64,000 nt of DNA from Bacteroidales bacterium (GTDB lineage Bacteria; Bacteroidota; Bacteroidia; Bacteroidales; UBA932): assembly GCA_017619675.1 (NCBI GenBank), contig JAFZRX010000016.1, positions 27,656 to 91,655 on the forward strand. The letters are read 5' to 3'. The position numbers and the translations under genes were made by a program. A model generated the notes under the pieces. The model did no database searches and had not been told where the DNA came from. It was given only the letters and a program-made list of their open reading frames with translations. Below are positions 1 through 64,000 of the stretch, piece by piece (positions within the stretch are counted from its first letter, which is position 1; each line of letters starts with the position of its first letter).

Positions 1-290
1 AGTGCAGTGTTAACAAAGATCTTACGAGCCCAGCCCTCAAAGGACCCTGTCCCCGAATAGCTGTCCAGCTTGGAAAATAAAGTGACAAATCCGTCTTGTA
101 AGACGTCCTCTGCCTGCTCACGGTTGTTCATGTATCTGAGACACACCGAAAACATCTTTGGCGCCAGTTGCTCGTAGAGTTTTCTCTGGGCTTTCCGGTC
201 TCCTTGGAGACAGGCCTTGATGAGACGGTCAGACGGATTGTCTTTATCCTTCCGAGTGTTAAGATGCAATTCTAAAGAGAAATGTTGCAT
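1..290 (-). CDS. ECF-type RNA polymerase sigma factor, N-terminal part (runs off the left edge)
   Basis: Reading the minus strand from the ATG at 290 gives about 96 residues open to the window edge. The protein has the sigma-70 region 2 pattern: SDRLIKACLQGDRKAQRKLY, then FSVCLRYMNNREQAEDVLQD, then GSFEGWARKIFVNTA. The DVLQD segment is the core-polymerase-binding part of region 2. Region 4 lies outside the window. It diverges from the TPR gene at 367. No exact TAnnTTTG box was found for it in the 60 bases between them. ECF factors usually respond to envelope or nutrient signals, but the target here is unknown. Confidence 0.88.
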   Translation of the reverse strand, partial: MQHFSLELHLNTRKDKDNPSDRLIKACLQGDRKAQRKLYEQLAPKMFSVCLRYMNNREQAEDVLQDGFVTLFSKLDSYSGTGSFEGWARKIFVNTA

Positions 291-352
291 AATCTCACTC
301 AAGATTGACGTTATCTTGGCACTAAATTAGTTAAAAAAACTGTGAAATATGC

Positions 353-360
353 TATTTTTG
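353..360 (+). promoter_or_regulatory. TAnnTTTG -7 box for the TPR/envC-like pair
   Basis: TATTTTTG matches the Bacteroidota -7 consensus. Only 6 bases separate it from the ATG at 367, so the transcript would start at or next to the start codon. No exact TTTG is seen at -33. Confidence 0.55.
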
Positions 361-366
361 CAGGTG

Positions 367-1923
367 ATGAAAAGAAGATTCCTTATCGCCATAATCATAT
401 GTGCCTTGTGCTCAGGGCCTCTGCTTCGTGCCCAGAACCTTCAGCCAAGGGTGGAGTACAATTTCATCGAGGCGGTATCCATGTACGACAACGGGGACTT
501 CGAGGGCGCGCGCAAACTGCTCACCGCCCTTGTCAGGATATCCCCGCAGGATGACGCCATCAACTATTACCTGGGCCTCTGCAACTTCGCGCTCAGGGAT
601 GCCGAAGGCGCGGAAACCTATCTCTCCCGCGCCAGGCAGCTGGATCCGGACAATTACTGGTACAACGACCGCCTGGCGGCTCTTTATGCCGCAACAGGGC
701 AGGTGGAGAAAGCCGTAGAGATATACGAGGACATGGTGCAGCGCTTCCCCAAGAAATCTGACCCATATTACGCCCTGGTGAACATGTACGCCAGCCTTGA
801 CCGTACGGACAAGATGACGGAGGTGCTGGAGCGCATCACGGAAAGGTCCGGGGAATCCCCCCAGATATACACAATGCAGGGCGACGCCAACATGGCCGCC
901 TACGAGGACTCCGTAGCCATGGTCTACTACGACAAGGCCCTGGAACTGGATCCGGACTACGCCCCCGCGCTGCTGGGCAAGGCGGAAGGACTCCGCATGA
1001 GGCGCCGCTACGACGAGTACTTCCAGTACCTGTCAAAGTACATGGCATCCGACTATGTGATGCCGCAGGGCAAGACGGACTATCTCCAGACCCTCTACCA
1101 CAACATGGACGGGCGCTTCTTCCAGAATTTCAAGCCCCAGTTGGACAGCCTTGCAACCACCGTCGCCACCATGCACCCGCAGGACAGCACCGTCCTGCTG
1201 TGCCTTGGCTCCTATTACTACAGTACCGGCAGGCCGGAGGAGGCCAGGGATTACCTGGTCCGCAACGTGGACCTCTATCCTGACAGTTATTCCGCCAGGG
1301 TTATGTACGTGCAGTTCCTCTCCTATACCGGAGCGCTGGAGGAGATGGCGGGGGAGTGCGAGAAAGCCTATGAGCAGTTCCCGTTCGAGCCCGCGTTCCT
1401 GGAGTACAAGATAATGGCTTACTACAACCTGCAGGACTATCAGGGTGCCATCAGGGAGGCGGAGCGCATGCTGAGCCTCTATCCCAATGATCCTGAGCGA
1501 AAACTGAGCGCCTATTCCACCCTGGGAGACATGTATTACAGGACTGGGGACCTCAAGAGCTGCTTCGACGTCTATGAAAAGGCCCTGAAGATAGACCCTG
1601 ACAACGCCCTCGTGCTGAACAATTACGCATATTTCATGTGCCTCATGGGCAAGAACCTGTCAAAGGCGTACAAGATGAGCAAGAAGGCGGTTGACCTCGA
1701 GCCGGACAATTCCTCCTACCTGGACACCATAGGCTGGATCCTCCACCTGCGCGGCAAGGACGCTGACGCCAAGACATACTTCAAGAAAGCCATGATATAC
1801 GGCGGAAAGGACAGTTACGAGTGCCTCCACCATTACGCCCAGGTACTGGAGAAACTGGGAGAGACTGAACTGAGCAAGTATTATTACGACCTGGCCGCCC
1901 AGAAACAGGCCGAAACAGAATAA
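367..1923 (+). CDS. TPR-repeat secreted protein
   Basis: 518 residues. A signal peptide (MKRRFLIAIIICALCSGPLLRAQ) is followed almost entirely by tetratricopeptide repeats, for example around residues 30-160 and 360-480, with typical A-x-x-Y-x-x-A-L-x-L-P patterns. TPR arrays are protein-binding scaffolds, here in the periplasm. The ATG at 367 is preferred over one at 349 because 349 lies upstream of the -7 box and a good signal peptide starts at 367. One base separates its stop from the GTG of the EnvC-like gene, so the two are probably co-translated and may act together in cell wall remodelling. The exact partner cannot be read from sequence. Confidence 0.85.
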   Translation: MKRRFLIAIIICALCSGPLLRAQNLQPRVEYNFIEAVSMYDNGDFEGARKLLTALVRISPQDDAINYYLGLCNFALRDAEGAETYLSRARQLDPDNYWYNDRLAALYAATGQVEKAVEIYEDMVQRFPKKSDPYYALVNMYASLDRTDKMTEVLERITERSGESPQIYTMQGDANMAAYEDSVAMVYYDKALELDPDYAPALLGKAEGLRMRRRYDEYFQYLSKYMASDYVMPQGKTDYLQTLYHNMDGRFFQNFKPQLDSLATTVATMHPQDSTVLLCLGSYYYSTGRPEEARDYLVRNVDLYPDSYSARVMYVQFLSYTGALEEMAGECEKAYEQFPFEPAFLEYKIMAYYNLQDYQGAIREAERMLSLYPNDPERKLSAYSTLGDMYYRTGDLKSCFDVYEKALKIDPDNALVLNNYAYFMCLMGKNLSKAYKMSKKAVDLEPDNSSYLDTIGWILHLRGKDADAKTYFKKAMIYGGKDSYECLHHYAQVLEKLGETELSKYYYDLAAQKQAETE

Positions 1924-1924
1924 A

Positions 1925-3103
1925 GTGAGAAGACTATTTCCCATATTTGCGACTGCCGCGCTGGTGCTCCTGGGCACCGGGGCTTTCGCCCAGACCCAGC
2001 AGCAGCTCAGTGAGCGCGAGCGTCTGGAAAAGGAAATAGCCATCCTGGACGACCAGCTCAAGGCGAACTCCACGCAGAGCGCCAACGCCCTCTCGCAGCT
2101 CTCCCTTGTGCAGAGCAAGATATCGGCGCGCCAGGCGCTGGTTAAGGAAAGCGACAGGGAAATCTCCACCATCAGTTCCAACATCACCTCCAAGCAGAAG
2201 CAGATTGACATCCAGCAGCAGAAACTGGATACCATGACCGTATACTACACCCGTCTGGTGAAGAACGCCTACAAGAACCGCGACTCCCGCATCTGGTACA
2301 TGTACATCCTTGCCAGCGAGAACCTGGGCCAGGCTTCGCGCCGATACGGTTTCCTGCGCGACCTCTCCAACCAGATGAACATCCAGGCGGAGAAGATCAA
2401 GCAGACCAAGGCCGAACTGGAAACCCAGAAGGCTGAACTAGTGGAAATGCGCAGCGCCGCCCAGCGTCTCCGCAACCAGAGGGTCATAGAACTGGACAAC
2501 CTGCGCAAGGAGGAGGCTCAGGCCAAGGACCTGTCAAACCGCCTGAGCCGCGAGCGCTCCCGCTACCAGCAGCAGCTCAACCAGAAGAAGAAGGAGGCCC
2601 AGGCCCTTGAGGCCGAAATCAAGAAAGCCATTGCCGCCGCGGTGAAGGGCACTTCCAAGACCCCGGCTGCACCCATAGACTACACGCTTGCGGAAGAGTT
2701 CGTCTCCAACCGGGGCAAACTGCCGTGGCCGGCAGAGGGCCCGGTGGTGGCCAGGTTCGGCAAGCAGTACCACGCCGTCTACAAGAACCTCCAGCTTCCT
2801 GACAACAACGGAGTCACCATAGCCGTGGCCCCCGACGCCCAGGTCAAGGCCGTCTTCAACGGCACCGTGAGCCAGATAGCCATCTTCCCGGGCTATCACC
2901 AGTGCATCCTGGTCCAGCACGGCAACTACTTCACCCTCTACACAAAGATGAAGACCGTGAACGTGAAAGCCGGAGACAAAGTAACCACCGGTCAGGTGCT
3001 TGGCACGGTGGATACAATAAACGGAGAAACAGTCTTCCATTTCGAGATTTGGAATGAAAAGACTGTTCCCCAGAATCCTGAGACCTGGCTCAGGCCAAGA
3101 TAA
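1925..3103 (+). CDS. EnvC-like periplasmic protein with coiled coil and degenerate LytM (M23) domain
   Basis: 392 residues, GTG start one base after the preceding stop. Signal peptide 1-23, long coiled coil about 28-240, C-terminal M23/LytM-like domain about 270-392. In active M23 peptidases zinc is held by HxGxD, HL and HxH motifs. Here the first is NNGVT, the second is KM after LYT, and only the last H of HFEIW remains. The domain is therefore probably not a peptidase. EnvC of E. coli is similar: it has lost zinc ligands and activates cell-wall amidases. By analogy this protein likely activates an amidase at division. It ends 3 bases from the convergent phosphopantetheinyl transferase gene. 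Confidence 0.85.
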   Translation: MRRLFPIFATAALVLLGTGAFAQTQQQLSERERLEKEIAILDDQLKANSTQSANALSQLSLVQSKISARQALVKESDREISTISSNITSKQKQIDIQQQKLDTMTVYYTRLVKNAYKNRDSRIWYMYILASENLGQASRRYGFLRDLSNQMNIQAEKIKQTKAELETQKAELVEMRSAAQRLRNQRVIELDNLRKEEAQAKDLSNRLSRERSRYQQQLNQKKKEAQALEAEIKKAIAAAVKGTSKTPAAPIDYTLAEEFVSNRGKLPWPAEGPVVARFGKQYHAVYKNLQLPDNNGVTIAVAPDAQVKAVFNGTVSQIAIFPGYHQCILVQHGNYFTLYTKMKTVNVKAGDKVTTGQVLGTVDTINGETVFHFEIWNEKTVPQNPETWLRPR

Positions 3104-3106
3104 TCC

Positions 3107-3757
3107 TTATTCTGATACTACCCAGACAAGTACGTGATTGTCAAAGGTCATGTATGAGAGTTCGTACTCTTCCTCGTAGCCGTCCTTGCCTATGAAGGTT
3201 GCCTCGAGTTCGCCGTCGTCGCGCGGGCGGAACCGCTCGACCTCAATCTGCTCCGCAAAGTTCACGTGGTATTGTCCAAGCATCTTGTAGATGGCTTCCT
3301 TGGCGCACCAGTAGATGGCCAGCTGCTCGTTGCGGTCCGTGCCGTCGTCTTCAAGATCGTCGATCTCGTCCTCTGAGAGGGCCTTTTTCTCTACGGCGGA
3401 GAAATCCCTGGAGAGAGATTCTATGTCAATGCCAACTTCCTGGTTGTCGTTCAGGATCATTGCCACGTAGTTCTCCGTATGGGTAATGCTGATGTTCGTT
3501 ACGCAGTTCTCGATGTAAGGCTTGCCGTTGTCGTGGTGGCTAAGGTAAACCTTCTCCTCGAACATTGCGTCCAGCAATGCCCTTACCGCATATTTCTGCT
3601 TGCGCAGCGATTCGTTCTTGATATAGGAAATCTCTTCCAGTTCGTCTGTAGGAACCGATGTGATCCTTGCCAGTTCCTCTTCTGTTTCAGTAATGTGCCA
3701 AACCCCCAAGCGCGATCGCGCGGGGTCATCAAGGTCTTTTGTTAGAAATAGTGCCAT
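3107..3757 (-). CDS. 4'-phosphopantetheinyl transferase superfamily protein
   Basis: 216 residues. It transfers the phosphopantetheine arm of CoA to a serine of an acyl or peptidyl carrier protein. The family signatures are present: GIDIE at 109-113 (magnesium-binding D111) and WCAKEAIYK at 150-158 (E154, K158). Its length fits the Sfp/AcpT-like group and not the short AcpS group. No carrier protein gene is nearby, so it may serve the housekeeping ACP or a distant pathway. A TATATTTG box lies 19 bases upstream of the ATG. Confidence 0.88.
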   Translation of the reverse strand: MALFLTKDLDDPARSRLGVWHITETEEELARITSVPTDELEEISYIKNESLRKQKYAVRALLDAMFEEKVYLSHHDNGKPYIENCVTNISITHTENYVAMILNDNQEVGIDIESLSRDFSAVEKKALSEDEIDDLEDDGTDRNEQLAIYWCAKEAIYKMLGQYHVNFAEQIEVERFRPRDDGELEATFIGKDGYEEEYELSYMTFDNHVLVWVVSE

Positions 3758-3776
3758 AAATAGTTTTATAACGCCA

Positions 3777-3784
3777 CAAATATA
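3777..3784 (-). promoter_or_regulatory. TATATTTG -7 box for the phosphopantetheinyl transferase gene
   Basis: CAAATATA on the plus strand reads TATATTTG on the minus strand. It lies 19 bases before the ATG at 3757. A CAAA at 3802-3805 (TTTG on minus) could be the -33 element, though its 17-bp spacing is shorter than usual. Confidence 0.6.
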
Positions 3785-3814
3785 GTCATTTTTCGGATTT
3801 CCAAAAAAATGAGG

Positions 3815-4858
3815 TTATTTGTTGCGCTTTTCTATGGTGAACCAGCCTTCGTCGTCCCAGACAAGGTTGCCTACGAAGAGCTTGGAGGCGCCGTTGTCAG
3901 CGATGGTGTATGCGTGGGCCACCAGGATGTCCTCTCCGTCATATGTGTATGCGGCGCAGTGGCCTATGGCTACGTAATCGTCAGAAGTGGAGGCGATCAC
4001 GGTGCCGCCGCCACGGGTGAGGCTGACGCCGTCCTTGTCAAGGTAGGGGCCCTTCACGTCCTTGGAGCGGCCCACCACAATCTTATAGTCAGAATTGATT
4101 CCGCGGCAGCAGTAGTCGTAGGATACCAGCAGGTAGTACCAGTCGCCCTTCTTGAAGATGAAGGGGGCCTCCACTGCGCCGTCACCAGGGTCGTTGTCCT
4201 CCAGGAAGAAGGCGCGCTCCCTTGCGCACACCGTCCTCCACTCCTGCGGCTCCGCAACCGCGCTCATGTCCTTGGTGAGCTTCACAAGCTTCATTCCGCT
4301 CCAGAAGGAGCCGAAGTCCATCCACGGGTCTCCGTTCTCGTCAATGACCACGTTGGGGTCGATGGCGTTCCACATGTCACGGAAAGGAACGCTCTCCACC
4401 AGCATGCCGCGGTCAACCCACTTGTAGTCCGGACTGTTGCGGTCAAGCGTCTTGTTGGTGGCGTGGCCGATCACGGAAGTGTTCTTGGCGAATGCCGATA
4501 CCGCATAGGTCAGGTGCCATTCTCCGTTATGGTAGATGATGTCCGGAGCCCAGTAGCTGCTGCCAAGGCCGTGCTCGCGGGGCCATGTGGGGAACTCGCC
4601 GCGGGCGAATACCTGTCCGTCATTCTCCCAGTTGACCAAGTCCTTTGACTTAATCACGCCGCCACCGGTGGTGAAAAGGTAGAACCAGTCGCCTTCTTTT
4701 GCCAGCACGGGGTCATGCGCGTTGGGGTTGGTGGTTACGGTTGGCGCTGCCGGGCGCTGCCCCTGGGGGGCTCCCTGAGGGGGATTTGCCGGCTGGGCCA
4801 GGGCCGATGCACATATGGAAAGGGCTGCCAGGATGATGATGGAATTGCGGAGTTTCAT
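3815..4858 (-). CDS. GH43 family glycosidase, arabinanase-like, secreted
   Basis: 347 residues with signal peptide MKLRNSIIILAALSICASALAQ. A five-bladed propeller of the GH43 type is indicated by AHDP (base D49), SYWAPD (about 102-106), AIDPNV (D168), FGSFWSG and GAVEAPFI (acid E230), plus GHC (H300). The layout resembles endo-1,5-alpha-L-arabinanases and related exo-enzymes, which cut arabinan side chains of pectin. A Pro/Gln-rich linker (about 22-40) follows the signal. It lies 50 bases downstream of lepA in the same direction and could be read from the lepA promoter. With the two GH54 genes it supports arabinan or arabinoxylan use. The exact substrate is an inference. Confidence 0.85.
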   Translation of the reverse strand: MKLRNSIIILAALSICASALAQPANPPQGAPQGQRPAAPTVTTNPNAHDPVLAKEGDWFYLFTTGGGVIKSKDLVNWENDGQVFARGEFPTWPREHGLGSSYWAPDIIYHNGEWHLTYAVSAFAKNTSVIGHATNKTLDRNSPDYKWVDRGMLVESVPFRDMWNAIDPNVVIDENGDPWMDFGSFWSGMKLVKLTKDMSAVAEPQEWRTVCARERAFFLEDNDPGDGAVEAPFIFKKGDWYYLLVSYDYCCRGINSDYKIVVGRSKDVKGPYLDKDGVSLTRGGGTVIASTSDDYVAIGHCAAYTYDGEDILVAHAYTIADNGASKLFVGNLVWDDEGWFTIEKRNK

Positions 4859-4908
4859 GGCTTTTATTGATTATGCGGTTAAAATCTTGTACAAGTTACA
4901 AAAAAATA

Positions 4909-6699
4909 TTAACTGTCCAGCTTGAGGACAGCCATAAATGCAGATTGGGGTACCTGGACGGTTCCAATCTGGCGCATGCGCTTCTTGCCTTCCTTCTGCT
5001 TCTCAAGCAGCTTGCGCTTGCGGGTCACGTCGCCGCCGTAACACTTGGCGGTGACGTCCTTGCGCACCTGCTTGACCGTCTCGCGCGCGATAATCTTGGC
5101 GCCGATGGCGGCCTGGATGGGGATGTCGAACTGCTGGCGCGGGATCAGGTCCTTTAGTTTAACGCACATCTTGCGCCCGAAGTCGTAGGCGTTGTCCTCG
5201 TGGATGAGGGTGGAAAGGGCGTCGGCCGGCTCGCCGTTAAGCAGGATGTCCAGCTTGACGAGCTTGGCCGGGCGGAAGCCCGTCATGTGGTAGTCGAAGG
5301 AGGCGTAGCCCTTGGAGATGGACTTCAGTTTGTCATAGAAGTCGAAGACTATCTCCGAAAGGGGCATGTCGTAGTTCAGTTCCACGCGGTCCGCCGTGAT
5401 GTAGTGCTGGCTCCTGAGGGTGCCCCTCTTGTCCAGGCACAGTTTCATTATGGGCCCGAAGAATTCCGTCTTGGAAATGATCTGGGCGCGGATATACGGC
5501 TCTTCGATATGGTCTATCAGGGTGGGGGCGGGCAGCCCGGAAGGGTTGTGCACGTCAATCACCTCCCCCTGGGTGGTGTATACCTTATATGAAACGTTGG
5601 GCACGGTGGTGATCACGTCCATGTCGAACTCCCTGAAAAGCCTCTCCTGGACTATTTCCAGGTGCAGGAGGCCCAGGAAGCCGCAGCGGAAGCCCGAACC
5701 CAGTGCCAGGGAACTCTCAGGCTCGTACACGAACGAAGCGTCGTTCAGCTGGAATTTCTCCAGTGTGGTGCGGAGTTCTTCGAACTTGTCCGCCTGCACC
5801 GGATACATTCCCGCGAACACCATGGGCTTCACCTCCTCGAATCCGGCGATGGCCTCAGAGCAGGGGTTGTCCACGTGGGTGATGGTGTCTCCCACCTTCA
5901 CCTCCGTGGCGTTCTTTATGCCCGATATGATGTACCCCACGTCACCGCAGTCCACCTGTCCCGTGGGGATGAGCTTCATCTTGAGGACGCCCACCTCGTC
6001 CGCCACGTACTCCATCCCGGTATTGAAGAACTTCACGTTGTCTCCCTTGCGGATGGAGCCGTTCTTGATCTTGAAGTAGGCGATGATGCCGCGGAAGGAG
6101 TTGAACACGGAGTCGAAGATGAGGGCCTGCAGGGGAGCCTCCGGATCCCCCTGCGGGGCCGGAATCTTCTCCACGATGGCGTCCAGGATGGGGGCTACGC
6201 CTTCGCCCGTGCGGGCGGAGATCTTGAACACGTCCTCCGGATCGCAGCCTATGAGGTCGCAGATCTGGTCCGTGACCACGTCTATCTGGGCGGACTCCAT
6301 GTCTATCTTGTTCAGGATGGGGATGATCTCCAGGTTATGGTCTATGGCCTGGTACAGGTTGGAGATTGTCTGCGCCTGGATGCCCTGGGAAGCGTCCACC
6401 ACCAGGAGGGCGCCTTCGCAGGAGGCTATGGAGCGGGACACTTCGTACGAGAAGTCCACGTGGCCCGGAGTGTCTATCAGGTTCAATTTGTATGTCTCTC
6501 CCTTGTATGGGTAGAGCATCTGTATGGCGTGGCTCTTTATGGTGATGCCCTTTTCTTTCTCAAGGTCCATGTCGTCCAGCACTTGGTTCTCCATGTCCCT
6601 CTCGCTGAGGGTGCTGGTAAGTTCCAGGAGCCTGTCGGCAAGGGTGCTCTTGCCGTGGTCGATATGGGCTATAATGCAGAAATTGCGGATGTGCTTCAT
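4909..6699 (-). CDS. lepA: Elongation factor 4 (LepA)
   Basis: 596 residues, the usual length. It is a ribosome-dependent GTPase proposed to back-translocate or help initiation and assembly. The P-loop AHIDHGKST is at 11-19, DTPGH at 76-80 and NKID at 130-133. The LepA-specific C-terminal region ends in the typical [18 protein letters not shown] block, then VLKLDS. The ATG at 6699 is 18 bases after a TATATTTG box. It diverges from the transketolase operon. Confidence 0.98.
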
Positions 6700-6717
6700 T
6701 CCTCAGCGAATTATATG

Positions 6718-6725
6718 CAAATATA
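6718..6725 (-). promoter_or_regulatory. TATATTTG -7 box for lepA
   Basis: CAAATATA on plus reads TATATTTG on minus, ending 18 bases before the lepA ATG. It lies back-to-back with the transketolase -7 box at 6740-6747; 14 bp separate the two. Confidence 0.65.
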
Positions 6726-6739
6726 CGGTTAAATTTTGT

Positions 6740-6747
6740 TAACTTTG
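6740..6747 (+). promoter_or_regulatory. TAACTTTG -7 box for the transketolase operon
   Basis: TAACTTTG matches TAnnTTTG and lies 33 bases before the ATG at 6781. A near-consensus TATG at 6714-6717 is at the right distance for -33. Confidence 0.6.
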
Positions 6748-6780
6748 TAGACTAACGAAATTATACATAATAATATAAAT

Positions 6781-7626
6781 ATGGCAACAGTTATCGAATT
6801 ACAGAAAATTGCTTCACAGGTACGCCGTGACATCGTCAGGATGGTGACGGCTTCCAAATCCGGCCACCCGGGCGGATCTCTCGGAAGCACGGACATCATG
6901 ACCGTACTGTTCTTCAACGAGATGAAGCAAGACCCTAAGACCTGGACCCGCGACGCAAAGGGTCAGGATGCGTTTATCCTTTCCGCCGGCCACATGGCAC
7001 CGGTTTATTATTCAGTACTGGCAAGGGCCGGTTACTTCCCCAAGGAAGAACTGGGCACCCTGCGCAAGTTCGGTTCCCGCCTCCAGGGACACCCCTCGGT
7101 GGAGCGCGGCCTTCCGGGCGTATTCCTGCCTTCAGGATCCCTGGGACAGGGTCTGGCAGCAGCGGCCGGCATCGCCCTTGGAAAGAAGCTTGACAAGGAA
7201 GACAACAACGTTTACGTGCTCTGCGGAGACGGAGAGAGCGAGGAAGGCGAGATCTGGGAGTCCGGAATGTTCGCCGTTCACCACAAGCTTGACAACCTCA
7301 TCGCAATGACAGACGTCAACGGCCAGCAGATAGACGGCCCCACAAGTTCAGTTGCAGCAATCGCACCTCTGAACGAGAAGTGGAAGGCATTCGGCTGGAA
7401 CGTGATCGAGGCCGAGGGCAACGACATCCAGGCAATCATCGACGCCTTTGCGATGGCAAAGGCCAACAAGGGTTCCGGCAAGCCCACAATGATCCTCTTC
7501 AAGACCGAGATGGGTCACGGAGTGGACTTCATGGCAGGCACCCACAAGTGGCACGGCAAGGCCCCGTCACCGGAGCAGTGCGCAGAGGCCATGAAACAGC
7601 TGGAAGAGACATTGGGAGATTTTTAA
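6781..7626 (+). CDS. Transketolase, N-terminal (thiamine diphosphate-binding) subunit
   Basis: 281 residues. Transketolase moves two-carbon units between sugar phosphates in the non-oxidative pentose phosphate pathway. Here it is split in two genes. This one has SKSGHPGGSLGS (25-36) and the ThDP motif GDGESEEGE (149-157) ending in N180. The partner subunit follows 15 bases later, after an AAGGAG Shine-Dalgarno-like stretch that is uncommon in this phylum. Split transketolases occur in archaea and several bacterial lineages. Bacteroidota often also carry a full-length copy, which is not in this window. Confidence 0.95.
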   Translation: MATVIELQKIASQVRRDIVRMVTASKSGHPGGSLGSTDIMTVLFFNEMKQDPKTWTRDAKGQDAFILSAGHMAPVYYSVLARAGYFPKEELGTLRKFGSRLQGHPSVERGLPGVFLPSGSLGQGLAAAAGIALGKKLDKEDNNVYVLCGDGESEEGEIWESGMFAVHHKLDNLIAMTDVNGQQIDGPTSSVAAIAPLNEKWKAFGWNVIEAEGNDIQAIIDAFAMAKANKGSGKPTMILFKTEMGHGVDFMAGTHKWHGKAPSPEQCAEAMKQLEETLGDF

Positions 7627-7641
7627 TAAAGGAGAAGACTT

Positions 7642-8592
7642 ATGAAAAAGTATATAGACAGTGGTAAAATAGATACCAGAAGCGGCTTCGGCGTTGGACT
7701 TTACGAGGCCGGAAAGGCAGACTCAAGGGTAGTGGCCCTCACTGCAGACCTTAAAGGCTCCCTCAAGATGGACCAGTTCGCAGCCGAGTTCCCCGAGCGT
7801 TTCATCCAGTGCGGAATCGCGGAGAGCAACATGGTTGGCGCAGCCGCCGGACTTGCCGTTACCGGCAAGATTCCTTTCGTTGGCTCTTTCGCTGAGTTCG
7901 TATCGGGCCGCGTATATGACCAGGTACGCCAGGAAGTGGGCTACGGCCACACAAACGTGAAGATCGCTTCCTCACACGCGGGAATCACCCTGGGAGAGGA
8001 CGGAGCAACACACCAGACAATGGAGGACATCGCGCTCATGCGCGCAATCCCCGGAATGGTAGTCATCAATCCCTGCGACTTCAACCAGACCAAGCAGGCT
8101 ACAATCGCCGCCGCAAAGTACTACGGACCGGTTTACCTGCGTTTCGGCCGTCCTTCATGGCCCAACTTCACTCCTGACGAGCCGTTCGAGATTGGAAAGG
8201 CCTACATCATGAACGAGGGTTCCGACGTTACTATCATCGCATGCGGACACCTTGTATGGGAATCCATCAAGGCAGCCGAGGCCCTGGAGGCCGAAGGCAT
8301 CAGCGCGGAGGTGATCAACATCGCCACCATCAAACCTCTTGACGAGGCCGCCGTCCTGGCATCAGCTTTGAAGACAAAGGCTGTTGTGGTTGCCGAAGAG
8401 CACAACTCAGCCGGCGGAATCGGAGAACTGATCGCCGGTGTCCTCGCAAAGAGCGCCCCCACACCTATGGAGTTCCTCAACGGAGAGGACAAGTGGGGAC
8501 AGTCAGGAACACCTGCAGAGCTTCTCGCCGCTTACGGACTTGATGCCGCGCACATCGTTTTGGCAGCCAAGAAAGTAATCGCCAGGAAATAA
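7642..8592 (+). CDS. Transketolase, C-terminal (pyrimidine-binding) subunit
   Basis: 316 residues. It completes the split transketolase: the pyrimidine-binding domain carries the catalytic glutamate in QCGIAESNM (E61), followed by GEDGATHQTMEDIALMR and the C-terminal transketolase domain from about 190. Together with the gene at 6781 it would form the active alpha2beta2 enzyme. Its TAA stop is directly followed by the ATG of an ECF sigma factor, so these genes share a transcript. Confidence 0.95.
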   Translation: MKKYIDSGKIDTRSGFGVGLYEAGKADSRVVALTADLKGSLKMDQFAAEFPERFIQCGIAESNMVGAAAGLAVTGKIPFVGSFAEFVSGRVYDQVRQEVGYGHTNVKIASSHAGITLGEDGATHQTMEDIALMRAIPGMVVINPCDFNQTKQATIAAAKYYGPVYLRFGRPSWPNFTPDEPFEIGKAYIMNEGSDVTIIACGHLVWESIKAAEALEAEGISAEVINIATIKPLDEAAVLASALKTKAVVVAEEHNSAGGIGELIAGVLAKSAPTPMEFLNGEDKWGQSGTPAELLAAYGLDAAHIVLAAKKVIARK

Positions 8593-9111
8593 ATGACCCA
8601 GCAGGAGACCACCGACCTCTTCAATCAAATTGTGAAGGACTACAGCGAACGCCTTTACTGGCATGTTCGTGACATGGTGGGCTCGCACGACGACGCCAAC
8701 GACCTCCTGCAGGAAATTTTCATAAAGATATGGACTGCGCTTCCCTCCTTCAGGGGGGACGCGCAGTTGTTTACATGGGCGCACCGCATCGCCACGAATG
8801 AGACTCTGAACTTCCTGCGCAAGCAGAAAGTGCGCGCCGCGCTGTCCTTCGAGAAGATCTCCAACGCGCAGGACAGGATCGCTGACGATCCCTATTTCAA
8901 CGGCGGAGCGGCCGAGCAGCTCCTTGTAAAGGCCCTGAACAAACTTCCCGCAAAGCAGCGGGCGGTGTTTTCCATGCGCTATTACGACGATATGAAATAC
9001 GAGGACATAGCGCAGATAATGCACAGTTCCGTGGGCTCCCTGAAGGCCTCCTACCACATCGCTTACCAAAAAATTAAGGCGGAACTGAAAAATAATACAA
9101 TTGATTTTTAA
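8593..9111 (+). CDS. ECF-type RNA polymerase sigma factor
   Basis: 172 residues. Region 2 includes DDANDLLQEIFIKIWTALP (33-51) and WAHRIATNETLNFLRKQK. Region 4 is LPAKQRAVFSMRYYDDMKY followed by a helix-turn-helix ending YHIAYQKIK. The ATG abuts the stop codon of the transketolase subunit with no gap. The next two genes encode a one-pass membrane protein and a Spy/CpxP-like secreted protein, an arrangement that suggests an envelope-stress circuit. Its link to the transketolase operon may be simple read-through or joint control; sequence cannot decide. Confidence 0.93.
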   Translation: MTQQETTDLFNQIVKDYSERLYWHVRDMVGSHDDANDLLQEIFIKIWTALPSFRGDAQLFTWAHRIATNETLNFLRKQKVRAALSFEKISNAQDRIADDPYFNGGAAEQLLVKALNKLPAKQRAVFSMRYYDDMKYEDIAQIMHSSVGSLKASYHIAYQKIKAELKNNTIDF

Positions 9112-9142
9112 CCTTTTGCTTGATTTCTTGTCTAAAGACCGT

Positions 9143-9547
9143 ATGAACAAAAGACCTTACACAACCCCGGACGGTTATTTCGACTTCCTCCAGATGCGGC
9201 TATCGCAGATTCCTGAGCAACAGCAGGTTCAGGAAATACCGCAGGTGAGGGTAAGCCGCTGGGCAAAGATAACGCCATATTTCGCGCTGGTTGCCTGTTT
9301 CGCCATTGCAATAGTGGCGGGAAGGTTCATTTTGGACAAGACGGTCTCCCAGCCGGAGGAAGACTATGTGACTTTGGAACAGCTGTACTCTGCGGACCTG
9401 ATTCCCTACACTTCCCAGTACGCCCTCTTTGACGAGAGCTACTATGAGGATGACTACTCTTATGAAATCACGGAGGATGACATTATCAATTACTTGATCA
9501 ACACAAATGTCCCTCTCAGCTACATCGGTCAAACTTTATATCAATAG
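9143..9547 (+). CDS. One-pass membrane protein, probable anti-sigma-like partner of the ECF factor
   Basis: 134 residues from the ATG at 9143. It starts MNKRPYTTPDGYFDFLQMRL, a pattern that I recall from small proteins beside ECF factors in Bacteroidota. One transmembrane helix is at about 46-66 (YFALVACFAIAIVAGRFIL), followed by an acidic tail rich in D, E and Y. An in-frame ATG at 9101 would overlap the sigma gene, but the later start fits the pattern better. Its position suggests it holds the sigma factor at the membrane, but no known anti-sigma fold (zinc ZAS motif) is visible. Function is inferred. Confidence 0.7.
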   Translation: MNKRPYTTPDGYFDFLQMRLSQIPEQQQVQEIPQVRVSRWAKITPYFALVACFAIAIVAGRFILDKTVSQPEEDYVTLEQLYSADLIPYTSQYALFDESYYEDDYSYEITEDDIINYLINTNVPLSYIGQTLYQ

Positions 9548-9548
9548 C

Positions 9549-10136
9549 ATGAGAAAATCAATCAAATACGTTCTGGCAGCCGTGATGCTGATGGCGGGCG
9601 CAAGCGCGTTCTCCCAGAATCAGGGCAACCGCCAGCAGGGCAATGACTGGATGGCCCGGATGAGGAGCGAGAAGATTGCGTTCCTGACAACGGAGATAGG
9701 GCTTACGCCGGAGGAGGCACAGGCTTTCTGGCCAATCTACAACAAGGCGGAGGCGGAGGATGCAGCGGCATTTGACGCTACAATGAAGGCCTACAGGGCC
9801 CTTGAGGACGCTGTAAGGCAAAAGAAATCAGAAAAGGAAATCTCAAAGCTTCTGGACGACTATGTAGCCGCGGCAAACAGCTCGCAGGCGGTAAACGTCA
9901 AGTATGTAGACCAGTACAAGAAGGTCCTTTCAGCAGAGAAGGTTGCAAAACTGTTCGTGGCGGAGGAAAGGTTCCGCAACAACCAGATCCTGAGGCTCCA
10001 GGGAGGAGGTTTCAACCAGAACAGAGGCAACGGTAACAACGGCGTCGCCAATCCGCAGGGATTCGGATTCCCCTGGAGGGGCAACCAGAACCAGGGCGGC
10101 CAAAGACAGGGCACCCAGAAACAGGAAGGCGCTTAA
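9549..10136 (+). CDS. Spy/CpxP-like secreted protein
   Basis: 195 residues, ATG one base after the preceding stop. The signal peptide is MRKSIKYVLAAVMLMAGASAFSQ. The mature part is helical with RSEKIAFLTTEIGLTPEEAQ and a later VKYVDQYKKVLSAEKVAKLF, like the LTxxQ repeats of Spy/CpxP periplasmic chaperones. The C-terminus is a low-complexity Gln/Asn/Gly tail. In E. coli, Spy-like proteins buffer misfolded envelope proteins. Placed after a sigma factor and a membrane partner, it could be the sensor or effector of that circuit. The family assignment is by pattern only. Confidence 0.7.
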   Translation: MRKSIKYVLAAVMLMAGASAFSQNQGNRQQGNDWMARMRSEKIAFLTTEIGLTPEEAQAFWPIYNKAEAEDAAAFDATMKAYRALEDAVRQKKSEKEISKLLDDYVAAANSSQAVNVKYVDQYKKVLSAEKVAKLFVAEERFRNNQILRLQGGGFNQNRGNGNNGVANPQGFGFPWRGNQNQGGQRQGTQKQEGA

Positions 10137-10161
10137 TCAAAAGAGATTTAGTTAGAATTAG

Positions 10162-10860
10162 TTAGTATAGATAGAATTCAGATGTCAGGGACTTATACTC
10201 AGGGGTATAGGTCCCTGCTTCCTGTATTGTCAGGAGTTCTTCCACAGGGATGACGCGCTTGAAACTGAATTCCGCGATCAGGCGGGTAGGCTTCTTTGCG
10301 GGCGTGGTGCGAATGCGCAGGAGGCGGAAGGGGAAGAGTCCGAATCCTCCGGCCGTGCGGAGAAGCATCTTCCCGCAGTCGGCCGGGAGGATGAGGGACA
10401 GCGTCCCTTCCGGCGAGAGGTGCTCGGCGCAGAAGGCCAGGATGTCCCTGTAGGACAGGCTCACGCTGTGGCGCGCCTCGCCCTCCCGCGCATCGGGATT
10501 CAGGAGGGAATTGTCGTAATAGGGAGGGTTGGAGAAGATGTGGTCGAATTTGCAGCAGGGGCGGAAGTCCGCGAGGGCGGTGCAGGCGGCGGTGAGCCTG
10601 TCGCCCCAGGGCGACGCGGCGAAGTTCTCCGCCGCCTCGCTGGCGGACGCGGGGTCGATGTCAATTGCGTGGATGGACGCTCCGGGGTGGCGCTGGGCGG
10701 CCATCAGGGCGATGGTTCCCGTCCCGGTGCCTATGTCCAGCATGGACACGGCACCTTCCGGGATGGTCATGGCCGCCCCGAGCAACACCCCGTCGGTGTT
10801 GACTTTCATCGCGGAAAGATTGTTTGAGACGCTGAAACGCTTAAACCTGAAAACTGCCAT
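10162..10860 (-). CDS. trmN6: tRNA1(Val) (adenine(37)-N6)-methyltransferase
   Basis: 232 residues. SAM-binding [14 protein letters not shown] (42-55) and the N6-adenine methylase motif NPPYYDNS (111-118) are present. The N-terminus ([20 protein letters not shown]) fits the YfiC/TrmN6 family, which methylates A37 of tRNA-Val. Its first 20 bases overlap the 3' end of lolD, so the two genes are translationally linked. The convergent Spy-like gene ends 25 bases away. Confidence 0.9.
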
Positions 10861-11506
10861 CTTGCATTACCATGCAGCGGTCGCACATCCGGGCCAGTTC
10901 GGGATCGTGGGTGACAATGACAATTGTCTGGCCCAGCTTGTCCCTGAGGGTGAAGAAAAGCTGGTGGAGTTCCTGCTTGGTCTTGGTGTCAAGGTTGCCG
11001 GACGGTTCGTCGGCAAAGAGGATGGCGGGATTGTTCACCAGGGCGCGGGCCACCGCAACCCTCTGCTGCTCTCCGCCGGAGAGCTCGGACGGCTTGTGGG
11101 TGGTCCTGTCTGACAGGCCCATCACGTCAAGCAGTTCCAGTGCTTTTTCCTTAGCCTCCTTTTCAGTACGGCCGGCTATGAAGGCGGGGATCATGACGTT
11201 CTCCAGCGCGGTGAATTCCGGGAGGAGATGGTGCTGCTGGAACACGAACCCGATCTTGCGGTTGCGGAAGGCGGACAGTTCGTTTCCGGAAAGGTTGTCC
11301 ACGGAGGAACCGTCAATCTCCAGGGTGCCCGCATCCTGTTTCATAAGTGTTCCAAGTATCTGGAGCAGAGTGGATTTGCCCGCTCCCGACGCACCTACTA
11401 TCGATACCACCTCCGCCCTTTCCACGGAGAAATCTATACCTTTGAGAACCTTCAGCTGACCGAAGGATTTCTCTATGCCTTTTGCCTGAATAATAATCTG
11501 AGCCAT
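10841..11506 (-). CDS. lolD: Lipoprotein-releasing ABC transporter ATP-binding protein
   Basis: 221 residues. Walker [10 protein letters not shown] (38-46), ABC signature LSGGEQQ (142-148), Walker B ILFADE (162-167). The sequence [19 protein letters not shown] is typical of LolD, which powers transfer of lipoproteins from the inner membrane to LolA. The permease genes lolC/E are not adjacent. The ATG at 11506 is chosen over an upstream one because a TATCTTTG box sits only 8 bases before it, placing the transcript start close to this ATG. It is divergent from tRNA-Pro. Confidence 0.88.
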
Positions 11507-11514
11507 ACGGAAGC

Positions 11515-11522
11515 CAAAGATA
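11515..11522 (-). promoter_or_regulatory. TATCTTTG -7 box for lolD
   Basis: CAAAGATA on plus reads TATCTTTG on minus. Eight bases separate it from the lolD ATG, so the mRNA would have almost no leader. This decides the start codon of lolD. Confidence 0.6.
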
Positions 11523-11540
11523 TAAAAAATAGTCGGGAAT

Positions 11541-11571
11541 TTTGTTTTTTTATAAAACCGCCTTATCTTTG
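11541..11571 (+). promoter_or_regulatory. Full Bacteroides-type promoter of tRNA-Pro
   Basis: TTTG at 11541-11544, a 19-bp spacer, and TATCTTTG at 11564-11571 match the consensus spacing exactly. Start of transcription is expected near 11577. A perfect 6-bp hairpin (GTCCCC/GGGGAC, 11574-11590) lies between the promoter and the tRNA. Confidence 0.8.
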
Positions 11572-11593
11572 TCGTCCCCAAAATGGGGACTTT

Positions 11594-11667
11594 CGGGGTG
11601 TGGCGCAGTTGGCTAGCGCACCTGCTTTGGGAGCAGGGGGTCCCGTGTTCGAGTCACGGTACCCCGA
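11594..11667 (+). tRNA. tRNA-Pro (anticodon UGG)
   Basis: A complete cloverleaf of 74 bases: acceptor CGGGGTG pairs with TACCCCG (one G-T), D arm GCGC/GCGC (11603-11619), anticodon stem CCTGC/GCAGG with loop TTTGGGA (anticodon TGG), and T arm CCGTG-TTCGAGT-CACGG. The CCA end is not encoded. It has its own promoter and terminator, so it is a single-gene transcript. Its last bases also form part of the 25-bp inverted repeat at 11659-11713. Confidence 0.97.
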
Positions 11668-11713
11668 CAGAAAAAAGAGGCAGTTTCGCTGCCTCTTTTT
11701 TCTGTCGGGGTAC
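11659..11713 (+). terminator. 25-bp perfect inverted repeat overlapping the tRNA 3' end; terminator of tRNA-Pro
   Basis: Arms 11659-11683 and 11689-11713 are perfect reverse complements with a TTTCG loop. The inner part (A-run, GAGGCAG/CTGCCTC, T-run at 11696-11701) is a classic intrinsic terminator. Unusually the stem goes on outward to include the last nine bases of the tRNA, so an inverted copy of the tRNA 3' end lies just downstream. Confidence 0.85.
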
Positions 11714-12479
11714 GTATACTCACTGGGGGCCTAATCCCCCAGACCCCCTGCGTCGCTTCGCTCCAAATAAGGTCGTGGAAGTAAAAGGTTGATAATCAGG
11801 GAATTGGCGCTTTTAATGGTAACGATTTTGTCACCGTTAAAGTTCTCTTCTTGTTGACTGTCAGCACCTTACCTCCACAGCCTTTATCCCGTCCTGAAGA
11901 AGTTTGGTTAAAAGGAGGTAATATTATGGAATGAACGTTCCATCCCAAAGATATATACCCCGATGAGAAGAACGGACCAATTATGCGGTGGCGGATAAAG
12001 TGTTGATTCTCAGAGAGATCACACCTCCAATACCCCCGTTTTTGGGGAGTATCAAAACCCTCTTTTCTTTGAAAATCAATACTTTACGTGCCACCGCCGA
12101 ATTCAGACCCTGTATTGGAAATGTTCTCCAGTGCTCCTAACATACGGAAATGACAGCCGTTGGGAGCAAAAAAGGGGGTAAAACGCTACTAACGTCCCTT
12201 TTAGTGGTCCGTTGGGAGCGGGAACAGGAAAAGCGGAGGGCGGGGGTTGCCTCCGGGAAGGCGTGTCCACCCTCGGACACGTCAGAGGGAGGAGTGGAGC
12301 GGAGCGAAGGCGCCGTCAGGCGCCGTGCCGGAGCGTCAGCGAGATTTCCGTCAGGAAATTGAAGCAGCGGAGGCACCCGGGTTCTGCAAGCGAAGCGCAG
12401 CAGGTTCCGGTATTCCCCCTGAAGGGGGATGTCACGTAGTGACAGGGGGTTGGCAAGTCCCGTAAGTTCCGGAAGGAAC
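11714..12479. other. 766-bp non-coding, hairpin-rich region between tRNA-Pro and yidD
   Basis: No convincing gene is present: the open frames here overlap palindromes and have no recognisable product. It contains a CTGGGGG/CCCCCAG hairpin (11723-11742), an inverted pair TTACCTCC/GGAGGTAA (11869-11876 and 11914-11921), a perfect Shine-Dalgarno before a two-codon frame (11911-11934), a long imperfect inverted repeat (11985-12097), a direct repeat CCGTTGGGAGC (about 12158 and 12209), and a cluster of short perfect hairpins (12261-12488). It is the only stretch over 300 bases without a gene. Its position beside a tRNA is a common integration site, but no integrase is seen. Confidence 0.8.
11985..12097. 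repeat. Long imperfect inverted repeat with inner hairpin (possible structured RNA or miniature element)
   Basis: Arms 11985-12010 and 12072-12097 match in 21 of 26 positions; one further position can form G-U in RNA. Both begin with GCGGTGGC on their own strand. Inside is a second hairpin, ATACCCCC with GGGGAGTAT (about 12029-12052). The shape suits either a long-hairpin RNA or a small element with terminal inverted repeats. No promoter consensus or target-site duplication was found next to it. Confidence 0.55.
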
Positions 12480-12488
12480 TTACGGGAC
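12261..12488. repeat. Cluster of short perfect hairpins ending inside the 3' end of yidD
   Basis: In 228 bases there are at least six separate stems: GTGTCC/GGACAC (12263-12280), GGCGCC/GGCGCC (12309-12324, loop GTCA), ATTTCC/GGAAAT (12344-12359, loop GTCA), CCCCCT/AGGGGG (12415-12428), TGTCAC/GTGACA (12430-12444), and a 14-bp stem with GGAA loop (12457-12470 and 12475-12488). The last spans the yidD stop codon and could serve as its 3' end signal, although no T-run follows. Confidence 0.7.
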
Positions 12489-12710
12489 GGGGTCGTAGCC
12501 GGAGCCGCCCCAGGGGTGGCAGCGGAGTATGCGCTTGAGGGAGAGCCAGAAGCCTTTGAAGGGGCCGTATTTGCGGAAGGCTTCAAGGGCGTACTGGGAA
12601 CAGGTGGGGGTGTAGCGGCAGGAGGGGGGAGTGAGCGGGGAGATGCACAGCTGATAGAACTTTATCAGCAGCACGAATGGGGCGATGAGTATCTTCTTGA
12701 GGACTCCCAT
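12480..12710 (-). CDS. yidD: Membrane protein insertion efficiency factor YidD
   Basis: 76 residues. The family core is intact: [20 protein letters not shown], then [14 protein letters not shown], then [17 protein letters not shown]. YidD is a small membrane-bound protein that helps YidC-dependent insertion. The ATG at 12710 shares its A with the rnpA stop (TGATG); a GTG one codon earlier is possible. The gene order rnpA-yidD is widely conserved. Its stop codon lies inside a 14-bp inverted repeat. Confidence 0.95.
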
Positions 12711-13069
12711 CACTTGATGTTCTTGAGGATCTTTGCCACAATGTCCCTGATGGATGCGTACGGAAGTATTTCCGGGCTGTCGTACTGGAACATGATGTCC
12801 ACGCCGTCCCCTTCACGACAGAGGGACTTCTGCGTGCGGTAGGCCTCGCGCAGGCGCCTCTTGAGGAGGTTGCGCTTGACGGCGCGCTTGAAATGCTTCT
12901 TGGGAACGGAAACCATTATCCTGTTGAAATCCAGGCCGTTGGGGGAGAGGCAGCAGTACTTCACGGCATCGCAGACACCCCATCGGCCATTGCCGATAAG
13001 GCGCGATATGTCCTTCTTGGACGATAGCCTCTCCGCCTTGGAAAGGGTGTTGCCTGCGACAGGCTCCAT
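12710..13069 (-). CDS. rnpA: Ribonuclease P protein component
   Basis: 119 residues. The RNR signature is present as [19 protein letters not shown] (about 79-97), preceded by [10 protein letters not shown]. The protein binds the RNase P RNA and helps 5' maturation of tRNA. rpmH, its usual upstream neighbour in other phyla, is absent; instead hemD lies one base upstream. The stop overlaps the yidD start. Confidence 0.96.
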
Positions 13070-13070
13070 A

Positions 13071-13814
13071 TTACTGGTTTTTCAGGTATTCTTCGATTGC
13101 GCGCGCTACGGAAGGCACGTTGGGGGTAGGGGCCTGGATGACGGCGGTGAGGCCGGCTTCCTCCATGGCCTTGACTATGCTGCGACCGTAGGAGATGAAC
13201 TTGAGGTCTCCCTGGGTGAAGCCCGGGAAGTTGTCCAGGAGGGCCTTCACGTCAGCGCTGTTGTGGAGGACGATCACGTCGTAGGAACCAAGGTCGATGT
13301 CCTTGAGGTCCTGCGAAACGGACTTGATCACCGCTGCGGAACTGAACTTGAGGCCGCGCTCGTCAAAAAGCCTTGAGAAAGACTCTCCCTTTGACGATGC
13401 TGACGTGGTGATGAGGAAATTCTCCCCCTGATGCTTTGCGCCGATCTGCGCCAGGAGCGAATCCGCGGTGCCAGTGCCGTAAAATATCTTGCGCTTGCGG
13501 AAGACTATGTGCTTTTGCAGATACATGGCTACCGCCTCCGTGGTGCAGAAGTACTTCATGGTCTCAGGGACCTTGATGCGGAGTTCCTCGCAAAGGGTGA
13601 AGAAGGCGTCTATCGCGTGTCTTGAAGAGAACGTAATGGCTGTGAAATCAGGGATGTTGACCCTCTGGGCCCTGAATTCCCTTGAAGAAAGAGGCTCTAT
13701 CAGATAGAAGGGCCTGAACTCTATCTCCGCTCCGTATTTCTCCGTAAGGGCGGTATACGCCGTTTTGTTGTTAGGAGCCTGCTGAGAGATAAGAATCTTT
13801 AATTTTTTCCCCAT
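13071..13814 (-). CDS. hemD: Uroporphyrinogen-III synthase family protein
   Basis: 247 residues from the ATG at 13814 (MGKKLKILISQQ). Two Rossmann-like halves are visible: ITFSSRHAIDAFFTLCEELR (about 75-95) and YDVIVLHNSADVKALLDNFP (about 182-201). HemD closes and inverts ring D of the tetrapyrrole in heme synthesis. No other heme genes are nearby. The ATG overlaps the preceding DUF4271 stop by one base (TAATG), which argues for this start over an upstream alternative at 13871. Confidence 0.85.
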   Translation of the reverse strand: MGKKLKILISQQAPNNKTAYTALTEKYGAEIEFRPFYLIEPLSSREFRAQRVNIPDFTAITFSSRHAIDAFFTLCEELRIKVPETMKYFCTTEAVAMYLQKHIVFRKRKIFYGTGTADSLLAQIGAKHQGENFLITTSASSKGESFSRLFDERGLKFSSAAVIKSVSQDLKDIDLGSYDVIVLHNSADVKALLDNFPGFTQGDLKFISYGRSIVKAMEEAGLTAVIQAPTPNVPSVARAIEEYLKNQ

Positions 13815-14548
13815 TATAACCACATTATAGCGCCTGTCAATGCTGCGGCAGGCAGTAATTCGAGCCCGCAAAGATACAAAAATGTTGTCAAAACCCCATA
13901 GGAAGAGGCTAAAATTTCCAGTTTTGTAATCAGATACAGGAAGTAGACGGCTCCGGATTCGCAGAGAAGAACGGTTCTGACGGTGTCAGGATCCATGTGG
14001 AAAATCCTCAGGACACCAATTGTGACGAGCAATAATATGGTATAGGGAATGAAGAAATTCATAGCGCTCCTGTGCGCTATCCGATAGGTCTCCATGCTGC
14101 CGTGCATGGGGCGGATGACCTTGTATATGACGAAACGCAGCAGCATGAATGCCAGGAACACCGCTATGTGGAACGCGGTCCTGTATTCCGCGGGCTGTTC
14201 CGTGATGAAGTCGATGTCAAAGAAATTGAACATTGCGGCTATGAGGCAGAATGGCAGTATGCACGATGCGAAGGTCCAGTTGCGGCTGCGCACCAGCGGC
14301 ACGCTGCTTTCCAGGCGGTAGTTGTTGCGCCAGCGGGTAAGGCAGCTGAGCACGGTGGGATTGCAGTGCAGGAAAGAGTCCAGTATGAACAGGAAAAAGA
14401 AGACCGAAGCCACCACAAGGGCTATGTTCAACGGGTATTCCCCCCAGTTATAGCTGATCTCGGAGCCCTGGGGGCCGGTGGCCATTTGCAGGGTTCCTGT
14501 CTTGAATGCCTCATAGGCAGGCCTTATGAACGAAGTGCTGTCTGCCAT
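13814..14548 (-). CDS. DUF4271 integral membrane protein
   Basis: 244 residues. About seven hydrophobic segments are visible, for example IALVVASVFFFLFILD (about 42-57), SCILPFCLIAAMFNFF, FHIAVFLAFMLLRFVIY, NFFIPYTILLLVTIGVL and a C-terminal hairpin. This membrane family is found in Bacteroidota, usually just upstream of hemD as here. Function is unknown. Both ends overlap neighbours by one base, so it is translationally coupled to sui1 and hemD. Confidence 0.82.
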   Translation of the reverse strand: MADSTSFIRPAYEAFKTGTLQMATGPQGSEISYNWGEYPLNIALVVASVFFFLFILDSFLHCNPTVLSCLTRWRNNYRLESSVPLVRSRNWTFASCILPFCLIAAMFNFFDIDFITEQPAEYRTAFHIAVFLAFMLLRFVIYKVIRPMHGSMETYRIAHRSAMNFFIPYTILLLVTIGVLRIFHMDPDTVRTVLLCESGAVYFLYLITKLEILASSYGVLTTFLYLCGLELLPAAALTGAIMWL

Positions 14549-14862
14549 CAGTTACCCCTCTTGGCATTATATCCCATGGACTGGAGCAGGGCGGTGATCT
14601 TGTCCCTGAAATCTCCCTGTATGATAATCTGGCCGTCCTTGACCGAGCCGCCCACCCCGCACTTGACCTTGAGGGTCTTGCCCAGGGCGGCGAGGTCGTC
14701 CCCGCTGCCCACGAATCCCTTGACCAGGGTCACCTGCTTGCCCCCGCGTCCGCTGCGGTCAATGCTTACTATAAGCCTCTGTCTTGCAGGAGGAAGGGTC
14801 TGCGGTTCCTCTGCCTTGGGCTCTTCGTAAACAAAGTCGGGATTAGTGGAATAGATTATCAT
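14548..14862 (-). CDS. SUI1/eIF1-like translation factor (YciH family)
   Basis: 104 residues. The SUI1 fold is shown by RSGRGGKQVTLVKGFVG (37-53), then LKVKCGVGGSVKDGQIIIQG and FRDKITALLQSMGY. In E. coli, YciH weakens initiation on poor start codons, and eIF1 does similar start-site checking in eukaryotes. It heads the five-gene operon with DUF4271, hemD, rnpA and yidD. A TATATTTG box lies 16 bases upstream. Confidence 0.92.
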   Translation of the reverse strand: MIIYSTNPDFVYEEPKAEEPQTLPPARQRLIVSIDRSGRGGKQVTLVKGFVGSGDDLAALGKTLKVKCGVGGSVKDGQIIIQGDFRDKITALLQSMGYNAKRGN

Positions 14863-14874
14863 GGCGCCATAATT

Positions 14875-14907
14875 TTTGCAAATATAGTTATTCCTTTTGT
14901 ATCTTTG
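14875..14907 (+). promoter_or_regulatory. Bacteroides-type promoter for the DUF2723 gene
   Basis: TTTG at 14875-14878, a 21-bp spacer and TATCTTTG at 14900-14907. Six bases separate the -7 box from the ATG at 14914, so the transcript is likely leaderless. Confidence 0.7.
14879..14886 (-). promoter_or_regulatory. TATATTTG -7 box for the sui1-DUF4271-hemD-rnpA-yidD operon
   Basis: CAAATATA on plus reads TATATTTG on minus, 16 bases from the ATG at 14862. It directly abuts the TTTG (14875-14878) that acts as -33 for the opposite gene. Confidence 0.65.
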
Positions 14908-14913
14908 TAAGTT

Positions 14914-17900
14914 ATGAATGACAAGAAGTTTACTCTGTGGAACAGGATTACGGCGCTGCTGGTCTTTGCCGTTTCCGCATTCACATACCTTTCTACGATA
15001 GAGCCTTCCGCCCCCTATTGGGACTGCGGAGAATTTATAGCGTCGTCATATAAACTGGAAGTGGGACATCCTCCGGGAAACCCTGTGTTCCAGCTGTTTG
15101 CAAGGTTCTTCACCATGTTCTCGGACGGCGCCCACGCCGCCATCATGGTCAACGCCATGAGCGCGCTGTGCTCGGCGCTCACCATCTTCTTCCTGTACCT
15201 TACCATCGTCTTCCTGGTGAAGAGGATGATCCGCAGGGGCGATGACGGGGAATACGGCATCGGCAGCGCCATAGCCATATTCGGCAGCGGCGCGGTGGGA
15301 GCGCTGGCTTACTGCTTCTCCGACACCTTCTGGTTCTCCGCTGTGGAGGGAGAGGTATACGCAATGTCGTCGCTTTTCACCGCAATGGTGTTCTGGGCAA
15401 TGACAAAGTGGTATGAGCAGGCTGACAGGCCGCATTCCAACCGCTGGATAGTGCTCATAGCCTTCATGATGGGCCTTTCCATAGGAATCCACCTCCTGAA
15501 TCTGCTGGCAATCCCGGCAATAGTGTTCCTTTACTATTACAGGAAGAAGGAGGACGGCAAATATACCTGGTGGGAACTGATAAAGATAATGCTGGTTTCA
15601 GTGGTGATACTGGCCGTCATCCTGTTCCTGATAGTGCCATACCTTCCCAAACTGGCGGCATACGCGGACCTGCTGTTCGTGAACGTGTTCGGGCTTCCGT
15701 ACAACAGCGGCGCGGCGTTCTTCATCGTGGCGCTCCTGGTCCTCTGTTTCTGGGGCCTCTTCCGCACCCTCAAGAAGGACAAGGTGTTCTGGAACACGGC
15801 CCTGCTGTGCCTCACCACCATCATTGTGGGATTCTCGCTGTTCAGCATATGTATCATCCGCTCTTCCGTGAAGACCCCTACCAACGAGTACCAGCCTGAC
15901 AACGCCTTCACCCTGGTAAGGTATCTCTCACGCGAGCAGTACGGCAGCAACCCTCTCATCTACGGAGAGTACTTCGACGCCCCGTATGAGATTGACTCCA
16001 AGGATTACTGGGCACCCCTTAACGGCAAATATGTCAAGAGCGAGGGCCCGCTTTCACCTATTTACAAGCCGGAAGGCAAGATGCTTTTCCCAAGGATGTG
16101 GAGCGCATCCAGCGGAGGTTCCCAGTATGAGGACTTCTACGAGGGATACATGAAGGGAACCGGACGCAAGATTGCCGGGGCTGACCACAAGAAGCCGACA
16201 ATGGCCGCCAACCTGGCGTATTTCTTCGACTACCAGCTGAACTGGATGTACTGGAGATACTTCTTCTGGAACTTCGCAGGCCGCCAGAACGATATCCACA
16301 GCCCCGTACCAGGGGAGATCTTCCTTGGAAACTGGGAGAGCGGAATCAAGGCCATAGACAACCTCAGGCTCGGGGACCAGAGCGACGCTCCGGACGTCCT
16401 CAAGGACAACAAGGCAAAGAACCATTACTACATGCTTCCTTTCCTGCTGGGCCTGCTGGGACTTTTCTTCCAGTTCGGCAAGGACAAGAGAGGCTGCTGG
16501 CTGGTGTTCCTGATGTTCTTCATGACGGGAATAGCCGTGGTGATCTATCTGAACCAGCCGCCGTTCCAGGTGCGTGAGAGGGATTACGCGTACGCCGGAT
16601 CGTTCTATTCATTCTGCATGTGGATAGGCCTTGCCGTGGCCGCGCTGTATTCCTGGATTAACGATGCGCTCAAGGGCAAGGGCAGCGTGCCCGTGGCCGC
16701 CGTGGTTACGGCCGCGTGCCTTTTCGTTCCTTTCCAGATGGCCGCCCAGAACTGGGACGACCACGACCGCAGCAACCGCCGCACCGCAGTGGAAATGGCT
16801 TACAATTACCTGAATTCAGTTGGCCCCAACGGCATCCTTATAACCCACGGAGACAACGATACCTTCCCCCTGTGGTATGCGCAGGAGGTGGAGGACATAC
16901 GCACGGACGTGCGTATCTGCAACACCTCCCTGCTGGGCACGGACTGGCATATAGACCAGATGAAGTATGCCGTGAACAAGTCCGCCCCGCTCAAGCTCAG
17001 CATCCCGCCGGAGCAGCTGCTGTACGGAACCAACGAATACGTATACCTGTACGACACCCGTGACCAGGTGATAGACATAAGGGACGTGATGACCGTGTTC
17101 CGCCATCCGGACGCCAAGCTCACAATGCAGGGCGGCGCCAAGGTGGACTACATAATGTCCCGCAAGATAGCCGTGCCGGTGAACAAGGAGAACGTCCTGA
17201 AATACGGCATCCTTTCAGACCTGTTCGAGGATGTTATTCCGGAGTATATAGTCCTGGAGATCCCGGAGGGCAAGGATTACATCACCAAGCCGGAACTGTT
17301 CCTGCTTGACCTGCTTTCCAACTATGAATGGGACAGGCCCATCAACATGCTCAACATGGGAGGCGACCTGAACATCGGAGTCAAGGACTACCTCATGTAT
17401 GACGGTTATTCGTACAGGTTCACCCCTATCAAGACCGGCGCGTCCTCCACGAACGTGGGGCTGGTGGATCCCGAATACCTGTACAATATGCTCACCAAGA
17501 CGTACAAGTTTGACGCCGTGTCAAGGGGAGACTATTTCATAGATTACCAGAACCTTTATACGCACCTTGGCGTAATGTCCATTCCAAACCTGTTCTCCAC
17601 CTGCGCCAATTTCTACATTAAACTGGGTCAGGAAGACAGGGCCAAGAAACTCCTTGACAAGTGCCGCGACGTGATGCGCTATTATCCGATAGAGGGCATC
17701 CCGATAGGACTTTCAGGCGTGGACATTTCCACAATTGCCATAGTTGAGGATTACCTGAGGATGGGATGCGAGCAGGAAGGCGTCACCCTTGCCAGGGACT
17801 ATATGGACCAGCTTCTGGACGCCTGCGCGTTCTACCTGGAGTTCTACAAGTATGCCGAGAGCAGCTTTGACCAGTGCACCAATTTCCTCTATTACTTTGC

Positions 17901-18006
17901 CAACAGGCTCCGCAACAACGGCCAGGAGGAACTGGCCCAGGAGGCGGAATCCCGGCTTGAGGCGATGATAAACGAGATGGGTGCTTCTATAGAGCCTGCG
18001 GATTAG
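14914..18006 (+). CDS. DUF2723 (TMEM260-like) multi-pass membrane protein, probable glycosyltransferase
   Basis: 1030 residues. The N-terminal half has many membrane helices and the DUF2723 hallmark SAPYWDCGEFIASSYKLEVG (31-50) followed by HPPGNP. The acidic D/E pair after the first helix recalls GT-C type glycosyltransferases, and the human relative TMEM260 is an O-mannosyltransferase. A soluble part from about 600 to 1030 includes TPR-like helices near the end (RAKKLLDKCRDVMRYYPIEG). In Bacteroidota it may act in glycosylation of exported proteins; that is inference. Its TAG stop overlaps the convergent methyltransferase stop by four bases. Confidence 0.85.
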   Translation: MNDKKFTLWNRITALLVFAVSAFTYLSTIEPSAPYWDCGEFIASSYKLEVGHPPGNPVFQLFARFFTMFSDGAHAAIMVNAMSALCSALTIFFLYLTIVFLVKRMIRRGDDGEYGIGSAIAIFGSGAVGALAYCFSDTFWFSAVEGEVYAMSSLFTAMVFWAMTKWYEQADRPHSNRWIVLIAFMMGLSIGIHLLNLLAIPAIVFLYYYRKKEDGKYTWWELIKIMLVSVVILAVILFLIVPYLPKLAAYADLLFVNVFGLPYNSGAAFFIVALLVLCFWGLFRTLKKDKVFWNTALLCLTTIIVGFSLFSICIIRSSVKTPTNEYQPDNAFTLVRYLSREQYGSNPLIYGEYFDAPYEIDSKDYWAPLNGKYVKSEGPLSPIYKPEGKMLFPRMWSASSGGSQYEDFYEGYMKGTGRKIAGADHKKPTMAANLAYFFDYQLNWMYWRYFFWNFAGRQNDIHSPVPGEIFLGNWESGIKAIDNLRLGDQSDAPDVLKDNKAKNHYYMLPFLLGLLGLFFQFGKDKRGCWLVFLMFFMTGIAVVIYLNQPPFQVRERDYAYAGSFYSFCMWIGLAVAALYSWINDALKGKGSVPVAAVVTAACLFVPFQMAAQNWDDHDRSNRRTAVEMAYNYLNSVGPNGILITHGDNDTFPLWYAQEVEDIRTDVRICNTSLLGTDWHIDQMKYAVNKSAPLKLSIPPEQLLYGTNEYVYLYDTRDQVIDIRDVMTVFRHPDAKLTMQGGAKVDYIMSRKIAVPVNKENVLKYGILSDLFEDVIPEYIVLEIPEGKDYITKPELFLLDLLSNYEWDRPINMLNMGGDLNIGVKDYLMYDGYSYRFTPIKTGASSTNVGLVDPEYLYNMLTKTYKFDAVSRGDYFIDYQNLYTHLGVMSIPNLFSTCANFYIKLGQEDRAKKLLDKCRDVMRYYPIEGIPIGLSGVDISTIAIVEDYLRMGCEQEGVTLARDYMDQLLDACAFYLEFYKYAESSFDQCTNFLYYFANRLRNNGQEELAQEAESRLEAMINEMGASIEPAD

Positions 18007-18920
18007 CGCTTTACGCGCACATAGATACTGAGCGGGAGGGCTTTGCCGAAGCGGTCACGCAAGGCGAGCTCCCCGCTTTCCATTTCCCCGACTGCCCCTC
18101 CGAACGCTTCGCGTACGGTTGTCTCTCCCAGCAGGGGGGAGTATCCGTTGGAATAGAGGTTCAGCACCATGAAGGAGTTCTGCGGCTCAAGGATCTGTGA
18201 GACGCATCGGAGCATGTCAAAGAGGCATTCGTCCAGTTTCCATTTTTCACCGTCGGGGCCGTGTCCGTATGCGGGAGGGTCCAGGATTATGCCGTGGTAC
18301 CTGTTGCCGCGCTTCGCCTCCCTGCGGGCGAACTTGAGGGCGTCCTCCACCACCCAGCGTATGTCGCAGAGGCCGCTGCGCTCCATGTTGGCCTTGGCCC
18401 AGGTCACCACCTGACGGACGGAGTCCAGGTGGGTGACGTCGGCCCCGGCCGCCCTGGCCGCCAGCGAGGCCGCCCCGGTGTACGCGAACAGGTTGAGCAC
18501 CTTGGGCGCCGTGCCTTTGGGAAGGGCGCCGGAGAGTTCACGGACGCCGGAGTAGATATAGTCCCAGTTGGGTGCCTGCTCCGGGAATACGCCCACGTGC
18601 TTGAACGCCGTGAGGCCGAGCCTGAGGTTGAAACGCGGCCCTGAGGGGTTGTTGTACGTCACGTACCATTGGTCCTCCGTCTTCTTGAGGCGCTCCCAGG
18701 TGCCGCTGTCTTCCTTGCCGGCCTTGCCGAACCCGGCGCCCGGCTTGAAGCGCGTGTGGGCCATGGCCTCCCACTGCTCCGCAGGGAGGCTGGGGGCCCA
18801 CAAGGCCTTGGGCTCCGGGCGGATGAGGATGTATTTCCCAAAGCGTTCAAGCTTCAGCCCGCCTCCGCTGTCCAGGAGTTCGTAGTCTTTCCAAAAATCT
18901 GAAGGATATTGTATTGCCAT
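18003..18920 (-). CDS. Class I SAM-dependent methyltransferase, RlmI/RlmK-like
   Basis: 305 residues. VLNLFAYTGAASLAARAAGA (SAM site) and HGIILDPPAYGHGP (catalytic DPP motif) are seen, with the N-terminal region (FWKDYELLDSGGGLKLERFG) of the 23S rRNA methyltransferase RlmI/RlmK group. The exact rRNA base is uncertain. The ATG at 18920 is chosen because a TATCTTTG box ends 6 bases before it; the upstream ATG at 18929 falls inside that box. Confidence 0.85.
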   Translation of the reverse strand: MAIQYPSDFWKDYELLDSGGGLKLERFGKYILIRPEPKALWAPSLPAEQWEAMAHTRFKPGAGFGKAGKEDSGTWERLKKTEDQWYVTYNNPSGPRFNLRLGLTAFKHVGVFPEQAPNWDYIYSGVRELSGALPKGTAPKVLNLFAYTGAASLAARAAGADVTHLDSVRQVVTWAKANMERSGLCDIRWVVEDALKFARREAKRGNRYHGIILDPPAYGHGPDGEKWKLDECLFDMLRCVSQILEPQNSFMVLNLYSNGYSPLLGETTVREAFGGAVGEMESGELALRDRFGKALPLSIYVRVKR

Positions 18921-18926
18921 ACAATA

Positions 18927-18934
18927 CAAAGATA
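18927..18934 (-). promoter_or_regulatory. TATCTTTG -7 box for the methyltransferase gene
   Basis: CAAAGATA on plus reads TATCTTTG on minus. Six bases lie between it and the ATG at 18920, which points to a leaderless mRNA. It lies 13 bp from the pgk -7 box on the other strand. Confidence 0.65.
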
Positions 18935-18947
18935 TTAGTTTTTTTAG

Positions 18948-18955
18948 TAAATTTG
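18948..18955 (+). promoter_or_regulatory. TAAATTTG -7 box for pgk
   Basis: Matches TAnnTTTG, 32 bases before the pgk ATG. No TTTG is seen at -33. Confidence 0.55.
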
Positions 18956-18987
18956 TAGACTTGAAATAATCTTAACACTTTATACAA

Positions 18988-20241
18988 ATGCAAAAGTACA
19001 TCGATTCTTATGACTTCGCCGGCAAAAAGGCCATAGTCCGCGTTGATTTCAACGTTCCCCTTGACGAGAATTTCAAAATCACTGACGACACCCGTATCAG
19101 GGCCGCCATCCCCACCCTCAAGAAAGTCCTTCAGGAAGGCGGATCAGTTATCATAATGTCCCACCTTGGACGTCCTAAGGGAGTTAACCCCAAGTTCTCC
19201 CTCAAGCATATAGTTGACCACGTATCCGAGAAACTCGGCGTTCCCGTACAGTTCGCAGAGGACTGCCAGAAGGCTGACGAGCAGGCTGCCGCCCTCAAGC
19301 CGGGCGAGGCCCTGCTCCTTGAGAACCTCCGCTTCTATGCAGAGGAGGAAGGCAAGCCCCGCGGACTCGCTGAGGATGCTTCCGACGAGGAGAAGAAGGC
19401 CGCCAAGGCTGCCGTAAAGGAAAGCCAGAAGGCATTCGTGAAGAAACTCGCTTCCTACGCTGACTGCTACATCAACGACGCGTTCGGAACAGCCCACAGG
19501 GCTCACGCTTCCACCGCCCTCATCGCAAAGTACTTCCCTGAGGACAAGATGTTCGGCTACCTGATGGAAGGCGAGATCAAGGCCATCGACAACGTGCTCC
19601 ACAACGCACAGAAGCCTCTCACCGCAATCATCGGCGGAGCAAAGGTTTCTTCCAAGCTCGCAGTTCTCAAGAACCTCCTCGGCAAGGTTGACAACCTTAT
19701 CATCGGAGGCGGAATGGGCTACACCTTCATCAAGGCCCAGGGCGGAAAGATCGGTCTTTCCCTGCACGAGGACGAGCTCATGCCGGATGCGCTCGCAATC
19801 CTTGAGGAGGCAAAGGCAAAGGGCGTGAACGTTTACATTTCCGACCAGGCTGTCTGCACACAGGAGTTCTCCAACGACGCAGTTACAAAACTCTTCCCTG
19901 CAAACGAGATTCCTGAGGATTGGGAAGGCGTTGACGCCGGCCCCGAGACCCTCAAAGTTTGGGAGAAGGTTATCGCTGATTCCAAGACCATCCTCTGGAA
20001 CGGTCCTGTAGGTGTATTCGAGATTCCTGCATTCGCAAAGGGAACCCTCCGCATAGCAGAGCTCCTTGCAAAGGCTACCGAGAACGGCGCATACACCCTT
20101 GTAGGCGGTGGTGACTCCGTTGCAGCCGTTACCCAGATGGGTTATGCAAAGAAGGTAAGTTACGTATCTACCGGCGGCGGCGCCATGCTCGAGGCTATCG
20201 AGGGCAAGGACCTCCCTGGAATCGCAGCTATCCGCGAGTAG
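18988..20241 (+). CDS. pgk: Phosphoglycerate kinase
   Basis: 417 residues, the normal length. It makes ATP and 3-phosphoglycerate from 1,3-bisphosphoglycerate in glycolysis. Seen are [14 protein letters not shown] (13-26), [40 protein letters not shown] and the C-terminal GGGDSVAAV. Codons are notably biased to CTC, AAG and GCA compared with neighbours, as expected of a highly expressed gene. lgt follows after one base. Confidence 0.98.
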
Positions 20242-20242
20242 T

Positions 20243-21079
20243 ATGACCGGTATCCTGGCAGTTCACTGGCATGTAGACCCCATCCTGTTCCAGGTGGGGC
20301 CTCTGCAGGTCAGGTGGTATTCCCTCCTGTTCATCTCCGGATTCATCCTGGGCTGGTTCATCTTCAAGCACTATTGCCGCAGAGAGAAGTTATCCGAAGA
20401 CATACTGGACCCGCTCCTGTACACGTTGCTTATAGCAACCATAGTGGGAGCGCGCCTGGGGCACTGCCTTTTTTACCAGCCGGATTATTACCTGGGTTCC
20501 TGGAAGGGGTTCTGGGAGATATTCATGCCGTGGAAAGGCGGCCTTGCCAGTCACGGAGGGGCCATTGCCATCATCCTGGCAATGTGGTGGTTCGCAAACA
20601 AGTACGGGAAAAAGCACGGCTTTGACCTGCTGTGGCTCCTGGACCACCTGTGCATTACCGTGGCCTTCGCGGGATGCTTCATCAGGCTTGGAAATCTCTT
20701 CAATTCCGAAATCTACGGAGACGTGACATCCCTTCCATGGGGATTCATCTTCGAGAACAGGGGAGAGACCCTTCCCAAGCACCCCACCCAGTTATACGAG
20801 GCCCTCAGTTACCTTATCCTGGGCCTTGTGATGTGGCGCCTGTACAAGAAGAAACTGGACACGCTTCCAAGGGGTTTCTTCTTCGGGCTCTTCCTAGTGG
20901 GATGCTTTGGAATGAGATTCCTGATAGAGTTCATCAAGGAGCCGCAGGTTGGATTCGAGGAGACCATGGCCCTGAATATGGGACAGCTCCTGTCGCTGCC
21001 GTTCATAATCCTTGGAATAGCGGTGCTTATCTACGCTTACAAGAAGAAAAAGCCCGCTTACGCAACCAAAGAAAAATAA
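20243..21079 (+). CDS. lgt: Prolipoprotein diacylglyceryl transferase
   Basis: 278 residues, about seven membrane helices. It attaches diacylglycerol to the lipobox cysteine of prolipoproteins. Family motifs are GARLGHCLFYQPDYY, SHGGAIAIILAMWW and the Lgt signature IRLGNLFNSEIYGDVT, plus FFFGLFLVGCFGMRFLIEFIKEPQ split by the last helix. It starts one base after pgk. A strong hairpin follows the stop. Confidence 0.96.
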   Translation: MTGILAVHWHVDPILFQVGPLQVRWYSLLFISGFILGWFIFKHYCRREKLSEDILDPLLYTLLIATIVGARLGHCLFYQPDYYLGSWKGFWEIFMPWKGGLASHGGAIAIILAMWWFANKYGKKHGFDLLWLLDHLCITVAFAGCFIRLGNLFNSEIYGDVTSLPWGFIFENRGETLPKHPTQLYEALSYLILGLVMWRLYKKKLDTLPRGFFFGLFLVGCFGMRFLIEFIKEPQVGFEETMALNMGQLLSLPFIILGIAVLIYAYKKKKPAYATKEK

Positions 21080-21082
21080 ATT

Positions 21083-21111
21083 ATGAAGGCCGGTTTTTTA
21101 CCGGCCTTCAT
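21083..21111 (+). terminator. Hairpin after lgt, probable terminator
   Basis: A 12-bp perfect stem (ATGAAGGCCGGT / ACCGGCCTTCAT) with a TTTTT loop starts 4 bases after the lgt stop. No T-run follows, so it may instead stabilise the 3' end. Confidence 0.65.
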
Positions 21112-21160
21112 CAAACCGGATGGAATGTTTTTTGTTGCATTTTTCCGGTCTTAATATAGT

Positions 21161-22591
21161 ATGATCAGAATGAAGAGGTTAGTTAGCTTAACTCTTGCCA
21201 CAATTCTCACAATACCTGTCTCAGCCCAGATCGCCAATCCGGAAACGGCTCCCGCACCGGTGGTCCTGACCCTTGACGACGCCATTGTCATCGCATTGAG
21301 CGAGAATATTTCCGTCAAGGTGGCGGACAAGGAGATAACCCGTTCACAGTATGCCCTCAAGGGTACTTACGCGTCCCTGTTCCCGCAGGTTGACGGAAGC
21401 GGTTCGTACCAGAGGACCATCAAGAAACAGGTCATGTACATGGACTTTGACATGGGTTCCATGTTCGGCGGCGATTCTTCCGAAGAGGGAGGCGCCGGGA
21501 GCCAGTCATCGTCACAGGGTAGCGGAGGATCCGGCGGCGGTATTGAGGTTGGACGCTGGAACACGTTCTCCACGGGAATCCAGGCGGCCATGCCGCTGGT
21601 GAACGCCCAGTTGTGGAAGAACATAAAGATATCAGGCGAGGACGTGGAACTGGCAGTGGAGAAGGCCAGGGCGTCGCGCCTTGACATGATAACCCAGGTG
21701 AAGCAGGCGTTCTACGCCGTGCAATTGGCAAAGGAGGCTTACAAAGTTTACGAAGAGGTTTACGACAACGCCGTCGAGAATTTCCGCCAGACGGAGATGC
21801 GGTACAACGCCCAGAAGGCGTCGGAACTGGATTACACGCGCGCAAAGGTCGCGGTTGCCAACGCAATCCCCAATCTCTATGACGCGGAGAACAACATAGA
21901 CATGACCCTGTGGCAGCTCAAGGCCGTCATGGGAATAGACCTGGATATGGATATTGACGTTTTCGGTGAACTCCAGGACAACGCGGCGCTGATGTTCCGC
22001 GACATACACGAGAACGACGACTTCTCACTTGAGAACAACAGCACCATGAAGCAGCTGGAGATCCAGGCGGAGCAGCTTGCGGACGCAATAAAGATGCAGC
22101 AGTATGCGGCCCTGCCAACCCTCTCGCTGGCATTCGCATACAGCGTGAACGCCATGACCAACGATTTCAACTTCAGGGAGTACCGCTGGTCCCCTTACTC
22201 ATACGTGGGACTCAGCCTTTCCATCCCTATCTTCGCCGGAGGCCGCAGGCACAACGCCGTAAAGCAGTCAAAGGTTCAGTACGAGCAGCTCCAGCTCCAG
22301 GCCCTGAATACGGAAAGGCAGCTCAAGATAGCCATCCGCCAGTACCTGAACCAGATGGAGACCAGCATGAAGTCATACGAAGCCGCAAAGGAGGCTGAGG
22401 AGGCCGCGCGCAAGGCTTACGGCATTGCCACCCAGTCATTCAACCTGGGACGCAGCACCCTCACGGACCTGAACGACGCGCAGCTGGCCCTCACCCAGGC
22501 CAGCCTTGGCGTCTCCCAGGCCGTTTACAGTTTCGTGCTGGCAAAGGCGTCCCTGGAACAGACGCTTGGTAAAGATTTTTCAGAGGAATAA
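21161..22591 (+). CDS. TolC family outer membrane efflux protein
   Basis: 476 residues. A signal peptide (about 1-22) is followed by two outer-membrane-efflux repeats: LTLDDAIVIALSENISVKVA opens the first, and LGRSTLTDLNDAQLALTQAS lies in the second. It forms the outer membrane duct of the RND pump encoded by the next two genes. An ATG at 21170 is an alternative start. A low-complexity Gly/Ser stretch at about 103-130 lies in the first strand-loop region and is not typical. No TAnnTTTG box was found upstream. Confidence 0.92.
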   Translation: MIRMKRLVSLTLATILTIPVSAQIANPETAPAPVVLTLDDAIVIALSENISVKVADKEITRSQYALKGTYASLFPQVDGSGSYQRTIKKQVMYMDFDMGSMFGGDSSEEGGAGSQSSSQGSGGSGGGIEVGRWNTFSTGIQAAMPLVNAQLWKNIKISGEDVELAVEKARASRLDMITQVKQAFYAVQLAKEAYKVYEEVYDNAVENFRQTEMRYNAQKASELDYTRAKVAVANAIPNLYDAENNIDMTLWQLKAVMGIDLDMDIDVFGELQDNAALMFRDIHENDDFSLENNSTMKQLEIQAEQLADAIKMQQYAALPTLSLAFAYSVNAMTNDFNFREYRWSPYSYVGLSLSIPIFAGGRRHNAVKQSKVQYEQLQLQALNTERQLKIAIRQYLNQMETSMKSYEAAKEAEEAARKAYGIATQSFNLGRSTLTDLNDAQLALTQASLGVSQAVYSFVLAKASLEQTLGKDFSEE

Positions 22592-22606
22592 AAAAGAACG
22601 ACATAT

Positions 22607-23638
22607 ATGAAAAGAGCATTGATGTTATTTGTTCCGGCGGCCCTGGCGGTCATTGCCGTTTATGGCTGCGGCCAGAGGAAACCCGCCCAGGACCCAATGA
22701 TGATGATGGCCCAGGGAGACCAGATCCCCAAGGTTGAGACTTATACGGCCTCTTACAAGGATGTCCCGCAGGAAGACACCTATTCTTCCACCGTGCAGGC
22801 TTATGCGGTGAACAACGTGGTTCCGCAGAGCGGCAACAGGATCAAGAAAGTTTACGTGGAGGTTGGAGACTTCGTTGGCAAGGGACAGATCCTGGCGGAG
22901 ATGGACGCTTCCGGTCTCACCCAGTCAGCCCTCAAGCTGGCCAACGACTCCACTGAACTGGCGCGCCTGCGCGGCCTGTTCCAGGCCGGCGGCATCTCCC
23001 AGTCAGACTTCGAGGCCGTTGAACTCGCATACAAGGTTAGTAAGGCCTCATACGATAACCTCCTGGAGAACACCGTGCTCCGCGCCCCCATGGGCGGCGT
23101 GATCACCGCAAGGAACTATGACAGCGGGGACATGTACGCCATGGCATCGCCTATATATGTGGTCCAGCAGATCACTCCGGTAAAGATCCTGGTGGGCATT
23201 TCGGAGACGGATTACACCCGCGTGAAGAAGGGTGACGTGGTAGCCATCACCGCGGACGCCATCCCCGGCAGGACCTTCGAGGGCAAGGTGAACAGGCTCT
23301 ATCCAACCATAGACCCGGCGACGCATACCTTCACCGCGGAAATCCTTGTAACGAATGCTGACAGGGTGCTCCGTCCGGGAATGTACGCCCGCGTGACGGT
23401 GACCTTCGCCACCAACCACAGCATCGTGATCCCTGACAGCGCCGTAGTGAAGCAGCAGGGCTCAGGCCAGAGGTCAGTGTACCTGCTCCAGCCGGACAAC
23501 ACCGTGAAGAGCGTGGTAGTGACCCTGGGAAGGCATTTCGGCCAGGAATATGAGATCCTTGACGGACTCAAGGAAGGTGATATAGTAGTAACCAAGGGAC
23601 ATTCCGCCCTCAGGGACGGCTCGCAGGTAACATTGTAA
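22607..23638 (+). CDS. RND efflux periplasmic adaptor (membrane fusion protein), lipoprotein
   Basis: 343 residues. The signal ends in a lipobox VYGC (C21), so it is lipid-anchored. The barrel-sandwich/lipoyl halves are seen at KKVYVEVGDFVGKGQILAEM and NTVLRAPMGGVITARNYDSGD, with a very short hairpin between. A beta-barrel domain and ALRDGSQV near the C-terminus follow. It links the inner-membrane pump at 23642 to the TolC-like duct at 21161. Confidence 0.94.
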   Translation: MKRALMLFVPAALAVIAVYGCGQRKPAQDPMMMMAQGDQIPKVETYTASYKDVPQEDTYSSTVQAYAVNNVVPQSGNRIKKVYVEVGDFVGKGQILAEMDASGLTQSALKLANDSTELARLRGLFQAGGISQSDFEAVELAYKVSKASYDNLLENTVLRAPMGGVITARNYDSGDMYAMASPIYVVQQITPVKILVGISETDYTRVKKGDVVAITADAIPGRTFEGKVNRLYPTIDPATHTFTAEILVTNADRVLRPGMYARVTVTFATNHSIVIPDSAVVKQQGSGQRSVYLLQPDNTVKSVVVTLGRHFGQEYEILDGLKEGDIVVTKGHSALRDGSQVTL

Positions 23639-23641
23639 GGT

Positions 23642-26600
23642 ATGAGCATTTACAGAACAGCCGTCCGGCACCCGGTAACCACGGCCCTGATCTTCATGGC
23701 CTTCCTGGTGTTCGGTATCTTCTCGCTGACAAGGATTCCGGTAGCGGAGCTGCCGGAGTTCGACGCCAACACCATCATGGTAATGTCCTCCTATCCCGGC
23801 GCCAGCGCCTCGGACATAGAGCAGAACCTTACCAAGACCCTTGAGAACTCCTTGAACGGAGTGGCCAACCTCAAGGAACTGACATCACGGTCAAGGGAGA
23901 ACATATCCATCCTGACCCTCCAGTTCGAATACGGCATCGACATTGACGAAGCCACCAATGACGTGCGCGACAAGCTTGACATGGTGAACTCCGTGCTGCC
24001 TGACGGCGCATCGGTCCCCACCATCTTCAAGTTCAGTGCGGACGACCTCCCAATCATGATCATGTCCGCCACGGCGGACCAGTCCCTTCCGGGCCTTGAC
24101 AAGATTCTGGACGACAAGCTGGTCACCCCGCTGGCGCGCGTGTCGGGCGTAGGTACCGTGAGCGTGCAGGGAGCGCCCTCGCGCGAGATCCAGGTCTACT
24201 GCGACCCTAACAAGTTGCAGGCATACGGCCTGTCCGTTAGCACGCTGTCTTCCATAATATCCATGGAGAACAGGAATCTGCCTTCGGGAAACATTGACAT
24301 AGGATCCGAGACCTTCAGCCTGCGCGTGCAGAAAGAGTTCGGAGACCCTTCAGAGCTGCTGGACATTGTCGTCGCCAACGTTGGCGGCCGAGCCATCTAC
24401 CTCAGGGACGTGGCAACGGTGGTTGACGGACAGCAGGAGCGAGAGCAGGAGTCATACACAAACGGAAGGCGCGCGGCCGAGATCGTGATACAGAAGCAGT
24501 CCGGCGCCAATACCGTGAACGTGATCAGGGGCGTCAAGAAGAAACTGGTGGAAATCCAGCAGGATCTCCCCTCAGATATCGAGATAACCACTATCATCGA
24601 TTCTTCGGACAATATCCTCAACACCATCAACTCCCTCAAGGAGACAATCCTCATCACTTTCATAGTGGTTATGCTGGTGGTGTTCATCTTCCTTGGAAGA
24701 TGGAGGGCCACGTTCATAATCGTGCTGTCCATCCCTATCGCCCTGCTGGCTTCGCTGATGTACCTGCTGGCTACGGGAAGTACGCTGAACATCATCTCTA
24801 TGTCAGCGCTATCAATAGCGATCGGAATGGTGGTGGACGACGCCATAGTGGTGCTGGAGAACGTTTCCACGCACCTTGAAAGGGGAGAGAAGCCAAAGGA
24901 GGCCGCCGTGCTGGCAACCTCCGAGGTGGCAATCTCAGTTATCGCGTCCACCCTCACCATGCTGTGCGTGTTCATCCCCATCACCATGGTGAAAGGAATG
25001 GCGGGTATCCTGTTCAAGCAGCTGGGCTGGATCGTGAGCATAATCATGATAGTGTCCACAACCGCGGCCCTTACACTGGTGCCAATGCTGTGCTCCCAGA
25101 TGCTCAAGGCGGGTCCCAAGACCGGGGAACTGCACAACGCCATATTCGGACCGATCAACAAGGCCCTGGACGCAATTTCCAACTGGTACGCAAAGATCAT
25201 TGCCTGGGCAACGTCGCACCGCGCGGCCACCATCCTCATAGCCTTCGGAATATTCCTCGGCACCTTGATCACGCTGGCCCCGGGGCTCAAGACTGAGCTT
25301 TTCCCTACCAGTGACGGCGGGCGCATCCAGGCAACCATCGAGTTGCCTGCGGGAACCGCCCAGAGCGTCACCGCGGACCTGGCGGAGCGCATCTACGCCC
25401 AGATTTCGGAGGAGATCCCCGAGATCGAGATCATGAGCCATACCTTCGGCTCCGCCGATACTGACAACACCTTCGCCAGCATGCAGACCAACGGAACCAA
25501 CGTTCTGTCGCTGAACATCAACGTTGGAAGCATGGAGAAACGCAAGCGCAGTTCATCGGAGATATCGGCGCAGCTGCGCCAGATAATAGCGCGCTTCCCT
25601 GAAGTGCGCAGGGCCAACGTGCGCGAAGGAGGAATGTCAATCGGAGGCGGATCGTCAGTGGAGATCGAGATATACGGCTATGACTTTGACGCCACGGACC
25701 AGGTGGCGAGGGCCATCCAGGAGCAGCTGAGGCAGAGCCCCATGTTCGCACAGGTGCTCCTCAGCCGCGACGAGTACAACCCCGAATACCAGCTGGACCT
25801 GGACCGCGCCAAACTGGCGGCCAACGGCCTCAATTCCACCACCGTGGGCAACGCGTTCAGCGCGGCCATGAGCGGCTCAGTGGGATCGTTCTACCGCGAG
25901 GAGGGCGAGGAATACAACATCAGGGTGCGCTACGCCCCCGAGTTCCGCACCAGCACTGAAGACATCGGCAACATCGTAGTTTACAATGCCGCCGGAATGC
26001 CTGTAAGGATGAAGGAACTTGGAACCATAGTGGAGACCAAGGTGCCTCCTACCATCGAGAGGAAGGACCGCGAGAGGCTCATCACCGTCACGGGTATGCT
26101 CAACAAGGGGTACGCCCTCAGCGAGGCCGTGGCCCTGTCAGAGCAGGTCATTGACAATACCCAGATACCAGGAGAACTTACCGCCATGGTTGCGGGAGAC
26201 TACGAGGACCAGCAGGAGATGTTCGGTGACCTGATCACCCTCATGCTGCTCATCCTTATCCTTGTGTATATGGTGATGGCATCCCAGTTCGAGTCCTTCA
26301 TGAGTCCGTTCGTGATCATGTTCTCTGTTCCTTTCGCCCTTACGGGCGTAATCCTGGGACTGAGGCTGTCAGGTGCGGCGCTGGGTATAATGCCAATGAT
26401 TGGTATAATCATCCTTCTGGGTATAGTGGTGAAGAACGGTATCGTGCTCATAGACTACACCATCCTGTGCCAGGAAAGGGGCATGAGCGCTGTGGAGGCG
26501 TCGGTTACAGCCGCCCGCAGCCGTCTGCGCCCTATCCTCATGACCACCCTCACTACCGTGCTGGGTATGCTTCCTATGGCTTTGGGCCGTGGTGAAGGTG

Positions 26601-26737
26601 CGGAGATGTGGCGTCCTCTGGGACTCACAGTCTGCTGGGGACTGAGCATATCCACACTTGTGACCCTTATCCTTATCCCGTCCGTATATTGCGTATTCGC
26701 AACCAGGAGGGAACGTAAGAAACTAAAGAAAGCGTAA
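23642..26737 (+). CDS. RND family inner-membrane efflux transporter (AcrB-like, HAE1 type)
   Basis: 1031 residues. Proton-relay residues D399/D400 in GMVVDDAIVVLEN and K931 in LGIVVKNGIVLIDY match AcrB D407/D408/K940. Two large periplasmic loops and 12 predicted membrane helices fit. The proton pairs place it with multidrug or hydrophobic-compound pumps and not with heavy-metal RND pumps. It starts 3 bases after the adaptor and is followed 4 bases later by a PII-like gene. Confidence 0.96.
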   Translation: MSIYRTAVRHPVTTALIFMAFLVFGIFSLTRIPVAELPEFDANTIMVMSSYPGASASDIEQNLTKTLENSLNGVANLKELTSRSRENISILTLQFEYGIDIDEATNDVRDKLDMVNSVLPDGASVPTIFKFSADDLPIMIMSATADQSLPGLDKILDDKLVTPLARVSGVGTVSVQGAPSREIQVYCDPNKLQAYGLSVSTLSSIISMENRNLPSGNIDIGSETFSLRVQKEFGDPSELLDIVVANVGGRAIYLRDVATVVDGQQEREQESYTNGRRAAEIVIQKQSGANTVNVIRGVKKKLVEIQQDLPSDIEITTIIDSSDNILNTINSLKETILITFIVVMLVVFIFLGRWRATFIIVLSIPIALLASLMYLLATGSTLNIISMSALSIAIGMVVDDAIVVLENVSTHLERGEKPKEAAVLATSEVAISVIASTLTMLCVFIPITMVKGMAGILFKQLGWIVSIIMIVSTTAALTLVPMLCSQMLKAGPKTGELHNAIFGPINKALDAISNWYAKIIAWATSHRAATILIAFGIFLGTLITLAPGLKTELFPTSDGGRIQATIELPAGTAQSVTADLAERIYAQISEEIPEIEIMSHTFGSADTDNTFASMQTNGTNVLSLNINVGSMEKRKRSSSEISAQLRQIIARFPEVRRANVREGGMSIGGGSSVEIEIYGYDFDATDQVARAIQEQLRQSPMFAQVLLSRDEYNPEYQLDLDRAKLAANGLNSTTVGNAFSAAMSGSVGSFYREEGEEYNIRVRYAPEFRTSTEDIGNIVVYNAAGMPVRMKELGTIVETKVPPTIERKDRERLITVTGMLNKGYALSEAVALSEQVIDNTQIPGELTAMVAGDYEDQQEMFGDLITLMLLILILVYMVMASQFESFMSPFVIMFSVPFALTGVILGLRLSGAALGIMPMIGIIILLGIVVKNGIVLIDYTILCQERGMSAVEASVTAARSRLRPILMTTLTTVLGMLPMALGRGEGAEMWRPLGLTVCWGLSISTLVTLILIPSVYCVFATRRERKKLKKA

Positions 26738-26741
26738 GACC

Positions 26742-27035
26742 ATGAAAGCGATATTCATAGCATACGGACAGGCGTACAACGAAGAGATAGTGGAAATCCT
26801 GGAGGAAGAAGGCCAGAGGGGATTCACCCGCTGGGAGGACATTGGCGGAAGGGGCTCCGAGACCGGAATCCCGCATTATGGAAACCACGCGTGGCCTTCC
26901 ATGAATAACGCCGTGCTGGCGATCGTTGAGGATTCCAAGGTGGATCCCATACTGGAAAAGCTCCGCCGCAAGGATGAGCAGTTCCAGGACCTGGGCCTCA
27001 GGGCCTTCGTCTGGAATATAGAGAAGACATTCTAA
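26742..27035 (+). CDS. PII-like small protein linked to the RND pump
   Basis: 97 residues, intracellular. It begins MKAIFIAYGQAYNEEIVEIL, then has GFTRWEDIGGRGSE in the place of the PII T-loop, NNAVLAIVEDSKVDPILEKL like the PII B-loop strand-helix, and ends LGLRAFVWNIEKTF. This looks like the ferredoxin-like PII fold, although PII effector residues for ATP and 2-oxoglutarate are not clear. PII-like proteins near RND pumps are known in other bacteria. It may sense a ligand or nucleotide to tune the pump. The fold call is by eye. Confidence 0.6.
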   Translation: MKAIFIAYGQAYNEEIVEILEEEGQRGFTRWEDIGGRGSETGIPHYGNHAWPSMNNAVLAIVEDSKVDPILEKLRRKDEQFQDLGLRAFVWNIEKTF

Positions 27036-27042
27036 TAATTGT

Positions 27043-27050
27043 TATATTTG
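27043..27050 (+). promoter_or_regulatory. TATATTTG -7 box for trxA
   Basis: An exact TAnnTTTG match with 7 bases to the trxA ATG at 27058, indicating a nearly leaderless transcript. It is directly downstream of the PII-like gene stop. Confidence 0.65.
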
Positions 27051-27057
27051 TGATACT

Positions 27058-27369
27058 ATGGAAATTATAACAAATACCAATATTTACGACGTGCTGGCTT
27101 CCGAGAAGCCCGTCATGATTGATTTCTGGGCAACCTGGTGCGGCCCCTGCCGCGTTCTTTCTCCTACTGTAGACGAAGTCGCAAAGGAGATGGAAGGCAA
27201 GGTTACCGTTGCAAAGTGCAACGTGGACGACGCTGACGAGATAGCATCCCAGTTCGGAATCAGGAACATCCCTACACTCATCTTCCTCAAGGGCGGACAG
27301 CCCGTTGCCAGGATGGTGGGCGTGGTTTCAAAGGAGGATATCATAGCGCAGCTGGAGGCACTTCTTTAA
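27058..27369 (+). CDS. trxA: Thioredoxin
   Basis: 103 residues. The active site WCGPC is at 27-31, with cis-proline in NIPTLIFLKGG. It is a cytoplasmic disulfide reductant. It has its own promoter box and heads a run of genes in the same direction (porin-like protein, LOG, prenyl synthase, holB). Confidence 0.97.
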   Translation: MEIITNTNIYDVLASEKPVMIDFWATWCGPCRVLSPTVDEVAKEMEGKVTVAKCNVDDADEIASQFGIRNIPTLIFLKGGQPVARMVGVVSKEDIIAQLEALL

Positions 27370-27377
27370 CCGGGGCC

Positions 27378-28031
27378 ATGAAACGGATTCTTTTGACTAT
27401 GATATTCCTGTGCGCGGGAATAGCAGCCTTTGCACAGGAAGGGGTTGGTGTCTTTGGAGGAGTGACTTCCTCCAGCGCCAAGCTCCAGGACTTCAACATT
27501 GACAACGTGACCCAGTTCCGTGCCGGAGTGGCTTACAAATATCCTATTGCCATAGGCTTCGCCTTCCAGCCGGAATTCAGTTACAGCGTCAAGGGAACGG
27601 ACCTGTCATATAAGCTTCACGAGGACCTGGAACTGTCCCTGTTCAACCTGCATATGGGCTATCTTGAGGCCGCGTTCCAGTTGCAGTGGGGTCCGGACCT
27701 CCTGATATTCCGTCCGTATGCGCTGGTGGAGCCGTTCGTGGGCTACTCGCTGAACAACAGGATAGAGACCAAGGAAGTCAGCGGATCAAAGCTTACCAGG
27801 ACCAACGTATGGGACTGTATCCAGAGGTTTGAATATGGATATGCCTGGGGCGGAGGACTTGAACTCCTTGGACGTTTCCAGGTGTCAGCCAAGCATTATG
27901 AGAACTTCGGGTCACTCTATAAGGCCCCGGAGGGCGGCAAGCCCGCCTCCGTGGACGAATATGTGATGAGCGCCTTCAAGGACAACAAGAATTTCCAGGG
28001 CTGGGTAATTTCACTGACACTATTCTTCTAG
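27378..28031 (+). CDS. Outer membrane beta-barrel protein (PorT-like family)
   Basis: 217 residues. Signal peptide MKRILLTMIFLCAGIAAFAQ, then alternating hydrophobic/polar strands such as VGVFGGVTSSSAKL, YPIAIGFAFQPEFSYSVKG and LIFRPYALVEPFVGYSLN, ending in GWVISLTLFF with a terminal aromatic residue, as for outer-membrane barrels. An eight-strand barrel is likely. Function is not known. It lies 8 bases after trxA and its stop abuts the LOG start. Confidence 0.75.
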   Translation: MKRILLTMIFLCAGIAAFAQEGVGVFGGVTSSSAKLQDFNIDNVTQFRAGVAYKYPIAIGFAFQPEFSYSVKGTDLSYKLHEDLELSLFNLHMGYLEAAFQLQWGPDLLIFRPYALVEPFVGYSLNNRIETKEVSGSKLTRTNVWDCIQRFEYGYAWGGGLELLGRFQVSAKHYENFGSLYKAPEGGKPASVDEYVMSAFKDNKNFQGWVISLTLFF

Positions 28032-28565
28032 ATGGGACAGAAATCAGCGTTATTCTTTTGCTCGTCGAATTCCGACATCAATCCGCAGTATATCGAGGCG
28101 GCACGGAAGGTTGTCCGTGCGACTTGCCTTAAAGGCTACACCATTGTTTCCGGCGGGGCCACTAGGGGACTGATGAAGGTTGTGGCTGACGAGGCCGTGG
28201 CCTGCGGCGCGGAGAACATAGGTGTGCTGCCGCGGTTCATGGAGGAGTTCTCCCATCCGGACCTTACGCAGATGATATGGACCGATACCATGTCCCAGCG
28301 CAAGGACGCCATGCGCCTGCACGGCCGGGACATCGCAGTGGCCCTTCCAGGAGGGATAGGCACCCTGGACGAGTTCTTCGAGACATATACGCTTGCCAAA
28401 CTGGGCAAGTACAACGGAAAGATAGTGCTCTTCAACTGCTGCGGTTTCTATGACGGGATAAGGGACCAGCTGGACTTCCTGGTACGCGAAGGGATGCTGG
28501 AACAGAAGACCCGCGACATAGTGCATTTTCCGCGGACGGTGGAGGAGTTCGAGAAGTTATTGTAA
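28032..28565 (+). CDS. LOG family protein (nucleotide 5'-monophosphate phosphoribohydrolase-like)
   Basis: 177 residues. The LOG motif PGGIGTLDEFFE (about 107-118) and YTIVSGGATRGLMKVVADEA (about 36-55) are present. LOG enzymes cleave the ribose phosphate from cytokinin or purine nucleotides. In bacteria many act in nucleotide salvage. The ATG follows the previous stop with no gap and the TAA overlaps the next ATG by one base. Confidence 0.9.
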   Translation: MGQKSALFFCSSNSDINPQYIEAARKVVRATCLKGYTIVSGGATRGLMKVVADEAVACGAENIGVLPRFMEEFSHPDLTQMIWTDTMSQRKDAMRLHGRDIAVALPGGIGTLDEFFETYTLAKLGKYNGKIVLFNCCGFYDGIRDQLDFLVREGMLEQKTRDIVHFPRTVEEFEKLL

Positions 28566-29539
28566 TGGATATCAGGCAGGTAAGGCATTTCCTGGGGGAG
28601 GATTGGAAGAAGGTCGAGGCCCTGTTTGAGGAGACCCTGCACAGCGACGTGCATCTCCTTGGCCGGACTAACGGCTACATCCGCTCAAACCAGGGCAAGA
28701 TGCTGAGGCCTGTGCTGAGCCTGCTGGTTTCCCGCGCATGCGGGACACCCGGTGGCGACAGCGTCAAGGCGGCGGTGGCGGCGGAACTGCTGCACAACGC
28801 CACGCTCCTGCACGACGACGTCCTTGACGACAGCATCCGCCGCCGCGGCGCCCCCACGGTGATGTCCATGCTGGGAGCCAAGGCTTCGGTGCTGGTGGGA
28901 GATTTCTGGCTGGTCAAGGCAATGAAGACCATACTGGCGTGCGAGAACCACACAAAGGAACTGTCTGACATATTTGCCAAGACTGTGCTGGACCTGGTGG
29001 AAGGGGAGATGCTGCAGATGGAGAAGGCCGGGAGCGGGGATACCTCGGAGGATGATTATCTGAGGATAATCTACTACAAGACCGCCTCGCTGTTCGAGGC
29101 CGTGTGCTCTTCAGCAGCGCTTTCGGTAGAGGCGCCACAGGAGTTGCGTGAAGCCGTGACCCTTTATGGGAAACTGCTTGGAATGGCCTTCCAGATAAAG
29201 GACGACATACTGGACTATGACGGTGACGCCCTGGGCAAGCCGGTGGGCGCGGACCTCAGGGAGCAGAAGATAACCCTGCCGCTTCTTGGGGCGCTCAGGC
29301 AGATGGACGCGGACCGGGAAAAGGAAGTAAGGCAGATGGTTGCCGGGATAGGGGAGCATCCTTCAAACTGCGCCATGGTGGCGGAGATGGTAAGGACCCT
29401 CAAGGGGACCGGTTATGCGGCGGAAAGGCTTGAGGAATATGTGAAGGAGGCGAAGGAAAGCCTGCGGGCCCTTCCAGCCTCTGAAGAAAAGGATATGCTG
29501 CTGGGAATTGCGGATTATTGCGCATACAGGACGATATGA
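28565..29539 (+). CDS. Long-chain polyprenyl diphosphate synthase
   Basis: 324 residues. First Asp-rich motif DDVLDD starts at 84, the second DDILD at 213-217. Small residues (A79, T80) at -5 and -4 of the first motif leave room for a long product, so it probably makes the side chain of menaquinone. A second prenyl synthase in the window (58473) has Phe at -5 and is likely short-chain. Overlaps LOG by one base (TAATG) and holB by four. Confidence 0.9.
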   Translation: MDIRQVRHFLGEDWKKVEALFEETLHSDVHLLGRTNGYIRSNQGKMLRPVLSLLVSRACGTPGGDSVKAAVAAELLHNATLLHDDVLDDSIRRRGAPTVMSMLGAKASVLVGDFWLVKAMKTILACENHTKELSDIFAKTVLDLVEGEMLQMEKAGSGDTSEDDYLRIIYYKTASLFEAVCSSAALSVEAPQELREAVTLYGKLLGMAFQIKDDILDYDGDALGKPVGADLREQKITLPLLGALRQMDADREKEVRQMVAGIGEHPSNCAMVAEMVRTLKGTGYAAERLEEYVKEAKESLRALPASEEKDMLLGIADYCAYRTI

Positions 29540-30483
29540 CATTTGAGGACATACAGGGAAACGACCAGGTGAAACAGGCGCTGGAGGGCATGGTTGCCTC
29601 CGGCAGGATACCCCACGCCATAATGTTTCACGAGGACGACGGCGGCGGGGCCATTGCCTTCTGCCACGCCTTCCTGGAACTGCTGTTCGGCTCTTCCAAG
29701 GTGTCCAGGATGATCCATCTGGACGTCCATTATACCTTCCCCTGCGTGGGCGGCCTTTCAGAGCCGTACCTCCCGCAGTGGAAGGAACTGGTTCTGGCCA
29801 ATCCCAATTTCACGGAGAACGAGTTCAGCGAGGCCCTGGGCTTCGAGAGCAAGTCCGCGATAATCGCGGTGCCGGAGGCAAAGGCCATACTCAACTGCTT
29901 GGCTTTCAATCCAATAGAGGGCGGTTACAAGGCCGTTGTAATCTATCTTCCGGAGAAGATGAACGCGGATGCCGCCAACCGTCTCCTCAAGGCCATTGAG
30001 GAGCCAGTCGGCAAGACTCAGCTGCTGTTCATCACCCACGCTCCAGAGAAGGTGCTGCCCACGATCAGTTCCCGCTGCCTCAGAATCAGGCTGGTTCCTG
30101 ATAGGAATCTGAAGGGAAATGACTATATTGGGGAGCGTATGGACTTGTTCCGCTCCCTCATGGACTCCCTGCTCGCCAGGGACCTGGGCACGGCGCTGGA
30201 AGTGGGGGAGACCCTGGCGGCGCTCAAGTCGCGCGAGAAGATGAAGGCTTTCTGCCGCTTCGCGGGCGATGCGCTAAGGGAGGTGTTCCTGATCCAGCAG
30301 GGGTTCCAGGACCTCTCTGGGACGGACAGCGATTATCTGCGGGAACTCGCCTCAAAGTGCAGGCGCACCTTCCCGCGCAAGGCATCGGAAGTCCTTGACA
30401 GGGCCAACATGCTAATTGACAGGAATGTAAATCAGAAGATTCTGTTCTGCGACATGGTAAACAGGATGTTTCTTATGATATAG
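29536..30483 (+). CDS. holB: DNA polymerase III delta-prime subunit-like clamp-loader protein
   Basis: 315 residues from the ATG at 29536 (ATGA overlap with the prenyl synthase stop). The AAA+ fold is shown by FEDIQGNDQVKQALEGMVAS, NADAANRLLKAIEEP and ISSRCLRIRL (SRC motif). The Walker A site is lost: HEDDGGGAIAF stands where GxxGxGK would be, as in the non-ATP-binding E. coli delta-prime. The zinc cysteines of longer homologs are also absent. Its place before ricT and gldH is common in Bacteroidota. Confidence 0.85.
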   Translation: MTFEDIQGNDQVKQALEGMVASGRIPHAIMFHEDDGGGAIAFCHAFLELLFGSSKVSRMIHLDVHYTFPCVGGLSEPYLPQWKELVLANPNFTENEFSEALGFESKSAIIAVPEAKAILNCLAFNPIEGGYKAVVIYLPEKMNADAANRLLKAIEEPVGKTQLLFITHAPEKVLPTISSRCLRIRLVPDRNLKGNDYIGERMDLFRSLMDSLLARDLGTALEVGETLAALKSREKMKAFCRFAGDALREVFLIQQGFQDLSGTDSDYLRELASKCRRTFPRKASEVLDRANMLIDRNVNQKILFCDMVNRMFLMI

Positions 30484-30488
30484 ACAAT

Positions 30489-31643
30489 ATGACAGGAAAC
30501 GAAAACGAATCTATAAGGTACGACTGCTTCCGCGGCTGCGTGGTAACTGACGGGGAGCAGGGCTCCGACGTCACTTACCGCCGCGGCTGCTGCAAGCTCA
30601 GGGACTATGACTGGCTCAAGGGCGTGCCTCAGGAAAAATACAAGGACCTTTACGAAGTCCGCTTCAAGAACACCCGCAAGGGCATCTATACCAATGCCTC
30701 GGGCCAGAGCGTGAAGCAGGGTGACCTGGTGGTGGTTGAGGCCACCAACGGGCACGACCTGGGAATAGTGACCCTGGAGGGCCCTATCGTGGTGCGCCAG
30801 ATGAAGTGCAAGGGTCAGGATCCGGACAAGGTTGAGTTCAAGAAGATATACCGAAAGGCGCGTTCCTTTGACATAGATAAATGGCAGGAAGCCATAGCCC
30901 GCGAGCACGAGACAATGATCAAGGCCCGCAGGATTGCCACGGAAATGGGCCTGGACATGAAGATTGGGGACGTGGAGTTCCAGGGAGACGGCACCAAGGC
31001 CATCTTCTACTACATAGCCGACGGCCGCGTGGACTTCCGCCAGCTGATCAAGGTGTTCGCGGAGGAGTTCCGCATCCGCATCGAGATGAAGCAGATTGGC
31101 GCGCGCCAGGAGGCGGGCCTCATAGGAGGCATAGGCGTATGCGGAAGGGAACTTTGCTGCGCCAACTACATCACCAGTTTCAAGTCCATCTCCACCGCCG
31201 CCGCGCGCTGCCAGGACCTTTCGCTGAATCCGCAGAAACTGGCGGGGCAGTGCGGCAAGCTCAAGTGCTGCCTTAATTACGAGGTGGCAAACTACATGGA
31301 CGCCCAGACCCATATCCCAAAGGTTTCCGAACCGCTGGAGTTCGAGGACGGCCCGGTCTACCTTATCAAGACGGACATCCTTCGCCAGCTGATGTTCTTC
31401 TCTTACGAGAAGGGATCGCTCTCAGACCTTTACGTGCTTACCGCGGATGAGGTGAAGGAGGTTATCAAGATGAACCGCAACGGCCTCAAGCCGGAAAGCC
31501 TGAAGGGCGACGGCAGCATCAAGATGCCGGAGTTCATCACCGCCGTGGGAGAGGGAAGCATATCCCGCTTTGACAAGCCTTCCAAGAAGAAGCATAAACA
31601 CAAGAGGAACGGCAAGAAGAAAGGCCCCAAGACCGATGAGTAG
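30489..31643 (+). CDS. RicT/PSP1 family protein
   Basis: 384 residues. The PSP1 domain carries GVCGRELCCANYI and CGKLKCCLNYE, the cysteine cluster that binds Fe-S in the Bacillus RicA-RicF-RicT complex. In Bacillus RicT acts with RNase Y in mRNA processing; its role in Bacteroidota is less clear. The C-terminal tail is very Lys/His-rich (KKKHKHKRNGKKK). The stop codon lies inside the start of the GldH gene (8-base overlap). Confidence 0.92.
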   Translation: MTGNENESIRYDCFRGCVVTDGEQGSDVTYRRGCCKLRDYDWLKGVPQEKYKDLYEVRFKNTRKGIYTNASGQSVKQGDLVVVEATNGHDLGIVTLEGPIVVRQMKCKGQDPDKVEFKKIYRKARSFDIDKWQEAIAREHETMIKARRIATEMGLDMKIGDVEFQGDGTKAIFYYIADGRVDFRQLIKVFAEEFRIRIEMKQIGARQEAGLIGGIGVCGRELCCANYITSFKSISTAAARCQDLSLNPQKLAGQCGKLKCCLNYEVANYMDAQTHIPKVSEPLEFEDGPVYLIKTDILRQLMFFSYEKGSLSDLYVLTADEVKEVIKMNRNGLKPESLKGDGSIKMPEFITAVGEGSISRFDKPSKKKHKHKRNGKKKGPKTDE

Positions 31644-32034
31644 GACATTAAGCCGCATAGCGCTCTTTTCAGCACTGATTCTTTCAGTGCTGTCTTGTTC
31701 GGAGCCCATGTCCACCGAGAAGTTCATCCACAACACTGACGGAAGATACTCCTTTGAGGTGGACATGACGCATACGGACTGCGCTTACGACCTGTTCTTC
31801 TATTCCAGGGTGGATTCCTGGAAGAAGGTTCCGGAGTTCCCCATAGACATCGTCTGGACCTCTCCTTCCGGTGCCAGGTACTCGGAAAGGGTGTATTTCG
31901 TGCGCGACGGACATGACAAGGTTGCCTACCGCACCGGGCTCATCCCGGTGGAGAGCGGCGTGTGGAAACTTGACGCCAGGGCCGATGCGGAGGGCCTCCG
32001 CGGCCTTGGACTTATCTGCAAGAGGGTTTATTGA
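31636..32034 (+). CDS. gldH: GldH-like lipoprotein
   Basis: 132 residues from the ATG at 31636. Signal and lipobox VLSC are followed by a short beta-rich domain (YSFEVDMTHTDCAYDLFFYS, IDIVWTSPSG). GldH is named for gliding motility in Flavobacterium, but homologs occur in non-gliding Bacteroidales at this same position behind holB and ricT. Its stop TGA overlaps the trmB ATG by one base. No other gld/por genes are in the window, so motility should not be assumed. Confidence 0.82.
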   Translation: MSRTLSRIALFSALILSVLSCSEPMSTEKFIHNTDGRYSFEVDMTHTDCAYDLFFYSRVDSWKKVPEFPIDIVWTSPSGARYSERVYFVRDGHDKVAYRTGLIPVESGVWKLDARADAEGLRGLGLICKRVY

Positions 32035-32816
32035 TGGGACACGGGAAACTCAGGAAATTCGCGGAGAACGAGACCTTCGCCTGCCTTATCCAGCCGGATT
32101 CGCAGGAGATACTTAGGGAAGGGTATTTCAACCTGCAGGACCATCCGGTCAAGGGCAACTGGGGGAGGGACGTCTTCCATAACGACAACCCCATAGTGCT
32201 TGAACTTGGCTGCGGCAAGGGGGAATACACAATTGACCTTGCGCTGAGGGATCCTTCCCGCAATTACATAGGCGTGGACATCAAGGGCGCCCGCCTTTGG
32301 AAGGGCGCCAAGGAGGCCACGCAGCGCGCGCTGCCCAACGTGGCGTTCCTTCGCACCCGCATCGAGTTCATCACTGCGTTCTTCGCCCCGGAGGAGGTGT
32401 CGGAAATATGGCTCACGTTCTCGGACCCCCAGATGAAGAGCGAGAATTCCCGCCTCACGTCGCCCATGTTCCTGGAGCGCTATCGCAGTTTTCTGAAGCC
32501 GGGCGGTATCATCAACCTGAAGACCGACAGCATGTTCCTGCATCAGTATACGCTTGCCGTGACAAAGTGCAATTCCCTGGAAGTGCTGGCCTGCACACAG
32601 GACCTTTATGGAGAAGAGCGCCTGCCTATGCCGGAACTGTACGAGGTTCAGACCTTCTATGAGAAGATGTTCCTGGAGCAGGGCTACAAGATCACGTACC
32701 TGCGTTTCAGGATAGACCGCGATGGCGCCTACGAATACCCTGCTGACCCGGAGGAGTTCGATTCCAAGGCCTGGAGGGAGGCCGAAGGCCCCCGAAGGAC
32801 TTTCGGTCATCAGTAA
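32034..32816 (+). CDS. trmB: tRNA (guanine-N7)-methyltransferase
   Basis: 260 residues. SAM site LELGCGKGEYTIDLAL (57-72), IGVDIKGARLWKGAKEA, IWLTFSDPQMKSENSRL (TrmB hallmark, PDPQ-like) and FLKPGGIINLKTD are present. It methylates G46 of tRNA. The ATG at 32034 shares a base with the gldH stop (TGATG). Confidence 0.95.
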   Translation: MGHGKLRKFAENETFACLIQPDSQEILREGYFNLQDHPVKGNWGRDVFHNDNPIVLELGCGKGEYTIDLALRDPSRNYIGVDIKGARLWKGAKEATQRALPNVAFLRTRIEFITAFFAPEEVSEIWLTFSDPQMKSENSRLTSPMFLERYRSFLKPGGIINLKTDSMFLHQYTLAVTKCNSLEVLACTQDLYGEERLPMPELYEVQTFYEKMFLEQGYKITYLRFRIDRDGAYEYPADPEEFDSKAWREAEGPRRTFGHQ

Positions 32817-32822
32817 AATTGC

Positions 32823-32830
32823 TACCTTTG
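32823..32830 (+). promoter_or_regulatory. TACCTTTG -7 box for smpB
   Basis: Exact TAnnTTTG match, 7 bases from the smpB ATG. It lies in the 21-base gap after trmB, so smpB can be transcribed by itself, with almost no leader. Confidence 0.65.
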
Positions 32831-32837
32831 CACCGTT

Positions 32838-33290
32838 ATGCCAAAAGCCAAGAGCAAAGTCCAGATAAACAACCGCAGGGCCTCTTTCGACTACGAATTC
32901 CTTGAGACCTACACCGCCGGCATAGTGCTGGTGGGGTCGGAGATCAAGTCAATCCGTGCCGGAAAAGCCTCACTGGCGGATGCCTACTGCTACTTTGACA
33001 CCCTTGGCCAGCTGTATGTCCGCAACCTGAACATATCGCCCTATTTCTGGTCTTCCTGGGGCGCGCATGAGCCCAAGCGGGACCGTAAGCTTTTGCTTAC
33101 GCGCCGCGAGCTCAAGCACCTGGCCCAGGCCGTCAAGGAGAAAGGCCTCACCATAGTGGCCGTCCGCCTGTATATAGCGGAGAACGGCTACGCCAAGCTT
33201 CTCATCGCCCTTGCTAAGGGTAAGAAAGTGTTTGACAAGCGCCAGAGTATCAAGGAGAAAGACATGCGCCGCGAGATGGAGCGCTCATAA
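32838..33290 (+). CDS. smpB: SsrA-binding protein (trans-translation)
   Basis: 150 residues, normal length. Seen are NRRASFDYEFLETYTAGIVL, GSEIKSIRAGKASLADAYC and the C-terminal GKKVFDKRQSIKEKDMRRE tail that enters the ribosome decoding channel. It works with tmRNA to free stalled ribosomes. No ssrA gene is seen in this window. Confidence 0.98.
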   Translation: MPKAKSKVQINNRRASFDYEFLETYTAGIVLVGSEIKSIRAGKASLADAYCYFDTLGQLYVRNLNISPYFWSSWGAHEPKRDRKLLLTRRELKHLAQAVKEKGLTIVAVRLYIAENGYAKLLIALAKGKKVFDKRQSIKEKDMRREMERS

Positions 33291-33300
33291 AGTTCCCGCC

Positions 33301-34089
33301 ATGCCCAGAGTACGCCTTACAATGTTCGCCGAACTTCCGGAGCCGGAGGAGATAGACGTCGCCTCCCTCAGGGAGCAGTACGCATCGGGTGAGATAGACC
33401 TGATCTGCGTGCTGGGGCCCACCGCGTCAGGGAAGACGCGGTACGCGGTGGACCTGGCGCGGCAGATCCCCGGCGCGGAGATCATATCGGCGGATTCCCG
33501 CCAGGTATACCGCGGGATGGACATCGGCACCGGGAAAGACCTTGAAGAGTACGGGGAGATTCCTTATCATCTTATCGACATCGCCCCTGCGGGCTCCCGC
33601 TACAACGTATACCGCTACCAGAAGGATTTCGCCGACGCGTATCAGGACATCCGCTCCCGCGGATGCGTGCCCATACTCTGCGGCGGCACGGGCCTGTACA
33701 TAGAGGCCGCCACCTGCGGATACGATTTCTCCAAGGACGTCCCCCAGGTGGATCCCGCCCTGCTTCCCCACAAGACTTATTTCATTGGGACGCTGGTCTC
33801 CCGCGAGGAGAGGATAAGGCGCATAGACGCCCGCCTCAAGGAGCGTCTGGACAATGGGATGGCGGAGGAGATTCAGGGCCTGCTGGACAGCGGCGTGGCC
33901 GCGGAAGACCTGATTTATTACGGCCTGGAGTATAAATACGTAACCCAGTATGTGTTGGGCATACTGGATTACGGTCAGATGTTTACCTTGCTGTCAAACG
34001 CCATCCACCAGTTTGCCAAGAGGCAGATGACCTGGTTCCGCGGGATGGAAAGGGACGGCGTGCAGATTCACTGGACGCAGGTCCGCTAG
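33301..34089 (+). CDS. tRNA dimethylallyltransferase family protein, shortened form
   Basis: 262 residues from the ATG at 33301. MiaA adds an isopentenyl group to A37 of tRNA. GPTASGKT (39-46), SADSRQVYRGMDIGTGK (63-79), CGGTGLY (127-133) and KRQMTWFRG (240-248) are kept. Typical MiaA has about 300 or more residues; here the helical insert between CGGTGLY and the RIxxRL helix is nearly gone. Bacteroidota often have two MiaA copies, and this resembles the smaller one. Whether it has the usual substrate is uncertain. The stop overlaps the convergent gene by four bases (CTAG). Confidence 0.85.
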   Translation: MPRVRLTMFAELPEPEEIDVASLREQYASGEIDLICVLGPTASGKTRYAVDLARQIPGAEIISADSRQVYRGMDIGTGKDLEEYGEIPYHLIDIAPAGSRYNVYRYQKDFADAYQDIRSRGCVPILCGGTGLYIEAATCGYDFSKDVPQVDPALLPHKTYFIGTLVSREERIRRIDARLKERLDNGMAEEIQGLLDSGVAAEDLIYYGLEYKYVTQYVLGILDYGQMFTLLSNAIHQFAKRQMTWFRGMERDGVQIHWTQVR

Positions 34090-35090
34090 TATTTGATGTG
34101 GACAGACTTGCAGAAGTCTATGGCCGCCTGGTTTCCGCTCTTGGCCGCAAGCGCCATGTAATACTCCGTCTTTCCAATGTTTATGCTTGCGTACTGAGTG
34201 GCAAGGTCGTGCAGGGTGTAGCCCAGGGTTTCGTCCTGGAACTTGCTCTTCTTGATCTCCTTCTCCGAGGTGTTGAAAAGCTTGCAGTATGCGGCTACGG
34301 CCTTCTCATAGTACTCTATGGATTTCTTGGGGTCTTTCTTCTTGGCGTAGCAGTCTCCCATGGCGTCGTACATCCAGTAATCCAGCACCATGGCGCGGCC
34401 CAGGTTCTCGTCTATCCACTTGCTGCACAGGTCGATGCATTCGTCATTCCGTCCCAGGATGTTCAGGACCATGGCGTACTGGTACTCGTTGTACATGTTG
34501 AGCTCGCCCATCTCGTCCAGGGTGTCGAAGCAGTGTGCGGCGGCCTGGTAATCCTTGGCGTCCAGATACTCCTGGGCCGCCATCTTGAGGGCGTCGGCCT
34601 CCTCCAGGCCTGTTTCCGGCTTGGGAGCCTCTTCCTCCATCACGGTGCCGTCGTATACCAGGAGCCTGTCGCCGTCCTGGACAACGTCTCCAAAGCAGTC
34701 GAAGGCGGAGTTGCCCACTATGAGCGGCACGTTCTGCTTGGTGAGGACGAATGCGGGGAGGTTCTGCACTATGATGTTGCCTATCCTCAGGTTCCTGATC
34801 ACGAAGGAGCCGGCCTTCACGGTTGATCCGTCGGGCATCTTGAGCACGGTGACGCCGTTGACGTCAGCATTCTCAATGTAGCCGTTCTCGTAGAGGAACA
34901 GGTAGGTGGTGGAAGACACGCTGGCGAACCATGTCTCGGCCGCGTAGAATGTCTTGACGCCCACGCCGTTGACGGTGGCGTCAATGGTATACCTTCCGTC
35001 CGACTGCGGGTTGAGTTTTATTACGTTCTGGGCGCTGAGGCTTAACGTGCAGAGCATCGCCGCCAGTATAATAGCTAAGTGCCTTCTCAT
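34086..35090 (-). CDS. Secreted protein with degenerate retropepsin-like domain and TPR repeats
   Basis: 334 residues with signal peptide MRRHLAIILAAMLCTLSLSAQ. Residues about 30-145 read like a clan AA aspartic protease half (YTIDATVNGVGVKTFYAAET, then LIVGNSAFDCFGD), but the catalytic D-T/S-G is replaced by A-A-E-T. Residues about 160-330 are TPR-like (ALKMAAQEYLDAKDYQAAAH, KKSIEYYEKAVAAY). It is probably a non-catalytic periplasmic binding protein. It lies 11 bases after metK in the same direction. I know no named gene for it. Confidence 0.75.
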   Translation of the reverse strand: MRRHLAIILAAMLCTLSLSAQNVIKLNPQSDGRYTIDATVNGVGVKTFYAAETWFASVSSTTYLFLYENGYIENADVNGVTVLKMPDGSTVKAGSFVIRNLRIGNIIVQNLPAFVLTKQNVPLIVGNSAFDCFGDVVQDGDRLLVYDGTVMEEEAPKPETGLEEADALKMAAQEYLDAKDYQAAAHCFDTLDEMGELNMYNEYQYAMVLNILGRNDECIDLCSKWIDENLGRAMVLDYWMYDAMGDCYAKKKDPKKSIEYYEKAVAAYCKLFNTSEKEIKKSKFQDETLGYTLHDLATQYASINIGKTEYYMALAAKSGNQAAIDFCKSVHIKY

Positions 35091-35101
35091 ATATGTGGTC
35101 T

Positions 35102-36328
35102 TTAAATGTTAAATGCTTCCTTGATGGCGTCCACCATGTCCAGTTTCTCCCATCCGAAGAACTGTATGCCGTCCTTCACGTAAGGGTCCTTGCCAAAGTG
35201 CCCGTATGCGGCCGTTGGCTGGTAAATAGGGTTCTTGAGGCCGAACTTCTCGATAATTGCGGCGGGGCGGAGGTCGAACATCGCGCTGATTTTTTCCGCG
35301 ATGTGCCCGTCGTCAAGGCCCGGCGCCGCTGTCCCGTAGGTATTGATGTAGAAACTTACAGGCTTCGCCACGCCGATGGCGTATGCCAGCTGGACCTCGA
35401 TCTCCTCCGCGACTCCGGCGGCCACGAGGTTCTTGGCAATGTAGCGGGCGGCGTAGGCGCCGCTGCGGTCAATCTTGGAAGGGTCCTTGCCTGAAAAGGC
35501 GCCTCCGCCGTGCGCGCCCTTGCCTCCGTAGGTATCCACGATAATCTTGCGCCCGGTGAGGCCGGTGTCCCCGTGGGGACCGCCGATCACGAACTTTCCG
35601 GTGGGGTTCACCAGCAGTTCGAAGCCCTTGTCGAAGAGCGCCGCCGTCTGCGCGGGAAGGCTTTGGATGAGCCTTGGGATAAGGATGTCGCGCACGTCGG
35701 CGGTAATCTTGTCATGCATGGCCTGGTCAGTGTCGAACTCGTCGTGCTGGGTGGAGAGGACTATGGTATGTACCCGTACTGGCCTGTGGGTTTCCCCGTC
35801 GTACTCTATGGTGAACTGTGATTTTGCGTCCGGCCGCAGGTACGGCATGAGGGCGGGTTCGCCCTTGCGTATGTCGGTAAGTATCTGTAGTGTCCTGTGC
35901 GCCAGGGAGATAGGGAGGGGCATGTATTCCTGCGTGTCCTTGCAGGCGTAGCCGAACATCATTCCCTGGTCTCCCGCGCCCTGCTCCGCGGGATCAGTGC
36001 GCACCACGCCCCGGTTGATGTCCGGGCTCTGCTCGTGGATTGCGGAGAGCACGCCGCAGGAATTGCCGTCGAACATATAGTCCGCCCTGTCATAGCCAAT
36101 GGAGCAGATGACCTTGCGGGCGGTCTGCTGGACGTCTACGTAGGCCTTTGTGGTGATCTCGCCTCCTATCACCACCAGGCCGGTGGAACAGAAGGTTTCG
36201 CAGGCCACCTTTGACTCGGGGTCCTGCCTCAGGCATTCGTCCAGGATTGCATCGGAAATCTGGTCCGCCACCTTGTCCGGGTGGCCCTCAGAGACTGACT
36301 CTGAAGTGAATAGATAGTTCTTTTTCAT
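35102..36328 (-). CDS. metK: S-adenosylmethionine synthetase
   Basis: 408 residues, slightly longer than the E. coli enzyme. It makes SAM from ATP and methionine. [20 protein letters not shown] (10-29), [32 protein letters not shown] and [19 protein letters not shown] are all intact. The mRNA leader is about 55 bases from the TATATTTG box at 36390-36397; no clear SAM riboswitch fold is seen in it. Confidence 0.98.
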
Positions 36329-36389
36329 TTTTTAGCATTTTTTGACGTGGTTGCAAGCATTCAAATCTGTCCACGTGTGTTTAACAGTA

Positions 36390-36397
36390 CAAATATA
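36390..36397 (-). promoter_or_regulatory. TATATTTG -7 box for metK
   Basis: CAAATATA on plus reads TATATTTG on minus. A perfect 12-bp palindrome GTTGTTAACAAC at 36408-36419 lies where the -33 region would be and could be an operator. Confidence 0.6.
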
Positions 36398-36445
36398 CTA
36401 CAATTTTGTTGTTAACAACCCCTGTTGATATCTTGTTAATAATTT

Positions 36446-36486
36446 TAAATGGGTAAAACGATTTTAATTTTTTAGATACCCATTTA
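36446..36486. promoter_or_regulatory. 10-bp inverted repeat upstream of the TonB receptor promoter, operator candidate
   Basis: TAAATGGGTA (36446-36455) and TACCCATTTA (36477-36486) are perfect reverse complements with a 21-base AT-rich spacer. The centres are 31 bp apart, about three helix turns. The right arm ends 5 bases before the TAATTTTG box at 36492. Confidence 0.5.
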
Positions 36487-36491
36487 TGAAG

Positions 36492-36499
36492 TAATTTTG
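36492..36499 (+). promoter_or_regulatory. TAATTTTG -7 box for the TonB receptor gene
   Basis: Matches TAnnTTTG and lies 48 bases before the ATG at 36548. Confidence 0.55.
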
Positions 36500-36547
36500 C
36501 TCGGTTAAACAGATATTTATTTTCAACATCATAAACTATTCTAACAA

Positions 36548-39500
36548 ATGAAACGTTTCTTGCTCGCTTTCGCGACATTATTTGCCGGAGTTGCAGCCTT
36601 CGCACAGGTTACAACCTCCAGCATGAGCGGACAGATTGCAGATGAATTCGGCGATCCCCTCATCGGCGCGGCAGTCGTTGCCGTACACGAGCCGTCGGGA
36701 ACCCAGTACTATGCAATCACCAACAATGACGGTCGCTACACCATCACCGGTATGCGCTCCGGAGGTCCCTACAACGTAGAGATTTCCTTCATAGGCATGG
36801 CTACCGAGGTGCACAATGACGTGACCCTCCTCCTGGGTGAGAACTACACCATCAACGCAACCCTCAAGAGCTCAGAGCTCCTGAACGAGGTTGTAGTTGT
36901 GGCATCCACATCCAAGTTCACCACCACAAAGACCGGTGCGGGAACCAACATCTCCCTTTCACAGATGGAGGAACTCCCTACCGTAAACCGCAGCATCCAG
37001 GATATCGCAAAGCTCTCTCCTTATTCAAACGGAATGAGCTTCGCAGGTGCTGACGGACGTTCCACCAACTTCACCGTTGACGGTGCCAACTTCAACAACA
37101 ACTTCGGTCTTTCCGACAGGCTCCCTGGAGGAGGAAACCCTATCTCCATGGACGCTTTCCAGGAGGTCCAGGTTGTGATCGCCCCTTACGACGTGCGCCA
37201 GACCAACTTCATCGGCGCCGGCGTGAACGCCATCACCAAGTCCGGTACCAACACCGTTAAGGGAACGGCCTACACTTACTACTACAACAACAAGATGCGC
37301 GGTGTCATCGGTCCTGACAAGGAGAAGATCGCCAGGCTCGACGAGGACCAGAAGAACGTTTACGGATTCTCCGTGGGCGGTCCTATCATCAAGAACAAGC
37401 TCTTCTTCTTCCTGAATGGTGAGTACACTGTTTCTCCTTCCTCAATGAACCAGTGGAGAGGCTCCACCGACGGAGTTGCGGATCCCAAGAAGTACATCTC
37501 CAGGACAAAGCTCTCAGACCTTGAGGCCGTTTCAAAGTATCTGAAGGACACTTACGGATATGACACCGGCTCATGGACCAACTATCCTGGAACGGAGACC
37601 AACAAGAAGTTCCTTGTCCGTCTCGACTGGAACATCAACAACAACAACCGTCTTGCCCTTCGTTACAACTACACCCAGAACCTTTACTGGCAGGGAACCA
37701 ACGGTTCTTCTTCAAATGCAGGCTCACGCGCTTCAGGCAACCGTCTGTCACAGTACGGTATGGCTTACGTGAACTCTTGCTACAATGCACAGAACAACGT
37801 AAACACCTGGTCACTTGACCTCAACAGCCGCATAGGCGAGACAATGCACAACCAGTTCCTGACCACCTTCACGATGATTTCCGATATCCGCGGATCCACT
37901 TCTTCAGAGTTCCCGTTCATCGACATCCTTGACGGTACCGCAGATACTGCAGGAACGATCATGCCTTACATCTCCGCAGGTTACGAGCTCTTTACCTACA
38001 ACAACGGTGTCTACAACAACACCCTCACCGTAAAGGATGACTTCACACTGGACCTTGGCAACCACCACTTCCTGGTAGGTCTCAGCTATGAGCATCAGTT
38101 CGCAAACAACGCGTATATGCGTAACGGAACAGGTTACTACCGTTACAAGAGCCTCGAGGACTTCTACAACCAGGCTGCTCCTGAGACAGTCTGCCTCACC
38201 TACGGTTACAACGGCAACCTCAACCCTACCGCACAGATTACCTTCAACCAGTTCGGTGCATACCTGCAGGACGAGTGGTCAATCACCAAGAACTTCAAGC
38301 TTACCTACGGTGCGCGCTTTGACCTTCTGGCATTTGACGAGAAGGACATCATGACCAACAACGCCATCAAGGCCCTTGACTACGGCGGAAAGCACGTTGA
38401 CACAGGTGTATGGCCTGCAAACCACGTGACAACTTCTCCACGTGTGGGCTTCTCCTGGGATGTGTTCGGAGACAAGACTTTGACTATCCGTGGAGGCGGC
38501 GGCCTCTTCTCAAGGCTTCCTTCACTGGTGTTCTTCACCAACATGCCTACCAACTCCAACATGATCCAGAACGTGACTTCGATCACCACCACATGGAAGG
38601 GTAAGAACAGCACTCCGGATCCTCTCCTCGCCCAGTTCGCAGGTCCTATCATCACTGACAAGGCCGCCCTCCTGGACAAGATGAACAGCCTGGATCCTAC
38701 CAGGTTCCCCAAGACCATCGATCCTTCTAAGGGTGTCGTAGGAAGCGAGGTTGACGGAGTTGACCCCAACTTCAAGATCCCTACAACCGCAAAGGTTTCA
38801 CTGGCGTTCGACTATCAGCTTCCCGTAAGCTTCCCTCTCACTGTAACTGCCGAGGGTATCTTCAACAAGACCATCTACGGAGTAAGGCTCACCAACTACA
38901 ACATCATGCCTTCAGACAACTGGGACAGGATGCCGGGCGCAGACAACCGTCTCATCTACCCTGCTTCTTACAAGTACTATCCTAAGACAAACGCATTCGT
39001 CCTCACCAACACAAGGGAAGGATACGGCTACTCCGCAAACGTAACCGTCAATGCCCAGCCGTTGGAGAACCTCAGTGTAATGGTGGCTTACACCCGCACA
39101 GAGTCCAAGGAGATCACCGGTATGCCCGGTAGCGCCGCTTCCTCCGCATACACCTCCCTGTACACCGTGAACGGACCTGAGTTCGCTACACTCCAGAGGT
39201 CTCAGTATGTAGTTCCTGACCGTCTCATCGGTTCCATCAACTGGACCAACAGGACAAAGATCGGCTTCGACACCCACGTATCACTCATGTACGAAGGCTA
39301 CTCCTCCAACGGATACTCCTTCATGTATGACGCTGACATCAACGGCGACGGATCCGCATTCGACCTCATCTACATCCCCAACACACCGGACGAGCTCAAG
39401 TGGGCTTCAGTTGACGACATGCAGAATTTCTGGAACTTCGTTCAGCAGGATCCTTATCTCCTGAGCCACAAGGGCCAGTACGCAGAGGCTTACGCCGCAC

Positions 39501-39817
39501 GCGCACCTTGGGTTCACCACTTCGACCTCCGCGTCGCACAGGACTTCCAGTTCAAGACCGGCAAGAACGTACACAAGTTCCAGTTCTCAGTCGACTTCCT
39601 GAACTTCAACAACCTGTTCAACCCCAAGTGGGGTGTTCCCAGCATCCTCGACTGCAACAGCGGCAAGATTCTCCACTGCACCAACGCAGAGTCAATCAGC
39701 TCTACAGTCGCTCCTATTTATTCATTCTCCGGCAACAGCGACCACACCTACAGGTATTCTTCTTCAATCTACAATACCTGGCAGATTCAGCTCGGCCTCC
39801 GTTATATGTTCAACTAA
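36548..39817 (+). CDS. TonB-dependent outer membrane receptor, Oar-like
   Basis: 1089 residues. Signal peptide 1-20, then a carboxypeptidase-regulatory-like domain (about 25-110: SGQIADEFGDPLIGAAVVAV), plug domain (about 125-250: SIQDIAKLSPYSNG, STNFTVDGANFNNNFG) and a large beta barrel to the C-terminal LGLRYMFN. It lacks a SusD partner, so it is closer to the Oar group than to SusC. Its barrel codons are biased to frequent codons, suggesting strong expression. The next gene is a lipoprotein with BACON and OB-like parts, then two nucleases, so nucleic acid fragments or cofactors are possible cargo; this is inference. Confidence 0.92.
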   Translation: MKRFLLAFATLFAGVAAFAQVTTSSMSGQIADEFGDPLIGAAVVAVHEPSGTQYYAITNNDGRYTITGMRSGGPYNVEISFIGMATEVHNDVTLLLGENYTINATLKSSELLNEVVVVASTSKFTTTKTGAGTNISLSQMEELPTVNRSIQDIAKLSPYSNGMSFAGADGRSTNFTVDGANFNNNFGLSDRLPGGGNPISMDAFQEVQVVIAPYDVRQTNFIGAGVNAITKSGTNTVKGTAYTYYYNNKMRGVIGPDKEKIARLDEDQKNVYGFSVGGPIIKNKLFFFLNGEYTVSPSSMNQWRGSTDGVADPKKYISRTKLSDLEAVSKYLKDTYGYDTGSWTNYPGTETNKKFLVRLDWNINNNNRLALRYNYTQNLYWQGTNGSSSNAGSRASGNRLSQYGMAYVNSCYNAQNNVNTWSLDLNSRIGETMHNQFLTTFTMISDIRGSTSSEFPFIDILDGTADTAGTIMPYISAGYELFTYNNGVYNNTLTVKDDFTLDLGNHHFLVGLSYEHQFANNAYMRNGTGYYRYKSLEDFYNQAAPETVCLTYGYNGNLNPTAQITFNQFGAYLQDEWSITKNFKLTYGARFDLLAFDEKDIMTNNAIKALDYGGKHVDTGVWPANHVTTSPRVGFSWDVFGDKTLTIRGGGGLFSRLPSLVFFTNMPTNSNMIQNVTSITTTWKGKNSTPDPLLAQFAGPIITDKAALLDKMNSLDPTRFPKTIDPSKGVVGSEVDGVDPNFKIPTTAKVSLAFDYQLPVSFPLTVTAEGIFNKTIYGVRLTNYNIMPSDNWDRMPGADNRLIYPASYKYYPKTNAFVLTNTREGYGYSANVTVNAQPLENLSVMVAYTRTESKEITGMPGSAASSAYTSLYTVNGPEFATLQRSQYVVPDRLIGSINWTNRTKIGFDTHVSLMYEGYSSNGYSFMYDADINGDGSAFDLIYIPNTPDELKWASVDDMQNFWNFVQQDPYLLSHKGQYAEAYAARAPWVHHFDLRVAQDFQFKTGKNVHKFQFSVDFLNFNNLFNPKWGVPSILDCNSGKILHCTNAESISSTVAPIYSFSGNSDHTYRYSSSIYNTWQIQLGLRYMFN

Positions 39818-39837
39818 ACCAGTGAGGAAAAGAGATT

Positions 39838-42183
39838 ATGAAAAAGATATTTAAAGCAATATTCGCAATAGCCGCCGGCATCACCCTGTTCGCATCCTGC
39901 CAGCAGGCCGGTGACGTGCTCGCCCTCGCACTTTCCGCAGACAACACCGCCATCACTTTCGATGCGGCCAATCCTCAGGAAGTGAGCGTGAACCTTTCCG
40001 CAGACGGCGACTGGTATGTCTATGCTCCTGACTGGATCACAGTTAATCCTTCTCACGGAACCGGAAACACCACCGTCAAGATCAGCGCACAGAAGAACCT
40101 TGACCAGTGGAATGAGGAGAACGCCCCCAGGGCTGACGTAGTTGCATTCTGCGGCGCAGGGGACAAGAGATTCTCCATCAACGTAAACCAGAAGGGAGAG
40201 GCCGGTCTGGACGCCACCAGGTACTACAGGCAGATTACCTCCACTTCCGTCATGGATCCTGACGTGACCTATCTTATCGTGTTCAACCTTGGAGGAGACC
40301 TCCAGGCGGCCATGAACATCGGTTGCGGCAAGGATGACAACACCTACGCTTACGGTTACACAACCAAGGTTACCCCTGACGCTGACGGTGTCATTGTCAT
40401 GACAAACGGTTCCCTCAGCCACAAGCTTGAGCCTGTGGAGGGTGGATATGCCATCAAGCAGCCTAACGGCGCCTACATCTACCAGAGCGCAAGCTACGCC
40501 AACTTCTATCTTACCACTGACAAGAGCAAGGCCAGCACATGGGAGCTCACTTTCAATGACAAGGGAGAGGCTGAACTCAAGAACAAATCCGCAGGCGATA
40601 GGATCCTCCAGTACGACAACGTACAGTACAAGGACTTCGGCTCATGGCCTACAATCAACAGCGGATATGTCCTGCCTATCATCTACATGGACCAGGCAGA
40701 ACCTACCGGAGAGGAACTTTCCGCTCCTGAGGAGACATATGTTCTCGCAAGCGCGACTTCCGCAGTCCTCCCTGTTTCTTCCAACAGGACCTGGAAGGTA
40801 AGGAACCATGATTCATGGGTTAAGGATTTCACTCCTTCAGGAACAGAAAACGGCAATATTGAGATTACCCTTGACGCCAACACCGGCGCAGCCCGCACCG
40901 CTCAGTTCCAGATCATCGGTGAGACCACCAACATGACCGTCAAGCTGATCCAGGCCGCTCCTATGAAGTCTGTCAAGGACCTCAATGACTGGTGCAAGCT
41001 TACAAAGACAGGCGCAGATTACGATGCAACCCTCAACGGTGCCACAGTTTCCTATGTAAACGGCAACAACGCCTTCATCGAGGACGCTACCGGCGGAATC
41101 CTGCTTTACAAGAGCGGTCACGGCCTCAAGGTGGGTGACAGCTTTACCGGAAGGGTTACCGGAAAGGGTACAATGTACGGTGGAGCTCCTGAGCTCACTG
41201 CTTGGGATGCTTCAGAGGCCGTCAAGACTACTGCCGAGGCTCCTTGCACTGAGATCACCCTCGCTGACCTGTACAAGAACTTTGACAAGTATATAAGCTG
41301 CGTCCTCAAGATCAAGGGCGTAAAGGTTACTGACGGAATAGCATCAGGTGACAGAAGCGGAAAGATCAGCCAGGGCACTGACTCGATCGACCTTTATGAC
41401 AAGACCAAGAAGGTTGTGATCACTGCCAATTCAGAGGGTGACCTCGTTGCCATCCCTTGCTACAACGGAACCAAGAAGCAGCTTGGCGTTTGGGAGAGCT
41501 CACAGTTCACTGCAACCAAGATTGGAGGAGCCATCACGGTACCTGCAACCCTGGAGGTTGAGAACGGCGGCACTGCAAAACTGAACGCAACCGCCAATAG
41601 CGGCGCTCCTATCACCTATACTTCTTCAGACGAGACCGTAGCTACCGTAAGTGCGGACGGAACCGTTACCGGACTCAAGACCGGTGAGGCTACCATCACA
41701 ATGACGGCTCCTGCTGTTGAGGGCTATACCGCAGCAGAGGCAACCTGCAAGGTTGTCGTTGCCGCCCCGCTTCCTACCATCATGGTTACCCAGGATGACG
41801 TTCCTTCCAAGTATGGCGACGATGTTGAGATTACAATTGGGGGCGTAACCTTCGTTGCAAATCAGCTCGCCTGCTATGCAAAGGGTACCGGCAAAAAGGA
41901 AGGCCTCCAGTTCAAGAAGCAGGTTGGTTACCTTGCAAACAAGACCCCTCTTGGAAAGAAGATCACAAAGATCGTCATCACCAAGGGAGACGGTTTCTAT
42001 GCTACCAACTATGAGCTTACGGCCGGAACTGCCGAGAATCCTGAGACAGTGATTACCGGAACGTCAACAGAGACATCCACTACATATGACCTTTCTGGCG
42101 GCAACTACACATTCTTTAAGCTTGCCAACACATCGACATATGCAGGATATCTGGATACAATAGAAATCAAATACGCAGAGTAA
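39838..42183 (+). CDS. BACON / OB-fold / Ig-like (BIG2) surface lipoprotein
   Basis: 781 residues. The lipobox is FASC (C21). Residues about 35-120 resemble a BACON domain (ADGDWYVYAPDWITVNPSHG). About 285-375 is a second such domain (SNRTWKVRNHDSWVKDFTP). About 380-570 reads like the OB-fold found beside secreted nucleases (NNAFIEDATGGILLYKSGHG, KVGDSFTGRVTGKGTMYGGA). About 575-640 is a BIG2 Ig-like domain (ITYTSSDETVATVSADGTV, GEATITM). The C-terminal 130 residues form an unrecognised beta-rich module. No catalytic site is seen. It follows the TonB receptor by 20 bases and probably binds ligand at the surface. Confidence 0.8.
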   Translation: MKKIFKAIFAIAAGITLFASCQQAGDVLALALSADNTAITFDAANPQEVSVNLSADGDWYVYAPDWITVNPSHGTGNTTVKISAQKNLDQWNEENAPRADVVAFCGAGDKRFSINVNQKGEAGLDATRYYRQITSTSVMDPDVTYLIVFNLGGDLQAAMNIGCGKDDNTYAYGYTTKVTPDADGVIVMTNGSLSHKLEPVEGGYAIKQPNGAYIYQSASYANFYLTTDKSKASTWELTFNDKGEAELKNKSAGDRILQYDNVQYKDFGSWPTINSGYVLPIIYMDQAEPTGEELSAPEETYVLASATSAVLPVSSNRTWKVRNHDSWVKDFTPSGTENGNIEITLDANTGAARTAQFQIIGETTNMTVKLIQAAPMKSVKDLNDWCKLTKTGADYDATLNGATVSYVNGNNAFIEDATGGILLYKSGHGLKVGDSFTGRVTGKGTMYGGAPELTAWDASEAVKTTAEAPCTEITLADLYKNFDKYISCVLKIKGVKVTDGIASGDRSGKISQGTDSIDLYDKTKKVVITANSEGDLVAIPCYNGTKKQLGVWESSQFTATKIGGAITVPATLEVENGGTAKLNATANSGAPITYTSSDETVATVSADGTVTGLKTGEATITMTAPAVEGYTAAEATCKVVVAAPLPTIMVTQDDVPSKYGDDVEITIGGVTFVANQLACYAKGTGKKEGLQFKKQVGYLANKTPLGKKITKIVITKGDGFYATNYELTAGTAENPETVITGTSTETSTTYDLSGGNYTFFKLANTSTYAGYLDTIEIKYAE

Positions 42184-42203
42184 AAAGTTAATCTGTAATA
42201 ATC

Positions 42204-42243
42204 AAAAGGCGCAGGGTGTCGATGCTTTGCGCCTTTTATTTTT
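42204..42243 (+). terminator. Rho-independent terminator after the BACON lipoprotein gene
   Basis: AAAAGGCGCA (42204-42213) pairs with TGCGCCTTTT (42228-42237) and is followed by ATTTTT. It lies 21 bases after the stop and before the promoter of the nuclease gene. Confidence 0.8.
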
Positions 42244-42256
42244 AAGCATATTTATC

Positions 42257-42264
42257 TATATTTG
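42257..42264 (+). promoter_or_regulatory. TATATTTG -7 box for the nuclease operon
   Basis: Exact TAnnTTTG match, 23 bases from the ATG at 42288. The nuclease, phosphatase-like and peptidase genes downstream have gaps of 10 bases or less and probably share it. Confidence 0.65.
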
Positions 42265-42287
42265 AAGATACAATATACTTACCCGAT

Positions 42288-44075
42288 ATGAAACTGAAAC
42301 ATTTGATATTAGCTGTGCTGGCTGCGTCAGCGCTCGTGGCCTGTTCGGAACCGGAACCCAATAAGGATCCTCAGCAGGAGTCGGCGTCCGTGACGGTTTC
42401 CCCTTCAAGCCTGTCCTTTGCGGCTGGAGCTGAGACCAAGGACGTCACAGTTACCACCAACTGCAACTGGACGGCCGAGTCCGATGCGGACTGGGCCACG
42501 GTGAACATCACCAGCGGAGGCGTCTCCAAGAGCGGCGCCGTGGTGAAGGTTACCGCCCAGGCCAACAAAGGCGCCGCGCGTAACGCTACGGTGACCTTTA
42601 CAGGAAAAGGCAACAACACCGTCACCGCAAAGCTCAGCATCTCGCAGGAGGCTTATGAAGCGCCTCAGGAACTGAAGCCGGCTTCGACATCCATGACTAT
42701 CCTGTCCAAGGGCGAGACCAAGTCCCTGTCCTTCAAGGCTACCGGGGACTGGACGGCTGCATCGAATGTCCCGTGGATTACGGTAAGTCCCGTTTCCGGC
42801 CAGGGATCAGCCAACACCCAGGTGCTCACCGTCACCGTGGCGGCCAATACTGATGACGCGCGTACCGGCAAGGTGACCTTCACCATGGGAAGCCTCACTG
42901 CGGAAGTCACCGTCGCGCAACAGGGAGCGCCTAAGTTCGAGACACTGACCATAGCCCAGTTCATTGACAAGGCGGCTGGCACCGGAGAATGGTACAGGCT
43001 TACCGGTATCATCACCCAGATCTGCGACAACACCGCCAAGGCTTACGGCAACTTCTACATCAAGGACGATACCGGCGAGGTATTCGTATATGGAATGACC
43101 AAGGATTACAGCGAGAATCTCAATGACCAGTCATTCTCCCAGATAGGCCTCAAGGAAGGTGACGAACTCACCTTCATAACCCAGCGCTCAGAGTATCACG
43201 GAGAGCCCCAGGGCGGCGGTAACACACAGCCTGCATACTATGAGTCCCACGTTCCGCATCCAACCCCTGCGAGGGTTTATTCGGACTACAAGGCCGACAG
43301 TTCTTCCGAGCCATGGCTGGAACTCCCCGCAACTTCAGCCGATGACGGCCACAGTTTCCTGCACCATACAATGTACATAGGAAGCAACGAGACCCGCAGT
43401 TTCTCCATGTACTGGGATTACCAGAACATGGTGGCCCGCTGGGTGGCTTATCCTCTTTACAGGAAGGCCTGGGGATACGGAACCAGGACCGACCAGTGGG
43501 GACTGGACCCTCTGCTCAAGAGCAGCGAGCAGCCGATACTCAACAGGACCTACACATCTTCCGACGGCCAGTCATATGACCGCGGCCATCAGATCCCGTC
43601 TGCGGACCGCCTATGCTACGAGGCCAACGTAAAGACCTTCTACTGGACCAACATGACTCCTCAGTTGAACGAACTGAACGGTGCCCTCTGGGCCAACCTG
43701 GAGCAGAACGTCCGCGAATGGTCATGGCCTGATTCCCACGAGACCGACACCCTCTACGTGGTTACCGGTTGCCTCGTGGACGACAGCACCACCATTGTGA
43801 AGGACAACGACGGCAAGAAGGTTACGGTTCCGACGCATTATTACAAAGCTCTCCTGAGGGTTTACCAGGGCAATTATTCCGCCATCGGATTTTACCTCGA
43901 GCACAGGAAATATGACAACAACAAGGTTGACAAGAGCATAGCCGTATCCATTGACGAACTCGAGACCCTCACCGGGGAAAACTTCTTCCACAACCTTCCT
44001 GACGCCATAGAAAGCGCCGTGGAGGCCAAGGATCCAAAGACAGACCAATGGTGGTGGGACAACATGTTAAAGTGA
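42288..44075 (+). CDS. Secreted lipoprotein DNA/RNA non-specific endonuclease with BACON and OB domains
   Basis: 595 residues. Lipobox LVAC (C19); two BACON-like domains (about 35-125 and 130-215: NCNWTAESDADWATVNITSG, TGDWTAASNVPWITVSPVSG); an OB-like domain (about 220-310: ICDNTAKAYGNFYIKDDTG); and a C-terminal beta-beta-alpha-metal nuclease. The catalytic signature is YDRGHQIPSADR with H434, and the metal-binding Asn is N464 in LNELNGALWANLE. This family cuts DNA and RNA without sequence preference. It is likely displayed on the surface or in the periplasm. It is followed 10 bases later by an endonuclease/exonuclease/phosphatase gene. Confidence 0.92.
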   Translation: MKLKHLILAVLAASALVACSEPEPNKDPQQESASVTVSPSSLSFAAGAETKDVTVTTNCNWTAESDADWATVNITSGGVSKSGAVVKVTAQANKGAARNATVTFTGKGNNTVTAKLSISQEAYEAPQELKPASTSMTILSKGETKSLSFKATGDWTAASNVPWITVSPVSGQGSANTQVLTVTVAANTDDARTGKVTFTMGSLTAEVTVAQQGAPKFETLTIAQFIDKAAGTGEWYRLTGIITQICDNTAKAYGNFYIKDDTGEVFVYGMTKDYSENLNDQSFSQIGLKEGDELTFITQRSEYHGEPQGGGNTQPAYYESHVPHPTPARVYSDYKADSSSEPWLELPATSADDGHSFLHHTMYIGSNETRSFSMYWDYQNMVARWVAYPLYRKAWGYGTRTDQWGLDPLLKSSEQPILNRTYTSSDGQSYDRGHQIPSADRLCYEANVKTFYWTNMTPQLNELNGALWANLEQNVREWSWPDSHETDTLYVVTGCLVDDSTTIVKDNDGKKVTVPTHYYKALLRVYQGNYSAIGFYLEHRKYDNNKVDKSIAVSIDELETLTGENFFHNLPDAIESAVEAKDPKTDQWWWDNMLK

Positions 44076-44085
44076 GAATAAGGGT

Positions 44086-45195
44086 ATGAAAAGACTTTTA
44101 AAGAGCCTCCTTTCCCTGGTAATAGCAATTACCCTGGGTACGCTCATACTGTTTGTCCTCAGAAGCCTCACACAGGTAAAGCCGTCATATCCTGACGGCA
44201 GCCTGGTGATAGGCTTCTACAACCTGGAGAACCTCTTTGACACAGTAGACGATCCCCGTATCAACGACGCCGCTTTCCTGCCTGACGGCGAGAACAAGTG
44301 GACGGAGGACAAGTATCAGAAGAAACTCCACAACATGGCATCGGCCATAAAGGCCATGGCTGAGTATAACGGCCAGTACCACGCCATACTTGGCGTTGCT
44401 GAGGTGGAGAACTACGGCGCCCTGTCAGACCTCCTGGCGCAGCCGGAGCTGCAGGATTCCGGATACAAATGTATCCTGGAGGAGGGTGGCGACGGCCGCG
44501 GCATTGACGTGGGCCTCATCTACAGGCCGGACGTCTTCCAGGTCCAGCAGGTGAAGTCCATCCCTTACAATTTCAGGGATTCCCGCATAGAGTTCTATAT
44601 GACCCGCGAGGAACAGAGGGCCTTCAGCACCCGCGACGTGCTCATGGTGCGCGGCCTGCTACAGGGCGAGCCTTTCGCCGTATATGTAGGTCATCTTCCT
44701 TCACGTGTGAACGACAAGCCCGCGGACCTGCGCAACAGGGGAGCGGAAATCATCTACAACGACGCCATGGAACTCCAGAAGAAGTATCCCGGCATAAAGA
44801 TAGCCGTCATGGGCGACATGAATGACGACCCCACTGACGAGAGCATGACGGACTTCCTCATGGGACGCGAGAGCATCGACGGCCTCACGGACAAGGATTT
44901 CTTCAATCCGTTCCTGTCCATGCTCAAGGCCGGCTACGGCTCCATGGAGTACCGCGGCCAGTGGCAGATATTCGACCAGATCCTTGTGAACAATGCCCTG
45001 GCCAACGCTCCCAAGGGAGGCCTGAAGATCCAGAAGATAGAGGCCGGTAAGTATTACGGCAAGGTCTTCAACGCGGATTTCCTCACCCAGCAGGACGGCC
45101 GTTACGCCGGCACCCCTTACAGGACCTTCTCCAACGGAGAGTTCATAAACGGTTACAGTGACCATTATCCAACATTCATCATAGTATCCAAATGA
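44086..45195 (+). CDS. Endonuclease/exonuclease/phosphatase family protein, membrane-anchored
   Basis: 369 residues. An N-terminal hydrophobic segment (about 9-26) anchors or exports it. EEP motifs are IGFYNLENLFD (42-52), GVAEVENYG (catalytic E), HLPSR, AVMGDMNDDPTDE and GYSDHYP at the C-terminus. The family includes DNases, phosphodiesterases and lipid phosphatases. Next to the DRGH nuclease it most likely trims oligonucleotides, but the substrate is inferred. Its TGA overlaps the dcp ATG (ATGA). Confidence 0.9.
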   Translation: MKRLLKSLLSLVIAITLGTLILFVLRSLTQVKPSYPDGSLVIGFYNLENLFDTVDDPRINDAAFLPDGENKWTEDKYQKKLHNMASAIKAMAEYNGQYHAILGVAEVENYGALSDLLAQPELQDSGYKCILEEGGDGRGIDVGLIYRPDVFQVQQVKSIPYNFRDSRIEFYMTREEQRAFSTRDVLMVRGLLQGEPFAVYVGHLPSRVNDKPADLRNRGAEIIYNDAMELQKKYPGIKIAVMGDMNDDPTDESMTDFLMGRESIDGLTDKDFFNPFLSMLKAGYGSMEYRGQWQIFDQILVNNALANAPKGGLKIQKIEAGKYYGKVFNADFLTQQDGRYAGTPYRTFSNGEFINGYSDHYPTFIIVSK

Positions 45196-47180
45196 AAAAA
45201 CTTTTATTGATTGTGACAGCAGCAGTTGCTCTCGCCTCATGTGCGACAAAAGAACAGAATCCTTTCCTGCAGGAGTGGGATACCCCTTATGGAATCCCGC
45301 CTTATGACAAGATAAAGATCGAGCATTACATGCCGGCTATCAAGGCAGGAATAGCCCAGCACGAGGCTGAGATCCAGGCAATAATAGACAATCCCGCCGC
45401 CCCTACCTTCGAGAATACAGTAGCGGCCCTGGAACTTTCAGGAGACATCCTCACCAAGGTGATGGGAGTGCTCTACAACGTGGCTGAGACGGAGAATTCT
45501 CCGGAACTGGAGGCAGTGGTGGAGGAAGCCACCCCGCTCCAGTCCGAGCACAGCGACAACATCTACATGAACAAGAAGCTCTACGAGAGGGTTGCCGCCA
45601 TCTACAACGCGGACCAGAGCGGCCTCACCCGCGAGCAGCAGATGGTCCTCAAGAAACTCTACGAGGCCTTTGAGCGCAACGGTATCGGCCTGAGCGACGC
45701 AGAGCAGGAGGAACTCCGCAAGATCAACACAGAGACATCGGTGGTCAGCAACAAGCTGGGCACCAACCTCCTGGCGGAGAACAACGCCTTCAAGGAGGAG
45801 TTCGGCATCTCCGTATCGGCATATCCTACCGCAATGACCACCACCGAGGACCGCGCCCTGCGCGAGCGCATGTTCAAGGCGTATTCATCAAGGGGACACA
45901 ACGGCAACGAGTATGACAACCGCGAGCTTTTCCTGAAACTCATGGACCTCCGCACCCGCAAGGCCAAGATCATGGGCTATGACAATTCAGCGGACTTCCT
46001 CCTTGCAAACAAGATGGCTCACGACCACGAGACCGTGGACGAGTTCCTGGACGGCATAATGAAGGCCGCCGTGGCCCGTGCCAAGGAAGAGGTAGCCGAG
46101 ATGGAGAAGATAGCAGGCTTCAAGATCGAGCCCTGGGACTGGTGGTACTATTCAGAGAAAGTGCGCCAGCAGAAGTATGCCCTTGACGAGGACATGACCA
46201 AGCCGTACTTTGAGGTGAACAACGTCCGCAAGGGCGTCTTCCTGGCCGCCAAGACCCTCTACGGCATCAATATCGAGGAGATCTCCGGAGTTCCAAAATA
46301 CAACCCCGAGGTGCTCACCTACAAGGTTACCGACGAGAACGGCAACTTCCTTGGAATCTTCACAAGCGACTATTTCCCGCGCTCCAGCAAGAGGGGAGGC
46401 GCCTGGATGAACAACGTGCGCGACCAGTATTACGATGCTGACGGAAAAGAGGTCCGCCCCATTATCTGCAACGTTGCAAACTTCACTTCTCCTGACGAGA
46501 ACGGCGTAGCCCTCCTCACAATTGACGAGGTGGAGACCGCTTTCCACGAGTTCGGACACGCCCTTCACGGACTCCTCACCAAGTGCCACTATCCTTCAGT
46601 AAGCGGCACCAGCGTGACCCGCGACTTTGTGGAGACCTTCTCCCAGTTCAACGAGAACTGGGCTTTCCAGCCCGAACTGCTGGCCCAGTACGCAAAGCAC
46701 TACCAGACAGGCGAGGTGATTCCCCAGGAACTGGTGGACAAGATCATCAACTCTTCCAAGTTCAACCAGGGATTTGCCACCACCGAGCTCTGCGCCGCTT
46801 CTATCCTTGACATGAAATGGCACGAGCTGTCCAGCATAGAGGGAATCGACATAGACGAGTTTGAGGCAAAGGTATGCAAGGAGATGGGTCTCATAGACGA
46901 GATCATTCCGCGCTACCGCACCTCCTACTTCAACCACATCTTCTCCGGCGGCTACAGCGCAGGTTACTACGGATATCTGTGGGCCGAGGTCATTGACAAG
47001 GACGCTTTCGCGGCCTTCGAGGAATCCCCCAACGGAGTATGGGACAAGGAACTTGCAAAGAAATTCAAGGAGACCTTCCTGGAGAAGGGAGGTTCCGAGG
47101 AGCCTATGGTCCTCTACGTGAAGTTCCGCGGAAGGGAGCCTCAGTCAGAGCCGTTCCTGAGGGGAAGGGGACTTCTTTAG
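45192..47180 (+). CDS. M3 family peptidyl-dipeptidase (Dcp-like) lipoprotein
   Basis: 662 residues. Lipobox LASC (C17), then the M3 helical fold with HEFGHALHG (zinc ligands H452 and H456, catalytic E453) and the downstream glutamate in TRDFVETFSQFNENW. Dcp removes dipeptides from peptide C-termini. The lipoprotein signal places it outside the cytoplasm. It could help use peptides from nucleoprotein or be general. Its stop overlaps the convergent RNase R stop (TTAG). Confidence 0.93.
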   Translation: MKKLLLIVTAAVALASCATKEQNPFLQEWDTPYGIPPYDKIKIEHYMPAIKAGIAQHEAEIQAIIDNPAAPTFENTVAALELSGDILTKVMGVLYNVAETENSPELEAVVEEATPLQSEHSDNIYMNKKLYERVAAIYNADQSGLTREQQMVLKKLYEAFERNGIGLSDAEQEELRKINTETSVVSNKLGTNLLAENNAFKEEFGISVSAYPTAMTTTEDRALRERMFKAYSSRGHNGNEYDNRELFLKLMDLRTRKAKIMGYDNSADFLLANKMAHDHETVDEFLDGIMKAAVARAKEEVAEMEKIAGFKIEPWDWWYYSEKVRQQKYALDEDMTKPYFEVNNVRKGVFLAAKTLYGINIEEISGVPKYNPEVLTYKVTDENGNFLGIFTSDYFPRSSKRGGAWMNNVRDQYYDADGKEVRPIICNVANFTSPDENGVALLTIDEVETAFHEFGHALHGLLTKCHYPSVSGTSVTRDFVETFSQFNENWAFQPELLAQYAKHYQTGEVIPQELVDKIINSSKFNQGFATTELCAASILDMKWHELSSIEGIDIDEFEAKVCKEMGLIDEIIPRYRTSYFNHIFSGGYSAGYYGYLWAEVIDKDAFAAFEESPNGVWDKELAKKFKETFLEKGGSEEPMVLYVKFRGREPQSEPFLRGRGLL

Positions 47181-49174
47181 ATTTCCTCCACCAGTTCGTA
47201 ATCCAGGAGCTTCTGCTCCAGGTTTGCGTCTTTAACACGAATACGCACAGGGTCTCCCAAAAGGAACACCTTGTGCGTTCTCTTTCCTACCAGGCGGTAG
47301 CGCTTCTCGTCGAACTCGAAGAAGTCGGAGCGTATCTCGCGCAGCGGGACCATGCCCTCTATCTTGGTGGGGGCTATCTCCACGTACATTCCCCACTCCG
47401 TGATACCGGAGACGGTGCCGTCGAATTCCTGGCCAATCTTGTCCATCATGAACTCTACCAGCTTGTACTTGATGCTGGCGCGCTCCGCGTCCGCGGCGAG
47501 GGCCTCGCGCTCGGAAGCGTGCTTGCACTGCTTCTCGTAATACTCCTGGTTCTGGTTCCTGCCGTCGTCCAGATAGATGCTCAGGAGGCGGTGCACCATG
47601 GTGTCAGGGTAACGGCGGATAGGGGAGGTGAAATGGGTGTAGCAGGGGAATGCCAGGCCGTAATGGCCAATGTTGTCCGTGCTGTATATGGCCTTTGACA
47701 TGGCCCTGAGGGACATCAGTTCAAGGGCGTCGTGCTCCGGAGTTCCCTTTGCCTTGTCCAGCAGTTCGTTCAGCGAACCGGCCACGGCCTTGGGGTTGGA
47801 GGTGTCTCCCATCTTGTATCCGAAGTTCTTGGCGAAGGCCTTCAGGTCCTTGATCTTCATCTCGTTGGGCTCTGCGTGGATACGGTATACCATGGTCTTG
47901 CCCTTGGCGGCCACGAATTCCGCCACGGAGCGGTTGGCCAGGAGCATGAACTCCTCTATGAGCCAGTTGGCTTCCTTGGAAATCTTCTGATAGACGTTGA
48001 CCGGCTTGCCGTTGGCATCCACTTCCACCTTCATCTCTGGCCTCTCGAAACTGATGGCGCCCAGTTTGAAACGCCTTTCCCTGAGGAGCTTTGCAATGCC
48101 CCAGAGGGTGGAGATGGCGGTTTCCAGCATGTCAGGCTCCGCGGGCTCCTGTCCCTCCGGGACGGGAGCGGCGGCCTTCTCTATGATGGCCTGCGCCCGG
48201 TCGTAGTCCAGGCGGTGGTCGGAGCATATCATGGTGCGGCCGAACCAGCGGTTCACCACCTTGCCCTTGGGTGTCATCTCGAATACGGCGGAGAAGGTCA
48301 GTTTGTCCTCCCCGGGGCGCAGCGAGCAGAGGTTGTTGCTGAGCTTTTCCGGGAGCATGGGCACGGTGCGGTCCACTAGGTAGACGGATGTTCCGCGGGA
48401 CTGGGCTTCCTTGTCCAGAAGGGTGTCGGGCTTCACGTAGTATGATACATCGGCAATGTGCACGCCCACCTCGATGAGGCCGTTGTCAAGCGGCTTGTAG
48501 GAGAGGGCGTCGTCATAATCCTTTGCGTCCGTGGGGTCTATGGTGAAGGTGAAGACGTCGCGGAAGTCGCGGCGGCCCTTGATGTCGTCAGGGGTGATTT
48601 CTGTCCTTATTGCTTCCGCCTCTTTCACCACATCGGGCTCAAAGCGGTACGGGAGGCCGAATTCCGTGAGGATGGCGTGCATTTCCGTCTCGTTGTCCCC
48701 CGGCTTGCCCAGCACGTCCACTATGTGTCCGCGCGGGGCCGTGGCCTTGCGGTCCCAGCCGTCCACTGCGGCGGCCACCTTCATGCCGCTCTTTATGCCC
48801 TTTCCTTCCACCTCATAGGGGTCAAGCAGGATGTCGTAGGGCATTGTGCGGGACTGCATGAGCACCCATGCCTGCCCTCCGGCAGCGTGGAGGACTCCCA
48901 CGAACGGGATCTTGGAATGTTCCACTATCTCCACTATCTCTCCCTCACGGCGGTGCTGTTCGGACTTTTCCCTGGTCACGGCCACCTTCACGATGTCCCC
49001 GTGAAGGGCGTGCCTGGTCTTGGACGCCTTGACAAAGACGTCGTCATCCTCGCCGTCAATTATCACGAAAACGAATCCATCGCGGGTCATCTGGACCTTG
49101 CCGGTAAGAAGGCTGACTGATTTTCTTGGTTTTCTGGATTTTCCCAACTTTGAGGGATTCTTTTTTCGTTTCAT
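47177..49174 (-). CDS. rnr: Ribonuclease R
   Basis: 665 residues from the ATG at 49174. This 3'-5' exoribonuclease degrades structured RNA. OB/cold-shock domains (about 20-170) are followed by the RNB domain with TFTIDPTDAKDYDDALS, whose aspartates bind metal, and an S1 domain near the C-terminus (FDGTVSGITEWGMYVEI). The N-terminus is basic (MKRKKNPSKLGKSRKPRKS). A longer open frame upstream is rejected because a TATATTTG box and its start site at about 49199 lie between it and 49174. Confidence 0.95.
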   Translation of the reverse strand: MKRKKNPSKLGKSRKPRKSVSLLTGKVQMTRDGFVFVIIDGEDDDVFVKASKTRHALHGDIVKVAVTREKSEQHRREGEIVEIVEHSKIPFVGVLHAAGGQAWVLMQSRTMPYDILLDPYEVEGKGIKSGMKVAAAVDGWDRKATAPRGHIVDVLGKPGDNETEMHAILTEFGLPYRFEPDVVKEAEAIRTEITPDDIKGRRDFRDVFTFTIDPTDAKDYDDALSYKPLDNGLIEVGVHIADVSYYVKPDTLLDKEAQSRGTSVYLVDRTVPMLPEKLSNNLCSLRPGEDKLTFSAVFEMTPKGKVVNRWFGRTMICSDHRLDYDRAQAIIEKAAAPVPEGQEPAEPDMLETAISTLWGIAKLLRERRFKLGAISFERPEMKVEVDANGKPVNVYQKISKEANWLIEEFMLLANRSVAEFVAAKGKTMVYRIHAEPNEMKIKDLKAFAKNFGYKMGDTSNPKAVAGSLNELLDKAKGTPEHDALELMSLRAMSKAIYSTDNIGHYGLAFPCYTHFTSPIRRYPDTMVHRLLSIYLDDGRNQNQEYYEKQCKHASEREALAADAERASIKYKLVEFMMDKIGQEFDGTVSGITEWGMYVEIAPTKIEGMVPLREIRSDFFEFDEKRYRLVGKRTHKVFLLGDPVRIRVKDANLEQKLLDYELVEEI

Positions 49175-49180
49175 AATGCT

Positions 49181-49188
49181 TAAATTTG
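49181..49188 (+). promoter_or_regulatory. TAAATTTG -7 box for gpmI
   Basis: Exact TAnnTTTG match, 38 bases before the gpmI ATG. It faces the rnr promoter box at 49205-49212, so the two transcripts would start within a few bases and cross each other. Confidence 0.5.
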
Positions 49189-49204
49189 CGTAATTTAATA
49201 TAAG

Positions 49205-49212
49205 CAAATATA
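49205..49212 (-). promoter_or_regulatory. TATATTTG -7 box for rnr
   Basis: CAAATATA on plus reads TATATTTG on minus. The transcript would start near 49199 and have a leader of about 25 bases to the rnr ATG at 49174. Confidence 0.6.
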
Positions 49213-49226
49213 ACAAATAATACGAT

Positions 49227-50747
49227 ATGAACAGAAAAGTTCTTCTTATGATTCTGGACGGCTGGGGAGAAGGCCGTAAAGACGCTTCCAACGCAATATA
49301 TACACAGGGCACGCCTTTCATCGATTCACTGCGTGCAAAGTATCCTTTCTCACATCTGCAGGCCTGCGGAGAATACGTAGGACTTCCTGACGGACAGATG
49401 GGAAACTCCGAGGTGGGACACATGAACCTTGGAGCCGGACGCGTAATCTACCAGGATCTGGTCAAGATAAACATGGCCTGCCGCAAGCACGCCCTTTTGG
49501 AGAACAAGGAGATCAAGGCCGCCTACGAATATGTAAAGATGAGCGGCAAGAAACTCCATTTCATGGGCCTTACCTCCGATGGAGGCGTACACTCTTCCCT
49601 GGAGCATCTTTATGAGTTCCTTGCAGAGGCCAAGAAACAGGGCCTGGACAAGGTTTTCGTACACTGCTTCATGGACGGACGCGACACCGACCCGCGCAGC
49701 GGCAAGGGCTTCCTTGCGGAGCTTGAGGAGAAGATGGCCCAGACAACTGGCGAAATTGCCACCGTATGCGGCCGTTTCTACGCAATGGACCGCGACAAGA
49801 GGTGGAACCGCATCAAGGATGCATACGACATGCTGGTGGACGGCAAGGGCGACAAGTTCTTCTCCGCCGCTGAGGGCATACAGGCCTCATACGACGCTGA
49901 CGTCACCGACGAATTCGTAAAGCCTATAGTAATCACCCGCGCCAACGGCGAGCCCAAGGCCAAGATCGAGGAAGGCGACGCCATCATCTTCTTCAACTTC
50001 CGCAACGACCGCGCGCGCGAGCTTACCAACGTCCTCACCCAGAACGACATGCCTGACGAGGGCATGCACACAATTCCTCTGTACTACTGCTGCCTCACCC
50101 CTTACGACGCCTCCTTCACTGGCATCCATATCCTCTTTGACAAGGAAGAGGTTGTCCAGACGCTTGGAGAGACCGTGGCCAAGGCCGGCAAGCACCAGCT
50201 CCGCATCGCCGAGACTGAGAAATACGCCCACGTGACATTCTTCTTCAACGGCGGAAGGGAGACCCCGTTCGAGAACGAGGACCGCATCCTGGTGAATTCA
50301 CCCAAGGTTGCCACATACGACCTCCAGCCGGAGATGAGCGCCATTGAGGTTACCAACAAGCTGGTGGACGCCATCCGCACGGAGAAGAACGACATGATCA
50401 TCCTGAACTTCGCCAACGGCGACATGGTGGGCCACACAGGCGTGTACAAGGCCATCAAGAATGCCGTAGGATGCATTGACGGATGCGTCGAGGCTGTAGT
50501 TACCGCCGCCATCAACCACGACTACGCAGTGCTCCTTACCGCAGACCACGGCAACGCGGATTATGCGGTGAACGAGGACGGCACCCCCAACACCGCCCAC
50601 TCCCTCAACGAGGTTCAGTTCATAGTGATCAACGAGCCTTCCGTGAAGGAAGTCAAGGACGGCGCACTTTGCAACGTGGCTCCTACCATACTTAAACTGA
50701 TGGGAATCCCTCAGCCGGAACTGATGACGGCCGAGCCGCTGATCTGA
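49227..50747 (+). CDS. gpmI: 2,3-bisphosphoglycerate-independent phosphoglycerate mutase
   Basis: 506 residues. It interconverts 3- and 2-phosphoglycerate using two manganese ions. [12 protein letters not shown] (5-16), the phospho-serine S61 in [43 protein letters not shown] and [11 protein letters not shown] are all present. It belongs to glycolysis with pgk at 18988. Confidence 0.98.
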
Positions 50748-50766
50748 CACCACTTAGACACTGCAT

Positions 50767-53004
50767 ATGAGAAGACTGATGACCATAGTCCTGGCCGCCA
50801 TGCTGATGGCTGCCTGCTCTCCCTTTGGGCAGAAACGCATAGTCAGGCTGGATGGCGGGGTTACCGCATCGTTCGTGAAGAATTCCGAAGGCAAATGGGG
50901 ACTCTCTTTAAAGGGAGTCGCCGGGAAGGGCCTGCACCAGGACAATCCTGTGCAACTGGCGCTCTGCTTCGGCGATAAAGCCTATCTGCAGGCCGCCGGA
51001 TATGACAAGATAGCCAATAATGACGGGAGATATACCGCTACCGCGCAGGTTGCCGTTTCCGAAGCCATCTTCAACGTCACTGACGTGTGGAGCGTGGAGA
51101 ACGGGGACCTCAGGGTATACAGGACCGTGTCAGTTGAAGGGGACCTTCCGGGCGTGGGATTCGCCTCATCATTCAATTTTGAGACGGATCCTTCCGTAAC
51201 CTGGGATGACGTCAGTTTCCTGGCTCCGGGCCTGCTATACGGGGATTCTACCTACGACGGGGCCAATTCTCCGGGCGGCACCGCCTTTGACCAGGCGCAC
51301 ATCTTCACTTTCCGTGAAGATTTCCTGCCTGCGCCAATGTACGCCGCCCTGTTCGGCGACGGCAGCAGCTTTACCATATTGGACGCGGCTCCCAATGCCA
51401 CCACCACCCTGGAGGAGACCCAGAAGGGCATGGGCGAGAGCATAATGATTGACGAACTCTTTGCCACAGGCGCTTTCAGTTCATATGATTCCGCCGACGG
51501 AGGCGTGGAGATGAGTTTCACTTTCCCCAACACGTCGGCAGTGATGCGCCGCGCCGTTGGGGGCGGCAACGTACCTGTGACAGACATGGTCTGGGCGAGG
51601 CGCTTCAATCCTGTGAATGACGGATTCCAGCATGCGTATATCCTGGCGTTCCGTTTCGCCCCGCAGGAGTCTTTCCCGGAACTCACCCGCAATTCTTACC
51701 GCTGGGCGTGGGGCATACTCAAGCCCGAACTTTACTGGCATGACATAGAAGTGGTACGCACCTGCCTTTCTGACCAGCTTTCCAGCCTGGTTACCAAGAT
51801 GGGAGACCGCACTGGCCTTCCGTATCAGGTCCGTACCAAATCCGGCGAAGTCTGGAAGAGGGTGGGAGATCCGGCGTTCTACTGGAGAGACCCGCTGGGC
51901 TTCGTGGGAAAGCACATAGAAAGCGCGTGCATGCTGCTCATGGAAGGCGACAGGGACCAGTCTGAGCGCGGTCAGAAGATGCGCCAGCAAGGACTGGACA
52001 TGATAGAGACGGCCATTAAGTACATACCCACCAAGAATCCCGTGTGCATGGGCTTCAACCTGATGGACGGTTCGCATTCAATGACCAACCTTCCCATCTG
52101 GTACGTACGCGAGGGCACGGACGACATGGTCCGCCTGCTGGAAGCGTACCAGAGGGAGAAGGCAAAGGGGATAGATCATCCGCACTGGGTGACCTGGTGC
52201 CAGGATTTCGCGGACTGGCTGCTGAATCTCCAGCGTCCGGACGGATCGCTTCCGCGTTCCTTCATGATAGAGACGGCGGAGATAGTCGAGGAGTCCGGAA
52301 CCACATCGTACAACATAATCCCCATGTTCGTTAAACTGACGGACATCCTTGGGGACGACAAATACCTTGAGGCCGCAATCAAGGCCGCGGACTATGTCTG
52401 GGACAGTTACGGCAACAGGGGAGTGTTCATTGGCGGAGCCATAGACAATCCCAACATCACGGACAAGGAGGCGGGACTGCTGTCAGCGGAGGCGTTCATG
52501 TTCCTCTACGAGAAGACCGGGGAGCAGAAGTGGCTGGACCGCGCCCGCAGCGCCGCGGACTTCGCGGAGACCTGGACCTGGATATGGAACGTGCCCATGC
52601 CGGACGATGCTGACGACGAAGCCCTGAACTGGAAGAAGGGCGTCCCCACGGTTGGAGTGCAGGGCATCACCGCCCAGGTGGCCGGCCATACGGACCAGTT
52701 CCTGGACATGTCCATACCGACCTATGTGAAACTCTACAAGTACACCGGGGACGAGCATTACTATGACTTCGCCCGCATCCTGATGCACAACTGCAAGGCC
52801 ATGCTGGCCCTTCCGGGACGCCTTTACGGCATGTACGCCCCCGGATACCAGACGGAGAACTTCCGTATGGGAGCGGACCGCCAGGGCCGCGGATTCGGCA
52901 CCGCGGAAAAGTGGATGCCCTGGGTCACCACCAACCACCTCTTTGGAATAAACATGACCGAAGAGTACGACAAGGAGATATTCGACAGGCTTTGCGCCCG
53001 ATAA
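50767..53004 (+). CDS. Unclassified lipoprotein with predicted alpha/alpha-toroid domain, possible glycan-active enzyme
   Basis: 745 residues. Lipobox MAAC (C17). Residues about 25-300 are beta-rich; about 330-740 show repeated helical hairpins with aromatic and acidic residues (GDPAFYWRDPLGFVGKHIES, WLLNLQRPDGSLPRSFMIE, FIGGAIDNPNITDKEAGLLS, GTAEKWMPWVTTNHLFGINM). Such beta-domain plus (alpha/alpha)6 layouts occur in several glycoside hydrolase and polysaccharide lyase families, but I cannot place it in one. It lies 28 bases before a GH54 arabinofuranosidase gene and likely shares its transcript. Function is not established. Confidence 0.7.
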   Translation: MRRLMTIVLAAMLMAACSPFGQKRIVRLDGGVTASFVKNSEGKWGLSLKGVAGKGLHQDNPVQLALCFGDKAYLQAAGYDKIANNDGRYTATAQVAVSEAIFNVTDVWSVENGDLRVYRTVSVEGDLPGVGFASSFNFETDPSVTWDDVSFLAPGLLYGDSTYDGANSPGGTAFDQAHIFTFREDFLPAPMYAALFGDGSSFTILDAAPNATTTLEETQKGMGESIMIDELFATGAFSSYDSADGGVEMSFTFPNTSAVMRRAVGGGNVPVTDMVWARRFNPVNDGFQHAYILAFRFAPQESFPELTRNSYRWAWGILKPELYWHDIEVVRTCLSDQLSSLVTKMGDRTGLPYQVRTKSGEVWKRVGDPAFYWRDPLGFVGKHIESACMLLMEGDRDQSERGQKMRQQGLDMIETAIKYIPTKNPVCMGFNLMDGSHSMTNLPIWYVREGTDDMVRLLEAYQREKAKGIDHPHWVTWCQDFADWLLNLQRPDGSLPRSFMIETAEIVEESGTTSYNIIPMFVKLTDILGDDKYLEAAIKAADYVWDSYGNRGVFIGGAIDNPNITDKEAGLLSAEAFMFLYEKTGEQKWLDRARSAADFAETWTWIWNVPMPDDADDEALNWKKGVPTVGVQGITAQVAGHTDQFLDMSIPTYVKLYKYTGDEHYYDFARILMHNCKAMLALPGRLYGMYAPGYQTENFRMGADRQGRGFGTAEKWMPWVTTNHLFGINMTEEYDKEIFDRLCAR

Positions 53005-53032
53005 TCCGACAACCACAGACAGATACCACGAT

Positions 53033-56000
53033 ATGAAGAAGCGATTATTGATCCCGCTGATGGCTGCAGTCATACTGGCTCCGGCCGTCTTCATGGCCGT
53101 CGTCTCCCGCGCGCAGGGAGGCGCCGCCGCCGTGCCGCCGAGGCCTGAAGGCCCCTGCGACATCTACGCCTCCGGCGGTACGCCGTGCGCCGCCGCGCAC
53201 AGTACCACCCGCGCCCTCTACAAGGACTACGACGGCCCGCTCTACCAGGTTATCCGCCAGTCCGACGGCGCCACCCTGGACATAGGCGTGGTTCCGTCGC
53301 GCAGGGGCGAGGAGGGCGGCTATGCCAATGCCGCCGCCCAGGACGCCTTCTGCGCGGATACGTATTGCTTCATCTCGATAATCTACGACCAGTCTCCCCA
53401 GAAGAACCACCTGATCCAGGCTCCCCGCGGGTACGTGATAGGTCCCGCCATGGGAGGAATGGACAACGTTCCGCTGGCAGACCTTGCGCCCGTGACATTG
53501 AACGGGCACAAGGTGTACGGAACGTTCATCATTCCGGGAATGGGAATGCGTTGGAACGACCCCACCGGCACCGCCGTGGACGACCAGGCGGAGGGCCAGT
53601 ACTGGGTGATAAACGGCCACCATTACAGCGACGGCTGCTGCTTTGACTACGGAAACGCTGAGACGGATTCCACGGATGACGGCGACGGCACAATGGAGAC
53701 CACCTACTTTGGAATAAAGAACAAGTGGTATCACGGAGACCCTCCGGGACCCTGGCTGATGACCGACCAGGAAAACAACCTGGTGGGCTGCGTTAACGAG
53801 GATCCCAACGACAAATACTGCGAAACCCTCAAGAGCATAACCTGGAGGTTCGTGACCCAGATGGTGGACGGCGCGCCGCACCGCTGGCGCTCCATGGGCG
53901 GAAACGCCCAGGAAGGCCCCCTGGAGATGCTTTATGACGGAGGCCGCATCAAGAACGAGCGCAGCAGTTACGACCCCATGCGCAAGCAGGGGGCCATCCT
54001 GCTGGGCAACGGCGGCGACAACGGCAACGTATCGTCCGGAACCTTCTACGAGGGCGCCATGACCTTTGCGGGCACCTTCCCCTCCGAGGCCACAAACCAG
54101 GCCGTTCAGGCAAACATCGTGGCAGCGAAGTACGACGTGCCTATGCTGGAGGTGGCATCGGCCGCCTCGACCGACGCCCCTGCGGGGCTCCAGACCTGGG
54201 CGCCCGGCACCACCCAGAACGTGACGGTGAAATTCACCAACACCATTGGGGAGACCGTGGTGGGCCTCACCCTGACCGTAGTGCCGCCCAAGGGCTGGAA
54301 ATACAATGTCCAGGGCAGTACGGACAAGGTGCAGAGTTTCAGGACCATACTTCCCGGCGAGAGCGTATACGCCACCTTTGCGGTGACTTCGTCCATGGAG
54401 GAATTCAACGGCGACATAAACGCAAAGGCCAACTGGAACAGCTTTGGAAAGACATGGTCCGAGACCGCACACTCCAAGGTGCGCAACGTGCAGCCGGTCA
54501 AGATAAACGAGTTCCGCATAGCGGACAACAAGGGTAACGCAACCAATTCTTTCATAGAGCTTTACAATGCTTCTGACAAGACAGTGGACATCTCCGGATG
54601 GACGGTCATGGAGCACTCCAAGAACATTCCTTTCTCCTCCTACATCAACGTTCCTTCAGGCACAAAGCTGCAGCCTAAGACCTTCTATCTGATAGGCCTT
54701 TCAAACTCCGGCCTTGCGGTTGACGCGGCCAAGGGAGACGCCACGGTTTACGTGCGTACCCTGGAAGGAATGTCTGAGGGCGACGAGGTCATAATAGGCA
54801 CTGGGAAGAATGCGGAGAAACGCCGCATAAAGGCCATAGTGAACACCCTGGAGAACCCTATGCGCGCGCAGGTAACCCCTTCCAACCCTACCTTCGTCTT
54901 CCAGCCGTTGCCCAACGGTCCGGACGACAGGCAGTTCGAGCGTTTCCCTGCGGGCAGCAGGAGCATACCAGTAATAAGCGTTGCCAATGTCAAGGTGGGG
55001 CAGAAACTGGCCATTGGCTACGGCGCCAAGTATCCGCATTTCGGACAGACCCAGGAGAAGTTCGAGGTGGTGACCGTGACAAACGTGGGCAAGCCCGGAA
55101 CTCACGCGTATACTTCATATGAGTCCTACAAGGGAGAGACGGTACTCCGAGTTTCCAGCGTGAACAATATCACCCCGGGGGACAAGATACTTCTGGACAT
55201 TGACAGCGAAGGCCACGGAAAGGAACTGGTGACCGTGAAGTCTGTGGGAACCGCCTCCGCGCGCAGGCCTTACAACGGCCCCATGACGCTTGAACAGGCC
55301 GGTACGGGAATAACCCTCACCGCCCCGCTCAAGTACAACCACAGCGCAAACGTACCGTTCTCCGTGCTTGGAACGGGCATCTCCTTCACCCCTGCCACAA
55401 AGTACGACCACTACAGCAACGAGCCGGTGTTTGCGCTGGTCTACGCCCTTGTACTGGATGAACCGCTTGCCGCGGACCATCCTATAGACGACGTCGTCTA
55501 TGACGCAAAGGTGAAGACGGCGGGGTATCAGGATGCCGCCAAGGCGGACCTGCTGTTCGGCGGCCCCGCGCTGCAGCCTAATGGTGGAACCATAGTGCTG
55601 CGCGACAGCCGCGGCCTGGTGGTGGACGCCCTCAACTACGGCCGCGTCCTGGATTCCCAGTATGCTGAAGGCTACCACGCTGAATCCGGCGTGGACGCCA
55701 TGGGAAGCCTGGTCATGACCCCGTACGTGGTGCAGATAGACGGCTATCACAATCCAATAAACAACGTCCAGAGGCCAGACCTCAGCGCCGGCCGTTTCCC
55801 TGACGGATACGACACGGACAACAACAAGTATGACTTCCGCGTACAGCCTTATTTCCACCTGGCGACGGACACGGACAAGGGAGGCCAGATACTGGTTGTT
55901 AGTTCCATCGATGGCCTGTCAGCGGGCCAGAAGGTATACATTGGCGGCGCTGACAATTGCGAGCAGGCCGTCCTGGCCACCGTGGGAATAAAGTACGGGG

Positions 56001-56110
56001 ACTATGACGGCATGGCGGTTGGCCTTTCGGCTCCGCTGAAGATGGATCATAAGTCCGGGGAGGCCGTATCCGTGAACATTCCTACCCCTGGCGCGCCGAA
56101 CCGCTATTAG
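53033..56110 (+). CDS. GH54-like alpha-L-arabinofuranosidase with NEW3, lamin-tail and repeated C-terminal modules (copy 1)
   Basis: 1025 residues, signal peptide about 1-28. Residues 40-368 closely match the fungal AbfB catalytic domain: GPCDIY, CAAAHSTTRALY, YDQSPQKNHLIQAP, vicinal cysteines C202-C203 in GCCFDYGNAETDS, nucleophile E247 in MTDQENNL and acid D329 in LGNGGDNGN. After it come a NEW3-like domain (about 388-485), a lamin-tail-like domain (about 488-570: VKINEFRIADNKGN), and repeated modules with the pattern GDxIxIG ... VGT ... PLxxxH. GH54 releases arabinose from arabinan or arabinoxylan. A paralog of nearly the same length lies at 60702. Its last 29 bases overlap the convergent MATE gene. 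Confidence 0.88.
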   Translation: MKKRLLIPLMAAVILAPAVFMAVVSRAQGGAAAVPPRPEGPCDIYASGGTPCAAAHSTTRALYKDYDGPLYQVIRQSDGATLDIGVVPSRRGEEGGYANAAAQDAFCADTYCFISIIYDQSPQKNHLIQAPRGYVIGPAMGGMDNVPLADLAPVTLNGHKVYGTFIIPGMGMRWNDPTGTAVDDQAEGQYWVINGHHYSDGCCFDYGNAETDSTDDGDGTMETTYFGIKNKWYHGDPPGPWLMTDQENNLVGCVNEDPNDKYCETLKSITWRFVTQMVDGAPHRWRSMGGNAQEGPLEMLYDGGRIKNERSSYDPMRKQGAILLGNGGDNGNVSSGTFYEGAMTFAGTFPSEATNQAVQANIVAAKYDVPMLEVASAASTDAPAGLQTWAPGTTQNVTVKFTNTIGETVVGLTLTVVPPKGWKYNVQGSTDKVQSFRTILPGESVYATFAVTSSMEEFNGDINAKANWNSFGKTWSETAHSKVRNVQPVKINEFRIADNKGNATNSFIELYNASDKTVDISGWTVMEHSKNIPFSSYINVPSGTKLQPKTFYLIGLSNSGLAVDAAKGDATVYVRTLEGMSEGDEVIIGTGKNAEKRRIKAIVNTLENPMRAQVTPSNPTFVFQPLPNGPDDRQFERFPAGSRSIPVISVANVKVGQKLAIGYGAKYPHFGQTQEKFEVVTVTNVGKPGTHAYTSYESYKGETVLRVSSVNNITPGDKILLDIDSEGHGKELVTVKSVGTASARRPYNGPMTLEQAGTGITLTAPLKYNHSANVPFSVLGTGISFTPATKYDHYSNEPVFALVYALVLDEPLAADHPIDDVVYDAKVKTAGYQDAAKADLLFGGPALQPNGGTIVLRDSRGLVVDALNYGRVLDSQYAEGYHAESGVDAMGSLVMTPYVVQIDGYHNPINNVQRPDLSAGRFPDGYDTDNNKYDFRVQPYFHLATDTDKGGQILVVSSIDGLSAGQKVYIGGADNCEQAVLATVGIKYGDYDGMAVGLSAPLKMDHKSGEAVSVNIPTPGAPNRY

Positions 56111-57476
56111 CGGAGGCTCCGGGGATGGATTTGCGGTAGCAGGCGCTCAGCCAGACGGTCCTGGCGAGCAGATGCATGAAATATGCGCCCAGCAGAATGT
56201 GCAATGCAGTGGCGTAGTAGTTATCGGGGGAGATGCGGTCCAGGATCGCCTTTCCTCCGAACCAGCTTACAAAGAAGAAGAATGCCGCGGCCAGCATGGC
56301 GTCCCTGATGGGACGCGAGGCCGTGGCCCCTTCGTATATTCCGTCCCAGGTGAACGCGGCGCAGCCCAGCGGCGGCATGGCGATCAGCCAGGGCAGGAAC
56401 TCCCGGCAGGCGTCAACCACCTGGGCGTCGGAGGTCATCAGCCGCAGCAGGGGCACTCCCAGGGCCCAGTAGATCCCAATGAAAAGCACCGCGACCCCCA
56501 TGCTCCAGTTGAACACGGCCCTCACTCCGCCGCGCATGCTGGGGTAGTCCTCAGCCCCAATGAACTTGCCCGTGAGGGCCTGCCCGGCGTATGCGAATCC
56601 GTCCGTGAAGAAGGAGAAGATCATAAGCAGTTTCATCATTATGGCGCTGGAGGCCAGCATGAGGTCTCCGAACCGGGCGGAGATGACGGTGAAGCCTATG
56701 TATATGAGGATGAAGCCCAGCGAGCGCAGCAGCAGGTCCGCGTTCATACTGAAGAAGCCCTTCAACTCGCGTTTTTCAAGCGAGGACAGGGCGTCTTTCA
56801 GGCCGATACCCTGGAATACCCTGCGGCGGTATTTGACCAGAACGGCGCCCGTGGCAAAGAGGAGGCCGGAGTACTGGGCGATGAGGGTTCCATAGGCCAC
56901 GCCCTTGAAGCCCAGGCCGCCCCAGCGGCCTATTCCAAGGGCGAGGACTATGCTGGAAATTACGTTCATCCCGTTCACCACAAGGTCCGTCCACATTGAG
57001 CTGACGGTGTCCTGCATGCCTATGAACCAACCCCTGAAGGTCATCAGGGACAGGGTTGCCGGAGCGGCCCAGATGCGTATGTAATAATATTGCAGGGCCA
57101 GTTCCTTCACCTCCGGGGTGCAGTCGATTACCAGGAAGGCCAGTTTGGTAAAGGGAATCTGGATGGCCAGGACAAACAGTGCCAGGACAAGGCTGAGGCC
57201 AATGCCGCGCAGGAAGGTGCGGGCGCAGGCGGCCATGTCGTCGCGGCCGTAGGCCTGCGCCGTGAGGCCGCCCGTACCCGCCCGCAGGAACGCGAAGTTC
57301 CAGTACAGCAGGTCGAACAGCATCGATCCTATGGAAATGCCTCCAATGCTTGCCGCTGCCGCACCCGAGAGGTGTCCGGACACGGCAATGTCCACCATTC
57401 CCACTATGGGCACGGTGATGTTGGCAAGTATGCTCGGGATTGCGAGCCTGAGGATTTCCCGGTTTATGGCTTTCAT
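56082..57476 (-). CDS. MATE family efflux transporter (DinF-like)
   Basis: 464 residues, about 12 membrane helices. It starts MKAINREILRLAIPSILANI with VDIAVSGHLSG, like DinF-type MATE proteins that export drugs or metabolites against sodium or protons. The ATG overlaps the rsgA stop by four bases (ATGA), so it is co-translated with rsgA. The 3' end runs 29 bases into the opposing GH54 gene. Confidence 0.93.
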   Translation of the reverse strand: MKAINREILRLAIPSILANITVPIVGMVDIAVSGHLSGAAAASIGGISIGSMLFDLLYWNFAFLRAGTGGLTAQAYGRDDMAACARTFLRGIGLSLVLALFVLAIQIPFTKLAFLVIDCTPEVKELALQYYYIRIWAAPATLSLMTFRGWFIGMQDTVSSMWTDLVVNGMNVISSIVLALGIGRWGGLGFKGVAYGTLIAQYSGLLFATGAVLVKYRRRVFQGIGLKDALSSLEKRELKGFFSMNADLLLRSLGFILIYIGFTVISARFGDLMLASSAIMMKLLMIFSFFTDGFAYAGQALTGKFIGAEDYPSMRGGVRAVFNWSMGVAVLFIGIYWALGVPLLRLMTSDAQVVDACREFLPWLIAMPPLGCAAFTWDGIYEGATASRPIRDAMLAAAFFFFVSWFGGKAILDRISPDNYYATALHILLGAYFMHLLARTVWLSACYRKSIPGASANSGSARQG

Positions 57477-58417
57477 CGGAATTTCTTGTCTTCCTCCAGC
57501 ATTCCCAGGTAGGAGTTATATCGTTCAGCGCTGATTTCGCCGCGGCCCACGGCTTCCTTTACGGCGCAGCCGGGCTCGTGCGTATGCGTGCAGGGGGTGA
57601 ATCGGCATCTGCGGGACGCCTTGAGCATCTCAGGGAAGTACAGGGCTATCTCTTCCTTCTCCAGGTCCACCAGGCCGAAGCCCCTGAGCCCCGGGGAATC
57701 AATGACGAAGCCTCCGCAAGCAAGGGGGTACATCTCGTACCGGGAGGTGGTGTGCTTGCCCTGGAGATGTGCCTCGGAGATTCTTCCCACCTTGGGATTC
57801 AGGGAAGGGTCCAGGGCCTTTATAAGGGATGACTTGCCGCTTCCGGATTCTCCGGAGAAGAGGCATACGCGGTCCTTGCAGGCCTCCCGCAGGGCATCTA
57901 CGCCTTCGCCCGTACGGGCTGAAGTCTCGATGATGCGGTATCCCGCGCTCCCGTAGATGCGGTGGAAGGATTCCACCTCCTCAGGAACTTCGCTCCGGTA
58001 AAGGTCCATCTTGTTGAGGACTATGAGCGGTGGGACGTTGTATACCTCGCATGTCACCAGGATCCTGTCCAGGAACTGGAGCCTGACCTGCGGGAAGTAC
58101 AGCGAGACCACTATCACGGCCATGTCCAGGTTGGCGCCTATGATGTGTGACTGGCGGCTGAGGTTGGTGGAGCGGCGGATGACGTAGTTGCGCCGCGGCT
58201 GTATCTCGGTGATAACGGCGGGGTTCAGTTCTGACGCTTCGCCCTCCAGGGAGTAGCTGACATGGTCTCCCACGGCCACGGGGTTCGTGGCGGTGCTGCC
58301 TTCCAGGCGCACCTTTCCACGAAGCACGGCCGGGAAGAGTTCCCAGCGCGGCAGTTCGGACAGCAAATAGTGACTGCCCGCATTCCTTACTACCGTAGCC
58401 TCGCCTTTCTTTATCAT
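57473..58417 (-). CDS. rsgA: Ribosome small-subunit-dependent GTPase A
   Basis: 314 residues. The circularly permuted GTPase order is seen: NKMD (G4) first, then GESGSGKSSLI (G1), then DSPG (G3). A zinc site follows (CRFTPCTHTHEPGC). An N-terminal OB domain comes before. RsgA helps final maturation of the 30S subunit. A TATATTTG box sits 7 bases before the ATG, so a leaderless mRNA is likely. Confidence 0.96.
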   Translation of the reverse strand: MIKKGEATVVRNAGSHYLLSELPRWELFPAVLRGKVRLEGSTATNPVAVGDHVSYSLEGEASELNPAVITEIQPRRNYVIRRSTNLSRQSHIIGANLDMAVIVVSLYFPQVRLQFLDRILVTCEVYNVPPLIVLNKMDLYRSEVPEEVESFHRIYGSAGYRIIETSARTGEGVDALREACKDRVCLFSGESGSGKSSLIKALDPSLNPKVGRISEAHLQGKHTTSRYEMYPLACGGFVIDSPGLRGFGLVDLEKEEIALYFPEMLKASRRCRFTPCTHTHEPGCAVKEAVGRGEISAERYNSYLGMLEEDKKFR

Positions 58418-58424
58418 AGCGGGG

Positions 58425-58432
58425 CAAATATA
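58425..58432 (-). promoter_or_regulatory. TATATTTG -7 box for rsgA-MATE
   Basis: CAAATATA on plus reads TATATTTG on minus, 7 bases from the rsgA ATG. It lies 14 bp from the opposite box at 58447-58454. Confidence 0.65.
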
Positions 58433-58446
58433 CTAATTAAGTTTTG

Positions 58447-58454
58447 TATATTTG
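58447..58454 (+). promoter_or_regulatory. TATATTTG -7 box for the ispA-like gene
   Basis: Exact TAnnTTTG match, 18 bases from the ATG at 58473. An upstream ATG at 58452 lies inside the box, which excludes it as a start. Confidence 0.65.
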
Positions 58455-58472
58455 TGTACTAAACTGACAGCC

Positions 58473-59441
58473 ATGGCTAGCGAAAACCAGATTGAGAAAG
58501 CGGTTGCGGCCCTTTTCCAGGACATCCGTTTCCCCCACGAGCCGCGCGGGCTCTATGACCCGCTCCGGTATATGATAGAGATTGGCGGCAAGAGGATACG
58601 CCCCACTCTCTGCCTCACCGCATACTCCCTGTACAAGGAAGGCTTCCCGCAGGAAGTCCTCCAATGCGCCGCCGCGCTGGAAGTTTTCCACTCCTTCACC
58701 CTCATCCATGACGATATCATGGACCGCTCGCCGCTGCGCCGCGGTAAGAGCACCGTATGGACAAAGTGGGGTGAGGACGGCGCCATCCTTTCCGGCGACG
58801 TGATGTGCATAGACGCGTACCGCCGCCTGGCTTCCGCCCCGGCGGAGGCGCTCCCGCAGGTGCTGGACCTCTTCTCCACCACCGCCGCCCAGGTATGCGA
58901 GGGCCAGCAGTACGACATGGAGTTCGAGAACGTGGACTCCGTATCCATGCAGGACTATATGAAGATGATAGGCCTCAAGACCGCCGTCCTGCTTGCCTGC
59001 TCGGCCAAGATGGGCGCCCTTGTAGCGGGGGCTCCGCAGGAAGATGCTGAGGCCCTGTACCGCTACGGCCACGCCCTGGGCCTGGCCTTCCAGGTGGCTG
59101 ACGATTACCTGGACACCTACGGGGACGAGAAAGTCTTCGGCAAGCCCATAGGGGGTGACATAATCAACAACAAGAAGACCTGGCTGCTGACCAAGGCCAT
59201 GGAACTGACCCAGGACAAGGGCCGCCTCAAGGAGATAATGGCCCTGCCGGTGGAGACCAAGGAGCAGAAAGTGGCCAAGATAATGTTCATGAAATCCGAG
59301 TTCAACAAACTGGAGATACCGCAGGCCGCAACGGCCCAGGTCCGCCTTCTGAGCGACCAGGCCGTGCAGGAGGTGGCATCGCTCCCGGATCCGGATATCC
59401 TCAGGAACTTCGCAGAAAAACTGGTAGGACGTGCTAAATAA
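58473..59441 (+). CDS. Short-chain polyprenyl diphosphate synthase (FPP/GGPP type)
   Basis: 322 residues. First Asp motif HDDIMD (D80-D81 to D84), second DDYLDTYGD, with GGKRIRPTL upstream. Phe75 at -5 from the first motif would limit product length to C15 or C20, unlike the long-chain enzyme at 28565. It likely feeds quinone and undecaprenyl synthesis. Its end overlaps the U32 gene start by 11 bases if the GTG at 59431 is used. Confidence 0.9.
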   Translation: MASENQIEKAVAALFQDIRFPHEPRGLYDPLRYMIEIGGKRIRPTLCLTAYSLYKEGFPQEVLQCAAALEVFHSFTLIHDDIMDRSPLRRGKSTVWTKWGEDGAILSGDVMCIDAYRRLASAPAEALPQVLDLFSTTAAQVCEGQQYDMEFENVDSVSMQDYMKMIGLKTAVLLACSAKMGALVAGAPQEDAEALYRYGHALGLAFQVADDYLDTYGDEKVFGKPIGGDIINNKKTWLLTKAMELTQDKGRLKEIMALPVETKEQKVAKIMFMKSEFNKLEIPQAATAQVRLLSDQAVQEVASLPDPDILRNFAEKLVGRAK

Positions 59442-60684
59442 GAAAGAACTGGAAATAATGGCTCCGGCGGGCAATTTCGAATGCCTGCGCGCGGCCATCC
59501 AAGGCGGGGCTGACTCCGTCTACTTTGGCGTGGGACAGCTGAACATGCGTTCCCATTCCGCCAACAATTTCACCCCAAAGGACCTTCCTGAAGTATGCCG
59601 TATCTGCCGTGAGGCCGGGGTCAAGAGTTACATGACCCTGAACATAGTCCTCTACCAGGAGGACCTGGACGCCATGCGGGAAGCGCTGGACGCGGCCAAG
59701 GCCGCAGGCGTGGACGCCATAATCGCTTCCGACATGGCCGCCATCGAGTACTGCCGCCAGATTGGCCTGGAAGTCCATATCTCCACCCAGCTGAGCATCT
59801 CCAACGTCCTGTCCCTCAAGTTCTACGCCCAGTTCGCGGACGTGATAGTGCTTGCCAGGGAACTGAACCTGAACCAGGTGAAGGACATCTGCCGGACAAT
59901 AGAGAAAGAGCATATCACCGGTCCTTCCGGGAACCTTGTCAGGGTGGAGATGTTCGCGCACGGCGCGCTCTGCATGGCCATTTCCGGCAAATGCTACCTG
60001 AGCCTGCACGCCTACGGGGCTTCCGCCAACAGGGGATCGTGCTTCCAGGTATGCCGCCGCGGCTACGAGGTCACTGACCTGGAGACCGGCAACCAGTTGC
60101 TGGTAGACAACAAATACATCATGTCTCCCAAGGACCTGTGCACCATAGAGTTCATGGACAAGATAATTGACGCGGGGGTCAAGGTGTTCAAGATAGAGGG
60201 CCGCGCGCGGAGCGCGGAGTACGTCAAGAAATCAGCCTCCTGCTACCGCCGTGCGGCCGATGCCGTCTGCGACGGCACCTACACCCCGGAACTGGCCGCC
60301 TCCCTCAAGGAGGAACTGGCCCAGGTGTTCAACAGGGGATTCTGGGACGGATATTACCAGGGCGCGTACCTGGGCCAGTGGAGTGAGGTCTACGGCAGTC
60401 AGGCCACCCGCACCAAGGTTTACTGCGGCAAGGTTACCAACTGGTTCGACCGCATAGGCGTGGCTGAGATATCAGTGGAGTCCGCCCCCCTGAAGGTGGG
60501 CGACCAGGTGATGGTGATAGGCTCCACCACCGGTGTCGTGGAGTTCACCGTGGATGACATGCGCGTGAACCTGGAGCCGGCCTTGGAGGCCTCCAAGGGC
60601 GTAAGATGCTCCGTGGCCAGCCCGTCCAAGCTGAGGAGGGGAGACAAGCTGTACCTCTGGCAGGAGAACGCAAAAGAAGAATAA
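59431..60684 (+). CDS. Peptidase U32 family protein (RlhA/TrhP-like)
   Basis: 417 residues. Despite the family name, studied members help hydroxylate rRNA or tRNA. The U32 signature VEMFAHGALCMAISGKCYLS (about 171-190) and later cysteines CFQVCRRGY support an Fe-S site. It begins ELEIMAPAGNFECLRAAIQG. The GTG at 59431 gives an N-terminus typical of the family; the ATG at 59458 would be shorter and avoid the overlap. A GH54 paralog begins 17 bases later. Confidence 0.9.
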   Translation: MLNKKELEIMAPAGNFECLRAAIQGGADSVYFGVGQLNMRSHSANNFTPKDLPEVCRICREAGVKSYMTLNIVLYQEDLDAMREALDAAKAAGVDAIIASDMAAIEYCRQIGLEVHISTQLSISNVLSLKFYAQFADVIVLARELNLNQVKDICRTIEKEHITGPSGNLVRVEMFAHGALCMAISGKCYLSLHAYGASANRGSCFQVCRRGYEVTDLETGNQLLVDNKYIMSPKDLCTIEFMDKIIDAGVKVFKIEGRARSAEYVKKSASCYRRAADAVCDGTYTPELAASLKEELAQVFNRGFWDGYYQGAYLGQWSEVYGSQATRTKVYCGKVTNWFDRIGVAEISVESAPLKVGDQVMVIGSTTGVVEFTVDDMRVNLEPALEASKGVRCSVASPSKLRRGDKLYLWQENAKEE

Positions 60685-60701
60685 TTCTAAACTATAGCCA
60701 T

Positions 60702-63700
60702 ATGAAGAAGAGCAAAGTGTTTTTGCTGATAGGAGCCGCCGTGGTCATTCCTGCAGCTTTCCTGGCATTTGTATCACAGGCCCAGATGCAGGTTGCCCCC
60801 GTTCCGCAGCGCCCTGAGGGCCCTTGCGACATCTACGCGGCCGCCGGCGCCCCCTGCGCCGCCGCGCACAGTACCACCCGTGCCCTTTACAGGGACTATG
60901 ACGGACCCCTCTACCAGGTGGTCCGCGCCTCTGACGGCCAGACAATGGACATTGGCGTCACGCCGTCACGGCGCGGCGAGGCGGGCGGCTATGCGAACGC
61001 CGCCGCCCAGGACCAGTTCTGCGCCAACACCTATTGCTTCATCTCCATAATATACGACCAGTCCCCGCAGGGCAACCACCTTGTACAGGCCCCCCGCGGA
61101 GCGTTCCTGGGCCCTGCCATGGGCGGTCTCAACAACATCCCCCTGGCCGACATGGCCCCCGCTTCGCTCAACGGCCACAAGGTATACGGAGCGTTCATAA
61201 TCCCGGGAATGGGACTCCGCTGGAACGACCCCACCGGCACCGCCGTGGACGACCAGGCGGAAGGCCAGTACTGGGTGATCAACGGCCACCACTACAACGA
61301 CGGCTGCTGCTTCGATTACGGCAATGCTGAGACAGACTCCCGTGACGACGGCGACGGCACCATGGAAACCACCTACTTTGGAAACGCCACCAACTGGTAT
61401 TACGGCACCCAGCCGGGTCCCTGGATGATGACGGACCAGGAGAACAACCTGGTTGGCTGCGTCACTGATTCCCCAACCAACAAGTTCTGCGAGACGCTTG
61501 AAAGCGTAAACTGGAGGTTCGTCACGGAAATGGTTGACGGCGAGCCCCATCACTGGCGCTCCATGGGCGGAAACGCCCAGGAAGGCACCCTGGGCGTCCT
61601 CTACGATGGCGTCCGCGTCCAGAACGACCGCAGCAGTTACGACCCCATGCGCAAGCAGGGAGCCATCCTGCTGGGCAACGGCGGCGACAACGGCAACGTA
61701 TCGTCCGGAACCTTCTACGAGGGTGCCATGACCTTCGCGGGCACCTTCCCCTCACAGGAGACCAACCAGGCCATCCAGGCCAACATTGTGGCCGCCAAGT
61801 ACAACGTGGCCACCCTTGAGGTGGGCGCCGCCCAGTCTATCGACACCCCTGACAGGATCCAGACCTGGGCTCCCAACACCACCCAGCACGTCACCGTCAA
61901 GTTCACCAACACAATTGGCGAAGTTGTCGTAGGCCTTACCCTGACCGTCGTTCCTCCCAAGGGTTGGAAGTACAACGTCCTGGGCAGCACTGACAAGGTG
62001 CGCAGCATCCGCACCATCCTCCCCGGAGAGAGCGTTTACGTAACCTTCGCCGTCACCTCCAATTCCCAGCCGTACAGCGGAGACATCACCGCAAGGGCAA
62101 ACTGGAACAGTTTCGGCAAGACCTGGTCTGAGGTGGCATACTCCAAGATCCGCAACGTGAACCCGGTGAAGATCAACGAGTTCCGCATCGCTGACAACCT
62201 TGGCAACAAGACCAACACCTTCATAGAACTGTACAACCCTTCCGAGAACGACATTGACATTTCCAACTGGACCGTCACCGGCCACACCATGCACATTCCT
62301 TTCGCATCGTCAATCGTAATTCCAAGGGGAACCAAGATCGCCGCAAAGGGATTCTATCTGCTGGGCCTCTCCAACTCCGGCCTCGCGGTTCAGGCTGCAA
62401 AGGGTGACAACACCATCTACGTCCGTGACCTCACCGGTATAGCGGAAGGCCACGAGATAGAGATAGGCACCGGCGCCAACAAGGAAATCCGGAAGGTGGC
62501 AGCCGTCATAAACAACGTGATAGACGACCGCCAGTCCGGCTCCAACAACCGCGGCTGGGTGGCCCCGGGATATCCTTCCTTCATATTCCAGCCCCTCCCC
62601 AACGGTCCTGACGACAAGCAGTTCGAGCAGTTCCCCGCAGGCACCAAGAATCTCCCCGTGACATCCACCGCCAATTTCCAGGTGGGCCAGAAGATAGCCA
62701 TAGGCTACGGCGCCGCATATCCCGCCATCGGCGAGAGCAAGGAAAGCTATGAGGTCGTTACGGTAACGGCCGTTGGCAAGCCCGGCACCCAGGCATACAC
62801 CGCCTATCCCGCCAAGAAGGGCGACAGGGTGCTCCGCGTTTCCAACGTCACCAACATATCCCCTGGAGACCAGATCCTGCTGGACATTGACAGCGAGGGT
62901 CACGGCAAGGAGCTGGTGACCGTGCGCAGCGTGGGCACCGCCTCCAGCGCGCGCCCCGGACGCGGTCCCATGACCCTTGAGCAGGCCGGCACGGGCCTTA
63001 CCCTGAGCAAGCCGCTCAGGTACAACCATGCCGCCAACGTGCCTTTCGCCGTGAACGGAACAGGTATTTCCTTCACTCCGGCCACCAAGCATGCGCACTG
63101 GAGCAACGAGCCTGTCCTGGCGCTGGTATACGCCATCGAACTTGACGAGCCTCTCGCCAAGGACCACGACATTGACGACGTAGTCTTCGACGCAAGGGTG
63201 AAAGGCGCCGGCTATCAGGACGAAGTCCCTGCGGACCAGCTGTTCGGAGGTCCCGCGCTCCTTCCCCTGGGAGGAACCATCGTCCTTCGCGACGCCGCCG
63301 GCCTCGTTGCAGATTCCTTCAACTACGGCCGCAACGTTGACACCCAGTACAGCGAGGGTTACCACGGCGAATCCGGCGTCCACCAGATGGGCAACTTCGT
63401 GAACACCCCCGCCGTTACGGACAGGTCCTACTATTACAATCCCACCCAGAATGTGGCAACTCCTAACCTCAGTGCGGGCCGTTTCCCTGACGGATATGAC
63501 ACGGACAACAACAAGTATGACTTCCGCCTGCAGCCAAACTTCAACCTGGCCGCGGACATGCCCGCCGGCAAGGATCTCATCCTGCTCACTTCCGTCCAGG
63601 GCCTTGTCCCGGGCCAGAGGATATACATTGGCGAAAAGGACAACCAGGAATCCGTCCAGGTGGCAACCGTGGGTATCAAGACCGAGGACGAAGGCATTGG

Positions 63701-63794
63701 AGTGGGCATCGCAACGCCGCTCAAGAACGCCCACAAGGCCGGCGAGGCCATCACCGTGAACCTCCCGACCCCCGGCCGTCCCAACAGGTATTAG
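60702..63794 (+). CDS. GH54-like alpha-L-arabinofuranosidase with NEW3, lamin-tail and repeated C-terminal modules (copy 2)
   Basis: 1030 residues from the ATG at 60702; signal peptide about 1-28. It has the same domain order as copy 1 (53033), and the catalytic residues fall at the same positions: C202-C203, E247 and D329. Lamin-tail part at about 488-565 (VKINEFRIADNLGNKTN); repeated modules follow to the C-terminus, which ends PTPGRPNRY as in copy 1 (PTPGAPNRY). The NEW3 and lamin-tail parts may bind or space the enzyme at the surface. It is in line with, and 17 bases after, the U32 gene. A 23-bp inverted repeat follows. Confidence 0.88.
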   Translation: MKKSKVFLLIGAAVVIPAAFLAFVSQAQMQVAPVPQRPEGPCDIYAAAGAPCAAAHSTTRALYRDYDGPLYQVVRASDGQTMDIGVTPSRRGEAGGYANAAAQDQFCANTYCFISIIYDQSPQGNHLVQAPRGAFLGPAMGGLNNIPLADMAPASLNGHKVYGAFIIPGMGLRWNDPTGTAVDDQAEGQYWVINGHHYNDGCCFDYGNAETDSRDDGDGTMETTYFGNATNWYYGTQPGPWMMTDQENNLVGCVTDSPTNKFCETLESVNWRFVTEMVDGEPHHWRSMGGNAQEGTLGVLYDGVRVQNDRSSYDPMRKQGAILLGNGGDNGNVSSGTFYEGAMTFAGTFPSQETNQAIQANIVAAKYNVATLEVGAAQSIDTPDRIQTWAPNTTQHVTVKFTNTIGEVVVGLTLTVVPPKGWKYNVLGSTDKVRSIRTILPGESVYVTFAVTSNSQPYSGDITARANWNSFGKTWSEVAYSKIRNVNPVKINEFRIADNLGNKTNTFIELYNPSENDIDISNWTVTGHTMHIPFASSIVIPRGTKIAAKGFYLLGLSNSGLAVQAAKGDNTIYVRDLTGIAEGHEIEIGTGANKEIRKVAAVINNVIDDRQSGSNNRGWVAPGYPSFIFQPLPNGPDDKQFEQFPAGTKNLPVTSTANFQVGQKIAIGYGAAYPAIGESKESYEVVTVTAVGKPGTQAYTAYPAKKGDRVLRVSNVTNISPGDQILLDIDSEGHGKELVTVRSVGTASSARPGRGPMTLEQAGTGLTLSKPLRYNHAANVPFAVNGTGISFTPATKHAHWSNEPVLALVYAIELDEPLAKDHDIDDVVFDARVKGAGYQDEVPADQLFGGPALLPLGGTIVLRDAAGLVADSFNYGRNVDTQYSEGYHGESGVHQMGNFVNTPAVTDRSYYYNPTQNVATPNLSAGRFPDGYDTDNNKYDFRLQPNFNLAADMPAGKDLILLTSVQGLVPGQRIYIGEKDNQESVQVATVGIKTEDEGIGVGIATPLKNAHKAGEAITVNLPTPGRPNRY

Positions 63795-63830
63795 TCCGTC
63801 CTGCCCGGGCATCTCACAGGGACGCTCGAA

Positions 63831-63900
63831 GGCAGTCAGGGGTTCAAAAGTGCGACAAAGCAGGCTTTACGCCGAAAGCACTTTTGAACCCCTGACTGCC
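63831..63900. repeat. 23-bp perfect inverted repeat, nested hairpin, downstream of GH54 copy 2
   Basis: Arms 63831-63853 and 63878-63900 are perfect reverse complements. The 24-base loop holds a second stem AAAGC/GCTTT (63857-63868). No T-run follows, so it is not a standard terminator. It starts 36 bases after the GH54 stop. Confidence 0.75.
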
Positions 63901-63937
63901 ATTCTCCCTTCCCGTCCTCATACTGCCTTTTCATATA

Positions 63938-63969
63938 TTTGTGTGATTGCAAATAGTTTCTTATATTTG
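63938..63969 (+). promoter_or_regulatory. Bacteroides-type promoter for the gene leaving the right edge
   Basis: TTTG (63938-63941), a 20-bp spacer and TATATTTG (63962-63969). The TTTG is itself the end of another TATATTTG (63934-63941), so there may be two tandem start sites. ATG follows at 63992. Confidence 0.7.
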
Positions 63970-63991
63970 ATAGCGTTAGACGTTGATACCA

Positions 63992-64000
63992 ATGAGAAAG
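63992..64000 (+). CDS. Start of a gene cut by the right edge (M-R-K...)
   Basis: ATGAGAAAG follows a good promoter by 22 bases. MRK is a common start of exported proteins, but three codons cannot identify a product. Confidence 0.35.

What the first reader, a model, noticed from the sequence alone, without database searches (positions are those of the whole stretch)
36548..47180. Candidate extracellular nucleic acid (nucleoprotein) use locus
Seen directly: an Oar-like TonB receptor, a BACON/OB-like/Ig-like lipoprotein, a lipoprotein with two BACON domains, an OB-like domain and a DRGH nuclease, an exported EEP phosphodiesterase and a lipoprotein M3 peptidase, all in one direction. Known: DRGH enzymes cut DNA and RNA, EEP enzymes trim or dephosphorylate, TonB receptors import large ligands. 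Inference: this is a scavenging unit that binds nucleic acid at the surface by OB folds, cuts it and imports the pieces. It resembles a polysaccharide utilization locus in layout but for nucleic acids. It may be two transcripts, since a terminator lies at 42204.
Basis: partly seen in the sequence, partly recalled or inferred. Interest (0 to 1): 0.7.

Follow-up and report, generated by a model that had tools for sequence, protein, structure and literature searches.

The report
Likely nucleic-acid capture and import locus
A set of neighbouring genes in rumen and gut bacteria probably lets the cell grip DNA or RNA at its surface, cut it and take the pieces in, and in most of the near relatives examined it is joined to a gene pair that resembles one another bacterium needs for taking up DNA.

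Summary
Observation confirmed; interpretation largely supported. The host is a Candidatus Cryptobacteroides MAG. The gene order is not found only here: nuclease directly precedes EEP in 72 of the 80 nearest named loci, fetched by nuclease similarity alone. In 54 of the 80 the run continues into a second TonB receptor (TBDT2), in 52 then into a DUF5689 lipoprotein. A DUF5689 protein and its neighbouring CarboxypepD_reg beta-barrel are the pair without which Riemerella anatipestifer is not transformed (PMC8459023). TBDT2-DUF5689 also occurs in other families of the class, with a divergent EEP in 18 of 30 picked loci. The window's EEP belongs to that subfamily, although TBDT2 and DUF5689 were not found in the window genome. 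So this is a reduced version of a genus-wide nucleic-acid capture, cutting and import locus, in two transcripts: [Oar receptor, OB/BACON lipoprotein] and [nuclease, EEP, M3]. Nucleic acid as substrate is well supported; import and nutritional use are inferred. Boldest lead: EEP as the unidentified nuclease of Bacteroidota DNA uptake.

The parts
36492..36499 (+). TAATTTTG, possible -7 promoter element of transcript 1
   Evidence: matches TANNTTTG (consensus recalled); no shuffled control for this motif
36548..39817 (+). Oar-like TonB-dependent receptor (OAR), 1089 aa, signal peptide, CarboxypepD_reg plus beta-barrel
   Evidence: divergent metK next to it also in many relatives
39838..42183 (+). 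P2 lipoprotein, 781 aa: two BACON, OB/DUF5689-like module, Big_2
   Evidence: (lipobox Cys)
40960..41337 (+). OB/DUF5689-like module of P2 (residues 375-500)
   Evidence: hhalign 91.9; PDB 9sf8, 3.2e-4; 86.1 to the DUF5689 profile of other families, but 9.5 to that of the genus
42204..42237 (+). intrinsic terminator, 15-pair stem, ends transcript 1
42257..42264 (+). TATATTTG, possible -7 promoter element of transcript 2
   Evidence: no shuffled control for this motif
42288..44075 (+). NUC: lipoprotein BACON-BACON-OB-Endonuclease_NS, 595 aa
42945..43250 (+). OB fold of NUC
43395..44003 (+). Endonuclease_NS catalytic domain (His434, Asn455, Glu472 invariant)
44086..45195 (+). EEP (PF19580) with N-terminal hydrophobic anchor; member of the TBDT2-linked EEP clade
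45192..45195 (+). 4-base EEP/M3 overlap; the place where most of the 80 relatives carry TBDT2 and the DUF5689 lipoprotein
45192..47180 (+). M3 (Dcp-like) metallopeptidase lipoprotein, 662 aa; M3 copies mostly lack acidic residues after the lipobox

Best explanation
The locus is a cell-surface system for capturing, cutting and importing nucleic acid, most likely to feed on it. Surface lipoproteins (P2, and the BACON-OB part of the nuclease) bind DNA or RNA through OB folds. The lipid-anchored DRGH nuclease (NUC) cuts it at the surface. The pieces pass the outer membrane through a TonB-dependent receptor: here the Oar-like receptor with P2 as its lipoprotein partner; in most of the near relatives also TBDT2 with a DUF5689 lipoprotein, which resembles a pair needed for DNA uptake in transformation. 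The exported EEP enzyme then trims or dephosphorylates the pieces. The M3 peptidase, of periplasmic type, removes bound peptide or serves peptide use in the same niche. Shown: gene content, catalytic residues, OB-fold kinship, conserved order and operon spacing, phylogeny of EEP. Inferred: surface location, binding, import, nutritional purpose.
For: Domains and catalytic residues; NUC is modelled with the NucA/Serratia nuclease fold. OB family matches ssDNA-binding RPA32 and reaches 7 copies in one neighbouring lipoprotein (L037, L061). Nuclease next to EEP in 40 of 49 genus genomes (counted by hand from the tables) and 72 of 80 named loci. Median gaps of 0-17 bases for OAR-LP, NUC-EEP, EEP-TBDT2, TBDT2-DUF5689, DUF5689-M3 and EEP-M3. 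EEP>TBDT2 54, TBDT2>DUF5689 52, DUF5689>M3 32 of 80. Of 26 TBDT2 frames over 600 aa from other families, all 26 have a genus TBDT2 as best hit at 26-40% identity over 817-1016 columns, with OAR far behind or absent; the DUF5689 proteins of genus and other families match at 2e-52. Deletion of either Riemerella gene abolishes transformation (PMC8459023); deletion of tonBA inhibits it without the iron defect seen for tonBB (PMC8383284). The window's EEP falls in the TBDT2-linked clade, 100/100, apart from 16 paralogues. Mean acidic residues after the lipobox: lipoproteins 2.15, NUC 1.69, DUF5689 2.19, M3 0.21.
Against: No growth, binding or expression data. TBDT2 and DUF5689 were not found in the window genome, so import there rests on the untested OAR-P2 pair. 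The Riemerella paper states that homologues of RA0C_RS04915 were found only in Flavobacteriaceae and that F. johnsoniae, with all the homologues, was not seen to be competent; I could not compare TBDT2 with the Riemerella protein directly. The same group reads the tonBA effect as perhaps one on nutrient transport. The Cryptobacteroides DUF5689 protein reaches only 50.7 of 475 bits for the NCBIfam lipoprotein family. BACON is generally thought to bind glycans or mucin (recalled), and one neighbouring lipoprotein carries a CBM_4_9 match. Conserved order within one genus is partly descent. No nucleoside transporter was searched. The AF2 model of P2 is poor (55.2).
Confidence: 0.6

Rival explanations
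1. The locus serves natural transformation: intact DNA is pulled through TBDT2/DUF5689 (or OAR-P2), the nuclease makes ends or a single strand, and ComEC brings one strand in for recombination.
For: TBDT2-DUF5689 resembles the pair essential for transformation in Riemerella (PMC8459023); the nucleases EndA and NucM act in competence elsewhere (titles and abstract starts; that EndA is of the same metal-finger type is recalled). The window genome has a ComEC-like protein.
Against: ComEC-like open frames are short in 7 of 7 Cryptobacteroides examined (359-477 aa, four of them with one stop inside the match) against 488-771 aa in 23 of the 24 other matches (the other, 313 aa, begins at a contig end; one genome of the 31 had none); in the window genome Pfam finds only the Competence domain (358 aa). 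The pair was not found in the window genome. A secreted unspecific nuclease and OB arrays fit degradation better.
Confidence: 0.15
2. The surface parts dissolve or remodel extracellular DNA (biofilm matrix, host DNA traps) or disarm phage DNA, without import.
For: Secreted nucleases with biofilm and DNA-trap roles are common (titles and abstract starts).
Against: Two kinds of TonB receptor, one with 6.5-base median spacing behind the EEP in most of the relatives, point to import.
Confidence: 0.11
3. A glycan or peptide utilisation locus in which the nuclease clears nucleic acid that masks the real substrate; BACON domains bind the glycan, M3 handles peptides.
For: BACON domains throughout; M3 is often kept; CBM_4_9 in a lipoprotein of L075.
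Against: No glycoside hydrolase, SusC/SusD or polysaccharide lyase over its cut-off among the five window proteins or the ten proteins of relatives scanned; NUC, EEP and OB lipoproteins are the constant part.
Confidence: 0.11
4. A chance neighbourhood of unrelated exported genes.
For: The promoter/terminator totals alone are near expectation.
Against: 72 of 80 loci keep NUC>EEP at nuclease identities of 37-79%; median gaps of 0-17 bases.
Confidence: 0.01

Closest known systems
Riemerella anatipestifer transformation pair RA0C_RS04915 / RA0C_RS04920 (PMC8459023)
   Same: Adjacent CarboxypepD_reg beta-barrel and DUF5689 protein; L160 of another family shows the same domains, DUF5017 included, and its receptor is a full-length homologue of Cryptobacteroides TBDT2
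   Different: The Riemerella sequences were not held, so the link is by domains and adjacency; the paper found RA0C_RS04915 homologues only in Flavobacteriaceae; in Cryptobacteroides the pair is joined to NUC, OB lipoproteins, OAR and M3; the window genome lacks the pair
NucA / Serratia nuclease (Endonuclease_NS, PF01223)
   Different: Lipid-anchored and fused to BACON and OB modules
ExeM/NucH-type extracellular nucleases (OB plus EEP)
   Same: OB and EEP parts used together; the P2 module matches the N-terminal part of PDB 9sf8, an EEP-domain protein
   Different: Here OB and EEP are on separate proteins; EEP scores 27.1 against a cut-off of 300 for NF033681
Polysaccharide utilization loci
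   Same: TonB receptor plus surface lipoproteins plus anchored degrading enzyme
   Different: No SusC/SusD pair or glycan enzyme among the five proteins; substrate predicted to be nucleic acid
Oar (CarboxypepD_reg receptors)
   Same: Domain order and length
   Different: 48 OAR genes are followed by a BACON/OB lipoprotein at a median 17 bases (IQR 15-18); 10 others are followed by a second OAR

Membership tests
Endonuclease_NS (PF01223) | Profile match above the curated cut-off | tested here: met
   135.5 bits against 23
Endonuclease_NS (PF01223) | Catalytic His, Asn, Glu conserved | tested here: met
   His434, Asn455, Glu472 invariant in 20 and in 34 rows; that these are the catalytic residues is recalled
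Endonuclease_NS (PF01223) | Nuclease fold | tested here: met
EEP, Exo_endo_phos_3 (PF19580) | Profile match above cut-off | tested here: met
   285.2 bits against 27
TBDT2-linked EEP subfamily | Falls with EEPs beside TBDT2, apart from paralogues | tested here: met
   clade of 34 rows 100/100: 16 locus EEPs, 17 TBDT2-adjacent, 1 other from G074; 16 paralogues and 3 others outside
DNA-uptake pair TBDT2 + DUF5689 | Both genes present in the window genome | tested here: not met
   0 DUF5689, 0 TBDT2; MAG 94.5% complete
DNA-uptake pair TBDT2 + DUF5689 | Pair present in the same run of genes in relatives | tested here: met
   TBDT2>DUF5689 in 52 of 80 named loci
DNA-uptake pair TBDT2 + DUF5689 | Sequence homology to the Riemerella proteins themselves | not tested
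   sequences not held; link by domains and adjacency only
ExeM/NucH nuclease (NF033681) | Score above the curated cut-off | tested here: not met
   27.1 bits against 300
Polysaccharide utilization locus | SusC/SusD pair and carbohydrate-active enzymes | tested here: not met
   no such Pfam or NCBIfam match in the five proteins
TonB-dependent receptor | N-terminal extension, plug and beta-barrel | tested here: met
   PF13620, PF25183 and PF00593 over their cut-offs; Plug 15.1 bits, under its cut-off of 23.9
Natural transformation system | DNA uptake and recombination | not testable with these tools
   needs experiment; the ComEC-like protein is reduced
Peptidase family M3 | Profile match and HExxH | tested here: met
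   425.6 bits; HEFGH at 452

The most novel reading that the evidence does not exclude
EEP, TBDT2 and DUF5689 form a widespread Bacteroidota machine for moving nucleic acid across the outer membrane, in which EEP is the so far unidentified nuclease or phosphodiesterase. Cryptobacteroides turned it into a feeding system, a nucleic-acid counterpart of a PUL, by adding a surface nuclease, OB-fold lipoprotein arrays and an Oar receptor; the window's lineage then dropped TBDT2/DUF5689 and relies on OAR with P2, whose central module resembles DUF5689.
Probability: 0.37. Interest if true: 0.82.

Novelty: new variant of a known kind. Interest (0 to 1): 0.62.

Why it matters
How Bacteroidota bring DNA across the outer membrane, and whether they feed on it, is largely open: the one genetic screen my searches found names a receptor pair but leaves the nuclease unidentified (PMC8459023). 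A conserved gene run that joins such a pair to two nuclease families and OB-fold lipoproteins gives named genes to test for both questions, in a genus whose MAGs come mostly from rumen and gut. It also suggests a ligand for DUF5689 proteins and for this branch of Oar-type receptors.

Tried and rejected
P2 structure: mean pLDDT 55.2, not used. Whole-model fold search of NUC says little on its OB and BACON parts, because the nuclease domain fills the list; the OB claim rests on sequence profiles. PDB search by single sequence for EEP, OAR and TBDT2 gave nothing. The genus DUF5689 profile against the two OB profiles gave 53.9 and 9.5; the DUF5689 profile from other families gave 86.1 to the P2 module but 10.6 to the NUC OB. 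The first greedy ORF calling hid several genes behind antisense ORFs; replaced by profile search of all stop-to-stop frames.

A TANNTTTG plus hairpin signature was clear in gaps over 60 bases between two lipoproteins (16 and 18 of 18) but weaker between lipoprotein and NUC (13 and 27 of 57); no shuffled control was run for either. The lipobox comparison has M3 as its only control; 44 of 121 NUC, 11 of 138 LP, 4 of 85 DUF5689 and 2 of 73 M3 frames had no recognised lipobox and were left out, and means are over distinct strings. mix the G-handle loci with the named loci, which share some genomes. Chance neighbourhood rejected. A literal PUL rejected.

The 30 loci of other families were picked for strong DUF5689 matches: 17 of the 59 matching genomes (118 searched), and 13 of the 16 matching other-family genomes; weaker matches, among them those of all genomes marked 'same phylum', were not fetched. 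Two of the 30 show no TBDT2 (L161, L181). Of the 28 with the pair, 18 have the divergent EEP by my test and 10 do not: L176, L182 and L183 end at a contig edge right upstream, L180 has an EEP near a split receptor, and L157, L162, L166, L167, L170 and L175 have room but no EEP beside TBDT2. The EEP tree used layout A loci with numbers divisible by three plus L096 and L098, had six layout B loci added by hand, and dropped loci of neither type and short frames; its 21 outside rows come from loci picked for DUF5689, two of them EEPs not next to TBDT2 (L162, and a second one in L168). In it 18 of 19 layout B rows form one starred set (99/87), L095 is not placed with them firmly, and only 20% of bootstrap trees make B one group.

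Papers: PMC8459023 outline with abstract, found passages and sections 18 and 21; PMC8383284 found passages (part of the abstract included); PMC8289736 found passages; others only search listings with abstract starts. That the combined locus is not in print rests on the searches, open-licence papers only. Recalled, from no call: -7 consensus TANNTTTG, surface-export signal of acidic residues after the lipobox, EEP and nuclease catalytic positions, glycan binding of BACON, type of EndA.

Full report
What is there. The window lies in a 2.04 Mb, 94.5% complete MAG. The five reported genes are open and in place: OAR (TonB receptor), P2 (BACON/OB/Ig lipoprotein), NUC (BACON-BACON-OB-DRGH nuclease lipoprotein), EEP, M3. 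Upstream metK is divergent; downstream RNase R is convergent. Gaps are 20 bases (OAR-P2), 104 (P2-NUC), 10 (NUC-EEP) and -4 (EEP-M3). The 104-base gap holds a 15-pair terminator and a TATATTTG element, so two transcripts are likely: [OAR, P2] and [NUC, EEP, M3].

OB folds. In the OB family of NUC, 10 of 23 copies match the Pfam OB-fold family PF01336 (E up to 0.01), the window's own copy not; as a profile it matches archaeal RPA32 in the PDB at 1.8e-5. Related lipoproteins beside the nuclease carry up to seven copies. P2's central module is weaker: hhalign 91.9 to that OB family, PDB 9sf8 (a protein with an EEP domain) at 3.2e-4, DUF5689 in 3 of 6 members at low score, 86.1 to the DUF5689 profile from other families but 9.5 to that of the genus.

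Conservation inside the genus. Counting the tables by hand, the nuclease lies beside an EEP in 40 of 49 genus genomes, own included (in G019 1.1 kb apart); the nine without are G002, G010, G018, G021, G024, G029, G030, G043 and G046. Among 32 genomes of other families of the order, no listed pair is adjacent, though the weakest rows were not listed. In the 80 nearest named loci, found by the nuclease alone, the order is NUC>EEP in 72, LP>NUC in 69, EEP>TBDT2 in 54, TBDT2>DUF5689 in 52, DUF5689>M3 in 32 and EEP>M3 in 13; OAR lies in the upstream run in 28 (several loci end at contig ends). Nuclease identities run from 37 to 79%. Median gaps are 17 (OAR-LP), 14 (NUC-EEP), 6.5 (EEP-TBDT2), 5 (TBDT2-DUF5689), 6 (DUF5689-M3) and 0 (EEP-M3).

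Two layouts. Layout A, at its fullest: metK< OAR LP1 | LP2 NUC EEP TBDT2 DUF5689 M3. Layout B, the window's: metK< OAR LP | NUC(with OB) EEP M3. TBDT2 is a TonB receptor with CarboxypepD_reg; the next gene is a DUF5689 lipoprotein. In the window genome neither DUF5689 nor TBDT2 was found. In the EEP tree the outside rows, which come from loci picked for DUF5689, and the basal row L096 have TBDT2 in the locus, and 18 of 19 layout B rows group at 99/87, so loss is the simplest reading; but L095 stands apart, and one genome (G040) has contigs of both layouts, so ancient paralogy or MAG mixing is not excluded.

Link to DNA uptake. In Riemerella anatipestifer markerless deletion of RA0C_RS04915 (CarboxypepD_reg barrel) or RA0C_RS04920 (DUF5689, DUF5017) brings transformation below detection (PMC8459023); the authors propose that they bind DNA and carry it across the outer membrane and state that the protein that makes it single-stranded is unidentified. 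Deletion of tonBA inhibits transformation without the iron defect seen for tonBB, which the authors take as perhaps a nutrient effect (PMC8383284). In 30 loci from other families of the order and class, picked for strong DUF5689 matches, a TBDT2 homologue precedes DUF5689 in 28, and an EEP lies divergent within 300 bases in 18 (L180 also has an EEP near a split receptor, three end at contig edges, and six with room have none). None of the 30 has NUC, OAR or M3 in the stretch fetched. L160 shows the Riemerella domain make-up. The window's EEP and the TBDT2-adjacent EEPs form one clade (100/100) with 16 paralogues outside; the top EEPs of three genomes without DUF5689 (L208-L210) also fall outside. 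So the window's EEP is a member of the uptake-linked subfamily that seems to have outlived its partners. Against the link: the paper reports homologues of RA0C_RS04915 only in Flavobacteriaceae, and no competence in F. johnsoniae despite all homologues; the Riemerella sequences were not at hand.

Location. Mean acidic residues at +2 to +7 after the lipobox are 2.15 in BACON/OB lipoproteins, 1.69 in NUC, 2.19 in DUF5689 and 0.21 in M3. By the recalled surface-export rule the first three face outward and M3 the periplasm.

Mechanism, most likely. Surface OB lipoproteins grip nucleic acid, NUC cuts it, a TonB receptor imports the pieces, EEP trims them, and M3 deals with peptides. The window genome has a 5'-nucleotidase-type match that could act downstream. 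Substrate identity is well supported; import and purpose are inferred. Transformation is a live rival, but the ComEC-like frame is short in all seven Cryptobacteroides examined, which favours use as food.

Limits. MAG data; relatives of one genus are not independent; no expression, binding or growth data; the Riemerella proteins were not compared directly; literature searched only in open-licence papers.

Noticed in passing
L187:2319-3395 (window genome C5); also G008, G013, G016, G017, G042, G044: ComEC-like protein reduced: Pfam finds only the Competence domain in the 358 aa protein of the window genome; open frames of 7 of 7 Cryptobacteroides examined are 359-477 aa, 23 of 24 others 488-771 aa.
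   Followed up: partly
G053:C96:11892-14231: A second, paralogous EEP lies convergent and about 0.6 kb from the match to ComEC.
   Followed up: no
G001-G048: Many genus genomes hold 5-18 matches to the nuclease lipoprotein or its BACON/OB parts (the window genome one), so these modules have multiplied beyond this locus.
   Followed up: no
L056:10105-13567: Two genes with histidine-kinase domains sit between the OAR-LP pair and NUC-M3; a possible sensor of the substrate.
   Followed up: no
L129: NUC-EEP contig in a MAG named uncultured Elusimicrobium sp.; binning error or transfer.
   Followed up: no
36328-36548 and relatives: metK is divergent next to the Oar receptor in many loci of both layouts; L184 (G080) has metK beside the EEP-TBDT2 triad.
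   Followed up: partly
34086-35090 (-): Exported protein with a weak retropepsin-like match and TPR repeats beside metK.
   Followed up: no
50767-53004 (+): Lipoprotein with weak GH127/GH76 matches.
   Followed up: no
L165, L169: About 570 bases separate TBDT2 and DUF5689 there, room for a small gene, as the Riemerella paper reports for F. columnare.
   Followed up: no
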